From Echinometra lucunter (taxonomy: Eukaryota; Echinodermata; Echinoidea; Camarodonta; Echinometridae): a stretch of DNA of 64,000 bases. Below the pieces are notes generated by a model. That model was not told the DNA's origin. It ran no database searches and saw only the letters and a program-made list of their open reading frames with translations. Where the stretch lies: the NCBI GenBank assembly GCA_029962745.1, contig CM057156.1, positions 1,836,559 through 1,900,558 of the forward strand, in the 5' to 3' direction. Numbering within the stretch: position 1 is the stretch's first letter; each line of letters starts with the position of its first letter. Shown piece by piece: positions 1 through 64,000 of this stretch. The position numbers were made by a program, and so were the translations under genes.

Positions 1-292
1 GAGCAAAAAATTATGCATATAATGTGCACATTTTGGTTGTCAGATTTGTTGTTTGATGCTGAAATTTCTTAAAGGAAAATGAGCATTAATATCCTTAAAT
101 TGGCAATGCGATAAAAAATAAGTCGCTCTTTATGTAAGCAAAGTGGAAAACTTTTTAACTTTCCATGTTTATACTTATTACTGATACATGACTTGTGAGA
201 AATGTAGCAATGAAAGGAAAATGCTGGCATTGCCAATTTGAAGAAGAAAAGCTGATCAAATTAGGCTTTAAATAATTCATGTCATTAATGAG
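1..292 (-). mobile_element. piggyBac-like MITE, truncated by window edge
   Basis: Read on the minus strand, this stretch matches the element at 10520-10925 along nearly its whole length. Shared blocks include GAATTATTTAAAGCC near the end, an AAATTGGCAA block about 45 bases in, and AATTTAAGGAT followed by TTAATGC. The end lies next to TTAA at 293-296, the target expected of piggyBac-type elements, although the terminal bases are CTC rather than CCC. The other end lies outside the window. No coding capacity is seen. Confidence 0.6.
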
Positions 293-296
293 TTAA

Positions 297-696
297 ACAA
301 GGTAAAGTCAACCATCATTTCAAAACTACTGTTGTAACTATTTTCAAAATGCCTATTCTGGCTTTGCAATGGAGCTACTGTATAAACACACTCCAAGTTT
401 GACATATGAGAAAGGCAGTATGCGACAGAAACCTGCACAGACATCTGTTTTCAATGTTTGTACATCATATGACAAATGTATGCACGAGATAAGAGACAAA
501 TGCACACAGCACGTACGCATTTCAATTCAAGGTCAACCACATGAATGAAAAAGCCATGTAAAACAGAATTCAGTCATGTTTAATTTCGTACAGACCTAAA
601 CTGACTACAAGTATTCACACTTAAACACAGTCCCTATAAAAAAATAAACATGGACAATGAGAATCTTGGTTTTAGCCTGTTCACAATGGCATTTTT
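297..696. other. unclassified AT-rich sequence
   Basis: I see no exon, RNA gene or clear repeat in this stretch. Open frames are short and lack splice-site support. Confidence 0.5.
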
Positions 697-1641
697 ATGC
701 TAGGTTCCCACTATCGCGCGACTTGTCACGAACGCCACAATTGACAATTCGTAGCTGATCGTGGAACTTTCACGTTTGGCGCAGTGTTACCCTTTCCCAT
801 TTTGCCTCTAGTACCCTTAGGGGACATTTCTCAAAGGCTCTGAATTGTTACAGATCATTGGAGATTGTGCGATCCCAATAGAGCTTAAAGTGATTACACA
901 ATTGGTAAACATTTTTTGGATATATGATCGAGAATGGAATTATAAGAAGAATAACATTAGAAATTTGATGATTTTCAATCGAAATCAATGCATTTTGGCT
1001 AATTTTCTCATAAAAAGTTAAGAGTTGACCAAAAAATTTGAGGATGGGGTATGACGTCAAAGTGGGTACCCTGCTTCGCGCATTGTAGTTGTGCTACGCG
1101 CTAGACTGTACAATATGTATTGTACCTTGCGCGCATTTTGCTAGAATTGCGCGACATGGTACCCACTTTGACGTCATTTTGACGTCAAAGTGGGTACCCA
1201 GTTGAAACTGGGTCTCAGCTGAGGGGTCAAAAATATCCTGAAATATTACATTTTGGGGTTTCCTTGGCAACACGACTTTTTAAAAAACTTTCGGCAGATG
1301 ATTTTCTGCTAATGAAATCACGCTCTTTTAAATGAACTAACGTTGTTTCAGCATTGGGTACCCCCTTTAATGCGTTTTGTCTTTTCCAAGGTTGATTCCG
1401 ATAACCATGATCTCAAAGTATGATTAGATGCGATCTGTCGCACTTTGATACGATCTGATGCGATGATCACATTTGACAATTAATCATATTGTTCGCAGAA
1501 AATTTTTGAACCGTCCAAAATTTTTCTACGATCAACAGGACTGCCACGATTGACCTCAAGATCAGATATGATCACGATTATTCCATGATTAAGACCGCGA
1601 TTTCAATTGTGGCGCGAATCGTGATAGTGGGAACATAGCAT
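697..1641. mobile_element. foldback (TIR) element, 945 bp
   Basis: The ends are inverted repeats: ATGCTAGGTTCCCACTATCG on the left, and on the right the complement of a closely related sequence ending in GTGGGAACATAGCAT. Further complementary blocks lie inside (CACAATTGACAATTCG against CAATTGTGGCGCG). No transposase frame is present, so it is non-autonomous. No clean target duplication could be picked out. A second, tighter palindrome (1052-1200) is nested within it. Confidence 0.65.
1052..1200. repeat. perfect 19-bp inverted repeat with TGACGTCA cores
   Basis: TGACGTCAAAGTGGGTACC at 1052-1070 is the exact complement of 1158-1176. A third, direct copy follows at once at 1181-1199. Each contains the palindrome TGACGTCA, the same 8-mer as a CRE/ATF site. 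The spacer is GC-richer and contains GCGCG motifs. It could be the terminal part of another nested foldback element. Any transcription-factor role is only a possibility. Confidence 0.7.
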
Positions 1642-2139
1642 TAGATACAGACACTCCCCTCATATGAGATTAATTCGACAAAGTGAGAAAACTCCATTGT
1701 TCCGTTGTGCCATGTACGAGCGTGCGAGCGGCTTGATTACTCAAGCGTGTCTAGCCGTGCGCTGCTCCCAGTAATTTCAGTGTGCTTAATAGTGGTTACA
1801 ATAAATGTACATGTAAGTAGTACATGGATCTGCGCAAGTGAAAATCTGTACACTCTTCGCCGATCCTGTATGAGCCTACCATTCGCAAATCTTGTCAAAT
1901 GAAAGAATGATAGTTTTGCTTCAAATGCTCCAAAAGAGAAAGAAACGAAAGGTAAATTACGGGTAATTTCCTATAGTTAGTAGTTGATTTAATAACCTTT
2001 CTCATGGTACCACACAAATTATACAAAAACTATGTAAAAAGGCATATTTGGATCAATATGGCTCTTGCATGCATGTATGAATGAGTTTTACGGAGCCGTG
2101 TACATGTACATGTATAAGTGTCTCCCATTGGCAATGGGT
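1642..2139. other. unclassified intergenic or intronic sequence
   Basis: No gene or repeat is recognised. Short TACATGTACA-type palindromes occur near 1808 and 2100. Confidence 0.45.
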
Positions 2140-2164
2140 TAAAATAAGACTAAAAAAATGATGA

Positions 2165-2350
2165 AATATCAATAATGATGATAATAATGGTGGCTTATTG
2201 TATAGCGCCTCGGTCTGTTACGCTACACCTACGATGCTCATAGCATCATTACTCCTGTCATAGCTGAGTAGCCGCATATCTATGTTATGCAGTGCTCTAG
2301 CATATCGGGTTCCCATTTGCATTTACATCTATCCACATACATGCTTGTCT
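2165..2350 (+). repeat. ATAATAATGG-TATAGCGCC dispersed repeat fragment
   Basis: A short ATAAT microsatellite leads into GGTGGCTTATTGTATAGCGCC and a GC-richer tail. This arrangement is common at the ends of retroelement-derived dispersed repeats in marine invertebrates. The family name is not determined from the sequence. Confidence 0.3.
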
Positions 2351-2454
2351 ATTGTTCTAAAAATAGAGAAATATGTTTTTCTTCAAGTCAAGAGGAATGT
2401 TGTAAAAACACAAAGAGGGAGACATACATGAAGTACTTTGGATAAGAACCCAAA

Positions 2455-2872
2455 TAATTTGGTTACAGTTCGTTATTCTGAAGATTCGTTATTTCGAAGA
2501 TTCGTTAGTCCAAAGGTTCGTTTTTCTGAAGGTTTGTTAGTCCGAAAATGAAAAAAGGTTCGTTATTCCGAGGGTTCGTTAATCCAAAAACGAAATAAGG
2601 TTTTTTATTCTGAAGGTTCGTTAGTCCGAAAATGAAATAAGGTTCATTAGTTCATTGGTTATTTTCGGATTAATGAACTTTATTTCATTCTCGAACTAAC
2701 GAACCTACGCACAAACGAACCTTCAGAATAACGCCACAAATGTTCGGATTAACGAACCCCTTTTTCATTTTCGGACTAACTAACCTCTAAGTATACGCGA
2801 TTTACGTGTTTTGGAATAACGAACCTTCGGAATAACAAACCTTCAGAAGAACGAACATCACCCCATAATTTA
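2455..2872. repeat. palindromic minisatellite of GGTTCGTTA units
   Basis: The left half repeats a degenerate unit of roughly 20-25 bases containing GGTTCGTTAGTCCGAAAATG. From about 2650 the right half carries the same units as reverse complements (CGGATTAACGAACC, GGAATAACGAACCTTCGG). The result is a long imperfect hairpin of about 400 bases. It may be a foldback transposon whose arms are tandem repeats. Confidence 0.75.
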
Positions 2873-3437
2873 CTACTGGAGAGAACAAGAAATTAATCAA
2901 GAGTCCCAGTTTTAAACCAAAAGAATTGTATCATAATCTGATCTTGAAGTGAAGTCATTCTAGAGAAAATCGAAAAGAACACATCTATGAAAAGATAGAA
3001 TTCAATTCAATTCAAATCTATTGATAGTAAAATCTTGACAATGAAAGATCATCATCAAAATCGAAACAAAACAAAACAGAACGAAACTTAAAAGAATACA
3101 TAAAGACTTTCTTCTGACACTACTACAATATTCACAACGAGCAGTTGCAAGTTCACATTGAAGTCCAAATTTCGGAACAGAAATCTTCATGTACACTTCA
3201 GAAAGCGTATCCCCTGTGTGAGTGCGAATCACGGTGTCATTTGACCCTTGTATGTTATGTTCTTCCAGAGTGACATACACTTTGCACCACCTATTAAACA
3301 CAAATTACTAATGGTAGCTTTGATTACAGGAAAACATAAAACACCAACGATTCTCCCAATTTCAAGGCAACACATCCACATCTTCAGTAGATGTGAGAAA
3401 TTACATCTACTTCCAACAAGACTGTCAATTTTTGTCT
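2873..3437. other. unclassified sequence
   Basis: No exon or transposon ends are visible. The overlapping open frames on both strands around 3229-3528 look like chance frames at the edge of a SINE-rich region. Confidence 0.4.
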
Positions 3438-3525
3438 GGTGAATCCTCCAAGAGAGGTAAGAAGACACAGGAGAAAAACAACCCACAAGACTGACAAGCC
3501 TGTCCCTTTGAGCAGTTTCAGGAGG

Positions 3526-3742
3526 CAAGATAACTCAGTCTCAGTTGGTACAGCAATGGTCTCGTAAACCAGTGACCCGGGTTCAAAACCAGTTTGATGC
3601 GTTAGTGTTCTTTGGGAAGGCATTCATGCTCATTGGCACGTCCCTCAGCAAGAACTAATAAAGCCTAGCCGCTGTACTCTGGTTGCTTACTTTCAAGCAT
3701 GCATGCTTTCTTAGCAGTCACATAAAACAACCAATGACCAAG
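3526..3742 (+). mobile_element. tRNA-derived SINE
   Basis: The 5' part resembles a tRNA with pol III boxes: an A-box-like CAGTTGGTACAGCAATGG and a B-box GGGTTCAAAACCAG. The 3' tail (GGTTGCTT, CAAGCATGCATGCTTTCT, GCAGTCA, TAAAACAA) is shared with the SINE at 28826-29098, so both belong to one family. It is not a functional tRNA gene because the cloverleaf is degenerate and the element continues for about 150 bases. Flanking CACAAG repeats at 3480 and 3765 lie in opposite orientation. Confidence 0.7.
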
Positions 3743-5390
3743 TTCATGAGAGTAGCATTGTCCATCTTGTGGGCTGTTGGTCTTGTAGGCCATTGGTCTC
3801 ATGATCAAATCAAGCAGTAAAAGAGAACATTGCCAAGAGCTCCTTAGGACACCTTAGTCACATCTTGGTAACCCTACACTTAAGTCCTCTGTGCCTCATT
3901 ATAAGGTTTAGTTTGCAGTTGAATTTCAGGCTAGGTTCGAGGTTAGGTTCAGTTAGGACTGAAGCTAAGAACTTTCCCAGAGAAGGAAAATAACCAATTA
4001 TCATCAGAGTGTTATGCAACCCATATCTTCAGAGCAACCTGAATCAGTGACCTTACTTAAGCTCAATCATGTACATGTAGATCATATGATCAGAAGTACC
4101 AAAAGATGACTCCAAGGGACCTTATGAACTCTTGATCACAAGTCACTTGAAATCAAAAAGCTTCCATTGAAACAATTAATGGGAGGATAAATAACTACCA
4201 GCAGCAATTTCCTAGAAATACAAGGATTATTCGTAGGTTGAATGCAGGCAAAGAAATATGCATGAGCATTCATATTTTCCTGGGTAAATTATCAAAATAA
4301 TTAAAAAAATAAAAAATAAAAAAATCTTGGAATACCTCTGAAAAGACTTGAAGAATCTTCCCAAGTCTATAGGTAATAAAAGTACATGTAACATGTAAGG
4401 ATTCACATTAATTCAATACCATGTAGACACACATTCAATATTCTCCTGCTGAAATTTTTTTTATGACAGAGTATAACCCGAGGCTGAGGTCTTACATTAT
4501 CTTAACGATCTTAAAATGTGAATTAGCAAGGGAATTTTCTGAGTTTTCCACATCAATGAAGAACATTTCTTGGAGATGTTCAGTACTGCAGAATCGTAGA
4601 ATGGCATTATAAACGGACATATCGAAGCTTTCAACTTTCACTCATCAGCATATACTGTAGTACAAGAATGAACAGAAAGTAGAAACAAAGGGAAAAAAAA
4701 CCCAGAAATTCTTGCAGTACACTTTGCTAGTGCAAGTCAAAAAGCTTTGTATGATGGGGTTTTTTACCATTTTTTTTGCATTTCTTTGTCAAATATGAAC
4801 ATAGCTACCAACCACATTTAGAAGTCCGCAATCCACTGCTCAGCCCAAGGATAAAAAGACTCTTTGGTACCTACTAAAAACATGATGAATTACAAGGGAA
4901 ACTGACACCATGAGAGGATCACATGCTAACCTCTTGACATTACATCTTACCAGGATGTTAGTTGAAGGCGAAATTTTGCTATGGACTCAAACAGATAGCC
5001 AAGCTGGACTTGCTGGTACAGACAACCAAATATTGCACGCAAAATTTAAAAATACAAAAAATATTAAACAGAGAATGCCTCATATAGACAAAGCTTTTAC
5101 TATCAACCTTTGCTACTTTTAAGTAGGTCCTCTTTGCTATACAATTTTTAAATTCATTTTTCATCATGAACATCTTGCATGAGAGAAAAACAGAACATTC
5201 ATGGCAACAGCCCACAAGGCTGGCAGCTCGTAAGAATGACAGCCCACAAGACCAACAGTATCGGTCAGGTGGACCCTCCAAAAGTTTGTTAGTGGATTTG
5301 CAAGATGGACCTTGACATCTTTTGACATCTTTCCTGAAAGTTCACCACACCAAGGGCAGACAGTCTTGTGTGCCTTTGGTCCACTGGGAT
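3743..5390. other. unclassified sequence with weak repeats
   Basis: No gene is recognised. Blocks reading CAGCCCACAAGG and CAGCCCACAAGACC near 5205 and 5240 resemble the sequence flanking the SINE at 3480, so an old SINE fragment may lie at 5195-5300. The remainder is AT-rich. Confidence 0.4.
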
Positions 5391-5394
5391 GTAC

Positions 5395-5593
5395 TGGGCC
5401 GGTATTCTGAAAATCGTGTTATCTTTGCAATCAGAAATAGCGTACGCCATTGGCTCACATCGCGCACTTTTGTCTTGTGTGCTGGTCATTTGTGCAGTTT
5501 ATACTAACCATAAGTATGCGGTTTAAATTTTTTATGGCAATTAACACAGTGAAGATAAGACAAAAGATAACACAATTTAAGAATACCGGCCCT
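5395..5593 (+). mobile_element. CCGGTATTCTGAAAA foldback MITE, copy 1
   Basis: The ends are inverted repeats: GGGCCGGTATTCTGAAAAT on the left and the complement on the right (AAGAATACCGGCCC). TCGTGTTATCTTTGCA is mirrored by AAAAGATAACACAATT. The interior matches, in opposite orientation, the element at 52445-52641 (TAGCGTACGCCATTGGCTCA, GTGTGCTGGT, TTTGTGCAGTTTATACTAAC). It is about 200 bp and non-coding. Confidence 0.8.
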
Positions 5594-6267
5594 GGTATTT
5601 ACATCACAATAATAATAATAATAATTATAATAACAATAATAACAATAAGGCTGTAACCTAACCGCCGAACACGGCACCTCCTAACCAAACAAAATCGTCT
5701 GGTTCGGCTATTCAGTAGAATAATTAGACATGTTACGAGGTGCAAATTGGTCACTCACTGAAAAAAAAAATTAGTGCTTTGTGGACGAGTTTTAACGCAA
5801 ATATCATTGGCAATCCATATAGAGAAACAATTGGTTGTAAAAGTCAAGGAATTGGCATTTCATTTACGGTTCACGATTTTTGTAGGCAGTCCAATGTCAA
5901 TAAGTTCATCATCAGGTAAAGAGCTGTTTCGTAAACTTAATTGACTCAGCAACGTATCATTCTAAAAATTCATAATGACAACCTAACAAAATTATTTTCG
6001 TCATGAGGTGCAGAATGATTCAAGTAAAGTGTTCCATAATCTTCATTATTTTGCTTGGGTTTCTGTGATCCTTTTCTCCCTTTTCTCTTTTTATTTCTCC
6101 TTCTCGTTTTCATTTTTTCCTTCTAATTGTTCCCCTTTTCACTAATTCAACATGCCTCCCTTACTTTCCCTACTTTCCTATTCCTCACAGAACCAAAACT
6201 CTTCACTTTTACTGCTGATATACAAATATACACAGCCTGAGAAAATCCAGCCATTGCAGTGGCTCTG
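5594..6267. other. AAT microsatellite and unclassified sequence
   Basis: An (AAT/AAC)n run occupies about 5608-5649. The rest includes a pyrimidine-rich stretch at 6066-6180 and shows no gene. Confidence 0.5.
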
Positions 6268-6654
6268 AGGGTGTCTAAATTTCTAATAAGGAATCCAAGT
6301 CCTCGACTAACTTACTCATTACCCTCAAAAAACATGACGGCGACTTGATTTACTGATTAGCGTCGCTGATTTGAATCCCACAAAATAGGGGGATTTGATC
6401 ACCTGTAGAACCAGAATTGGGACTTGAGTAGTGGCGATAAAGACAACACACTTTTGGAGTTGTGGGTGTGTCCATAGTCATCCTGCACTATGTAGCTATG
6501 TGGAGCAACGGGCTTGGGCCAGGTTTGGGGGAACTCAAATTGCAAGGATAACCATGGCATCCAGAAAGACTGCCTGTTGTGAGCACGATTTGTGATCACA
6601 ACTCAAGTACCTGTTTCTAATTTTTAGAAAATGAGTTGTACCAATAAACACACC
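6268..6654. mobile_element. GGGTGTGTTTAT-type TIR element, diverged copy
   Basis: This is related along its length to the better preserved element at 9928-10382. Shared blocks are ACGGCGACTTGATT, ACTTGAG then GTGGCGATAAA, GGGCTTGGG, CATCCAGAAAGAC, CTGTTGTGAGC and TTTCTAATTT then TAGAAAA. The ends GGGTGTCTA and AATAAACACACC are remnants of the terminal inverted repeat. It has no coding capacity. Confidence 0.7.
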
Positions 6655-6889
6655 ATGTCCAAAGGACACTAGCCCCTTGGAATACATACATGTAAGACTT
6701 ATCATGTATAGTTTTTTGCATTACGATTGTACAGAGCATGAAAAATGGATAGTTTTACTGTAGATATTTGAGAGCGGGAGGTCATCTACTATTAGGCACA
6801 GTATAGTATATTTCGGAATCCACCTTCCCCCCGCGAAGGCCACGATCACTGATATTTCGGCGATCGATATCAAGATTTCTTCAATTTGC

Positions 6890-7130
6890 AGTGCGCGTAC
6901 ATGTACATGTACATGTATGTTGTGCAGCGCAGCGCGTACAGCCGGCCAGGGGTACGGCTTGGAACATAACTGAGCGCGTCATGTTCAATCGACAAAATGG
7001 CTGCTTCCAGCAGTGACTGTGGTGAAATGGGTGCAAATCATCCTTGTTTTCACTGTTAAATGTGGGAGAATTGTTAAAATTCAACGAAGGAAGTGACAGC
7101 AAAAACACAAAGAAACAGGTCAGGTACAGA
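6890..7130 (+). promoter_or_regulatory. GC-rich island with possible first exon (weak)
   Basis: A locally GC-rich patch (GCGCAGCGCGTACAGCCGGCC, 6930-6950) follows an array of ACATGT units. Next come an ATG in good context (ACAAAATGGCTGC near 6993) and a possible donor at about 7118 (AACAG then GTCAGG). The frame from that ATG closes after 20 codons, so a coding start is not supported. A promoter with a 5'-untranslated exon is possible but unproven. Confidence 0.2.
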
Positions 7131-7593
7131 CTTTCTGTGTTTCATTATATTTTGTAAAGAAATAAAAGCAGATTTTGATGATGAGTGAATAACGAAGCCC
7201 CAGCCTAGTCCAACCCGTTAATGTTAGATCTACATGTATCAGTGTTAGACCTGCTTCTCTCGCAGATCTACACTGGAGCTTGGAATCAAAACATGACTAC
7301 AGCAAGAAAACAATGCATGCTTCTCATGTTTCTTTGTAATAGTGGGACTCTCATGAGGGATACAAAACAAATATACAATGTCTTTCTTGGCTCTAGCAAA
7401 CTATGAGCATTCAGAGGCATAAAGAGTAACTTTCCCTCAAGGCAAATTTATATCCAAAGTTACAAGTTATGCTTCTTCATTAGCTCATAGTTTTTGCTAG
7501 ACCCTCGAAAGGACAAATGTATTGTATATTTCTATACTCTACATGTAGATGATGAGACTACAGATTCAATCAGACATTAAAAAAAAACATATA
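7131..7593. other. unclassified sequence
   Basis: No gene or repeat is recognised. Confidence 0.45.
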
Positions 7594-7601
7594 TATTTTT
7601 G

Positions 7602-8114
7602 GGCTTTTACTAAACACTTGGGTCGTGTCGTGCTGGAAAACACTCGGGTCGGGGCTCGCTGGGTATGGTGCGCCAAGTGTTAACTACGTTATTCGGTCCA
7701 AAACTACAGTCAGTGTAGAGTAAACCATTAACATATTCACAGCCATGCCCACAAGCATACTCTGGTCAACTAATCCTCCTGCCCTCTGCTATGCACAAAG
7801 TGTTTGTAACGAAACAAAGTCATAGCCTGGGAAAATTGAATACAGCAGGCTTAATGAGAGATCATAATCATAAATCCTTTCTGTTTATTCATACTGAAGT
7901 TTTTGTTGCAAAATCGTCTGTTGCATTTCATTTTGTAACGAAATGGTTCACTGTTCGTGAATTCTATAAAGAAATTGAGTTTTGAGTGAACTTTTGACAC
8001 TAAATCTGGTAGTTTTGGACCAAATAACTTAGTTAACAATTGGCGCCCCATACCCAGCATGCCACGACCCGAGTGTTTTCCAGCGGGCCGCGACCCGAGT
8101 GTTTAGTAAAAGCC
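7602..8114. mobile_element. TIR element with exact 8-bp target duplication
   Basis: The inverted ends are GGCTTTTACTAAACACT on the left and its complement AGTGTTTAGTAAAAGCC on the right. Further complementary blocks are TGGAAAACACTCGGGTC against GACCCGAGTGTTTTCCA, and CTGGGTATGG against CCATACCCAG. The element is flanked by TATTTTTG at 7594-7601 and again at 8115-8122. It is 513 bp and non-autonomous. The 8-bp duplication fits hAT or similar cut-and-paste families. The terminal bases are not the usual CAGG of hAT, so the superfamily stays open. Confidence 0.85.
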
Positions 8115-8143
8115 TATTTTTGTTCTATATACCTCATCAAACA

Positions 8144-8148
<5 letters not shown>

Positions 8149-8176
<28 letters not shown>
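8149..8176. repeat. (TA)n microsatellite
   Basis: A run of alternating TA directly precedes CATGTACAGG. Confidence 0.9.
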
Positions 8177-8180
<4 letters not shown>

Positions 8181-9022
8181 CAGGTGTATCTTCATCTGCA
8201 ATGCACAGATAGCTCTATTGTGAGTAGCTGATTTAAAAAATTCTCAAACTAAGATGAAACATTTGTATGAGTACTTGTATTTGTACTCAAAACCCTGAAA
8301 CCAACCCTAATTTGGAATGAAAAAGTGTAAGTTAGACGCAAACGGCGATTTTATTATCCTTCGTCTCACAAGACAATCACTAAGAGGACCACTTTGCTTG
8401 AATTTGAAAATGCCGTTATATGCCTCCCGCCGCGTGATACACCAATACACACAGTACGGTAAGGTGAGTCATACACGCACGTGCACTCCTCATGTCTATT
8501 CTGTGCAACCGACCCTCGTATATTTTTCAAACATTGGTTCACATTTTTGCTATATTTAAAAATACTTCCTGTGGATATTATACTTTGAAACTTTCAGACA
8601 GGTATTTTTACACTATTACCCTTATGTTTATCCCATTTTCAAGTAACAAAACAAGATTTTTAAAAATCATAACAATGTTAACCAATGTCTTTAACAAGTT
8701 GAGTGGAAAGATTTCAGAGAACAAAGGGCATGCAATTGGAGGAAAGACTGTGGGGAAAGAAACTTCTCTCACTCTGAAAAGTGACATTTCTCATGTACAG
8801 TGGAGTAGAATTATGACTGCTCATGTGAAATGTATGTGAGCAATCTTTCAACAAGCAGTTTTTAAAAAGTGGGATATACATGTACATGAACATGTATTGT
8901 AAGTAAATACATGGCAGGACCATGTTACCTACGCTGTACATGCAGTATTCTCTTCGGAAGTTGACCTTGAGTTCTCTGTCAAATAGAATTGATAATCAAG
9001 GACCATCTGCTTTGAACCATAA
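8177..9022. other. unclassified sequence
   Basis: The longest open frame here, 8492-8839 on the plus strand, has no recognisable domain, biased composition or splice context. No repeat family is recognised. Confidence 0.4.
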
Positions 9023-9416
9023 GGCACTTTCACACCTACCCAATCAGGGAAAATGCCTGGTATTTTGCTAGTGTGAAATGAAAGTACTTGAAATATCCCC
9101 ACAAGAAATACTGTAATTTAGTAGATGCTTTCTCAAAATTATGCCCATTTTCTCCAAGGTTGCAGGGATATTTGCAACGTGAAAGCAAATTATGAGAACT
9201 TCTATCCCTCTCGCCATTGCAGAATGCAGGAAAGCGCATGCCTCGTCTCCAAAATATATTGCGCATGCTCATAACTACATGTACGAAAACTCTCCCGAAG
9301 AGGAATGGTTCGGGTAGGTGTGAATGCACTATATAATTATCAGATATTTGGGGGCCTGAAAAAGTTCTCGCAATTTACGAGTATTTTTTCCTAATCGGGT
9401 AGGTGTGAAAGCACCC
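9023..9416. mobile_element. foldback MITE with GGCACTTTCACACCTACC ends
   Basis: The left end GGCACTTTCACACCTACCC is mirrored on the right by GGGTAGGTGTGAAAGCACC. An internal extra copy of the end (GGTTCGGGTAGGTGTGAATGCAC) lies at about 9307-9329, suggesting a partial internal duplication or nested copy. About 394 bp, no coding capacity. Confidence 0.75.
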
Positions 9417-9927
9417 ATGGAGGTGTTACAATTCTCATATAGGTACATGTACATGGGCAGATTAAGTTGCAACTTCCCTGTTATTCTTTGTAACACTGTA
9501 AATAGATAGACTCCACACAAGGAAAGTGTAATATAGAGGATGACACCTGGACGAGTGACAGCTGGCTTGTTTTAAAATAACAGCATTAGAAATTAGACCA
9601 CAGCATGAATGGTATTTTATGTATTAAATGCAACAAGCTTTATTCTACCAAAACAAAACAGGTGTTATAATATCATAGTCTAATTATAGGTCTAATTATA
9701 GGCCAAGTTTTTTTCTACTATCTTTACAAAGTCTCAAACAGTGCAATTCACACCATACACAGTTTAGCTAAGCTTCCTCTTTGCAATTAAAGATGCAACC
9801 CAGAATCTTGTGTGACATGAGGATCTGAAACCTTGCACTGCATCATAATCAAGATATTGGGTGACCTACCAACGGGATTGTAAAAAGAGAGACTGGGGTA
9901 ATGAACAGATCATTCCTCTGACACAAA
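9417..9927. other. unclassified sequence
   Basis: A short direct duplication (GTCTAATTATAGG twice, about 9679-9703) is seen, but no gene. Confidence 0.45.
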
Positions 9928-10382
9928 GGGTGTGTTTATTGAGGGTAACAGAGGGCTAATAAGCAACCCAAATTCCGAACTAGGTTACCGTTACCCTTGA
10001 TAAACACGACGGCGACTTGATTACTGAACTAGCGTACCAGACTTGAGATCCGCAAAAAAGGGGAATTTGATTACCCGTTGAATGAGATCGGCGACTCAAG
10101 TCGTGGCAATAAACACAACGCAACTTCCGTTGCGTTTCGTTCGGGACCTTTGGACTCCTGTTTCCGGATCAGATAAAAAGTAATACATGTAAACCCGCCA
10201 GATGTGACCTTTACTGCCGGGTTATCTTGCAGCTGGGCATGGGCTTGAGGGTTTCAGGAACTCAGATTGCGATGATAAACACGACATCCAGAGAGACCAC
10301 CCGTTGTGAGCGCGACTTGTGTTCCCGACTCAAGTACCCATTTCTAATTTCTAGAAAACTAGTCCCCCTGTTAAACACACCC
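9928..10382. mobile_element. GGGTGTGTTTAT TIR element, well preserved copy
   Basis: The left end GGGTGTGTTTATTGAGGG is matched by TTAAACACACCC on the right, with AAA on both outer sides as a possible 3-bp target duplication. GATAAACACGACGGCGAC recurs as GATAAACACGACATCCAG inside. The related diverged copy is at 6268-6654. It is 455 bp and non-coding. Confidence 0.75.
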
Positions 10383-10519
10383 AAAGTCAGCATGATACAC
10401 TACATTTTCTATGTCTCATTGGGAGACATCACTGGTTTTTATTTATTTTTCTTGTTTTTCAGCAGTCTTGGACCATGCCCTTGTCAGTGATAATATGACA
10501 CTCTTCAGTCCTTGTTTAA

Positions 10520-10925
10520 CCCATTCGTGACAGGAATTATTTAAAGCCTAATTTGATCAGCTTTTATTCTTGAAATTGGCAACACCAACATTTTTATTTT
10601 ATTGCTACATTTTTCTTATAAAATGTCATGTATCTGAAATGAATATAAATTGACAGAAATTATGATGAGAAGTCAAAAAGTTGCCAATTTGCAAGGGAAA
10701 ACAGCGATTTTAAACTTTCTATCACATTGTCAATTTAAGGATTTTAATGCTTATTTTCCTTTAAAATATTTTCAGCATCAAACAATGAATAGACGCAACC
10801 AAAATTGGCACAGTTTGTGTAGAATATTTTGCTCTTTCTGCTCATGTATTTGGTATGATTTTTAGGGCTTTGCATCAAAAGATATCAGGCCAAACCACAA
10901 AATGTGGACCTCTGTCACGAATGGG
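10520..10925 (+). mobile_element. piggyBac-like MITE
   Basis: The element is bordered by TTAA on both sides (10516-10519 and 10926-10929), with ends CCCATTCGTGACAG and its complement CTGTCACGAATGGG. TTAA targets with CCC termini are the hallmark of piggyBac-type elements. At 406 bp there is no room for a transposase. Relatives lie at 1-292 (minus) and 26596-27003 (minus, nearly the same length). Confidence 0.8.
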
Positions 10926-10929
10926 TTAA

Positions 10930-11557
10930 TGCCTTGAGAAAACATACTGGGTTTAACATGCTCATCTATACAAGAACATCAAATCATATACGCTTGTTTG
11001 TTCAATCGGTGAACATCTGGAGATTTTCTGCAGTTCTAGTTTGTAAATAAAACAAGGTGCCATGACAAGTACAATACATACAATTACATACATACATGTA
11101 GGCCATGCACACAACAAAAAATCTGCTCATATCCTTTCTGTTACAATTTACATCTGGTATCCTTTCTGTTACAATTTACATCTTGGTCAAGTACACAACA
11201 AAAACTCTGCACTCCTTTCTGTTCAAAAAGTACATCTGAGTGGCTTACTTTTCGAGTGAAATTGAGTGCTAATTCTGTCCTCATCAGAGAATTAGCTTGC
11301 TATTTTCTGATCAGGTTGAATCATTGGACCAATTCCTCAATAACCATCATTTTCAATCATAAGTACTTAACACATCAATACTCGATAAAATATTGGTGGA
11401 CACTCATGATGATGTATTATTATCTACAAAAGGCATTTTTGCGGCGCATTAAAAACGCATATTTTTGTCTGCATGACTTGCCTAGCAATATCAGAGTATT
11501 CAATGAAACACCAAATTCCCCAAAGGCTATTGTACTAAATTTGCCATGCAATATTAT
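10930..11557. other. unclassified sequence with a short direct repeat
   Basis: TATCCTTTCTGTTACAATTT occurs twice back to back (about 11129-11181), followed by a degenerate third copy near 11212. The open frame 11256-11612 (plus) has no recognisable features. Confidence 0.5.
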
Positions 11558-12381
11558 ACAAATAATGCACAGATGTGAGTGTGTGAGTCAGTGGCGGCAC
11601 CAGGATTGTTAAAGTGGGGGGGGGGGGGGCAAATGGAGGGCAAAAGAAAATGTTGGGGGGCAGGGGCAGTCAATTTTTTTGGGGGTGTATGGAAAAATCG
11701 AGCGTGAAGTGCGAGTTTTAGTCGCCAGCGTAAGTCCACTTTGAGGAGTGGGGGGGGGGGGGACAATTGAATTTTTGGATTTTTTTTCCTCTTACACACA
11801 TTTTAATATCAATTTTGCGAGCGAGTGAAGCGAGCGAAGTGAGCAAACAAAAAATACCCATTTTTTTTGTTGTTTTTAATCGCATTTTCGAATAAATATT
11901 CTGAAATAAGACGAGCGAGCGAAGCGAGCGAGCCAAAATTGGCTACTTTTCTTGTTTTTAATCACATTTTAGAACAGAAATTTTGAAATATGACGAGCGA
12001 GCGAAGCGAGCGAGCGAGCCAAAAATAACCACTTTTTTTGTTTTCAATCGAAGTTTTGAAGAGCGGAAAATGGTATTTTAGAGCACTTCACAGCTTGAAT
12101 ATGATGCTTATGACAACATCTACTTATTTACAAATTACTGTTACTTCAGTCCTCAAATTTCTGGGAGGGGGGGCAACTGGGGGGACAAATGCCCCCCATG
12201 CCCCCCCCCCGTTTTGCCGCCACTGGTGTGAGTGGCGATGCAGCGCACTCGAGGGTATTTACAATGTGCAACTAGCACGAGGCGCTTGCTATGGTAGTGT
12301 TTTTGCATAATATTGTAAATACCCGAGATGCCTGCATCGCCACTAACATCACGAATTTAAATCTGTGCATTATTTGTTTTA
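11558..12381. mobile_element. foldback element interrupted by a hAT-like insertion
   Basis: ACAAATAATGCACAGAT (about 11558) is mirrored by ATCTGTGCATTATTTG (about 12365). AGTGGCGATGCAG is mirrored by CTGCATCGCCACT, and GGGTATTTACAAT by ATTGTAAATACCC. The left arm is split by the element at 11589-12225. Removing that insertion and one GTGTGAGT restores a continuous arm that pairs with the right arm. Confidence 0.8.
11589..12225. mobile_element. hAT-like non-autonomous element, family 1, copy 1
   Basis: Ends CAGTGGCGGCACCAGGA and TTTTGCCGCCACTG form terminal inverted repeats. The exact 8-bp target duplication GTGTGAGT is at 11581-11588 and 12226-12233. CA..TG ends with an 8-bp duplication are typical of hAT elements. 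The interior has G- and C-runs at both ends and repeats of GAGCGAGCGAAGCGAGCGAG. It is 637 bp without a transposase frame. The second copy is at 31703-32254. Confidence 0.88.
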
Positions 12382-13009
12382 TAAAACGGGTCGGCAGTAT
12401 GACTTTGTAGTGGAAAATTTGTTAAAACCGCTCCAAATTTCCTCAGATCGCACAGACATGGAGGCAACATCTGCTTTCTCTTTATACAGTATGACATCAC
12501 AAGCGTAGCCAGTATGATGCGCCCCGGGTGCGCCCCTGAGTAAGCACATCAAAATCCTTGTGATAGACTTCTAGAAAGACCGCGTATTTCATGGCGCGCG
12601 TGTCAGTTTTTACGCGCTAGAGGTAAAGTGCTGCATCCAAAATGCACAGTGCTGCACAAAAAATGCATGGCTGGAAGGTTGCGTAGAATTAAAGCATGAA
12701 CACGTGACATGCATACGCACTCGCTATTGGCTACATCCTTGAACCTGTTTTATAATATACCATATTTATTATCCTGAAAAAGCCATCTTGTTTATTTATT
12801 TTCATTTTATTTCATTTATTCAGTTTCCAGGAAATTAGTCAACAAGCCAGAAAATTTTGTAAATATTATTGATATACCTCTTTATTCTTAATAGCAAATA
12901 TATGAATATGTATGTATTTTGTCTTGTTAATTGTAACACAGGGCTCCCAAAGTTACCAGTGTTACATGTAAACCACTCATGGGCTACCCTGTTTAGTAAA
13001 ATACTAAGT
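12382..13009. other. unclassified sequence
   Basis: Contains a GCGCGCG-rich patch near 12590-12620 but no exon that I can support. Confidence 0.45.
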
Positions 13010-13078
13010 AAATAAATGAATGAATGAATAAATGAATATATGAATATATGAATAAAAATGAATAAATGAATAAATATA
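13010..13078. repeat. (GAATAAAT)n minisatellite
   Basis: Degenerate 8-9 base units (GAATAAAT, GAATATAT) are tandemly repeated. Confidence 0.85.
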
Positions 13079-14546
13079 GTTTGGGGTTAGATGTAGGTTT
13101 AGAGTTAGGGCTTAGTATAGAATTCGATCCAGGGTTGAAAGTTCAGTACCGATATTCGGTTAGTCTAGAAAAATGACGCAAAGCAATTGTTGCTAGAGCA
13201 TGTGCTGTGGAATACCGGTAGTCAGAGTAAGCTGGGAGCTCTCTCTCCCATCTTCCAGGTGCAACTGAGGAGTTAAGGTTAAATTCTTTACAATTTTATC
13301 TGTTATGAAGTGGAGTCCCTCTGAAGCGGTTGTCTCGATATATTATATCTGGGTCCTTATAATGCATGGTACGCATAGAGTAATGAGGAAAAAACTATGC
13401 AATACATACAAAGTTATGCTGAAAAATTAGTACTGACACAGAATACATTAGCATAATGCAAGAAAGAGAGAGAGAGAGAGAGAAGAGCTAGAGATAAAGA
13501 AAGAGAGGTTAAATGAATTTATTCACAAATTTCTTTTATGCCTTTTTTGCACGAATACATATTGAAAACTATATGAAAATATCGGGGAAGATATGCTGGT
13601 ACATCTTCCCAAGTTACAACAGTGACCTTTTCATTTCCCTGTACATGTATAGAAACAATTGCACCTAAATACACACATGTATGCACACATTTGCCACGTG
13701 CTAGCATGCAATGCATGTGTTCACATCGAGGAATAATTTGTAAACTAGCAACAACCTTTTCACAGCATGCACCAGGTTGGAGCCTTTAGCAAATTATGTG
13801 TCTTTTACCAAAATCAAATCGTATCCAATGGGTTAAAAAAATGGCTTCTGAATTTGTGAAGTCTTTTATCCATCAGTTATGTATGATAAACTACATAAAT
13901 ATGAGTCTTTTCACAGGACGTAAGAGCAAATCCCTGAACTACCCTGAAAATGTGGGTAAATCAATGCAGAAAATAAAGGCAGTGAAAAGTAAAATCCCAA
14001 TACTAAATTTGATCATGGTTCGTAGTTCCTGTGGTAATTTACAACGGGGTAACCCATAACTGAATTTCAAGCCTTTCATTGACCATGCAACGTTTACATG
14101 TTTACCTGTGCCCGTTATTCATGAGCAACAAACCGAACCGATTCATTCACGTCATCTCGGGGCCAAGTTCACTCCATTTTATCACACAAATTCTTTGGGA
14201 CAAAGGAAAATCAAGTAAAGGTGACCTGCCAAAAGTCATCTTCCTTAACAGCATCAATACCTCTGAATACCTGCATGTATTGAAGGTACATGTAATACTT
14301 CAAAACTGTGAAATGATTGGAAAGCTTATGAAATTTCTAACTTCCCATGTGTACAAGCTATTGTCAAGCAAGCTGTAATAAGCAATTAGGCCCCCCACCC
14401 CACCCCCACCCCAACAGCTGCCAGTGTTGAAAATTTCATTTATTTTCAGGGTTTTATACTTCGCAAATTCAAAAGTTTAAGGTATCGTTGTCAAAAAATA
14501 TAATTTAGCTGTAATAAAAGATATAAACTTCCCTGTGTAAATCAAG
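13079..14546. other. unclassified sequence with (AG)n
   Basis: An (AG)n run is at about 13465-13484. The open frames at 13796-14059 and 14079-14378 (plus) have no recognisable domain or splice context, and I do not call them genes. Confidence 0.4.
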
Positions 14547-14635
14547 GTGTTCCTAAAAAAAAGTATCAAGAATAAAAATTTGTACATTCTTGATATAGTT
14601 ATTCTTTGAACTTCAGTTACTTTTTTTAGGAACAC
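14547..14635. repeat. short inverted repeat
   Basis: GTGTTCCTAAAAAAAAGTA is mirrored by TTACTTTTTTTAGGAACAC, and TATCAAGAAT by ATTCTTGATA inside. The hairpin spans 89 bases. It may be a very small MITE. Confidence 0.75.
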
Positions 14636-15030
14636 AATGTAGAGTACTTTCAAAGGAATTCTTCATCATTGTCATCATCCATACATGCTTTCCATTCATT
14701 TTTTATCTTTAAAAATTGCATCAAAGAGCTAATGGATAACTTCTTGGAAGGAGCTCTGAACTTTTCTCCTTTTTTTCTTCACTAAAAGGTTTGATCATAT
14801 TTTCATGTTTGCCAACATAAATGTGCTGATCACCGATAATCATGACTACACTGAAACATCAGACACAAAAAGGTTTTTTGATGGAAAGAAGCACGTTACC
14901 TTTCTTGATGTTCTGCCACGATCCTGGTTATATATTCATGAGTCAACAACCCCTCTCAAGTAAGTCTCAGTGTTGTTCCCTGATCATCTAATTGAAAAAC
15001 AAACACAACAACAAGTATTTCAAACATAAT
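14636..15030. other. unclassified sequence
   Basis: No feature is recognised. Confidence 0.4.
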
Positions 15031-15681
15031 ACACTCTTTAAAAAATGGGTAAATTTAGTTGGGCAACACATTGTTGGTTAGAATTTTGCTCAAAGCTGTG
15101 CAAATCTTGCCCAAATCTGGTCAAGACCAATTGACCAATTTGTGTATTAAAACAAATTTTGCTCAACTGTTCGTCATATTCTTACCAAAAGCTGTGGTCA
15201 CATTGAAGCTGGGCAAAATTTACTCTTACAGTTGGTAAATTCTATACAGAAGTTACTTTATAATCTTGGGCAAACGTAACCACATTTGTGTAAATCGTTG
15301 CCCAAAATGTGTACAAAAGTGTTTCACAAATACAAGACGGAGAAATTTGCCAACTCCACTCTTAGAAAGTTGATTAAAATTATTTGGGCATTAGTTGATG
15401 GTTGGTCAAGAAATTCTCAAAAGTTGGGTTATTCTAACCCAAATTTGTCAAAATTAATGTTATTCCAATATATTAGAGATAAAGTTACCAACAGGAGTTA
15501 AGAACAGTTTACCAAGTAGTTGGGTTATTGTTAGTGAGTTGGGTAAAAGTTAGCTGGGTAGCTGAAGGTTGGTCAGGAATTAGCCAAAGGTTTGGCTACA
15601 AATTACCCAGAAAAAATGGTCTCCCTACCGACGGCCATTATTATGGTGCCAAAGACATGAATAAAATAATGATAGAGTTGA

Positions 15682-16240
15682 GTATTCCCAACATCCCTTA
15701 CCAAACTTTTCTTTCCCAGCTCTTAAGTTTTAGGAGTCATGGTTTTCAAAGAAAGAAATTGAATACGATAGAATGTATTCCCAACATCCCTTACCAGACT
15801 TTTCCTTCCCAGCTCTTAGGTTTAAGGAGTCATGGTTTTCAAAGAAAGAAATAGAATACGATAGAATGTATTCCCAACATCCCTTACCAAACTTTTCCTT
15901 CCCAGCTCTTACGTCTTAGGAGTCATGGTTTTCAAAGAAAGAAATAGAATACGATAGAATGTATTTCCAACATCCCTTACCAAACTTTTCCTTCCCAGCT
16001 CTTAGGTTTTAGGAGTCATGGTTTTCAAAGAAAGAAAGAGAATACGATAGAATGTATTCCCAACATCCCTTACCAAACTTTTCCTTCCCAGCTCTTACGT
16101 TTTAGGAGTCATGGTTTTCAAAGAAAGAAATAGAATACGACAGAATGTATTCCCAACATCCCTTACCAAACTTTTCCTTCCCAACTCTTAGGTTTTAGGA
16201 GTCATGGTTTTTGAAGGAAGAAATAGAATACGATAAAATG
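15682..16240 (+). repeat. six-copy 93-bp tandem repeat
   Basis: Units begin GTATTCCCAACATCCC at 15682, 15775, 15868, 15961, 16054 and 16147, exactly 93 bases apart, with only a few substitutions between units. Although 93 is a multiple of three, no frame stays open across the array, so it is not a protein repeat. Its right end passes into the purine-rich block. Confidence 0.92.
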
Positions 16241-16690
16241 ACTCAAAAAAAGAATAACAAAGAACTTAATTGTTGATGAATAATTTTTTAAAAAGTTGAA
16301 TTGAGAAAAATAGAGAAATGCACAGGTTTGAAGGAGAGAAAAGGGTATACGGAAGGAAAAACAAAGGAAGATATTAAAGATAGCACACAGAAATAAAATA
16401 TTAGAGAAAGATCCAAACAATATCATAAAGACAGGCAGAAGGAAAGATAATAATAATATGAATACATAAAAAGGATAGTAGAAAAGACAAAAGAAGGGTG
16501 AAATGAATGAAAACCTATTAAGGAAAGAAGAAAAGGTATCATAAAATGAAAAAAAATAGGGAAAGATAGAAAGAGAAGATGGCAGAAGCAATGAAATACA
16601 TATAGGATTTTTAAAAAATCTATATAAAAATGGGTAAAAGGAAGGAAAGAAAAATTACAAGATATAAAGAATAACATGATCAATTATCAC
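16205..16690 (-). repeat. purine-rich degenerate minisatellite
   Basis: On the minus strand it reads as pyrimidine-rich units such as TTTTTATGTATTC, CATGTTATTCTTTA and TTTCCTTCTGCC. These resemble the internal arrays at 25995-26312 and 58383-58950. The long minus-strand frames here (16202-16591, 16423-16683) are Phe/Leu/Ser-rich artefacts of this composition. Confidence 0.6.
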
Positions 16691-16962
16691 TTAATTGGTT
16701 AAGTTGTTGCCCAATTCTTCTAAATAATGGAATCAAAGTTATGTGAATTTTGTCCAACAATAATACATTTGGCAACCTTGTCTTTGTACTAGAAAAATTA
16801 CTAATAGTTGGGTATTTTTTTCTACAAATTTTGGTAAAGTAAACAATGAATATTCATGACTTTTTATCAATGTATGGTTTCGGGTGGCCTGATTTACTAA
16901 CTGTCACAAATTATAAAGTCATACCAGGGATATAAGAGCTTACATTCTAGATTACCAACCAG

Positions 16963-17064
16963 GTAGGATAGGTTAGGATAGGATAGGATAGGATAGGATA
17001 GGATAGGCTTCCAATAGGATACGCTTTAGGATAGGCTACAGGATAGGACAGGATAGGATAGTTT
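16963..17064 (+). repeat. (AGGAT)n pentanucleotide array
   Basis: AGGAT is repeated in tandem, with a degenerate second part ending at GATAGTTTATG. Confidence 0.9.
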
Positions 17065-17515
17065 ATGGGCTAGACAGGTGTGGAATATTCGATATATTTC
17101 AATTTTGAAATTGAAGACAACGGAATTTGCCCAACCACATAGTATTCATTACCCAACAGTTAGGGTAAATTCTAACAGAGTTGGGCAGATATTACCCTTC
17201 ATATGAGGAAACAAAAAGCAAGGAAAAGAAGCACTGGGCACATGTACAGTGTAAGATGTTACCCAGGGTTGGTTCGAAGAAGTGGTAAAATCAAGTTGGT
17301 AAAATACAAATTGGGTACAGAGTGTTGGGTAATTATGCACTGGGCAATTATTGGTCAATGAAAAGCAACACATATTGGGTACTTATTTACCCAACAATGT
17401 AATTCCATTATCCAACAGAAGTTGGGCAATAAATGCCCAGAAGTTTAATGGATAGCATATGACCCAGAGTTGGTTAAAAGTTGGCTAAAATTTTACCCAA
17501 CCATTTTAAGAGTGT

Positions 17516-18526
17516 AAATCATACACATTATCTACCATATACATGTATAAGGCCAGGTCATGCGTGATGAGGTCGCCTACTTTTGCGTTACATGGTGATT
17601 CTACCTCCAGTAGTGTACTTCTAACTTTGAAAACTGATATCTCCTTAAGTATCAACCTTGTGATAGCAAAAGTATATATTTTCTGAAAGGAAATTACAAG
17701 AAGAATCTAAATGTGCACTTAAAAATGGCACAAGATGTAAGACAAAAGAATTATATTAATATGAATATGAATGAAAATTGTAATAATTCCTATTATCTCA
17801 ATGTTTTCAAAATAACTTTTTCGGTAGCACTCCTAGGGCAGTTCTGATGTTATATTCTTACAGGGGACATTCAGATCTTTTCAACAAGGTATAATTGTCT
17901 TGGGTTTATCATCATGTAATAACTTTAAAAATTCATTAAAATTTTTGCCAAAAATATCAGACATTTTTATGAACCACTGTATATTAAGTGTTCTATAATG
18001 TATTCATGACAACGATGCCTATTTTTTCAATCATAAATTAGTACAGCTGAATATAATAGCTTTGATTTGGAACCAGAAGTGAAGCCATATTGCAAGTTTT
18101 GACCAAAATAATGACATCTTCCCAACACTATTGAAAAATATAAGTTCTGTATTGACTTTGTACAGTCAATGCCAATTTTGACCTAAAATTCCAAGTATTT
18201 CAGCTTTTCACACTACCATTGCTTAGCTAAACTCACTTTTTAATCATAGAACAGTAAAGAGGAGTATATTAGCTTTAATTTGGTACAACATTTGAAGTCA
18301 TATGATATGTTTTGACAAAAATATCAACATTTTTCCAAAAAATGCACTGAAATTTGAATTTTCCCATTCATTCTGTACATGCTGCGCTGCTTCCAGCAGC
18401 GAGTTCATGACACATGACCATAAACTGAAGGTCTTAAGACTTGAAATCTAAATTAGAAGATAAACTGAAAAAATATTATATTACTATATTTATCATATTA
18501 TATTACATTTATATAATATTAACTGG
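17516..18526. other. unclassified AT-rich sequence
   Basis: No feature is recognised. Blocks such as TTTTGACCAAAATAATGACATC and TTTTGACAAAAATATCAACAT (near 18100 and 18312) suggest an old internal duplication of about 200 bases. Confidence 0.35.
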
Positions 18527-18645
18527 CCTTGAGGGGAACATCGAATATGTTGCCTACAAAAAGAATCATATTGTCCTGAATCGAAGACAAGGGCAATATG
18601 GTTCATATAAGGGCAACATTTTGATATTCCCCGAAAGTAGAGCCA
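18527..18645. repeat. imperfect inverted repeat
   Basis: GGGGAACATCGAATATGTTGCC is mirrored imperfectly by GGGCAACATTTTGATATTCCCC. Confidence 0.5.
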
Positions 18646-18884
18646 GTCAATATTATTACTATTATTACCTACAGCTGTATAATGATGTATAATTCATGCC
18701 TATCATTTTGTAGCAATGACAAACATGTCTGTTAATTGCCTGTCAGTCTCTCTAATTTCAGCTTATTCAGGCAGGTATGTAATCTTGACTAAGCGATTGT
18801 GACATAAATTGTTACCGCCCGTATCCATTGTTTAAAACTGGATCGCCTACACAATAGTGCGCGTTTGCACTTTGTTAAAAGCGT

Positions 18885-18917
18885 CATATTCCACCCTAAA
18901 AGAAAGGGTGGAATATG
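18885..18917. repeat. perfect 13-bp hairpin
   Basis: CATATTCCACCCT and AGGGTGGAATATG pair perfectly around a 7-base loop. Directly outside, TTGCCCTCT (18926) pairs with AGAGGGCAA (about 18972). This region may be the centre of another degenerate foldback element. Confidence 0.8.
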
Positions 18918-18984
18918 GCAGAATGTTGCCCTCTAATTTAGTACAGTGGTCTATGGGGAAAACCCGTAAGAGGGCAACATGCTA

Positions 18985-19390
18985 AATTTTGCCTGCTTCG
19001 GTTTCAGATTGGAAGTAGTGTGCAAAATATGGCTCTTTATTTTGCAGCTAAAATGCCTTGTTTAGGTAATAATATAACATATTGCCCATCCCCCTTAATG
19101 TCCACTTTTAGACCACAGATGATAATAACAACGTAAAATTATTCCGATTTAACACCCCTATCGAGGAAAGATAATGGTTCAATCCAAATACTTGTGTAAA
19201 TTAGATATCTACATGCTTTAGATGGCACTATTGCACACCTAAACAGCAGGGATCATAACTTTTGTGCTTTGTGCTATGTAAAATTATATGGGGAAGATTA
19301 TTTTTTACCCTAACTTCATATTTCCCTTTAGTCGCAGTTTTGAAGCACAGAAATTCCCCTTAAGTCACAGTTTAAACTTATAATAATACT
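18985..19390. other. unclassified sequence
   Basis: No feature is recognised. Confidence 0.4.
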
Positions 19391-20000
19391 AATAGTACTA
19401 ATACTACTACCACTAATAACAATCATAATAATAATAATCAGCCAATCAAGAAGTTAGGCAATCAATTAATGTAAACAAATCAATCTGACATTCGAGATTC
19501 ATACCATCAATTGATTATCTAATCATTATCTCAATGAACAAAGCAGCCATTCATCATCAATCATAATAAAATAAGCATCCAATCACTAAAGCAGTTGTAC
19601 AGTATATCAATCACTCAACAGAGCCCTGTAACATAAAGCTTTAATAGCAGTTGATAGTAGGATTGATTTTTACGATTGATTGCATTGATCACTTTGTGCA
19701 ATCAACTGTAAAAATCAATCATATCATCAATCGCTAAGCTTTGTGTTACAGGGCCCTGATCAATCAAGCAACCAATTACTCAATAAAATAATCACTTTCT
19801 TGACTGCCAAACTGAAATGTTAGTTTGTTAATAACATAATCTATTGCTTGACATCCAATGTGATAACAATCAATGTTAGTCTGTTGCACATTTGATTGTC
19901 TAATCAATAGATCAGTCAATCAATCCAGCAATCAAACAATTGATCAGTAATTCAATAAATCTAATCTAATTCACCCATCGAACAATCAGTGACTTTGTTA
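19391..20000. repeat. AATCAATCA-rich low-complexity region
   Basis: Degenerate runs of ATCAATCA, ATAATAAT and CAATCAA dominate. An inverted-repeat element is embedded at 19619-19758. Confidence 0.6.
19619..19758. mobile_element. CAGAGCCCTGTAACA foldback MITE, 140 bp
   Basis: Ends CAGAGCCCTGTAACATAAAG and its near complement CTTTGTGTTACAGGGCCCTG. TTGATTTTTACGATTGATTG pairs with the complement TAAAAATCAATCAT. The flanks ATCACTCAA and ATCAATCAA are similar but not identical, so the target duplication is uncertain. CAGGGCCC-type ends fit a hAT-like MITE. Confidence 0.7.
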
Positions 20001-21230
20001 TCAATCCATCAATCAACATGACTGAATGTAAATCATAAACAATGTAAGCACCCATACAGGAGTGCACCATAGCAGACATTGTACCTTCAGAAAACAGAGA
20101 CAGAACCAACAAAAGGTTATTACTGCGAAAAAGGGATATATAGATCAATTACTAACAAAACCGATTAAAATATTACAATGTTGAATCAGTTCACACGTAA
20201 ACTTACATGCACCAAGTTACCCGATGAATCATGGATATATCCTGTTATACTAGTACACAGAGACCAAATATATGCTACCCATACTCAGTCAACCATGCTC
20301 AGAAATATCCATTAAAGCTCTTATTAATTTCAGCAAAGTACAAGCAGCAGGCAATAAATGTGAGTCTAATATTCTCAAACATGCAAACAGTGGTGTTTAT
20401 ATCCTGTCTGGTTGTTGGCAATGATGATCACAAGTTCCTGTCAATAGTCTTCCTCGGTGATAATATTGACTAGATGTTTAGAAGTGAGTATATTGCATTG
20501 GTTCATGCAACACACGTAAATAAGAGAGGTGATGGGCAGCGCAACACCATAGTTGACTGCCAAGACTAGAGTGATATATGAGTGGGCGTGCACCAGGTTT
20601 TTATACCGATTCCTTTTCAATGCACCACTAAGCACACGTTGCCGCTGCGCAGATGATAAAACTTGATAGAGAGAGAGAGGGAGAGAGAGGAAAAAGAGAC
20701 ACATGGCACAGCCATAGTGTAGCATTGTTGTTGTACTAAAAGAGTTCATGGTCTCTGCATACTACTCAGCTAATGAATATCATCTACACAATTATGCATG
20801 TACAAGTATGCTGGCAATGACCTTCTATGCTACTGCTTCATCACCTACGCATGGTATTTTTTATTTTTGTTTGTTGTTTGTTCTGAAAAAGATACATTTA
20901 AAGGAACACTTTCAAGGAGAGCTAAACTCCTACATAAACATGTATGTAATTTTGCAAGCACATAAAAAGCAAATAAATACATATGCAGGATACAAGCTAC
21001 TGTAAAAGACAAAAAATAAATAATGATTGATAGCTATTATCCAATCTGTACCTTGTCAACACAACAAGATATAAGAAAAACAATAACAAAAGTCGTCATT
21101 AGAATTAGCTTGCCTGTGGCGACTATTTCTACTTATATTCAGAAAATTGTTTATACAACCAGGAAAACTATTTATAACCTGACAATTAACCTTCTTGCGC
21201 ATCATGTACACACTTCCTGGTGTATCTAAT
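20001..21230. other. unclassified sequence with (AG)n
   Basis: A GA-rich run occupies about 20668-20698. No exon or transposon end is supported. Confidence 0.4.
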
Positions 21231-22042
21231 GCCACGTTCAGACTACGTGTAGATCCCGTTTTACTGGGGAAAGTCCCACTTAGCAGCGATCCCATAGGGT
21301 GGACGCTTGCTGGGACTTCTTACGGTGGTCCCACTAAACATGTTGGGTCCGGAGACGACAGGTCGAGGGGAGAGTGACCTTTGGTTCATAACTGATATCA
21401 CAGGACTGTTTTCATCAAATGTGTGCATGCACGAAATGTGGTGATGCACGAAATGTGGTGGTGAAGGACGTATTTATTGGCGCCGCAGACATGCGTCCTA
21501 CAGCGCCATGCACGGCAAGCTAATGCACAGCCGAAACCACTTCAGCCATGATAGTCCCAAAAAAGCAGAGGCATTTGAGGATAGTGTCGACTTTCGGTCC
21601 TAAAAAAGTTAGACCTCTCCATACTGTCCCAGTGAACGGGACCTACATGGATAGTCTGTACCAGGATAATTAAAAAAAATACCCTTTTTCCCCACAAGAG
21701 CTTTTCTCTGGAAAAAAATAGCTCCCACGGACCACTTTACAGGAGCTATTTCTAGGCCCAAGGGATATAGGTTGGCTTTTAGTGCGGAAATCAAAATTTT
21801 CTCATTGAGAGTATGTGTAAATGAGTATCAATATGATGTCTTACTGTGTGAATTGTCTCAAGAAATGTTAATTCTGCCGCTCCTAGATCACGATTCACGA
21901 ATTTATTGCTTATTTTCGGAGCTGAAGAAAATGGTTGCCCCAAAGAATTGGGTTTAAGGATTTTAAGGAACTATTTGAGCTCTGCCAAGGGTGAAATCGT
22001 GCATCACCCCTGGGTCTATTTTACCCTGGTCTGAACGCAGGG
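21231..22042. mobile_element. degenerate TIR element
   Basis: CCACGTTCAGACTACG on the left is mirrored by CCTGGTCTGAACGCAGG on the right. Internal blocks with GGTCC and GGGAC motifs also occur in both orientations. It is about 812 bp and diverged, with no transposase frame visible. Confidence 0.5.
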
Positions 22043-22584
22043 ATGATTTTTTTTCATGCAGACAAGCAATCAACCAGAGAATGCGCATGATGCAGCTATT
22101 TGCAGCACAAAAGAATACAAAGTAGATGAATGAATTCAATGCTTCTCCCTGCATGAATTGATATGGGCAACATTACATGCTGCATGTACACGTATCCATG
22201 GGAAGGGAGAAAAAATATTGTATCACATGCAAGGTTCAATCGCGTACCAGGATTTATTCATGTACCGGTAAATGAATTGCTCTTTTGTAAAGGAGCTTGT
22301 ACAATAGCCTACCTTTCAAGGAAAATAACTGGGTTTATTTTATTTTTTTATTATTTTTCTTCAAGTTAATGTGCAGGGTTCCATATATAATCAACTGCTA
22401 GGCTGAATTGCTAATAGCTTATATATATCTCTTCCTCTCTCCCCTTTCTCTATCTCTCTCTCTCTCTCTACAATGGCACACCTTTGGCTATCTCATCAAT
22501 CATTCTATCCCCCCCCCCCATTTGGAGCTTATTCAACTCACTACAACAAAGAAAATATACATGTAAGTGAGATGACGTCTCTCA
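22043..22584. other. unclassified sequence with (CT)n
   Basis: A (TC)n run is at about 22430-22470 and a C-run at about 22510. No gene is recognised. Confidence 0.45.
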
Positions 22585-22592
22585 GCAGGAGT

Positions 22593-22917
22593 CACCGGCG
22601 TAGCCAGGGGGGCAGTGGGGTGGTTGCCCCCCCCAAAAAAAAAGCAAAAGAAAATTTAAAAAAAAAAAAAAAAGGAAAAAAAAAGTGTGAGCGAGAAAAG
22701 AAAAAGGTAAGAGAACATAGGAAGGGCAGGAGCAGACAAGGAACAATGACGAAGAAACGTCGGAGCTTCAGTGCTTTGCGTGGGAGAAGGGAAACTCCCC
22801 CCCCCCTCCCTGCACCCTTCCCCCTAGTGAGCGTGCTTTGCGTGCTCAATATGTAATTCGCACGCTTTGCATGCTCACTACTGCCCCCCTTAAAATGAAA
22901 TCCTAGCAATGCCACTG
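22593..22917. mobile_element. hAT-like MITE, family 2
   Basis: The ends are CACCGGCGTAGCCAGG on the left and, as the complement of the right end, CAGTGGCATTGCTAGGA. The exact 8-bp target duplication GCAGGAGT is at 22585-22592 and 22918-22925. It is 325 bp with homopolymer A and C/G runs inside. The long frames 22473-22856 (plus) and 22592-22930 (minus) run through this element and are not genes. Confidence 0.87.
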
Positions 22918-22925
22918 GCAGGAGT

Positions 22926-24530
22926 GACATGTCATCAAATCAAATTGTTTTTCTTTTTCATCTGTTAATCATTATGCTATTTAATTTGAGATGTTTTCAC
23001 ATGTTTGTCTGCATGTCAAGCCTAGAAATCTAAAAACTTTATAGGGTTTCTGTGAAATGAACATCTGAAAGAGGAAACCGTATAAACCTTGTTATTTCTC
23101 TGTATACTATATGTTAGCTATCCCAGGTTTCCAGGGGTTGATTTGTTTTCTTTGGTATCATTCCCTTTCGGAACTATTGCAGACCAAATTTTGCACATGA
23201 ACCCTACCATAATGATGTGGCCATGATGATGAAATGTGGTAATAATGAAAGGATATCCTTCTTCTACAGAAACCAGGATGTAAAGAACCAAATAAAGGGA
23301 TGTTTATCTAAAGCATAAATCATGTGCTACTACAAACAAATTGAATTCTATTTCCAGCTGTGATTTCTGGGTGAACTATTTGAAAGGTCTAGAATTAGGT
23401 CTAAAACCCACTTGAAGAAATGACATTTAACCACACCCCCTCCCCTCCATAAAAAAGGAAAAAAACTTACCTCAATTACCTTCAAGCAACTCCATGTATG
23501 TACCTGAAGAATGAATTTAATCATAATGTATGCTGGGGGTGGGGGGGGGGGGGGGGGTAATTGGAAAAATGTCTACATGCAGGGATCTGACATAAGAATT
23601 GATGGTACAGGGATGGGGGGGGGGGGGGGGTGAGGGCTGTCTGAGGGCAGAAGTCAAAGAATACTCATTTCGTGGTTTCAGTTCTGGTTTCAGTTTTCTG
23701 GGATATGTGTAGTTAAGGAGAATAATATCCTACAATCAAAGACATCCAATTGTCTAATCTAGCAATGCAACCAGAAGCACAAGGTTGGGGTCTCGAAGCA
23801 TGACACTTTCTACAAACCTAGTATGGGTATACATACGACAGAAAGAAATATCTGTATACTAGAGGTCCCTATTAAGCGGTCTAACTTTTATATCACCAGT
23901 AAATGGAATAGTTGGGTTCATTCTGCTTAAATTCAATCTTATCTCAAAGACAGTTGAGCACTCTATCAACACAGGGGTACTCTTTAATTAAGTAGAGGAG
24001 GTAAATTACCACAGTAACCTGTCAATTTTTTGGAAAATATGAGCTTTTTACTCCAGATGTGGGATGACAAAATATCTTATTTCCATTTTCTAAGATTCCT
24101 TCAAATGGATTTCCATGACCGTGGATCAAGTGAAATTTCAGACCATTTTGGGCCGGCGACCTCACTCCTTACAAATTCACACATTCGCTCTGGAACCTCA
24201 CTTGCCTATCATCACCCATCATCCTCATACAGGCCTTTAATTGGGGCAAAGTTATTCATAAGCTGAAATATGTGTGAATGAGTGATTTGGTTACAGCAAC
24301 ACAGCATAGGCCAGGCAAAATAAAGTGGATTTTAAAAAAGAAATATTCACATGTATCCTCTCAATAATTAGAACTGTAAAGGAACAAGGGCAAAACTACA
24401 GAGGGAGGGAGCATGCATGTATGCCTCTTGCTAACTCAAACGGTTAGATAAATCACCATGATACGCAAGCATCCTCTCCATGGTTGGACTTCAAAATCAT
24501 GCCAGCAACATGCCAATAAACGGTGAATTG
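22926..24530. other. unclassified sequence with poly-G tracts
   Basis: Poly-G runs lie at about 23536-23557 and 23617-23631. The rest shows no exon or repeat that I can support. The frame 24030-24266 (plus) has no recognisable features. Confidence 0.4.
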
Positions 24531-24534
24531 CCAC

Positions 24535-24880
24535 TTGGTCTAATCGCACTTTGTCTAATGCCATTTGGTCTCATCCCACATGGTCTAATCCCATTTCGTC
24601 TACAACCAGTTTGTCTAATAACCATTTGGTCTAATTGCCAATTAGCCCATTAACCATTTCGTCAAATTTCCAGTTAGGCTATGCCCATTTCGTCTAATAC
24701 CCACGTGGTCTAACACCATTTTGTCTATCTGATTAGACAAAATGGGACAATTAGTCTCAATGGGTATTAGACTAAGTGATGACTGGACCAAACGGCAATT
24801 AGACCAAATTGATAGTGGACCAAATAGGTTTAGCCATAGTGCTGTTAGATGATCTGGGAATTAGACCAAGTGGCTAAAAA
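24535..24880. repeat. palindromic minisatellite of TTTGGTCTAAT units
   Basis: From 24535 to about 24730 a unit of 15-25 bases, core CATTTGGTCTAATnCC, repeats about ten times. From 24731 the same core appears as reverse complements (ATTAGACAAAATGG, ATTAGACCAAATTG, ATTAGACCAAGTGG). The architecture is the same as at 2455-2872 but the sequence is unrelated. Confidence 0.8.
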
Positions 24881-24892
24881 CCCAATATAATA

Positions 24893-25262
24893 GTGTTGTC
24901 ATCTACTGCAGTGGATAAGTCTCTGAACCGTGAACCACAAGGTAAGTAGTAGTAATGTATTTGGCAAGGCATTAATCTCATTTGCCACACTTGACCCAGG
25001 AGTAGTAAGGGGTACAGGTCTGGTACTGATGGGATTTATTCCTAGCAGGGAAAAAAAATCAATTTTTTTTCCAGGGCTACTTTTTGAGCCCACCCTCCCG
25101 AATTTTCTACATTGTATTACAGTTTACATTGGACCATATGAGAATTTCAGGGGCTCTTTTTTAGTTTTCCAGGGCTCTTTTTGGTGTTTTGGGGCCGAAT
25201 TCGCCCCGAGCCCCTGTGTATTTTTTTCCCTGATTCCTAGGATGTATAGAGCACTATGGTAG
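24893..25262 (+). mobile_element. tRNA-derived SINE, interrupted
   Basis: The head CATCTACTGCAGTGGATAAG resembles a degraded tRNA A-box region. The body (TTTGGCAAGGCATTAATCTC, ATTTGCCACACTTGACCCAGG, GGGGTACAGG) matches the common body of deuterostome tRNA-SINEs as I know them. It is split by a hAT-like MITE at 25046-25232. Confidence 0.6.
25046..25232. mobile_element. hAT-like MITE, family 3, inside a SINE
   Basis: Ends CAGGGAAAAAAAAT and ATTTTTTTCCCTG are inverted repeats. The exact 8-bp target duplication ATTCCTAG is at 25038-25045 and 25233-25240. 187 bp. Internal pairs include CAGGGGCTC against GAGCCCCTG. Confidence 0.9.
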
Positions 25263-25426
25263 GCAGATCTAAAGCTGGGGTAATAAATCAAAAGACCTTT
25301 AGAAACTCACAGTACTACCATAGACATCAGATAATACAAAAATGAAATATTACCAGTATACAGTAGAGTCTATGTATTATTCATGAATTTCAAGCTTCAA
25401 AATGTCATATTGCAATGACACAAAAA

Positions 25427-26587
25427 GGCATGTATACAGCCACATGCGTGTGTCTTTACCTTATGGCCACATGCACGTGGCTGTATCCACAGCATCAACC
25501 TGAGGATACAGCCACATGTGTCTATATCCTTACAGCACTTGTATTCTGCAGCTATAGATCGCTAGTGCATTGCACAAGCGACGTGTTGCAAAATTTCATC
25601 ATGAAGGTTTTATCTCATGAAATTCACTGAAGTATAAACAATATTTTTACTTCATTATCACCTGCTTGCCGATTAGGTGAGAACAAAGTGGAATAGTTGT
25701 ACATGTACAGTGTAAGTGAAATCGAGAGATAAAATCTTCGTGATGAAGTTTTGCAACATGTACCGCCGCATGAAAATACACATTAGGGAGCTTAAGAAAC
25801 AGAACGGGAGAGCAAACAGAACGTTCACTTGGGCGGAAAATTGATCTGCGCTTGCGCAAATCCGAAACTCCCTCCGTCTCGTTCGTTTCAAGGACGGTAT
25901 TCGGGCAAAATAACGTCCAGTCTGTAAAGGGGACGGAGCTATGCAATTGTGCACGTTGTGGACGTATGTCACTGGATTTCAACAGTTACGACGCATATTT
26001 CTGTCTATGTATTTCCTTGTTTTCTCTTCTCCTCTTCTTTCTTTAATGTATTTCTTTGATTTTCCTTCTCCTCTTCTTTCTTATGTATTTCTTTGTTTTC
26101 CCTTCTCCTCTTCTTCATTGTTCTGTTTTACCTTCTCTTCTTTTTCCTTATGTATTTCTTTTTCCTTATGTATTTGTTTTTTCCTTCTCCTCTTTTTTTC
26201 TCATGATGTATTTCTTTGTTTTCCCTTCTCCTCTTCTTTCGATCTGCTTATGTATTTCTTTTTTTCCTTTCTCCTCTCCTTTTTCCTATGTATTTCTTTG
26301 TTTTCCCTAATATGACTAAACGCGTCCCTATATCATAACTCAAGTTTGGTACAGAACGGGAACAGTGTGCGAGGACGGTCATGGTTGGTTGATTCCCCCA
26401 TCGCAATGCCCCACCATCCGTTTCGTAAACTCTCTACTGCTTGTGCTAATGCGCTAGCGATAGCTGCCGCGGCATTTAGGGAATTTAGACGCATGTGACT
26501 GTATCTTCAGCTGAGGCCGTGGATACACCCATACACGTGTGGCCATAAGGTAAAGACATGTGTATGCATGTGGCTGTATACACTGCC
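25427..26587. mobile_element. foldback element with captured minisatellite
   Basis: The left arm starts GGCATGTATACAGCCACATG and the right arm ends with the complement of GGCAGTGTATACAGCCACAT. ACCTTATGGCCACATG pairs with CGTGTGGCCATAAGGT. The arms contain repeats of GTGGCTGTATCC. The interior contains a GC-richer block (25790-25960), a pyrimidine minisatellite (25995-26312) and another GC-richer block to 26500. The piggyBac-like element begins 4 bases after its right end. Confidence 0.75.
25995..26312 (+). repeat. pyrimidine minisatellite TTATGTATTTCTTTGTTTTCC
   Basis: Units of roughly 30-50 bases contain TATGTATTTCTTTG then TTTTCCCTTCTCCTCTTC. Overlapping frames at 25941-26315 encode Phe/Ser/Leu-rich sequence only because of this composition. 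Confidence 0.85.
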
Positions 26588-26595
26588 AATATTAA

Positions 26596-27003
26596 CCCAT
26601 AGATGTAAAGTGTCTCCTTTAGGAGACGCTTTGGCAGTATCTATTGGTCCAGAGTGCTGGGCATGACACATTATACATGTGTAGAAAAAGAAAAATTCGC
26701 TGAAAATTTTGAGTCCATTTTCAATGCAGTATGATGTTGCATTTTCGAATTAGAGCAGTTTAAATGTAACTAATCATTAAAGTCTTTAAATTGGCAACAC
26801 AGTTAATATTATATAATCCCTATTTCCGCATTCAAATTGGCAGTTTCTGTTTAAATTTTACAATCATAATTCATTTTGGTTCATTTTATATCTATTTTAT
26901 TTTTTTCAAACTATGTAAGAGTGGAAAAAAATAACAGTTGTTGCCAATTTGAGGATTGAAGATGATTAATTTAGACCTCTAAAAAGTTCTGTACTTCTAT
27001 GGG
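26596..27003 (-). mobile_element. piggyBac-like MITE
   Basis: TTAA lies on both sides (26592-26595 and 27004-27007), with ends CCCATAGA and TCTATGGG. On the minus strand AAATTGGCAACA and TTGCCAATTTAAAGACTTTAAT sit at the same offsets as in the copy at 10520-10925. It is 408 bp, two bases longer than that copy. Confidence 0.78.
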
Positions 27004-27263
27004 TTAAACAAGGTGTAATACATGTATATGTGGTATAAGCTGAAAGGGGTTTGTTGTTGATGTCCTTCATAATATAGCTTTATAGGTCTATTTCACACTC
27101 TCCTCTGTGTTCACGGACACACCAGTACCTAGATACGGTAATATAACCTGGTCCTAGCATATAACGTTGGTTTGCATTTGTGTGAGTGCACTAGGCAAAT
27201 GTTGCTACATCATGATCACTGCAAACGTACATTGTGTACAGGCATATCCACACGGTAATTATT

Positions 27264-27612
27264 AATGGTAGGCACTTTTGAGGCGACTGAAAGTGAAAAT
27301 AATGTCTGAGAAGTTAAGACTAGAAATGAATCCGGGTATAAATGGATAAAGTGCACCGACTGGCTCGTCAACTGCTCGTAGCGCAGTTGTTAAAGCCACT
27401 GTCAGAGCTAGATATATTACTAGTCATGCCGGTCAAGGGTTTGAATCCCCGTGACGCTGGCAATTTTTTTTGTCGTTATGAAATTGATGACAATAGCGTT
27501 TATTCCGTTGACAAAATAGTTAAAGTATGATAGATATTCTTCAATCAGGTCGCTGATAGAAGAACTTCGTTGTCACCCTCACTTCACAGTCGCCTCAAAA
27601 GTGCCTACCATT
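27264..27612. mobile_element. TIR element with perfect 26-bp ends and tRNA-like core
   Basis: 27264-27289 and 27587-27612 are perfect inverted repeats (start AATGGTAGGCACTTTTGAGG). ATT flanks both sides as a possible 3-bp target duplication. The centre contains a tRNA-like sequence at 27374-27463. A related single end (CAGTCGCCTCAAGTGCCTACC) occurs at about 39121-39141 and again in the second 9-kb copy. It is 349 bp. Confidence 0.85.
27374..27463 (+). repeat. tRNA-like sequence with pol III A and B boxes
   Basis: GTAGCGCAGTTGTTAAAGCC resembles an A box and GGGTTTGAATCCCCGTGA a B box with T-arm, followed by a T-run at 27466-27472. The spacing between boxes (about 50 bases) fits a tRNA-derived promoter. 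Because the cloverleaf is imperfect and it sits within a TIR element, I read it as a SINE head or captured tRNA, not a working tRNA gene. Confidence 0.55.
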
Positions 27613-28700
27613 ATTAACATCTCATTTACGTGGGTTTTATCTTGAATTACCGTCATTTGGCGGTGAGTGAACATGCGGCCTGCCAAAAACAAAAAATTGA
27701 AACTAAGATTGTGCCGTTTTTGCGAATGATGACTTGAGACTTCCCACATGAACTAAAATATTTACGAACATTCATGTCTGAAAATATCATGATGAATAAT
27801 CTCTGTTTTGCCAAATTACTGAAGGGTTTTGGAAGAAAAACTTTGAAAAACAGCCCTTCTATTCTTTTCTGACTTGACCCTGCACATGAATGGATATTCA
27901 TGAAAACAGGCAAATATTTTCACTAATGTCCATTCCATATGTGTGCGGGGTTTTGCTGATGCATCTTCCTGCTGAAGGAAGTTATGATGTATTTTGTACA
28001 AGGTAATGAACACAAATTTGAGCCATCAAAACCAATAGTTACGAACCCTACTGAAATGACGTCATCTGCACATCTCTTACATGCGCATGTGCAGTTTTCT
28101 CAAGAAGTGCTCATTCACACAAAGTGTACGGCCAGCAGTCCCATACTGCTGCCTAACAGCTACCCAGGCAGAACCTGGGACTACGCTAAGCTTTGGCTGC
28201 TCGTAAGTCTTCGTGTATGCATGGGTTTACGTTTCTTTCGGACACAACCCTGCGCAGTAAATTCAGCTCATGAGAATTTGTCCACTTACTTAGTGGTGAA
28301 TAAATTTCAAATCGACAGAATACATGTACCATGTTTTTTTTGCAAATCACATCAAAATATAGAATTCTAGGGTGCAAACAAGCGAATTGTGTTCTAAAAT
28401 GGACGTGTTTGCATTGAAATACAAATCATTAAAATTTCACCTTTTCCATTCATCAATCAAGTTTTCATATAGTCTATAGGTCTAGATCTACATTTATATA
28501 GCCCAAATCTCCATTATTTTAAACTTCCTTCATTTGTGTAACCTTATCTTTCTCAAAAAATTATATTTGATTCAGCTTTCAGTCTGATTTTGTTTATCAT
28601 TCAGCAGCGACGAAGATCAAATCCTAGTATTTACTTATGCAAATGAGGGGTCATGCTGGATCATACACTATGGAAATTAGCTCGCTAATTACACCGGATC
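27613..28700. other. unclassified sequence
   Basis: The frame 27984-28370 (plus) contains a GTAAGT at about 28203 that could serve as a splice donor, but no acceptor or homology supports an exon. Confidence 0.35.
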
Positions 28701-28707
28701 GCGTAGC

Positions 28708-28734
28708 CATGGGAGGCGTTATACGCCTCCCATG
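28708..28734. repeat. perfect 12-bp hairpin
   Basis: CATGGGAGGCGT and ACGCCTCCCATG pair perfectly around a 3-base loop. GGATCGCG occurs on both outer sides as a direct repeat. Confidence 0.85.
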
Positions 28735-28825
28735 CCAGGCTAGGATCGCGGGGGCTGTGTACTGTAGATACATGCACAATAGTCAATAGTGTTTACAAGT
28801 TAGCAGCTATAGATACAGGAAGCAC

Positions 28826-29098
28826 GAGAATTCAGCTGGAAGAGCTGTTAGTCTCGCAATTCGGTGGCCCAGGTTTGAAATCAAGTCGATGACGATGCAC
28901 CAATGTAGGCAATAGTACCTTTGCCTATATTAGTGCCTTTGCCTTGGAAAGGCCATTTCTCCTCATTTACCATTGAATACCAGGTCCCTCGGAGAGGAAG
29001 TTAAAGCCATCGGTCCTGTAGGCTTTGGTTGCTTCTCAACATTAACAAGCATGCATGCTTTCTCCGCAGTCAGGTAAAACAAACTGATAACCAAAGAC
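28826..29098 (+). mobile_element. tRNA-derived SINE
   Basis: The head TTCAGCTGGAAGAGCTGTTA then CCCAGGTTTGAAATC contains a degenerate A and B box. The 3' tail (GGTTGCTTCTCAAC, CAAGCATGCATGCTTTCT, GCAGTCAGGTAAAACAAAC) matches the SINE at 3526-3742. Confidence 0.65.
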
Positions 29099-29303
29099 TA
29101 CACAAAAAAACACAAGTCCCAAAATGATGCAATCACATCATGTCACCCTTTTCATGCTTATCAATACATTTATCATGCTTATTCTTGTCAATCTTGACAG
29201 ATTCTGATAATCATACAGTCACTCATACTATTATAGGAGAAAAATTATGACAAAAACTGCGGGATTAAATAAGTAATTCTCATACATTTTTCATGTCAGA
29301 TTT

Positions 29304-29603
29304 CTAAGTTTCAACGTTAGGCACAGATAAAAATAATACCAGCAAGACCGACGTAAAAAATGCCACGAAGCTCCAGCACTCATTCGAAGCGTGAACAACC
29401 GCCAGGTGACGGCTGCATGCTCCTGCAGTGAGGACGGGGCCGCTGTACTGGACCGTTGCGTGGCCGTAGGTCCGTACCGTCTAACACAAAGTCAAAGTGG
29501 AGATGCATATCAAATCAAATTTCATAATCATGATGCGGAGTAGAAAAAAAAAAAACAGAAAAAAAAACCGTTACCTGCGCGGCAACACAGGAGTTGGCTG
29601 TCA
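29304..29603 (-). CDS. possible terminal exons of an unknown membrane or GPI-anchored protein
   Basis: On the minus strand a frame of 58 codons runs from 29480 to a TAG at 29304-29306, directly after a plausible acceptor (GTGTTAG). It is GC-richer than its surroundings and ends with a hydrophobic segment FVAFFTSVLLVLFLSVP, which would fit a C-terminal membrane anchor or GPI-attachment signal. A 92-base GT...AG interval (29574-29481) separates it from a possible 29-base upstream piece (29603-29575) that reads TANSCVAAQ in phase. No further exon is identified and no family is recognised. The alternative start at ATG 29614 leads to a different frame with an early stop. This could be a chance frame. 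Confidence 0.3.
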
Positions 29604-30630
29604 CTCAGTGCCATGAAAGATGAAATTTAAAATACTCGAAAAATAAATAATGCCGGGTTACTATACAAATAATTCAGTAAAGGTCCAGTCACTCATGCAT
29701 CCGATCCCAAGCCCAAGCCAAGGTCATGCGCTATGTATGCCTTGCATGCTAGCTTGCGCTTGGAATTGTACGATGTGTGTATGTACGATGTGTGTATCAT
29801 GTACGATATATATAGGCCCCGGGCCGCCAAGCACGTGGTGCAGTTTAGTGGGCGTGTCCACATGCATATTGAAAGTTTGTTTTTTATATCAGGGTGTCAC
29901 CATTATGAGTGGGTGACAATCCCCATGTAAGCTTTACGCCATATGGCCTAGGAATAGGTCCAACTCGGAGATCTTTTTTTTTTAAACAGAAAATTTGCCA
30001 AGACCCCCTTTCCCCGGCCCCCCCCCCTCCCTGCAGTTACTTAAATAAAGCTTCGTGATTTCAACTTGTGTGAAATTCAAAAATAACTGCGGGTTTAAGA
30101 ATCGCACAGGTTCCTGCCGGGTTCTTGACTCTGCATTTATTATATTATGCTAAACTATTTTAAGGTTAAAACCTGATTTATTAATCATTATCGCTATTTC
30201 ACCATTCGGTTTCGCAGAGTCATCATAGTTCAATCAAACCTTGAACTGGAATTAATGAAATTGATTTATAGAAATAACAATAATGAAAAGAAATTAATAC
30301 TCCATCCGTCTGCTGAAAATTATCTCTTTGGGAGTCATCACGTGAATTATCATGCCAACAACATTTAAAACTGCATGATGCCTGTCTACAGCTAATTGAT
30401 TCTGAAATTTGCCTTTCTAAAAGGAATTAATCCCAGCGAAATTATCGTTGATATATGCGGGTGCCTCGATGAAATAAAAAAGTATCGGGCGGCCTCAGTC
30501 TGGATATTATTATTATCACTTTTTTACTTATTCATTTTTTGGGGAGAGGAGGATGGGGGTGGGGGTGTTCGTTTGAAACCATATATTTATATCTACCATA
30601 AGACATCGATGACTTAGACAAGCACTGTGT
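29604..30630. other. unclassified sequence
   Basis: Contains a direct repeat TACGATGTGTGTA (about 29768-29795) and short T- and C-runs near 29970-30030. No exon is supported. Confidence 0.4.
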
Positions 30631-30635
30631 AAGCA

Positions 30636-30700
30636 ATCATGATAATGATAATGATAATGTATAATAATAGTAATAATAATAATAATAATGTAATAATAAT
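30636..30700. repeat. (GATAAT)n/(AAT)n microsatellite
   Basis: GATAAT repeats grade into AAT repeats. Confidence 0.9.
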
Positions 30701-30967
30701 AATGTTTTGTATATATATAGCTCCAAATCCACTTGAAAAGAAATGCTTATGGCGCAAGGTTGAAAAAACAAAAAGCATGCATGAACAGATAAAGGTGCAA
30801 AAGGAAAAGGCTATAACTATGTGCCACATATGACAGACTTTTGCAACAAAATCTCATTAATGTATTTTTATGACAATATTTTATTTTATATACATACACC
30901 GAAGAGCCTCATATTCGGTCAAAGGCGTCATTCTTTCGATGAAACGATGGTGCCGGAGGTTAAATCG

Positions 30968-30998
30968 TTGATGATGATTATGTTGATGATATTGTTGT

Positions 30999-31036
<38 letters not shown>

Positions 31037-31146
31037 TTGGTGGTGGTGGTGATGGGTATAGCGGTTTTGGTATTGATGATGGTGATAATGATGATAATTT
31101 TGATGATGGTGATGATGATGATGATGATGATGATAACGATAATAGT
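30968..31146. repeat. (GAT)n microsatellite
   Basis: Long GAT runs interrupted by GGT and TTG units. Frames through it (Met-rich on plus, Ile- or Ser-rich on minus) are artefacts. Confidence 0.95.
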
Positions 31147-31587
31147 GAGCATTTCAACTTTGTGCGCTTGTCAGTTTCCTGAGTATGCAGGTGCCAGCTC
31201 TTGCTATTTTCCATTGAATAGCTCCATCGTACTTCTCTTTCTATGAATTAAGTAAGCAATGAATTTCATCTGAGTCATCATTCGCGACAATTAATTTTTT
31301 AGAACTTTAAAAGAAGTTCATTTGAAAATGGGGCAAAGGATATGAAAGAAGAAAGAAAAAAGAAATAGCAAAGGTCGTGAAATAGTTTGGAATATTTCTG
31401 CCTCTTATATGATAGGAATATCATAATATGAAAAGAACATGACCCATGACAACCACATTCAAAACAAGGATAAAACAACAGTCAAGTACAAGTCCTACTT
31501 TTATGGCGATTCTCACAAAATTTATCCCTTTCTCATACCTTCACGAAGTGAAGAACATCAGTGCACCCGCAACGCATAGTGATTGTA
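31147..31587. other. unclassified sequence
   Basis: No feature is recognised. Confidence 0.4.
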
Positions 31588-33109
31588 TTTTTATTCTGCT
31601 TTTTTTTTAATGATCTGATCAATTCTTTCTCTCATCCTTCATGATTCTCTTTTGGTAATGTCATATTTTGCACCTCATGCAGTCGAACGTCTTGCCTTAG
31701 GTCAGTGGCGGCACCAGGACTGTTAAAGTGGGGGGGGGGGGGGGCAAATGGAGGGCAAAAGAAAATGGTGGGGGGGGGCAGGGCCGGGCAGTCAATTTTT
31801 TTTTTGCGTCCTCTTACACACATTTTAATATCAATTTTGTGAGCGAGAGAAGCGAGCGAACAAAAAATAACCGCTTTTTCGGTTTTTAATCTCATTTTCG
31901 AAAAAATATTCTGAAATATGACGAGCGAGCGAAGCGAGCGAGCCAAAAATGGCTACTTTTCTTGTTTTTAATCACATTTTAGAAAGGAAATTTAAAAATA
32001 TGATGAGCGAGCGAGCCAAAAATAGCCACTTTTTTTGTTTTCAGTAGAAGTTTTGAAGAGTTGAAAATGGTATTTTAGAGCAGTTCACAGCTTGAATGTG
32101 ATGTTTATGACAACATCTACTTATTTACAAATTACAGTATAATTTTTCTTTTCAGTCCTCAAAATTTCTGGGGGGGCAACTGGGGGGGCAAAGCTTCTGA
32201 GTGGGGGGGCAAATGCCCCCCCATGCCCCCCCCCCCCCGTTTTGCCGCCACTGCCTTAGGTATAGGCCTACACTGCAGTTGAGATCAATCTCAAAGTTGT
32301 CGATTTGTATCAATCACAACTCTTTGTAAGAAGGGGCCCTCGTCTAAATGTACGCTTTATAAGATTTGAACAAAAAACAAACAAACAAAAAAGCATCCTC
32401 AATGTGAATTCCAAGTAATGTCTTTGTATAACATCTTCTATTGATCTTTTGTAAATTACCAGCTTTGTTTACCTTTCCCACAGACGCATAAAACACATCA
32501 TAATAATCATCACGTTGTGTTAAGTACACGGATTAGCAATCGGAATCTGATGGGTTACAATTCAACACCCCTTTTAGAGGAGTGAAACGAATTTCAAACA
32601 TAAACCCTTCTTTACAACTATTTTTATTCTGCTTTTATTCTGCTTTTTTTAATGATCTGATCAATTCTTTCTCTCATCCTTCATGATTCTCTTTTGGTAA
32701 TGTCCTATTTTGCACCTCATGCAGTCGAGCGTCTCGCCTTAGGTATAGGCCTAAACTGCAGTTGAGATCAATCTCAAAGTTGTCGATTTGTATCAATCAC
32801 AACTCTTTGTAAGAAGGGGCCCTCGTCTAAATGTACGCTTTATTAAATTTGAACAAAAAAATAAAAACATAAAAAAAAATCCTCAATGTGAATTCCAAGA
32901 AATGTCTTTTTATAACATTTTCTATTATCAATTGTTCTTTTGTATAAAGTACCAGCTTTGTTTACCTTCCCCCACAGACGCATGAAACACATCATAATAA
33001 TCATCAAGTTGTGTTAAGTTATACGGATTAGCAATCAGAATCTGCTGGGTTACAATTCCACACCCCTTGATGGGTGAAACGAATTTCAAACATAAACCCT
33101 ACTTACAAC
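31588..33109 (+). repeat. tandem duplication, ~480-bp unit, one unit with hAT insertion
   Basis: Unit 1 (31588-32618) and unit 2 (about 32629-33109) share long near-identical blocks, for example AATGATCTGATCAATTCTTT, CACCTCATGCAGTCGA and ACGAATTTCAAACATAAACC. Unit 1 contains the hAT-like element at 31703-32254 plus its target duplication. Unit 2 reads straight through CCTTAGGTATAGG, that is, an empty site. Neither unit has a supported gene. Confidence 0.9.
31703..32254. mobile_element. hAT-like non-autonomous element, family 1, copy 2
   Basis: Ends CAGTGGCGGCACCAGGA and TTTTGCCGCCACTG are identical to the copy at 11589-12225. The exact target duplication CCTTAGGT is at 31695-31702 and 32255-32262. 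It is 552 bp, shorter than copy 1 by internal deletions near both G-rich ends. It contains the same GAGCGAGCGAAGCGAGCGAG blocks. Confidence 0.92.
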
Positions 33110-33915
33110 ACTTAAACTTGCTTAATCTCAGATATTAAGACGAGAGGACTAATTCCATTGTAAACCACTTAGAAGACAGTCTAATTAATCCTTAGTCATC
33201 TCAAAACATTGAGGTTCACTTCACCTATAAAGGATAAAACGAAAGCGACTGTGAAATAAAGAAAAATAAAAAATAAAAATAAAATCATGCTTGCCGTGTG
33301 TGTTAACCGTTTTGAACTTTGGTTTTGCTACAACACATTTTGACACCATGATGTACAGACAATACCAACGAGAATGATATTAATTTTTCTTTACATCATG
33401 GATTCTAAATATAAAAATTGACGCTGAAAACGACGGTGCCGTCTGATTTCTATCTTACTTTAAAAAAAAAAAAAAAAAAAAAAACATTTTACGACAATCT
33501 TAAAGCAGTGCCATACGTAAATAGTTCTACTGTAGACCATCCATGATCACAAACAAAGACGTCAGAAACCGGACAAATCAAGAATTGCTGAGCCAAATAA
33601 TTACCAGACCCGGAGGCTGGCCAGCTTGGTCACGTATCATAAGAATGTCAGATAACCGTTGCCAAGACAGCACTCACCTGGAAACCAAAAGAAAGAAACA
33701 AACATCAGATCTATAGCTGGGACTGAAGTTGGAAGAAAGCAGCATAAAAAAGAATGCGATTTATACTTTAGTTATTATGTTAATTAACAGCTAATACTAT
33801 GATATGGTTTCGTTTTTGTTTTTGTTTTGTTCTTGTTTTTGTTTTTGTTTTTTGTGGGTTTTTTTTTGGGGGGGGGGGTTGTATTACATAATACTTAATG
33901 TTTATATAAAAATAC
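33110..33915. other. unclassified sequence with poly-A and T/G runs
   Basis: A poly-A run is at about 33462-33484, and a TTTTTG-repeat/G-run region at about 33808-33880. On the minus strand, TTTCTTTTGGTTTCCAG is followed immediately by GTGAGT at about 33673, that is, adjoining acceptor and donor motifs. No coding exon is supported there because all three frames after the acceptor contain stops. Confidence 0.4.
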
Positions 33916-34090
33916 CTATTCATATTTACGTTTATGTTTGAAAAAGAACAGAATATTTATTCATATCAGTGAAGTTTAACAAATTAAAATACAATATATA
34001 CATTTTTGCAATGCAGAGGAGATTGTAGTCATTCAGTTGTTTCAACTAACTTAATTGTCTTTTGGATTGAATGAGATTGTGATGGTTGTT

Positions 34091-34150
34091 TATTTCTGTG
34101 ATTGATTGATTAATTGATTGATTGATTGATTGGCTGATTGGTTGATTGAG
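34091..34150. repeat. (GATT)n microsatellite
   Basis: TGATTGATTGATT units; the same array is at about 43650-43712 in copy 2. Confidence 0.9.
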
Positions 34151-34685
34151 TGCTTGATTTTTCTACATGACCATGCGGGGTGTGATTCCTTTTTTTCTGA
34201 AATTCTAAGTATGCAAGCGTATACATGTCGAAAATAAAATATTTCAAGACAATCATTAAAGTATGAAATTGCTAACTCAAGCATGACATGTAATTAATGA
34301 GATATATCAGAATATATATATATATTCACAACCAAGGACATTCCTTAATTCATTGTCATTATAAAATTGTCATTTAATGAAAATCTGTATGCCTTTACAG
34401 TTTACACCATTCTCAATCTCGCTGATACAGGTGTACCAACAAAAACAAAAGCGATTCTTGTCAAGATTGAATTTTGCACCCTTTCACAAAAGTTACCTTT
34501 GCTCGCTCAAGCGTACAATAGTTTAAGACTTTTTGATTTTCTTTGATTTTTATCCAGAAAATGTGCATTACGGTGCCTTGGATGAGGAGTTTAAATTATC
34601 TTTTTACCCATAAAAATGTACTATATGACGGCAATTTGATGAAGAGTCTATCCGAGTCCACACAAAATGTTGATATAAAGAGAAG

Positions 34686-34793
34686 ATGGTGGTGATGTTT
34701 AATGTGAAATTGATGACGACGATGATGATAAAGATGATGGCGATGATCATGATGATGATGACGACGACGATAATGATGATGACGATGATCAGT
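34686..34793. repeat. (GAT)n microsatellite
   Basis: Degenerate GAT/GAC units. The His-rich minus-strand frame across it is an artefact. The counterpart in copy 2 is at about 44244-44350. Confidence 0.9.
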
Positions 34794-35081
34794 GATATAC
34801 AATTAAATATTTCACTGATTTATTCCATTTTCAGGCAACATGCAGGTTATGTTACACAAACAAACGAAACAGGAAAGAAATCTGGTGTATATATGAGTAT
34901 AGCTGGAAGAAAACATGTTCCTGTTAAATAGAATTGCCCGTTGGCGCAAAATATGGGGCCAAAAACCTACCAAAGCAGTGAGAGATAAGATATATTCTTG
35001 AGTGAATTAACTTTGAATACTGAACATTTTTTGTCAAAACAAAATTTATGGTAGACTAATGGTTTTATGTAATTTCTTAAT

Positions 35082-35839
35082 ACACTCTAAAAATATTGGG
35101 CAAAAAATTCCCCAAATTTTATCCAACATGAGGATAATTATGTGTCCGACCAACAATTGGGTAAAAACAAACAGTTTGCATGATTTACTCAGTGTTGGGT
35201 AAAAAATAATACACCCAACTTTTACCCACAAGATTTTACCAGTCAAAAATTCTTGTCTTACCATGTCTGAGGACCATGCCTCGAACCAGTGCGTGCCATG
35301 ACATAGTGTCCTCAAGACCTAGATGCGCCAGCAATTGCGCCAGCGAGAGATCGTTGAGAGGGTATAAGGTCTTCTAATAATTATAACTCGAAACCTTGAT
35401 TAGCCTTACTCCCAGAATGCAAAATAACCAAATGTTGAAAAAAGTGTCCAAGTTTAATTGTACTTTTTTTTCCACTGGGTAAAATTGGGGTAAATAGTTT
35501 TTTTTTTTTTTTTTTTTTTTTTTGGGGGGGGGGGGGTGATCTGATTGCAACAAGGCCCGCAACAAGAAAAAGCCATGCACCCTTAAACTGCCCTGTAATG
35601 TCTAACAAAGTTTTTATTGGGTATATATACGTAGTAAATGATTGGGAGAAAATAACCCAGTTGTCGGACAAAATTACCCAGCAATAATTTCCCCATTACC
35701 GTTTACCCAACTAATTTTTGTATTTCATTGGGCAATTGCATGTAGTAAATAATTGGGTAGAAATAACCCAATTATTAAGAAAAATTTGCCTAATTTTGAT
35801 TTGCCCAGTCACACCTGCCCAACTTTTTTTTTACAGTGT
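35082..35839. mobile_element. ACACTCTAAAAA/TTGGGTAA foldback element
   Basis: The left end ACACTCTAAAAATATTGGGC is mirrored by GCCCAACTTTTTTTTTACAGTGT on the right. The arms carry many TTGGGTAA and TTACCCAA motifs. It is the same family type as 15031-17515 but lacks that element's large core. The counterpart in copy 2 is at 44638-45377. A T-run and G-run lie at about 35500-35537. Confidence 0.8.
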
Positions 35840-37504
35840 AGGACGAGGTATATGTGAATGCTGAGGAAATTGATGTAATATAAAAACATGGTGCAGGCGA
35901 ATACAGATATATAATTAAAAAAGTGATGCCGACGATGATCTGCAAGCTGAATAAATACACGAAATTGATAATTCGCAAAAAGAGAGTTCCTGTTAAAGTT
36001 TCTCCTCACTTGTCGAGGGTTTACAAAGATGCAACATTGCACGGTAATAATATTCTCAAACAGAAAAGAGAAACCAAGTAAGCAAGCAATGTAAATAATG
36101 ATTATGTTTATTAAAACTTTGTAAGAAAAGGAGTCGGAGTTAACGCGGTGGATTGATCGGAAACAATACAGTCTCAGAAAGTTGAAAAGATAAAGAATGA
36201 AGTGTGGAAAAAGATAGAAAAACAAAGACATCGCTTTGTTTATAGGAGACATTCTGGCTCGTAATCTATACAAAAACAAACATTAATAATGTACATTAAA
36301 TACCTGAACTGTGGAAAACATGCCCCATAAAAACTGCAGAAAATATTGAAAAGCACAATAAAATGTGCTTTTCCATCACTTCTATGAATTTGTCCATGAA
36401 AACTGTGTTTATCCCCCTTTTGTTAACAATAGTAGTTGGTCATGCAATAAAGGAACAAATATTTGCAGAACATAACAAGGCCTCGGCGTCATATGTCGGC
36501 TTCATGCATGAGATACTCTTTTAAACTCTTTCAACTTTGGTGCCTCGATTTCGAAAATTTGCCCTTAATGTATCAAGCATCCCATCTCTCATTTTTTTTT
36601 TGTTTACACACATTTTTCTAAAGTGCATTGCAAATTTATGGATTTTGCATTAAAAAGCCTATACATGGCTGTCTGCCAAAAAGAAGTCATGCAGAAAAAT
36701 TGAACCTTTCTCTATAAACCCTGCATTTGGGTTCGTGTGAATATTTACGCTGATTCTTTTTACATAGGTCTTCTTGTGTAATCATTTCCCCTCAAAGTCC
36801 TTTTACACACATACATGGGTCATAATTTCTGTTCATTCAAAGAGCTGAATGCTTCTATCCCATCTTTATTCGGGATGAAAAAGGCGCTCAAATATCCCCC
36901 TATCGGATCGAAAAGTGCCAAAATTTGTGAAAAGCATAGAAAAAACAACAACAACAACAACAAAAAAAAAACCTGATTGATATCTTGTCAAAGAAGTTTA
37001 GTTTTTCCCTTGTCGCTGTCAGGTGCAGACAGAATAGTTGTAAACTTACGTTGCGTATTGAAACATCCGTTCGTATAAGCAATTATTTTGTCAGGAAATT
37101 GAGAACATTTTAAGTTGCTTAATGTTTCAGAAAAAGGGAGGTAACTATACATGTTTTTAATTCTCAGATAATAAAAACTAGGCCCCAAGCTACTGAGTTA
37201 GGTATTCACACCTTTCAAGGAGCTCTTTCCACCGGGTAGGACACCTGGGAAGAGAATTGCGAGTGTAGGTCAATTTTTTTTTTACCAAGTGGCCATAGTG
37301 CTTCACTGTGTCTACTGTCTAGAACCCCTTGGCCTTCGCATCTCCAATCCTTGTAACGCTATTGTTCTTAGATAGCGGACCCCTGCATTTATCTTGATTT
37401 CTTGACTCAACTCCATTATTTTAATATTATCTAAGTAATATTTTATATTCTTTTTTTTGTATATTTGTCACACTTTCTATGTATCAGTTCTGATTTGTAT
37501 CATT
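35840..37504. other. unclassified sequence within copy 1
   Basis: No exon or repeat family is recognised. Frames such as 35809-36279 (minus) are disrupted by indels in the other copy (about 45400-47049), which argues against coding function. Confidence 0.5.
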
Positions 37505-37512
37505 ATTGTATC

Positions 37513-37751
37513 CAGGGCTGTATGCAGAAATTTTTTTCCGGGGGGAGGGGCAAGACATGTAAAATTTTTTCAAGAAGCTCAAAGCGAGGGAGCCAAGCGA
37601 CCGAGCTGGTCACGAGGGCGCGTTTGCATTTTTAAAAGTTGAAATTGAACGATTTGGTGCACACTTTTCGTGGATTTCGTGAGAATTTTCAGTAAAAATT
37701 TCGGGGGGGGGGGGAGAACTGCCCCTTGCCCCCCCGCTGCGTACGGCCATG
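37513..37751. mobile_element. hAT-like MITE, family 4
   Basis: The left end CAGGGCTGTATGCAG is paired with the right end CTGCGTACGGCCATG. The exact 8-bp target duplication ATTGTATC is at 37505-37512 and 37752-37759. It is 239 bp, with G- and C-runs near the ends like the other hAT-like elements here. Confidence 0.88.
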
Positions 37752-38041
37752 ATTGTATCCAGTGTTTGGTATTTGATTTCTTAATATATGCAGAAACTTC
37801 TGCAAAATATTCTTAGCACATTGCATTTCCGCTGCTTGCACCAATTTATGGAGTCATACGCACGGACTGATTTGGCAACCTATTACACTCATCATTTGGA
37901 TCTGAAAACGGAGCGGGGGGGGGGGGGGGGGAGGTACAAGCGAAGAAAAAAACAAGGATAAGGGAGGGAGGAGAAGAGGGTGAAGGGAGAGGGAAGGATA
38001 GAAGAAAAAGGAGAGGACTCAGAAAAGAATTCTAGAAGAAC

Positions 38042-38391
38042 CGGGGGGGGGGGGGCACTGCCAGTATACAAGGTGGACACCATATTATGCTCGTACACAA
38101 AAACGCGTAAAAGGGTTGCTTTTCACCTACGGGCGACATAGGCCTACGCGCGTGTAGAAAGGTTATCAAAACTGAAAAAATCAGGAAAAAGGGTATACTT
38201 TTAGCAGAAGGCTTACTTGAAAAGGGTACCTTTTCAGACTTGATTTGAAAATACTTGTTTAGGGTGAGGAAAACATGACAAAATACTTGTTTAGGGTATT
38301 CTGAGATCGAAGGCTAATTACTTGTTAAGGGTTCATTTTGAAAGTCCATGTATGGTGTCCACCTTGTAATGGCAGTCCCCCCCCCCCCCCG
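38042..38391. mobile_element. foldback element with GGGGGGCACTGCCA ends
   Basis: CACTGCCAGTATACAAGGTGG then ACACCATA is mirrored by TATGGTGTCCACCTTGTAATGGCAG, with G-run and C-run at the tips. Inside are direct repeats of ACTTGTTTAGGGT. The counterpart in copy 2 is at 47590-47940. Confidence 0.8.
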
Positions 38392-38399
38392 AAAGGCAG

Positions 38400-38555
38400 A
38401 AAGAAGATCGAAGATCGAAGATCGAAGAAGAAGAGAAGAAGAAGAAGAAAAAGAAAAGAAGAAGAAGAAGAAGAAGAAGAAGAAAAAGAAGAAGAAGAAG
38501 AAGAAGAAGAAGAAGAAGAAGATCGAAGAAGAAGAAGAAGAAGAAAGAAGAAGAA
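38400..38555 (+). repeat. (GAA)n array
   Basis: AGAAGAAG units with interspersed GATCGAA. Glu/Lys- and Ser/Phe-rich frames on both strands are artefacts. The counterpart in copy 2 is at 47949-48101 with a different internal length. Confidence 0.95.
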
Positions 38556-38781
38556 TACCTGACTTCTCTCCATTCCTTCCAGCAAAACAGATATTTGCCA
38601 TATAGTTTTTAAATTGCATATTAAATTATTAATTGATCTGTTTAGTTTGAAATCTATAATTTTGATGTTTTATATTGCATGTATTCTGCTCTAAAATGTT
38701 TAATTTCACGATATTTAATATGGATTTTGTATATACTTTGTTGGAAATGAGAAAAAATAAAAAACTGAAACTGAAAAACTG

Positions 38782-38932
38782 AAGAAGTCAAGAAGAAGAA
38801 GAAGAAGAAGAAAGAAGAAGAAGAAGAAGAGAAGAAGAAGAAGAAGAAGAGAAGAGAGAAGAAGAGAAGAAGAAGAAAGAAGAATAAGAAGAAGAAGAAG
38901 AAGAAGTAAGAGAAGAAGAGAAGATAAGAAAT
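38782..38932 (+). repeat. (GAA)n array
   Basis: A second GAA array, about 150 bases here but only about 65 bases at 48328-48393 in copy 2. Confidence 0.95.
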
Positions 38933-39439
38933 CCATTAATCTAATTTATACTTCTTGGAGTCTTTCATCATTGGGTATCATTCCACTTGAGGAGAAAATT
39001 TGCATTTTGAGTGGTTGATAGAATCTATCAAGTGGCCCAGATAAAAAGTTTTGATATTAAATCCATGTAGTAGGGCCTATAATCGGGTATAATCGCGGAT
39101 TATTTTTACCCCTCACTTTACAGTCGCCTCAAGTGCCTACCCTCGACTCCCGATCATAATCACGCAGCGTTATCAATGACGTCATCATCCTGACTACTGC
39201 AAATACCAGAACTGTTTTCAGCTGTCACACAGAGAATCCTACGATATTTCACTCTTTTGAATGCTCTGTAGTGACTGAAATGAAAGTGGATCGAGTTAAT
39301 GCTTTTTAATGACTTGGTTAGTGATTGAGAATACATTAATTATTTCATATTTTCCGCTTTCTGAGCTAAATATCTTAAAAAATATGTAGCAGCAATAGTC
39401 ACGTTGTGGTCCCACATGTAGGAATTGTGGAGGTTTGAC

Positions 39440-39800
39440 TAAGTTAGCTCACCCGTTACTGCGCCGCTACCCGTTCGGCTGCGAAGCTGAGACGAGACAT
39501 AGGTCTAGTCTAGAGTAGGTGAGACGTCTCACATATCCCAGCTCATCAAAAAATTCACGGCAATTCTCACCGTGTCAGATGTCTGTTTAATTAAAAGAAA
39601 ATATGGATATGGAATGATTGGTGAAAAGTGAAGAAAACATTTCCCGCTGCGCGTTGCGCTGCTTTATTTTTGGATTGTATGCTTGGTGGGCGGCTGGGCG
39701 CAGCTAGCCGTATAGGTTGCCCGTGCCGTCCCGTGGGATACAGTTCATGCTGGTTCAGCAGCGGCTGCAGCGCTGATCTGAGCCGTGAGTCGAGGAGAAG
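39440..39800 (+). promoter_or_regulatory. putative promoter/first exon of the KIAA0825-like gene (copy 1)
   Basis: A GC-rich, CpG-containing patch lies in AT-rich surroundings (CGCCGCTACCCGTTCGGCTGCG near 39460; GCTGCGCGTTGCGCTGC near 39647; GGCGGCTGGGCGCAG near 39690). A strong donor-like CC|GTGAGT is at 39784/39785. A frame from ATG 39628 or 39679 is open up to this donor and ends in phase 1, which matches exon A if exon A begins at 40390. Whether this is coding or 5'-untranslated cannot be decided. The predicted N-terminus shows no clear likeness to the human protein. Confidence 0.35.
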
Positions 39801-40389
39801 GGGGGGGAGAAAAAAAGTATAGTTCATTTTTCCCTAGGGAAAATGAGAACTAGGCCTATGCGTGACGTTATCAACGAAAACTGAACTATGCAGAGGAAAC
39901 GTCTGTTCTGGTTAAAGCTATTCATTTTCTTGTTGTGTACACTCCTAATGCAACAATCTCCATCCAGCTCTCATTTAGCTGCGTGGAAAAACAAAGACAA
40001 AAATGCCATCAAAATCACCCTTTCTAATGCTGGGTTACCTCTGCAAGCTACATTCTGAGTTTGCTAGTAATGAGCTAGGCAAGTCCACAGGGGTACGGGC
40101 AGTATAGTGTTGACTTGTGTTGAGATGATACATGCACATCTCGCCACAAGTGAGAATTATACTGGAAAAGGTTGTCAGATGTCTGTTTTATTAAAAGAAA
40201 ATATGCTGTACAAGTGCAAGTGCAGCATGTCCCCTATAGTATCGAGTCTTTTTTTTTTAGTAAGCCTTTCCAATTGTCTTTTTAACACAAAAACACTTTT
40301 GTCTATCATTGTTTGAATTATGCAGAACATGAGGTAAATCCTTATCACTGGCATCCACTATTCAAACTGAAATCTCTTTGAAGGTGTAG

Positions 40390-40523
40390 CTCAGATTCAG
40401 AATGTCTCATCAGTGTTTGCTGCCCTCCTTGACGGCAATGTTCCAGTATGGAATGCCAAGCATGGACAACTTGGAGATGGTCATTACAGATATTGATGAA
40501 CAACTGAAAAACAATGATAAAAA
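40390..40523 (+). pseudogene. KIAA0825: KIAA0825-like exon A, copy 1, frameshifted
   Basis: This is the same exon as 49854-49986, between an AG acceptor (GTGTAG) and a GTAAGA donor. It has one extra A: AATGCCAAGCATGG here against AATGCCAGCATGG in copy 2. The insertion shifts the frame after VPVWNA and produces a stop within about ten codons. Since it lies in a short A-run and copy 2 is intact, an assembly or sequencing error is the likeliest cause. Confidence 0.8.
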
Positions 40524-40572
40524 GTAAGATATTCATCACAGAGAGACAGGGAGAGAATGAAAGAGAGATGGA

Positions 40573-40618
40573 AGAAGGAAGAGCAAGAGAGAGAGAGAGA
40601 GAGAGAGAAAGAAAGAAG
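40573..40618 (+). repeat. (GA)n microsatellite
   Basis: A GA run in the intron; the counterpart in copy 2 is at about 50041-50075. Confidence 0.9.
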
Positions 40619-40971
40619 GAGAAAGAAGAAAAAGATGGTAATTGTGATATTGATATTCGATAATCATGATGATGACAATAGTCAGCTATGGTGTATGGCT
40701 CAGAAACTTGGAATGTGAAGACACTAGCAGAAAGGGTCATGAGGGGAACAGCAAGAACCATGCAGAATATGTATGATATCAAACTGTGCGTAGAAAGAAG
40801 ACGAATGAGCTCGTGGAAAGGTTCGGTTAGGTCGTGAAGAAGCTGGTGGGAGTGGTTAAGAATTGGGTTGAGATAGATAGTTCATGTGTTGAGAAGGGAA
40901 GCTGATGGGAGCGATGAAAAGAGTGTGGGATCAGTGGATGGCATAGGAGGAAGAGGACGACTAAAGATTAT

Positions 40972-41332
40972 GGCCAGAATTCACAAAGGTGGTTTAGATT
41001 TAGACCACAGTATATTTCATGGTATATTGTGCTTGATTTAGCGCATACACTTAGAAAGGTCCAATAATGAACACGTGTGTTTGGCATAGGATACTAGTTG
41101 CTATGGTTTAGACCACAGTTTACTCTAATTAATTCAAATAAACCGTGATTAAATTTGAATAAACTTTGTCTAAACCATAGCAATCACCCTGAACTGAGCG
41201 CCCTATGCCAAACGTTTGCGTTCATTATTGGACCTTTCTAAGTGTACGTGCTAAATCAAGCACACTTTAAATATACCATGAAATCTTCATAAACCGTGGT
41301 CTTATTCTAAACCACCTTTGTGAATTCTGGCC
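40972..41332. mobile_element. GGCCAGAATTCACAAAGG foldback MITE (copy 1)
   Basis: A near-perfect 361-bp palindrome. GGCCAGAATTCACAAAGGTG pairs with the complement at the right end. Inner pairs include CACTTAGAAAGGTCCAATAA against its complement and GGTTTAGACCACAGTTTA against TAAACTTTGTCTAAACC. It sits in the intron between exons A and B; the copy 2 counterpart is 50437-50799. Related ends occur at 53104-53270 and 59619-59646. Confidence 0.88.
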
Positions 41333-41647
41333 TACATGTATGGAAGGAGAAGGTGAAGAAAGAAAGTAGTAAGGACGGTCTAAAAGAAGAGGACATTCAA
41401 AACAAGAAGTGGAGGGAGGGAGTGGCATCATGGCGAGAAAGTCAGGGATCCTACATAAGAGAGGAAAGTGCTGACATTAATAAATGATGATAAAAATGAT
41501 AATGATCCTGATGGTGGTTATGATTAGTACTATAATATATGGATTTGTAGGGCTCATGGACCTTGGGATACAATTTCCTGAATACATTGTATTTTCATTA
41601 ATATTCCTAATTTAATCTGAGCTAATTTTATGACCATCTTTATCTAG

Positions 41648-41819
41648 GATTGAGGAGACACTTCAGAAGTTAGTGCAAGCTACGAACAGCCTGTCTCTTG
41701 ACAATAACTACACCAACATCAAGGATGCCATGGATAGTCTGATTCAGACACCTGTTCTAGAGGAGTGTGCATGTCTTACACCAGATTCTGAAGATGTTAA
41801 TAAGTTACTCAAAGCCATA
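41648..41819 (+). CDS. KIAA0825: KIAA0825-like exon B, copy 1
   Basis: 172 nt, same sequence as the exon at 51120-51291, acceptor CTAG and donor GTGAGT. It encodes IEETLQKLVQATNSLSLDNN at its start. It belongs to the probably redundant 9-kb copy. Confidence 0.8.
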
Positions 41820-42401
41820 GTGAGTATTTTATGTTTGTTGGCGATTTGATTAAATGGGTTGATGCGGTTTGCAAAGCATTTTCCTCGATTACATACTATA
41901 AAGATTGTGAGCTCAATGGATGGCCATAATGGATTGCTAAAGCTTCATTGCATGCAAATATGCTCCTGCCCTGTTCCACTGATAAACAGACCTTGAACGC
42001 AGTGAAAGATTTTTGTCACCAGAGAATATTTGTATGGACTGTTTACTCCAGGTTCTTCTAGTGAACCTCTTTTCTGGATCAGAATTATTGGTATGTAAAA
42101 AGATATTTCCTCAGAATCTATTTATTTACTTGAAAATATAGAATTGGTTATGTTTCAACATAGCACATTTTGCTTTGAAGTTGAGATGTAATGACACTAA
42201 CCCGTTGCTTTGATACAGGAATTGGTTGGTTCAAGTATTAGGCCTGTGGGAATGAAAACGTACAGTAGTCTAAGATTGGGAGAATCTAACTTGTTCATAT
42301 CGAATGTCAAATTTCATCTTTAGAAGTCAAATGTAAGGAATGGGATTACAATCTCCAGCTGATTAAAGTTCATGAAATGATCTGCATGATTGTCTCAATA
42401 G

Positions 42402-42566
42402 CTGCAGCATGCTGTGAATCATCCCAATTCCGAGTCGGTAATCTTTGAACAGCTGCTTGGCCTTGCATCGCACGAGGGTCTGGGTCTACCCATCCGTGCA
42501 CCCAAACCTAGCTATGTGGCTGCTTCTGCTATTTCTATCAATACCATCGGGGACTCGCTTGAACAG
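42402..42566 (+). CDS. KIAA0825: KIAA0825-like exon C, copy 1
   Basis: 165 nt, same as 51874-52038, acceptor AATAG and donor GTAAAA. It encodes LQHAVNHPNSESVIFEQLLG at its start. It belongs to the probably redundant copy. Confidence 0.8.
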
Positions 42567-42982
42567 GTAAAATTGCTTTATAGTCTTTAGATATTGATTT
42601 GCCCTTACTGCTCCATAGAGAGCATTGTAAATAGATTTTTGTTTAATATTACTCTCATAGAGTTGTAGGAATCACAATGATGAATATAAAGGGAAATGAG
42701 AAACTAAATAAATTGTTGAAAAAAATATCTAGAGTGTCATTGTCTCAGGTTCATGGTCACATCATACAGAGATCAGATCTCTGCCAGGGCTCGTTTCATA
42801 AAACTCGTTATCAATAACAAGTTGCAATAACTGTTATAAGCTACTGAAATCCTTGCATCTGATTGGCTGAGAGCAAATTTTTCATTGAAATTGAAATGGG
42901 GCCCAGAACACCAAAGTCCTTTTGCCATATTTTGCCATATTTTGCACTCTTTACCCAGGTGAAGTACATCAGAGCCGGTATT

Positions 42983-43482
42983 NNNNNNNNNNNNNNNNNN
43001 NNNNNNNNNNNNNNNNNNNNNNNNNNNNNNNNNNNNNNNNNNNNNNNNNNNNNNNNNNNNNNNNNNNNNNNNNNNNNNNNNNNNNNNNNNNNNNNNNNNN
43101 NNNNNNNNNNNNNNNNNNNNNNNNNNNNNNNNNNNNNNNNNNNNNNNNNNNNNNNNNNNNNNNNNNNNNNNNNNNNNNNNNNNNNNNNNNNNNNNNNNNN
43201 NNNNNNNNNNNNNNNNNNNNNNNNNNNNNNNNNNNNNNNNNNNNNNNNNNNNNNNNNNNNNNNNNNNNNNNNNNNNNNNNNNNNNNNNNNNNNNNNNNNN
43301 NNNNNNNNNNNNNNNNNNNNNNNNNNNNNNNNNNNNNNNNNNNNNNNNNNNNNNNNNNNNNNNNNNNNNNNNNNNNNNNNNNNNNNNNNNNNNNNNNNNN
43401 NNNNNNNNNNNNNNNNNNNNNNNNNNNNNNNNNNNNNNNNNNNNNNNNNNNNNNNNNNNNNNNNNNNNNNNNNNNNNNNNNN
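42983..43482. other. assembly gap (500 N)
   Basis: Exactly 500 N, a round number typical of a placeholder of unknown true length. The two 9-kb copies abut it on either side. Confidence 1.
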
Positions 43483-44637
43483 CTATTCATATTTACGTTT
43501 ATGTTTGAAAAGAACAGAATATTTATTATATCAGTGAAGTTTAACAAATTGAAATACAATATATACATTTTTGCAATGCAGAGGAGATTGTAGTCATTCA
43601 GTTGTTTCACTAACTTAATTGTCTTTGGATTGAATGAGATTGTGATGGTTTTTTATTTCTGTGATTGATTGATTAATTGATTGATTGATTGATTGGCTGA
43701 TTGGTGATTGAGTGCTTGATTTTTCTACATGACCATGCGGGGTGTGATTCCTTTTTTTCTGAAATTCTAAGTATGCAAGCGTATACATGTCGAAAATAAA
43801 ATATTTCAAGACAATCATTAAAGTATGAAATTGCTAACTCAAGCATGACATGTAATTAATGAGATATATCAGAATATATAATATTCACAACCAAGGACAT
43901 TCCTTAATTCATTGTCATTATAAAATTGTCATTTAATGAAAATCTGTATGCCTTTACAGTTTACACCATTCTCAATCTCGCTGATACAGGTGTACCAACA
44001 AAAACAAAAGCGATTCTTGTCAAGATTGAATTTTGCACCCTTTCACAAAAGTTACCTTTGCTCGCTCAAGCGTACAATAGTTTAAGACTTTTTGATTTTC
44101 TTTGATTTTTATCCAGAAAATGTGCATTACGGTGCCTTGGATGAGGAGTTTAAATTATCTTTTTACCCATAAAAATGTACTATATGACGGCAATTTGATG
44201 AAGAGTCTATCCGAGTCCACACAAAATGTTGATATAAAGAGAAGATGGTGGTGATGTTTAATGTGAAATTGATGACGACGATGATGATAAGATGATGGCG
44301 ATGATCATGATGATGATGACGACGACGATAATGATGATGACGATGATCAGTGATATACAATTAAATATTTCACTGATTTATTCCATTTTCAGGCAACATG
44401 CAGGTTATGTTACACAAACAAACGAAACAGGAAAGAAATCTGGTGTATATATGAGTATAGCTGGAAGAAAACATGTTCCTGTTAAATAGAATTGCCCGTT
44501 GGCGCAAAATATGGGCCAAAAACCTACCAAAGCAGTGAGAGATAAGATATATTCTTGAGTGAATTAACTTGAATACTGAACATTTTTTGTCAAAAACAAA
44601 TTTATGGTAGACTAATGGTTTTTATGTAATTTCTAAT

Positions 44638-45377
44638 ACACTCTAAAATATTGGGCAAAAAATTCCCCAAATTTTATCAACATGAGGATAATTATGTGTC
44701 CGACCAACAATTGGGGTAAAACAAACAGTTTGCATGATTTACTCAGTGTGGGTAAAAAATAATACACCCAACTTTTACCCAACAAGATTTACCCAGTCAA
44801 AAATTCTGTCTTACATGTCTGAGGACCATGCTCGAACCAGTGCGTGCCATGACATAGTGTCCTCAAGACCTAGATGCGCCAGCAATTGCGCCAGCGAGAG
44901 ATCGTTGAAGAGGGTATAGGTCTTCTAAATATATAAACTCGAAACCTTGATTAGCCTTACTCCCAGAATGCAAAATACCCAAATGTTGAAAAAAGTGTCC
45001 AAGTTTAATTGTACTTTTTTTCCACTGGGTAAATTGGGTAATAGTTTTTTTTTTTTTTTTTGGGGGGGGGGGGGGTGATCTGATTGCAACAAGGCCCGCA
45101 ACAAGAAAAAGCCATGCACCTTAAACTGCCCTGTAATGTCTAACAAAGTTTTTATTGGGTATATATACGTAGTAAATGATTGGGAGAAAATAACCCAGTT
45201 GTCGGACAAAATTACCCAGCAATAATTTCCCCATTACCGTTTACCCAACTAATTTTTGTATTTCATTGGGCAATTGCATGTAGTAAATAATTGGGTAGAA
45301 ATAACCCAATTATTAAGAAAAATTTGCCTAATTTTGATTTGCCCAGTCACACCTGCCCAACTTTTTTTTTACAGTGT
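44638..45377. mobile_element. ACACTCTAAAA/TTGGGTAA foldback element (copy 2)
   Basis: Counterpart of 35082-35839; shorter by small deletions, mainly in homopolymer runs. Confidence 0.8.
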
Positions 45378-47057
45378 AGGACGAGGTATATGTGAATGCT
45401 GAGGAAATTGATGTAATATAAAAACATGGTGCAGGCGAATACAGATATATAATTAAAAAAGTGATGCCGACGATGATCTGCAAGCTGAATAATACACGAA
45501 ATTGATAATGCGCAAAAAGAGAGTTCCTGTTAAGTTTCTCCTCACTTGTCGAGGGTTACAAAGATGCAACATTGCACGGTAATAAAGATTCTCAAAACAG
45601 AAAAGAGAAACCAAGTAAGCAAGCAATGTAAATAATGATTATGTTTATTAAAACTTTGTAAGAAAAGGAGTCGGAGTTAACGCGGTGGATTGATCGGAAA
45701 CAATACAGTCTCAGAAAGTTGAAAAGATAAAGAATGAAGTGTGGAAAAAGATAGAAAAACAAAGGACATCGCTTTTGTTTATAGGAGACATTCTGGCTCG
45801 TAATCTATACAACAAAACAACATTAATAATGTACATTAAATACCTGAACTGTGGAAAACATGCCCCATAAAAACTGCAGAAATATTGAAAAGCACAAATA
45901 AAATGTGCTTTTCCATCACTTCTATGAATTTGTCCATGAAAACTGTGTTTACCCCCTTTTGTTACATAATAGTAGTTGGTCATGCAATAAAGAACAAATA
46001 TTTGCAGAACATAACAAGGCCTCGGCGTCATATGTCGGCTTCATGCATGAGATACTCTTTTAACTCTTTCAACTTTGGTGCCATCGATTTCGAAAATTTG
46101 CCCTTAAATGTAATCAAGCATCCCATCTCTCATTTTTTTTTGTTTACACACATTTTTCTAAAGTGCATTGCAAATTTATGGATTTTGCAATTAAAAAGCC
46201 TATACATGGCTGTCTGCCAAAAAAGAAGTTCATGCAGAAAAATTGAACCTTTCTCTATAAACCCTGCATTTGGGTTCGTGTGAATATTACGCTGATTCTT
46301 TTTACATAGGTCTTCTTGTGTAATCATTTCCCCCTCAAAGTCCTTTTTACACACATACATGGTCATAATTTCTGTTCATTCAAAGAGCTGAATGCTTCTA
46401 TCCCATCTTTATTCGGGATGAAAAGGCGCTCAAATATCCCCCTATCGGATCGAAAAGTGCCAAAATTTGTGAAAAGCATAGAAAAAAAAACAACAACAAC
46501 AACAAAAAAAAACCTGATTGATATCTTGTCAAAGAAGTTTAGTTTTTCCCTTGTCGCTGTCAGGTGCAGACAGAATAGTTGTAAACTTACGTTGCGTATT
46601 GAAACATCCGTTCTTATAAGCAATTATTTTTGTCAGGAAATTGAGAACATTTTAAGTTGCTTAATGTTTCAGAAAAAGGGAGGTAACTATACATGTTTTT
46701 AATTCTCAGATAATAAAAACTAGGCCCCAAGCTACTGAGTTAGGTATTCACACCTTTCAAGGAGCTCTTTCCACCGGGTAGGACACCTGGGAAGAGAATT
46801 GCGAGTGTAGGTCAATTTTTTTTTTTTACCAAGTGGCCATAGTGCTTCACTGTGTCTACTGTCTAGAACCCTTGGCCTTCGCATCTCCAATCCTTGTAAC
46901 GCTATTGTTCTTAGATAGCGGACCCCTGCATTTATCTTGATTTCTTGACTCAACTCCATTATTTTAATATTATCTAAGTAATATTTTATATTCTTTTTTT
47001 TTTGTATATTTGTCACACTTTCTATGTATCAGTTCTGATTTGTATCATTATTGTATC

Positions 47058-47304
47058 CAGGGCTGTATGCAGAAATTTTTTCCGGGGGGAGGGGCAAGAC
47101 ATGTAAAATTTTTTCAAGAAGCTCAAAAGCGAGGGAGCCAAGCGACCGAGCTGGTCACGAGGGCGCGTTTGCATTTTAAAGTGAAATTGAACGATTTGGT
47201 GCACACTTTTCGTGGATTTCGTGAGAATTTCAGTAAAAATTTCGGGGGGGGGGGGGGGGAGGAGAACTGCCCCTGCCCCCCCCCCCCCGCTGCGTACGGC
47301 CATG
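47058..47304. mobile_element. hAT-like MITE, family 4 (copy 2)
   Basis: Counterpart of 37513-37751, with the same target duplication ATTGTATC at 47050-47057 and 47305-47312. Length differs through G- and C-run variation. Confidence 0.88.
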
Positions 47305-47589
47305 ATTGTATCCAATGTTTGTATTTGATTTCTTAATATATGCAGAAACTTCTGCAAAATATTCTTAGCACATTGCATTTCCGCTGCTTGCACCAATAAT
47401 TATGGAGTCATACTCACGGACTGATTTGGCAACCTAGTACAGCTCATCATTTGGATCTGAAAACGGAGCGGGGGGGGGGGGAGGTACAAGCGAAAGAAAA
47501 AAAAAGGATAAGGAGGAGGAGAAGAGGGTGAAGGAGAGGGAAGGATAGAAGAAAAAGGAGAGGACTCAGAAAAAGAATTCTAGAAGAAC

Positions 47590-47940
47590 CGGGGGGGGGG
47601 GGCACTGCCAGTATACAAGGTGGACACCATATTATGCTCGTACACAAAAACGCGTAAAAAGGGTTGCTTTTCACCTACGGGCGACATAGGCCTACGCGCG
47701 TGTAGAAAGGTTATCAAAACTGAAAAAATCAGGAAAAAAGGGTATACTTTTAGCAGAAGGCTACTTGAAAAGGGTACCTTTTCAGACTTGATTTGAAAAT
47801 ACTTGTTTAGGGTGAGGAAAACATGACAAAATACTTGTTTAGGGTATTCTGAGATCGAAGGCTAATTACTTGTTAAGGGTTCATTTTGAAAGTCCATGTA
47901 TGGTGTCCACCTTGTAATGGCAGTCCCCCCCCCCCCCCCG
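47590..47940. mobile_element. foldback element with GGGGGGCACTGCCA ends (copy 2)
   Basis: Counterpart of 38042-38391. Confidence 0.8.
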
Positions 47941-47948
47941 AAAGGCAG

Positions 47949-48101
47949 AAAAGAAGATCGAAGATTGAAGATCGAAGAAGAAGTAGAAGAAGAAGAAGAA
48001 AAAGAAGAAGAAGAAGAAGAAGAAGAAGAAGAAGAAGAAGAAGAAGAAGAAGAAGAAGAAGAAGAAGAAGAAGATCGAAGAAGAAGAAGAAGAAGAAGAA
48101 T
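47949..48101 (+). repeat. (GAA)n array (copy 2)
   Basis: Counterpart of 38400-38555. It is more homogeneous, with an uninterrupted GAA run of about 75 bases. Confidence 0.95.
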
Positions 48102-48327
48102 ACTGACTTCTCCATTTCCAGCAAAACAGATAATTTGCCATATAGTTTTAAATTGCAATATTAAATTATTAATTGATCTGTTTAGTTTGAAATCTATAAT
48201 TTTGATGTTTTATATTGCATGTATTCTGCTCTAAATGTTTAATTTCACGATATTTATATGGATTTTGTATATACTTTGTTGGAAATGAGAAAAAATAAAA
48301 AACTGAAAACTGAAAAACTGAAAGAAG

Positions 48328-48393
48328 TCAAGAAGAAGAAGAAAGAAGAAGAAGAAGAAGAAGAAGAAGAGAAGAAGAAGAAGAAGATGAAGA
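48328..48393 (+). repeat. (GAA)n array, contracted (copy 2)
   Basis: Counterpart of 38782-38932 but less than half as long. Confidence 0.9.
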
Positions 48394-48904
48394 AATCTTA
48401 ATCTAATTTATACCTTCTTGGAGTCTTCATCATTGGTATCATTCCACTTGAGGAGAAAATTTGCATTTTGAGTGGTTGATAGAATCTATCAAGTGGCCCA
48501 GATAAAAAGTTTTGATATTAAATCCATGTAGTAGGGCCTATAATCGGGTATAATCGCGGATTATTTTTACCCCTCACTTTACAGTCGCCTCAAGTGCCTA
48601 CCCTCGACTCCCGATCATAATCACGCAGCGTTATCAATGACGTCATCATCCTGACTACTGCAAATACCAGAACTGTTTTCAGCTGTCACCAGAGAATCCT
48701 ACGATATTTCACTCTTTTGAATGCTCTGTAGTGACTGAAATGAAAGTGGATCGAGTTAATGCTTTTTAATGACTTGGTTAGTGATTGAGAATACATTAAT
48801 TATTTCATATTTTCCGCTTTCTGAGCTAAATATCTTAAAAAATATGTAGCAGCAATAGTCACGTTGTGGTCCCACATGTAGGGAATTGTGGAGGTTTGAC
48901 TAAG

Positions 48905-49262
48905 TTAGCTCACCCGTTACTGCGCCGCTACCCGTTCGGCTGCGAAGCTGAGACGAGACATAGGTCTAGTCTAGAGTAGGTGAGACGTCTCACATATCCC
49001 AGCTCATCAAAAAATTCACGGCAATTCTCACCGTGTCAGATGTCTGTTTAATTAAAAGAAAATATGGATATGGAATGATTGGTGAAAAGTGAAGAAAACA
49101 TTTCCCGCTGCGCGTTGCGCTGCTTTATTTTTGGATTGTATGCTTGGTGGGCGGCTGGGCGCAGCTAGCCGTATAGGTTGCCCGTGCCGTCCCGTGGGAT
49201 ACAGTTCATGCTGGTTCAGCAGCGGCTGCAGCGCTGATCTGAGCCGTGAGTCGAGGAGAAGG
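48905..49262 (+). promoter_or_regulatory. putative promoter/first exon of the KIAA0825-like gene (copy 2)
   Basis: Counterpart of 39440-39800. The open frame from ATG 49089 or 49140 runs to the donor CC|GTGAGT at 49245/49246 in phase 1. This joins in frame to exon A at 49854. Coding status is uncertain; the GC-rich composition fits a CpG-type promoter or first exon. Confidence 0.35.
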
Positions 49263-49853
49263 GGGGGGGGGAGAAAAAAAGTATAGTTCATTTTTCCCTA
49301 GGGAAAATGAGAACTAGGCCTATGCGTGACGTTATCAACGAAAACTGAACTATGCAGAGGAAACGTCCGTTCTGGTTAAAGCTATTCATTTTCTTGTTGT
49401 GTACACTCCTAATGCAACAATCTCCATCCAGCTCTCATTTAGCTGCGTGGAAAAACAAAGACAAAAATGCCATCAAAATCACCCTTTCTAATGCTGGGTT
49501 ACCTCTGCAAGCTACATTCTGAGTTTGCTAGTAATGAGCTAGGCAAGTCCACAGGGGTACGGGCAGTATAGTGTTGACTTGTGTTGAGATGATACATGCA
49601 CATCTCGCCACAAGTGAGAATTATACTGGAAAAGGTTGTCAGATGTCTGTTTTATTAAAAGAAAATATGCTGTACAAGTGCAAGTGCAGCATGTCCCCTA
49701 TAGTATCGAGTCTTTTTTTTTTTAGTAAGCCTTTCCAATTGTCTTTTTAACACAAACACTTTTTGTCTATCATTGTTTGAATTATGCAGAACATGAGGTA
49801 AATCCTTATCACTGGCATCCACTATTCAAACTGAAATCTCTTTGAAGGTGTAG

Positions 49854-49986
49854 CTCAGATTCAGAATGTCTCATCAGTGTTTGCTGCCCTCCTTGACGGC
49901 AATGTTCCAGTATGGAATGCCAGCATGGACAACTTGGAGATGGTCATTACAGATATTGATGAACAACTGAAAAACAATGATAAAAA
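49854..49986 (+). CDS. KIAA0825: KIAA0825-like exon A
   Basis: 133 nt. Two acceptor choices exist: GTGTAG before 49854 (phase 1 entry) or GATTCAG before 49865. The donor is AAAAA|GTAAGA, phase 2. It encodes NVSSVFAALLDGNVPVWNAS then MDNLEMVITDIDEQLKNNDK. The second half matches the human N-terminal segment around SDIDEKIEQN as I remember it, so this exon lies close to the protein start. Confidence 0.85.
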
Positions 49987-52900
49987 GTAAGATATTCATC
50001 ACAGAGAGACAGGGAGAGAATGAAAGAGAGATGGAAGAAGGAAGAGCAAGAGAGAGAGAGAGAGAGAGAGAAAGAAAGAAGGAGAAAGGAAGAAAAAGAT
50101 GGTAATTGTGATATTGATATTCGATAATCATGATGATGACAATAGTCAGCTATGGTGTATGGCTCAGAAACTTGGAATGTGAAGACACTAGCAGAAGGGG
50201 TCATGAGGGGAACAGCAAGAACCATGCAGAATATGTATGATATCAAACTGTGCGTCAGAAAGAAGACGAGTGAGCTCGTGGAAAGGTTCGGTTAGGCCGT
50301 GAAGAAGCTGGTGGGAGTGGTTAAGAATTGGGTTGAGATAGATAGTTCATGTGTTGAGAAGGGAAGCTGATGGGAGCGATGAAAAGAGTGTGGGATCAGT
50401 GGATGGCATAGGAGGAAGAGGACGACTAAAGATTATGGCCAGAATTCACAAAGGTGGTTTAGATTTAGACCACAGTATATTTCATGGTATATATGCGCTT
50501 GATTTAGCGCATACACTTAGAAAGGTCCAATAATGAACACGTGTGTTTGGCATAGGATACTAGTTGCTATGGTTTAGACCACAGTTTACTCTAATTAATT
50601 CAAATAAACCGTGATTAAATTTGAATAAACCTTAGTCTAAACCATAGCAATCACCCTGAACTGAGTGCCCTATGCCAAACGTTTGCGTTCATTATTGGAC
50701 CTTTCTAAGTGTACGTGCTAAATCAAGCACACTTTAAATATACCATGAAATCTTCATAAACCGTGGTCTTATTCTAAACCACCTTTGTGAATTCTGGCCT
50801 ACATGTACATGTATGGAAGGATAAGGTGAAGAAAGAAAGTAGTAAGGACGGTCTAATAGAAGAGGACATTCAAAACAAGAAGTGGAGGGAGGGAGTGGCA
50901 TCATGGCGAGAAAGTCAGGGATCCTACATAAGAGAGGAAAATGCTGACATTAATAAATGATGATAAAAATGATAATGATCCTGATGGTGGTATGATTAGT
51001 ACTATAATATATGGATTTGTAGGGCTCATCGACCTTGGGATACAATTTCCTGAATACATTGTATTTTCATTAATATTCCTAATTTAATCTGAGCTAATTT
51101 TATGACCATCTTTATCAAGGATTGAGGAGACACTTCAGAAGTTAGTGCAAGCTACGAACAGCCTGTCTCTTGACAATAACTACACCAACATCAAGGATGC
51201 CATGGATAGTCTGATTCAGACACCTGTTCTAGAGGAGTGTGCATGTCTTACACCAGATTCTGAAGATGTTAATAAGTTACTCAAAGCCATAGTGAGTATT
51301 TTATGTTTGTTGGCGATTTGATTAAATGGGTTGATGCGGTTTGCAAAGCATTTTCCTCGATTACATACTATAAAGATTGTGAGCTCAATGGATGCCATAA
51401 TGGATTGCTAAAGCTTCAATGCACGCAAATATGCTCCTGCCCTGTTCCACTGATAAACAGACCTTGAACGCAGTGAAAGATTTTTGTCACCAGAGAATAT
51501 TTGTATGGACTGTTTACTCCAGGTTCTTCTAGTGAACCTCTTTTCTGGATCAGAATTATTGGTATGTAAAAAGATATTTCCTCAGAATCTATTTATTTAC
51601 TTGAAAATATAGAACTGGTTATGTTCTCAACATAGCACATTTTGCTTTGAAGTTGAGATGTAATGACACTAACCCGTTGCTTTGATACAGGAATTGGTTG
51701 GTTCAAGTATTAGGCCTGTGGGAATGAAAACATACAGTAGTCTAAGATTGGGAGAATCTAACTTGTTCATATCGAATGTCAAATTTCATCTTTAGAAGTC
51801 AAATGTAAGGAATGGGATTACAATCTCCAGCTGATTAAAGTTCATGAAATGATCTGCATGATTGTCTCAATAGCTGCAGCATGCTGTGAATCATCCCAAT
51901 TCCGAGTCGGTAATCTTTGAACAGCTGCTTGGCCTTGCATCGCACGAGGGTCTGGGTCTACCCATCCGTGCACCCAAACCTAGCTATGTGGCTGCTTCTG
52001 CTATTTCTATCAATACCATCGGGGACTCGCTTGAACAGGTAAACTTTGCCTTATAGTCTTTAGATATTGATTTGCCCTTACTGCTCCATAGAGAGCTTGT
52101 AAATAGATTTTTGTTTAATATTACTCTCATAGAGTTGTAGGAATCACAATGATGAATATAAAGGGAAATGAGAAACTAAATAAATTGTTGAAAAAAATAT
52201 CTAGAGGTGTCATTGTCTCAGGGTTCATGGTCACATCATACAGAGATCAGATCTCTGCCAGGGCCTCGTTTCATAAAACTCGTTATCAATAACAAGTTGC
52301 AATAACTGTTATAAGCTACTGAAATCCTTGCATCTGATTGGCTGAGAGCAAATTTGTCATTGAAATTGAAATGGGGCCCAGAACACCAAAGTCCTTTTGC
52401 CATATTTTGCCATATTTTGCACTCTTTACCCAGGTGAAGTACATCAGAGCCGGTATTCTGAAAAGTGTGTTATCTTTTATCTTATCTTCACTGTGTTAAT
52501 TGTCATAACAAATAACGCGTACTTATGGTTGGTATAAACTGCACAAATAACCAGCACACAAGACAAAATGCCCGATGTGAGCCAATGGCGTACGCTATTT
52601 CTGATTGCACAGATAACACGATTTTCAGAATACCGGCTCTGTACATGAACATCAGTACCTGACTATTGTGAAAAACATGATTGAGCTCCTTATCCTGGAA
52701 GCCCAGGTTAATCCATGAAAATTATCCAAAAAAGATACTTTATAAGTCCATTTGTCGTTGATTTTTATTTTATACCATGCTATTCCTCCGTTTTCTCTGC
52801 CAGGAGAATGACACATTATGGGAGGAGATCCGATCTCGTCTGAAGCGTTACTTCCTTGACAAGCTCCATGCCATCAAGGTATCAGGACCTGGTGAATGGA

Positions 52901-55900
52901 TAGGACCACTCTCTAAATCCAGACAGGTTCAGCGTATTGAATGTCTGCAGAGCCTGTGTATCCTCTATCCTATCAAAGAGGTGTGGAACAGTTATCATGT
53001 CCTAGCCTCAGACAAGGTAATGCAATTGTGCTTCGTTTGTGATTGCATAATTATCACCTGCCTTTATTCCTTTTCCAGTTATCTGAAAATTCTTGGATAC
53101 TCTGACCGGATTCACAAAAGAGGTTTAAACCATGGGGTAGTTTAAACTGCTGTAAGTGTACTAAAGTAAGCAAAAGTTGGCGCAAAAAGATAATTGGACT
53201 AGATTCTGTGCACACATACGCTTTATAAAAACCCATGAGGGGGTTTAAACCTCTTTTGTGAATTCCAGCCTCTGTGTTACATAGGTACACTATACATGTA
53301 TCTGGAAAAAAAAAAAAAAAAAAGAGAAAGAACTCGTGTTGAATTGCAGGTTTACTTTGTATGGGTAAGGCCTGCTTTCCATGATGTGTACATTTTGCAA
53401 GTATATTTTTTCTGATATCCTTAACATGAGACGTTTTTATGCCTCTGCCAGCCGTAGGTGGTGCCGGAGGCATTATGTTTTCGGGTCGTCCGTCCGTCCG
53501 TCTGTCCGTTCGGTCTCAAGGTCAAAGGTCAAAGGTCATAGAAGTCATGTACATAGAAATGGTTCGTTCTTGCGATCACTCAACCATTTGACAGATCAAC
53601 TTCAAACTTGGCTCTTGTATGCATATGGGAGGGACAATGATCTGATTAGATTTTGGGGTCTCAAGGTCAAAGGTCAAAGGCATATAGGTCATTATGTACA
53701 TAGAAATGGTTCATTCTGGTGATAACTCAACCATTTACAGATCAACTTCAAACTTGGCTCATGTATGCATATGGAAGGGACAATGATCTGATTAAATTTT
53801 GGGGTCTCAAGGTCAAAGGTCAAATGTCATAGAAGTCATTATATACATGAAACTTGCTTGTTCTTGAGATAAATCAACTCTGTGATGGTTAAACTTCAAA
53901 CTTGGCTCATGTATGCATATGGAAAGGGCAATAGTCTCATTAGATTTGGGGGTCACAAGGTCGAAGGTCAAGGTTAAAGATGTTATTGTATAAATGAAAA
54001 TAAATCAACATGAATGTGCCATATATTTCTGATCTGGCAATGGCGGAGGCATAAATTTCGACTGTGCGTGGTTGAGGATTCATCTAGTTTTGTTTTTCTT
54101 TTTACCAAGTTCAAAATGATAGAATGAATCTCCTCAAAGGAATTCTCTTGTTTACTGTCCTTTCTTTTAATATCACTTCACTTGCATCTGCTGTATACAG
54201 GTGGCTTCATTCTTGCGAGAGAACCTTTGCAGTTCCAACCTTGACGCAGCGGAGCCTCGGCAGCCCGTGACCTTGCAGTCCATCGCAGACAAACTCCAGA
54301 GACTCACCCCTCACTTCCATGTCATGCTGGAGGATGAGTGTGCCCTCTATTTAGCGGACGTCTTTGAAGGAGAGGTGAACTTCCTGCAGGCTGTTCAGGA
54401 GATTTATCTCTCGCAGCTCCAGGAGGAGGTGGCCTCCATGATGGAGGAAGCCTGGGAAGGCATCAGAAGGGGTGGAGCCAGAGGAACATCTAATGGTAGC
54501 GCCACAAAGAGCATTGGGGCCAGTGATTGGTTGAACGGAGGACAGGATCATCATGGCAAAGAGCAAACCAAGAAGAAGTCTGTTCTTGAAGGTAAAGATA
54601 TGACAGGGATCTTATCACTTAACATGTACCATATATTTATTCCCTCAACATTCGTCTTTAGGGCGCAAATATTCTAATTTAGTAAGGCACAAATATTCTA
54701 ATTCTGTAACGATAAGCGCCTCTAAACCCCCAAACCAACCAACCAACCAACCTTTAAGTCCTTTTACAACTTCATCTAGCTTGATATTGATTTGGATGTG
54801 TTAGGTGCTGAGAGGTCTTAATATTTGAGTATCATGACTAAAAATCTGTTTAGCAAGAAGTTCAATTTACCTTCTGAATTTCCATGATTAAGAATGGAAC
54901 TGATTGACTAATAGTTATTTTGAATTATGCAATAAGATTATGATTGATAGAGGTGATACTGCAAAAAGGGTGAAATGATTGTACATGTAAAGTATAGTCA
55001 TACAACATATCGTACATGATAAAATAAATTTTGAAATTATTAGTTAACTTTTTAATGATGCATATATGTAATGCATATCAAGTGTCTAATCATTCGGTTT
55101 TTCTGCAATCAGATTCCATACTAATGAGCCAAGATGACATCCGTCATTACATGACAATTGTAACATTGCTGCATGACCTGAACCAACGTCTATGTCAGCT
55201 ATCCCAGCATGCAACATGGGAGGGAGCCCCGCTCTTTAAACCACAAGCCCATGGCAAAGGAAACCTCAGAGGTCAGTGGCTTACCAGTATTAGTATATAC
55301 AGGCTTGTCATTATTGATAGTGCTTTTCCTGAGGGCCCTGCAAATATAAAAGATAAACTGGAGTTCTGGTCACATGATCATAATATGAAAGAAACTGTCC
55401 CAAAGCAGCTGGGAGAGTTAGATTAGTTGTATATAAACACGGGTGTCTCGTGTGAGATTTAGAGATTATCGAATTGATAAGAAATTGACTTTCTTTCCCC
55501 CAGAAGGTACTTGCACTTCACAGAGAAAGAAGTATATGGGACCACACAAAATTCTGCCATGGATGTTACCCCTGAACTTTTCAGCTTTTTCTTGTCATAT
55601 TTCCGTTATGAGGGCATTTGAAGAACAATCCTTTCAAGGGGACATTTTTACTATGATATTCTTCCTAGCTGACATGGAAAGAATGAAAATGCTCACAAAG
55701 TATTTTTATGCATCTGCCCACCGAAGGTGGGTGCTGGAGGCATGTTTTCAAGTTGTCCGTCCATCTGTCCTGTTTTTGATTTTAACGTTAACTTAAGAAC
55801 AATTTGACAGATCAACTTCAAATTTGGCTCATGTATGCATACGGTAGGGACGATGATTTGAGTAGATTTTGGGATCACAAGGTCAAAGGTCATAGAGGTC

Positions 55901-58900
55901 ATTATATACATGAAAATGGCTCATTATCGCAATAACTTAACCATTTGACGGATTGGCTTCAAATTTGGCTCATGTATGCATATGGAAGGGACAATGATCT
56001 GATTAGATTTTGGGGTCACAAAGTCAAAGGTCAAAGGTCATAAGGATCAATGTATATACATGAAAATGGCTGGTTCTTGCAATAGCTTAATAATCATTTG
56101 AATGATCAATTTCAAACTTGGTTCCTGACTTCCTGTATGTATATGGGAGGGACAATGATCTGATTAGATTTTGGGGTCACGAAGTCAAAGGTCATGGACG
56201 TCATTATTTATACATGAAAATGACTTGTTTTTGCGATAACTTAACCATTTGATGGATCAACTTCAAACATGAGTCATGTATACATATGGGAGGGACAATG
56301 ATCTGATTAGATTTTTGGGCCACAAGGTCAAAGGTCATATAGGTCATTATATACATGAAAATGGCCCGTTCTCGCGATTAAGGACCATTTGACGGATTAG
56401 CTTCAAACTTGGCGCATGTATGCATATGGGAAAGACAATGATCTGAGTAGATTTTGGGGTCATGAGGTCAAAGGTCAAAGGTCATAGACATCATTATAGA
56501 CATGAAAATGACTTGTTTTTGCGATAAATTAACCATTTGATGGATCAACTTCAAACATGAGTCATGTATGCATATGAGAGGGACAATGATCTTTTTAGAG
56601 TTGGGGGTCACAAGGTCAAAGGTCATGGATGTCATTGTTTGCGTGAAAATTGCTCGTTCTCGCAGTAACTGAAGAACCATTTGACGGATTAACTGCAAAT
56701 GTGGCTCACACGTTGTCATTTAAATAGAACCATTTTTTTCCAGTTTTGAACTCTAAGTGTATCCTAATACATTTCCCATAATTTAAAGTAATATATTTCT
56801 GATCTGGCAAAGGTGGAAGCATAAATTTCTACCGCACATAGTCGAGGATTCATCTAGTTTGCCTTTGCCAGAACTCCAGCTTCTCTTTAAAACCCCAGCA
56901 TTGTCATGAACATGTACCCAGTTACACCTGGGTTGAGAGAAACAAATGTGGGTAAAATACCTTGTTCAAGGATGTGAGCACCCAATGAGGATTGAACCCA
57001 GGGCCTCTTCTATGCGAGTCAAGAGGCTACACCACTGACCCTCAGTGCCTCCCTCCTTGCCAACATGGAATCTTGTTCAGAACTTGTACCATGCAGGGAA
57101 ATAAAAAGCCGAACAAATAAAAGGCTATTGTTTGTTTAAAGTGTGGGTGTTATTTGTGTAGGTTCATTGTGGACATGTATGCCGTCAAAATATTTCTCGG
57201 TATTGTCAAGAATTTCAATACAACAGACATATTTGGGTGCACATGTTCACTGGTATTATTTGTTTTTGGTGGGGGGGGGGAATTATTTGAGCATGATGAA
57301 CTCTTTTTGTTTTTATTTGAACTTTCTGAAAATTTATGGTTCATATAGTGGTGAAATCAATTTTGATATTGATTCTGGTTGTTTGCCAGTTGTTTAACAG
57401 TGTGTGTCATTGGAAGCATTGTATTTTGTGGTATTTGTACATTTCGGGATGTTACGGGATCAATATTTGAAGACAAATTTCCTACTGAGCCCTTTTCATC
57501 TAAAGTTGCTAAATTGTATATACAAGAAATTTACGTATATTGATATCTCAAATCTATTTTTTTTTTAAAGAATAGAATACAGATAATTTTTCCCATATCA
57601 AATAACTGAATAACAGCTCAGAAGTTATACAGAATATTGATTCTGAAGTTTTGTGATGTAGTTTATTGTAGCTATAAAAGATTTCTCAATGCACTGTCTT
57701 TTATTCAATGCTTTTTCACATATGAAACAGTAAGCTGCTTAAAAAAACCTTTTTTTTTAAAGCTTGTCCTGCTTCACATTTAGAAAATCTTATAACACAC
57801 ACAGGTAATGAATACTCGTTCCTTTGTTGCATCATTTATCTTCACTTACCATTCATTTTGTACACACAGGCAAAACACCTTTGTTTTATATGTGGTTTAC
57901 TACTTTATATCTGAATGAACCTTATGGGTCCAAATTTGCATTAGAAGTTTAAACCATAGGATGCTTTAAAACGCATTCCGGTTTTTATATGCGCAGGTGC
58001 TCAGAGAATCTGGTCCAATTATGTTTTCTTGAAGTGAGTGCATGGGCAATGTGCGCTTGATTACCATTTCGGTTATTTCAATATGCTCATGGAGATTTAA
58101 AGGTAGGGAATCCCTTCTGCAGCCCCCCAAATCAACTTACCTTCATAGCTTGTCATATTGTAGAGGTAGATTATTATTAGGGTGCGTTCAAACGATTTTT
58201 TGAAGCTAGAATCACAAACATGAATCACAAATCAAAACGCTGTTACAAAACACGGCTACTGCGAGAGAGCGTTCAAGCGATTTTTCATCAACGCTGATTC
58301 TTGCTCATTTCAAGCCCATCCACTGCGCATCGTACTGCGTAGTTTGACCCAGGAAATATAGGTCAACTTTAGCCACATCATTTATTCGTCTCTATATCTT
58401 TCTTATGCTATTCTTTATTTTTCATTCTATTTTCTTCCCTTTCTTTCTTTTCTTATGTGATTCTTTGTTTTAATCTTCTACTGATCTTCTTTTTTCTTTT
58501 CTCTTTTTTTTGTTATTCCTTTTATCTTCTTATCTTTCAATCTATCTTTTGTTCCTCTCCTCGTTTTCTTCTATCTTCTTTTCTATCTTTCCTTATGTTA
58601 ATCTTTGTTTTTCCTTCTATCTTCTTTTCTGTCCATCTTTCCTTATGTTATTCTTTGTTTTCTTCTATCTTCTTCCCTTTCCGTCTTTCCTTATGTTATT
58701 CTTTGTTATTCATTCCATCTTTTCTTTCAATCTTTCCTTGTTATTCTTTGTTTTTCCTTCTATCTTCTGTCCATCTTTCCTTATGTTATTCTTTGTTTTC
58801 TTCTTCTGTCTTCTTCTTTTTCGTCTTTTCCTGTTATTCTATGTTATTCCTTCTATCTCCTTATCTTTCAGTCTCTTGCTATATTATTCTTTTTCTTCTC

Positions 58901-61900
58901 CTACCTTCTTTTCTAGCTTTCTGTATGTTGTTTTATCTTTCGTCAAACTTGGTGTGAAAGCAACAGCAGAATCATGATTGAGATCTCCGTTGCGTTCAAT
59001 CGATTTTTAGCGACCGTGGTTCTGCAGAATCATGATTCAAAACGCACCTTTTTCACCATTTCATGTTTGCGTTTTGAAAGACGTTTATTTTTACGACCTG
59101 CGAAAAATCGATTGAACGCAACTATGGTTTAAACTAAACGTCTTTGAAAACCATGATTCTAGGGTGAAAAATGGTCGCTTGAACGCAGCCTTAGATCTTC
59201 CCTCAAAATAACAAAAAAGGAATGTTAATTTCTTGTTAATGGGGAAAAGTGAAAAAGAAATTTCAGTGGAATTAATGAAGCATCTTATGTGAAGGGACGT
59301 GTTTTCCAATTCAGTGATGTGTATGTCCCATAATATCCCAGCGAGCATACACTGTACATGCAGCGTTATGTGCAACACACACCACAGTACATTGCACATG
59401 AACCCACATACACATACTGATCCTCACACTTGTCAATTTGAGGTTTGAATTCAAAATGTTGTAAAGGTTCAAAAGGATTGGGGATAGTTTTTCATTTCTT
59501 ACCAGAAAGATGCAAAGCCTATGACTATGATATTTCATACACATGATCAGTATGGTATACTGTTCGACCCTCATAAGTTTCATTAGGTTCCTGAAAATTT
59601 GCAAATGGGATCCACTACCTTTAAACCTCCTTTGTGGATTCGGGCCAAGGTGTCCTGGAGTAGTATCATGAAGGGGCGGGGAGGGGAGCTAGCATGTGAC
59701 TCTTAGATCCATTCTGCAGTGATGCAGTGCACTGTCCAACCTTCCGATTGAGTACTGTATCCCTCAAAACCTTCTTCCTCTTCTTCCATTGCTCAGGTGT
59801 GTTGAAGCACAACCGCGAAGGAGGACCAGTGCGTGACTCCAGGATGCCCTCCGAGCATACCGGTAGAGGGGTACTTCCTGAGGCCATCCCTCCTCCGTTT
59901 GGGGTGATGCCCGGGATGGTAGGATCAGACTACGGTGGGCGCAGGTCTAGCCCTGTATTGGACAGTCCTGTACATCAGGTAACGGTTCATATGGGTCAGT
60001 GAATTTCTGGAAAGTCAGGGAATTGGAAATTCTTTTTTCCAGAAGCAGAAAGTCAGGGGAAAGTCAGGGAATTTGTCAATTTCTTCTGGAAAGTCATGGA
60101 AAATCATTTATTCGAGATATTTTTCATGTAAATAAATTTGTGCTCCGGCCAGCCCTGCTTTCATGGCACTCAGATCAGCTTTGAAACTCTTTTAATCAGC
60201 ATGTTTTTTATATAAGTTTTGCATCACATGTGATTGATGAGTCATGGAAATTTTCATTTTTTTACCCTGGAAAGTCATGGAATTATGAAAATGCATAAGT
60301 GTATGAACCCTGGGTAAGCACTGCCTTTATCTTGCTCCAGTATGGAAGAAGATATGTGGTATGTAGGAAAATGGAAGGTAGTTGTCTTTAATACCACAAG
60401 AACATCACAACCTTTTCTTTCTTTTCAAGGAAAATCAGGGCTGGTATTCAATTCAATTCTTAAGTCAGAAATATGAATATTTTACTTAGCTTTTTTACTT
60501 AGATAAAATACTTAGCAAATTGTGGTATTCAGTTCAATATTTTGGCTAAGTATTTTACTCTAAATCTAAGACACCTACCTAGGAGACTTAAGCCAATTAT
60601 TTTGGAGGCCTTGATTGGCAGGCATGGGTTTTTATATGCAGTAATCATGAGCTGCGCAGAATTATATCATGGCGTATTCAAGCGTATTTGATGCGACATG
60701 TTAATTGCGCGTTGAAAATAAGACGTCACAATGCTTATCATTAAGAATTTTGGCTTAAATTTGGCTTACTAAAAGAAAATTCAAAGTACTGAAATGAATA
60801 CAACTTAAGCAAATTTCTTAGCCAAGTAAAATACTTAGTAAAAGTTTTACTTAATCCAAGTATTGAATTGAATACCGGCCCAGGGTTCTCACTAGAAAAA
60901 AATCCACACACAGTTCCCCCTTCCGCGCAAAGGGCAGAATTTTCGGAAATGTTACAAAATAACCCCCTAATGGTAGGTGTGGCGGCAGTATATGCCATAG
61001 CAAAAGGATGAAAAATACTTCTTGGTGAGCAGGAGTTGTCTACTAATGGCATAGTAGCCCAAATACATTGCCAAAAAACAAAACAGTCAGTGGCATTTAT
61101 CATTAATGTTAAGAATATATACTCTAATATTTTTATGCATCCGCCCGCCGTAGTTGGTTGCCGGAGGCATTATGTTTTCGGGTTGTCCGTCCGTCCGTCC
61201 GTCCATCCCGTTTTTGTTCTCGCGATAACTCAACAACCATTTGATGGATCAAATTCAAACTTGGCTGATGTATGCAATACGGAGGGACAATGATCTGATT
61301 AGATTTTGGGGTCTCAAGATCAAAGGTCAAAGGTCATAGAAGTCATGTACATAGAAATGGTTCGTTCTCGCAATAACTCAACAACCATTTGACAGATCAA
61401 CTTCAAACTTGGCACATGTATTCAAATGGGAGGGACAATGATCTGATTAGGTATTTGGGTCTCAAGGTTAAAGGTCAAAGGTCATAGAGGTCATTATATA
61501 CATGAAAATTGCTGTTCTTACGATAACTTGACAACTCTGTAACAGTTCAACTTTAAACGTGGCTCATGTATGCATATGTAAGGTCTCTCATAATGGTCTC
61601 ATTAGATTTGGGGGTCACAAGGTCAAAGTTCAAGGTCAAAGATGTCATTTTATACATGAAAATAAATAAATCAACATGAATGTGCCATATATTTCCTATC
61701 TGGCAATGGCGGAGGCATAAATTTCGACCGTGCGTGGTCGAGGATTCATCTACTTTTACCCTTGTCGCCACGCATGGTGCAGCAATTTCACACATGGTTC
61801 TTCCTTGTCTGAAATCCTGTACGCATGGTATTGAAACCATGGGTGTTATGTACTGCAGAGAACCTTAGTGAAAATCATGAACCTTATGATGATGTTGATT

Positions 61901-63914
61901 AATGAAGAGGAAGTTAGATTCTCATTACTTCTATTGTGTGTGGTGTGAAGCTGTATGTAATCTAACATCTTAAATTATGCATTAATGTTACTTCTTGATC
62001 ATACATAATATTGGTGTAATTATATTTGGAATCTTTAATTTTTCATTAAAAAATGAATTATTCATTTTTTCCCCCTCTGTTATGTTATTCCTATTTTCTC
62101 TATCTCTCTCTTTCTTTCTTACACTTGCTCTGTTCTTGTGTTGTTGATATGCATTTTCTCTCCGTTTAATTCATCTCCTTGTCCTGTTTGTCAGTGTCGG
62201 TTCTCTGTTTTCAAAATCACTTTCATTCCATTATCTCCCATATTTGACTTTGTCATGCATAGCTGAGCAAGTGGAATTGGTCCTGTGTCTTGGAGAACAT
62301 GACAAGCCTTGTGATAAGAAGCATCACCAAGCATGCCGAAGACATGTTGAAAGCAAGCTTTGATCAAGAAGAAGATAAGATGAAGAAAGACAAGAAAGTT
62401 CAGGCTGCATTCTGTGGTAAGTGCTATGATTGTGAAGTGGGAATGTGTTTGGATGTGAAATATTGTATTTGCTGTATAATGTAATTAGAGGCAAGGTCAC
62501 AATAGGGAATTTGTTGTTGTTGTTTTTTTTTGGAGAGAGATACTGTATCCTGCAGGGTTAATAACGTGGTAAGTCACAAGGTTGCAGCGGGAATGTTTTT
62601 AAATCGGATATACTGCACAGGCTGTATGCTGCAGTAAATGCAATGATGACAGTTGAAAGGTGTGGCAATAAAGTGGTAAGGGTACATGTTGAATCACAAA
62701 ATAGCACTCTGATTAGAATTTTGCCTCACAATACTGTAAATGAGAAATGCAAACTTTGTCCAAGTAGGCTGTATGGGATTACCATGGGAAGGTGCTGTAT
62801 TTTGTTTTTATAGACATTTGTACCTTGTATTCTTGAATCAACAGAATATGGGGAAATCCACAACATATGGGACACAGAGCTCAAAATTTGAAGTTGCGCT
62901 GTGCCCTGTTAATTCCAAATAAAAGTCTAAAATCACTACAGAGTCTTCTTTTTGTTACAATTAAACATTTAAGATTAAAAAATTTGCAATTCGACCTTCC
63001 TACGGAGAATAACATAAACAAACAAAAAATTGCACATGTCATATAGGACTATGATCAGGGAAAAGTCTTGAAATGCCTCTTATTCTGAGATTTACTCACT
63101 TTTCTCAGATCATTTTCATTTAATTGATTTGAATGGATTACTTTAAGAGATCTTGGGTAGTTAACACTAATGAAAATGTTCAAAACCTACGCTGAATTTA
63201 AGCGTAATGTCAGTTACCAACATGTCTTCAGTAAATTTTTCATGGCACTAGAACAAATTATTCAAATGGCTCACTATTTTGCACATCTCTTCCCAGGAAC
63301 CCAGGTGTAATGTCATATGAATTACATAATCCCTACAAGTGTGAGACATGAGATATATAAATTTGATTCAACACCATCATTTTCCATGTCTTTTTGCATA
63401 ATGTCAGTTACCGGCCCCTTTTTCGCTTGCTGTGTGATAATAAATGCAGTTTGAGATAAAAACTGTCCATGTGTTTATTCCCCATTATCAACTTATTTAT
63501 CTATAGTAATTAAAAGCCGAAGCAAGTGTCATTCACATAACTACAATATAAACAATACCACTAGTACTCTATCTTGGTAACGTCAGTTACCTTGGAATTG
63601 CCCATATATATATATTACCTATCTTGATCATGATACTCTTTCTTATAGTGTCAAATCATTTTAGTGTTATACAAAAGTATGGATACTTAAATATTACATT
63701 CTGTTATCTTACAGTGTATGTAACTATATTTTATCATGTCCTTAAGCCCTTCTTATAAACATTGCTAATAGTTTTGGAATATATAGCCTTGAATTCTTCT
63801 CTTCCTTTCTTAATAGAAGTATGAAACGTGAGTTATCGTAAGCCCTAATTTTCTCCTTCTTTTTTTTCAGATGTTTCCAAAGATCATGTAGCTCAACCTT
63901 ATTTGATTTGTCAG
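49854..63914 (+). CDS. KIAA0825: KIAA0825 homologue (DUF4495-type), 5' part, nine exons
   Basis: Nine exons (49854-49986, 51120-51291, 51874-52038, 52804-53016, 54201-54591, 55113-55271, 59797-59978, 62263-62416, 63871-63914) with GT/AG borders join in phase into about 537 codons without a stop. I recognise the homology from memory of human KIAA0825 (C5orf36). Parallels are the VITDIDEQ segment, LWEEIRSRLKRYFLDKL, IECLQSLCILYPIKEV and AVQEIYLSQLQEEV, in the same order. The human protein is about 1,275 residues, so less than half is present and the gene continues past the right edge. Its molecular role is unknown; human variants cause postaxial polydactyly. No signal peptide or membrane segment is visible, and the helical, Glu/Lys-rich composition suggests an intracellular protein. 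Exons before 49854 are not certain. Confidence 0.85.
50041..50075 (+). repeat. (GA)n microsatellite
   Basis: A GA run in the intron after exon A. Confidence 0.9.
50437..50799. mobile_element. GGCCAGAATTCACAAAGG foldback MITE (copy 2)
   Basis: Counterpart of 40972-41332, in the intron between exons A and B. Confidence 0.88.
51120..51291 (+). CDS. KIAA0825: KIAA0825-like exon B
   Basis: 172 nt, enters in phase 2 (completing AAG) and leaves in phase 0 before GTGAGT. The acceptor is ATCAAG here and ATCTAG in copy 1. The product is a polar, probably helical segment beginning IEETLQKLVQATNSL and containing a Cys pair (ECACL). Confidence 0.88.
51874..52038 (+). CDS. KIAA0825: KIAA0825-like exon C
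   Basis: 165 nt, 55 codons, phase 0 at both ends, acceptor CAATAG and donor GTAAAC. It contains FEQLLGLASHEGLGLP and a Ser/Ile-rich stretch. Together with the next exon it parallels the human segment that leads into the WDDIRLHLRRF motif. Confidence 0.9.
52258..52440 (+). repeat. dispersed repeat fragment (GCCTCGTTTCATAAAACTCG)
   Basis: Starts near CCAGGGCCTCGTTTCATAAA and contains CGTTATCAATAACAAGTTG and ATTGGCTGAGAGCAAAT. It resembles a dispersed repeat, but only one copy besides its duplicate (42772-42960) is in the window, so the boundaries are uncertain. Confidence 0.4.
52445..52641 (-). mobile_element. CCGGTATTCTGAAAA foldback MITE, copy 2
   Basis: Ends CAGAGCCGGTATTCTGAAAA and its complement, with TACAT repeated at 52440-52444 and 52642-52646 as a likely 5-bp target duplication. 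The interior is the reverse of that at 5395-5593. The first 13 bases are the end of the 9-kb repeat, so copy 1 breaks off inside this element. It lies in the intron between exons C and D. Confidence 0.85.
52804..53016 (+). CDS. KIAA0825: KIAA0825-like exon D
   Basis: 213 nt, 71 codons, phase 0 at both ends, acceptor CTGCCAG and donor GTAATG. It carries the best conserved block: LWEEIRSRLKRYFLDKL and IECLQSLCILYPIKEVW, which line up with WDDIRLHLRRFLVSKL and QCLQQLLFLYPESEV of human KIAA0825. An extra PGEWIGPLSKSRQ segment separates them. Confidence 0.93.
53104..53270. mobile_element. foldback MITE related to 40972-41332
   Basis: The left end GGATTCACAAAAGAGGTTTA is mirrored by TAAACCTCTTTTGTGAATTCC on the right. 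It is shorter (167 bp) than its relative, with a different core (AGATAATTGGACTAGATTCTG). It lies just after exon D. Confidence 0.82.
53433..54089 (+). repeat. CCGGAGGCATTATG repeat with internal ~140-bp monomers, copy R1
   Basis: The left end TTTTTATGCCTCTGCC and right end GGCGGAGGCATAAAT are inverted relative to each other. TCCGTCCGTCCGT follows the left end. Between are three to four diverged monomers, each with CATTTGACAGATCAACTTCA, AACTTGGCTC, TGTATGCATATGG, GGGACAATGATCTGATTAGA and AAGGTCAAAGGTCA. Further copies are at 55701-56859 and 61128-61752. Frames through it are not genes. Confidence 0.88.
54201..54591 (+). CDS. KIAA0825: KIAA0825-like exon E
   Basis: 391 nt, acceptor TATACAG, donor GTAAAG, leaving in phase 1. 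It encodes 130 residues. The first half is VASFLREN then LQSIADKLQRLTPHFHVMLE. Next is FLQAVQEIYLSQLQEEVASM, which parallels the human FIKETYLDTVTEEMAKFL. The last part is a Gly/Ser/Lys-rich, probably disordered tail. It is GC-richer than its surroundings, as expected of coding sequence. Confidence 0.93.
55113..55271 (+). CDS. KIAA0825: KIAA0825-like exon F
   Basis: 159 nt, acceptor GCAATCAG, donor GTCAGT, phase 1 in and out. It encodes SILMSQDDIRHYMTIVTLLH then DLNQRLCQLSQHATWEGAPL, a helical segment followed by a basic Gly-rich end. I infer that it corresponds to the human segment around LDKVEFLSQLIKSF. Confidence 0.85.
55701..56859 (+). repeat. CCGGAGGCATTATG repeat, expanded copy R2
   Basis: Same family and orientation as 53433-54089, with about seven monomers of roughly 140 bases. 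It lies in the intron between exons F and G. The left part lacks the long TCCGTCCG run seen in R1 and R3. Confidence 0.88.
56905..57055 (-). mobile_element. tRNA-derived SINE, minus orientation
   Basis: On the minus strand an A-box-like GTCAGTGGTGTAGC and a B-box GGTTCAATCC lie about 45 bases apart. They are followed by the SINE body (CCTTGAACAAGGTATTTTAC, CAACCCAGGTGTAACTGGGT). It is intronic between exons F and G. Confidence 0.72.
57056..58170. other. intron sequence, mostly unclassified
   Basis: About 57953-58025 (GTTTAAACCATAGGATGCTT, TTTTTATATGCG, ATCTGGTCCAATTATG) is a relic of the element at 53104-53270 in reverse. The rest shows no feature. Confidence 0.5.
58177..59194. mobile_element. 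foldback element with captured minisatellite
   Basis: The left end TTAGGGTGCGTTCAAACGAT is mirrored by GTCGCTTGAACGCAGCCTTAG on the right. Inner blocks GTTCAATCGATTTTTAGCG and CGAAAAATCGATTGAACGCA repeat the theme. The core is a pyrimidine-rich minisatellite (58383-58950). It is intronic between exons F and G. Confidence 0.78.
58383..58950 (+). repeat. pyrimidine minisatellite TTATGTTATTCTTTGTTTTCC
   Basis: Degenerate units of roughly 50-60 bases contain CTTATGTTATTCTTTG, TTTTCCTTCTATCTTCTTTTC and CATCTTTCC. Three overlapping Phe/Ser/Leu-rich frames (58457-58977) are artefacts. Confidence 0.85.
59195..59796. other. intron sequence with relic MITE end
   Basis: 59619-59646 (TTTAAACCTCCTTTGTGGAT then TCGGGCC) is a solo end of the 40972/53104 foldback family. 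Nothing else is recognised. Confidence 0.5.
59797..59978 (+). CDS. KIAA0825: KIAA0825-like exon G (Pro/Gly/Arg-rich)
   Basis: 182 nt, acceptor TTGCTCAG, donor GTAACG, phase 1 in and phase 0 out. It encodes a low-complexity, probably disordered segment rich in Gly, Pro, Arg and Ser (REGGPVRDSRMPSEH, AIPPPFGVMPGMVG). I do not recall a matching human segment, so it may be a lineage-specific linker. The phase fit with both neighbours supports it as a real exon. Confidence 0.8.
59995..60315 (+). repeat. GGAAAGTCAGGGAATT dispersed repeat
   Basis: CTGGAAAGTCAGGGAATT, GAAAGTCAGGGGAAAGTC, CTGGAAAGTCATGGAAAATC and CTGGAAAGTCATGGAATTAT recur within 300 bases, ending near GTGTATGAACCCTGGG. The tandem arrangement indicates a dispersed repeat of unknown class. 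Confidence 0.65.
60438..60881. mobile_element. GGGCTGGTATTCAATTCAAT foldback MITE
   Basis: The left end GGGCTGGTATTCAATTCAAT is mirrored by ATTGAATTGAATACCGGCCC on the right. TTTTACTTAG and CTAAGTAAAATAC-type blocks pair inside. It is 444 bp, intronic between exons G and H. Confidence 0.85.
61128..61752 (+). repeat. CCGGAGGCATTATG repeat, copy R3
   Basis: Same family and orientation as 53433-54089, with TCCGTCCGTCCGTCC near the left end and about three to four monomers. The left end TTTTTATGCATCCGCC and right end GGCGGAGGCATAAATTTCG are inverted. Confidence 0.88.
62263..62416 (+). CDS. KIAA0825: KIAA0825-like exon H
   Basis: 154 nt, acceptor GCATAG, donor GTAAGT, phase 0 in and phase 1 out. 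It encodes LSKWNWSCVLENMTSLVIRS then ITKHAEDMLKASFDQEEDKM and a Lys-rich end: an amphipathic helix followed by a charged segment. Confidence 0.85.
62417..63870. other. intron sequence, unclassified
   Basis: AT-rich intron between exons H and I. GTCAGTTACC occurs three times (about 63209, 63404 and 63582), suggesting a degraded repeat. No other feature is seen. Confidence 0.5.
63871..63914 (+). CDS. KIAA0825: KIAA0825-like exon I (short)
   Basis: 44 nt between a strong polypyrimidine acceptor (TTTTTTTTCAG) and a perfect GTAAGT donor. It enters in phase 1 and leaves in phase 0, encoding DVSKDHVAQPYLICQ with the split codon. Its short length makes it less certain than the others, but splice sites and phase agree. 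The gene continues beyond the window. Confidence 0.7.
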
Positions 63915-64000
63915 GTAAGTTTGTTAGAAAAAGTTTATCTTTACAACTGTAGCTTTAGTGATTTTTTTTATTCTGTTTGTCACTGAATCCTTCCATTCAT

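Follow-up and report, generated by a model that had tools for sequence, protein, structure and literature searches.

The 64,000-nt stretch of DNA analysed here (the window) contains a sole run of N, exactly 500 N long (42983–43482), which is flanked by two direct copies of a sequence of roughly 9 kb. Self-BLAST of the window on the same strand pairs nucleotides 33916–38853 with 43483–48394 and nucleotides 38865–42982 with 48331–52457, giving lengths of 9,067 bases for copy 1 and 8,975 bases for copy 2. The left copy edge falls between nucleotides 33915 and 33916 (AAATAC/CTATTC), and the right copy edge between 52457 and 52458 (GGTATT/CTGAAAA). Between the end of copy 1 and the start of copy 2 there are 500 N and no sequenced junction, which is missing data rather than disproof. 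The self-BLAST matches reach the gap without a non-matching tail at either of the gap-side contig ends. Together with the edge sequences, they place the 9-kb direct copies predicted to meet exactly at a 500-N gap correctly to the base. The collinearity that had been described as extending through microsatellites is likewise observed, in that these arrays are common to both copies, although their lengths differ. The coordinates of all features discussed below are collected in Table 1.

Table 1 Features of the two copies, the gap and the flanking sequence, numbered from the first base of the window
Feature	Position	Strand	Basis or remark
T9 G11 run	33859..33878	+	In the flank of copy 1, 37 bp ahead of the contig 2 start
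Copy 1, right-hand end of contig 1	33916..42982	+	Self-match and alignments; final base adjoins the N run
Exon A, copy 1 (172 nt)	41648..41819	+	Open frame between splice-like AG and GTGAGT
Exon B, copy 1 (159 nt)	42408..42566	+	68.8% identity to P0001 over 48 residues
Placeholder gap	42983..43482		Exactly 500 N
Copy 2, left-hand end of contig 2	43483..52457	+	Collinear with copy 1; self-match and alignments
Noisy overlap part (pairs with 33916–38935)	43483..48402	+	Ends at AAG microsatellite
Cleaner overlap part (pairs with 38936–42982)	48403..52457	+	Separate alignment
Exon A, copy 2	51120..51291	+	Letter-identical to copy 1
Exon B, copy 2	51880..52038	+	Directly precedes exon D; letter-identical to copy 1
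Inverted-terminal-repeat (MITE-like) element, 197 bp	52445..52641		TACAT on both sides; complete after copy 2
Exon D, single copy, unique sequence	52804..53028	+	Start after AG; end approximate (tblastn)
Exon E, same gene, single copy	54198..54605	+	Ends approximate; P0003 and P0004 matches

Several other repeats are present in the window. An internally repeated family occupies nucleotides 53512–54001, 55789–56708 and 61128–61757, around and downstream of the later exons of the gene described below, with copies ~145 bp apart that are roughly 75–86% alike within and between these places. A minisatellite at 15650–16240 has copies 93 bp apart that are about 93–95% alike in the longest matches. 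Related dispersed repeats at 11587–12225 and 31589–33109 are about 80–90% alike, and a near-tandem pair (32253–32618 and 32736–33109) is 89% alike.

Two exons are supported in each copy

The introns, microsatellites and short inverted-repeat elements give the impression of an animal-like genome. Protein searches with the gene that spans the right-hand side of the copies produced four unnamed relatives in all (P0001–P0004). In the public proteins P0001 and P0002, the residues encoded by exon B run straight into those encoded by exon D, and exon D follows copy 2 only. These two proteins begin at or near exon B and are silent on anything upstream. Exon E is matched by P0003 (82% over 134 residues) and by P0004 (35% over 92 residues) in tblastn searches. 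One conjectural name for the gene is KIAA0825. Pfam searches with the joined draft, ten single stretches of the window, P0001 and P0002 returned nothing above cut-offs.

Exon A has no tblastn match with any of P0001–P0004; its assignment is supported by an open frame, ends that resemble splice sites and a phase compatible with exon B. The acceptor of exon B may alternatively sit 6 nt upstream. Two differences between the copies lie close to these exons and could be either allelic variants or errors: the base before the acceptor AG of exon A (41645 and 51117; copy 1 has TAG and copy 2 AAG) and the bases immediately past the GTAAA donor of exon B (42572 and 52044).

The original prediction had three exons, A to C, doubled by the repeat. 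Exons A and B are found in each copy, but a third exon is not. A scan in the phase required by exon A, restricted to segments of 75–400 nt with a GTRAG donor and therefore blind to exons beyond these limits or broken by consensus errors, yielded 34 open segments for copy 1 as against 9 for copy 2, and no translation was common to both. Two weak candidates for the third exon (39629–39784 and 40075–40149) were dropped, as they came from a scan whose phase did not suit exon A.

Reading frame also bears on the chimeric A-B-C-A-B-C gene model that had been anticipated. With two exons per copy, A plus B amounts to 331 nt (1 modulo 3), and the order A-B-A-B-D is thrown out of frame, with a stop at codon 2 of the second A. 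Exon B comprises 53 whole codons, and A-B-B-D stays open. Judged from the frames, an in-frame false gene model would be A-B-B-D, with exon B counted twice, and a missed exon could alter this model.

Differences between the copies are concentrated in one-base indels

The numbers of substitutions and indels that separate the copies vary with the scoring scheme. A gap-tolerant global alignment has 29 substitutions and 138 indel events, 111 of them one-base, across 8,891 aligned positions, which corresponds to a substitution rate of 0.33% (29/8,891). Under default BLAST scoring the two matches together contain 45 mismatches (25 + 20) and 136 gap openings (106 + 30), and there is a slight overlap between them in copy 2. 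A MAFFT global pair has 164 mismatching columns and 88 indel events (70 one-base), with many of its mismatches occurring in short runs that are explicable by one-base shifts. The earlier description of the differences as dominated by one-base indels is thus partly dependent on scoring, and applies far more strongly to the left half than to the right.

Natural repeats of the window served as controls. Five BLAST pairs were chosen from those listed, with starts at 15682, 53563, 32253, 55829 and 11787, and have mismatch/gap-opening counts of 24/0, 51/14, 22/14, 75/22 and 25/9, respectively. These sum to 197 mismatches and 59 gap openings, as compared with 45 and 136 for the copies. A wider set comprises 42 non-self pairs located away from the block, at E up to 1e-20, many of which overlap one another; scored differently from the first BLAST, it contains 2016 mismatches and 263 gap openings. 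Under BLAST scoring, natural repeats therefore have the opposite balance to the copies. Under gap-tolerant scoring, eight chosen control pairs have 101 substitutions and 134 indel events as compared with 29 and 138 for the copies (Fisher 4.8e-8, for pairs that are not independent), and here the copies and controls differ in degree only, with the same direction. The contrast probably shrinks as gap-tolerant scoring converts the mismatch runs of old repeats into gaps. The copies thus lack the substitution-to-indel balance of natural repeats, which is that of an old duplication, and a very recent duplication combined with consensus errors is still compatible with the counts.

The overlap has a noisy part and a cleaner part

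One-base indels of the kind left by consensus errors are clear across the left 4.9 kb of the copies and weak across the right 4.0 kb, with the noise level changing at an AAG microsatellite (38790–38924 in copy 1, 48330–48394 in copy 2). We aligned the two parts separately, and their indel sum is consequently slightly above the count from the whole alignment. The left part (4,857 aligned bases) carries 94 one-base indels (1.9%) among 118 indel events, and 11 substitutions, of which 4 are transitions. The right part (4,032 aligned bases) carries 20 one-base indels (0.5%) among 25 indel events, and 18 substitutions, of which 11 are transitions. The split was picked after binned counts had been seen, so the p-values are descriptive: Fisher 2.9e-6 for the contrast of 11:118 with 18:25, and a binomial p of 0.014 against one third for the transitions of the right part, with no transition excess on the left. 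Counted as 31-mers, 2,594 of 4,990 from the left of copy 1 are present in the matching part of copy 2, and 3,058 of 4,017 from the right. We read the left-part differences as consensus error, and those of the right part, which are rich in transitions as is expected of such variants, are probably allelic SNPs.

This division bears on whether the artefact could be purely allelic (heterotype), such that contig 1 ends in one haplotype and contig 2 starts in the other, with consensus errors playing a lesser part. The right 4.0 kb speaks for this reading through its 18 substitutions to 25 indel events, as against 11 to 118 on the left, and through its 11 transitions among 18 substitutions; the TACATG copy number at 41333 and the length of the AAG array are also unequal between the copies. 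The left 4.9 kb, where 11 substitutions sit amid 94 one-base indels and have the look of consensus error, speaks against it, as does the overall rate of 0.33% substitutions, which would be low for a species of high heterozygosity. We hold a purely allelic origin to be possible as a sub-case of false duplication, where it takes a minority share of the probability assigned to that explanation below. Homotype error and allelic difference are probably both present.

Three features were tried as pointers to the copy that bears the errors. Array register is mixed: the period-3 and period-4 arrays at 34099–34159 and 34711–34789 maintain their register in copy 1 and are shortened by one base in copy 2, near its start, and the GAA/AAG arrays at 38.4–38.9 kb are more out of register in copy 1 than in copy 2. 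The latter finding indicates that errors are not limited to one contig end. Exons A and B are uninformative, being identical in both copies, and relatives elsewhere in the window are equally so, given that the masked copies have a single 34-base match there.

Break points lie at ordinary contig stops

Both inner copy edges fall on the gap, an arrangement that any unmerged overlap of contig ends would yield. The original prediction took the coincidence of both break points with the gap as an argument against true duplication. The coincidence is found at both inner edges, but geometry alone is not decisive, as a real tandem repeat could match it: contigs may likewise terminate at the edges of such a repeat when the assembler breaks there. 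Further weight for a false duplication comes from the excess of indels and from the break points themselves.

At the right edge, the final 13 nt of copy 1 are the start of the MITE-like element, whose full length is present after copy 2. A relative about 90% alike lies at 5389–5607 on the opposite strand, and the inverted ends of the short element family to which these two members (52445–52641, 5389–5607) belong are CAGRGCCGGTATTCT. At the left edge, the T9–G11 run closely precedes the base where contig 2 begins. The element start and the T9–G11 run are ordinary stopping places for contigs and may have caused the contig breaks. The two contigs stop at different places, as is expected of independently ended, overlapping contigs.

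A real and recent 9-kb tandem duplication with two internal exons would account for the copies if assembly had stopped at the repeat edges, scaffolding had then joined across the break and the copies differ mainly through sequencing error. A repeat that exceeds read length may indeed lead an assembler to stop contigs at its edges, which would likewise place both edges on the gap, and few substitutions between copies are what a recent event should leave. However, the junction would then lie 13 nt inside the MITE-like element, and neither contig end has a non-matching tail, whereas contigs that stop at a branch usually extend beyond it. The A-B-A-B-D order would also break the frame, an objection that loses force if the partial duplication is silent and goes untranslated. 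We consider a real duplication improbable on this evidence. Likewise very unlikely is a genuine, very recent 9-kb tandem duplication that takes in two internal exons of an obscure metazoan gene and whose in-frame splice form, A-B-B-D, would double the 53-residue exon B.

Chance or dispersed-repeat similarity beside the gap has a negligible probability. Nothing in the body of the match favours it, and contact with a dispersed element is confined to the right edge. The match is collinear over 9 kb, a length and order that rule out chance, and once low-complexity sequence is masked, a single stretch of 34 bases elsewhere in the window matches the copies at E up to 1e-5.

An unmerged contig overlap as the probable source of the duplication

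Our preferred reading is that the 9-kb duplication is false, in either homotype or heterotype form, and arose from an unmerged contig overlap (probability about 0.93). The prediction of a probable false duplication is supported by the geometry, the indel excess, the break points, the identity of exons A and B between the copies and the presence of the next exon after copy 2 only. Under this model, a single locus of ~9 kb would have been assembled twice, as the right end of contig 1 and the left end of contig 2. The ends would have stayed unmerged because they differ, through consensus errors across the left 4.9 kb, the unequal microsatellite and, probably, a degree of allelic variation across the right 4.0 kb. 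A scaffolder would then have set the contigs adjacent with a fixed 500-N spacer, whereupon the overlap became an apparent tandem duplication. We infer this contig history, along with the read type and the part played by the scaffolder, from the arrangement of the copies. A 500-N spacer makes Hi-C scaffolding plausible at most. Placement of 500 Ns between contigs after 3D-DNA and Juicebox is reported for one scaffold in a passage of another study (PMC10320752).

The locus most likely represents a known kind of assembly error and not biology, and its importance is one of curation only. Gene annotation here could include two exons in duplicate, and work on recent duplications or copy number in this species could take in a false positive. 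Direct copies at a fixed-size N run, with one-base indels in excess of substitutions, offer a cheap flag for such cases genome-wide.

Comparison with known duplication classes

The copies resemble a true partial-gene tandem duplication in being direct, adjacent and exon-bearing. They differ from one in that the inner junction is 500 N, A-B-A-B breaks the frame and the differences on the left are error-like.

Hallmarks of false duplications have been set out by Ko and colleagues. These hallmarks include gaps between the copies, and falsely duplicated exons are shown (PMC9516828). Heterotype ‘flanking contigs’ and combined hetero/homotype cases, as presented in sections of two papers (PMC8081667, PMC9516828), share with this locus the false doubling of exons and a gap between the copies on one scaffold, and may share the joining of one side to one haplotype and of the other side to the other. 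The locus differs from the heterotype cases in its left half, where alleles do not account for the excess of one-base indels.

A section of the Vertebrate Genomes Project paper describes false duplication by ‘overlapping sequences at contig boundaries’ (PMC8081667). Classes are separated there by read coverage and k-mer counts, and the SNP-like differences in the right half of our copies are unlike the homotype class as that section portrays it. The locus otherwise resembles this overlap-at-contig-boundary class, with tandem copies, a gap between them and both inner edges at the gap, a length of ~9 kb that is plausible for a long read, and a consensus quality that varies along the copies.
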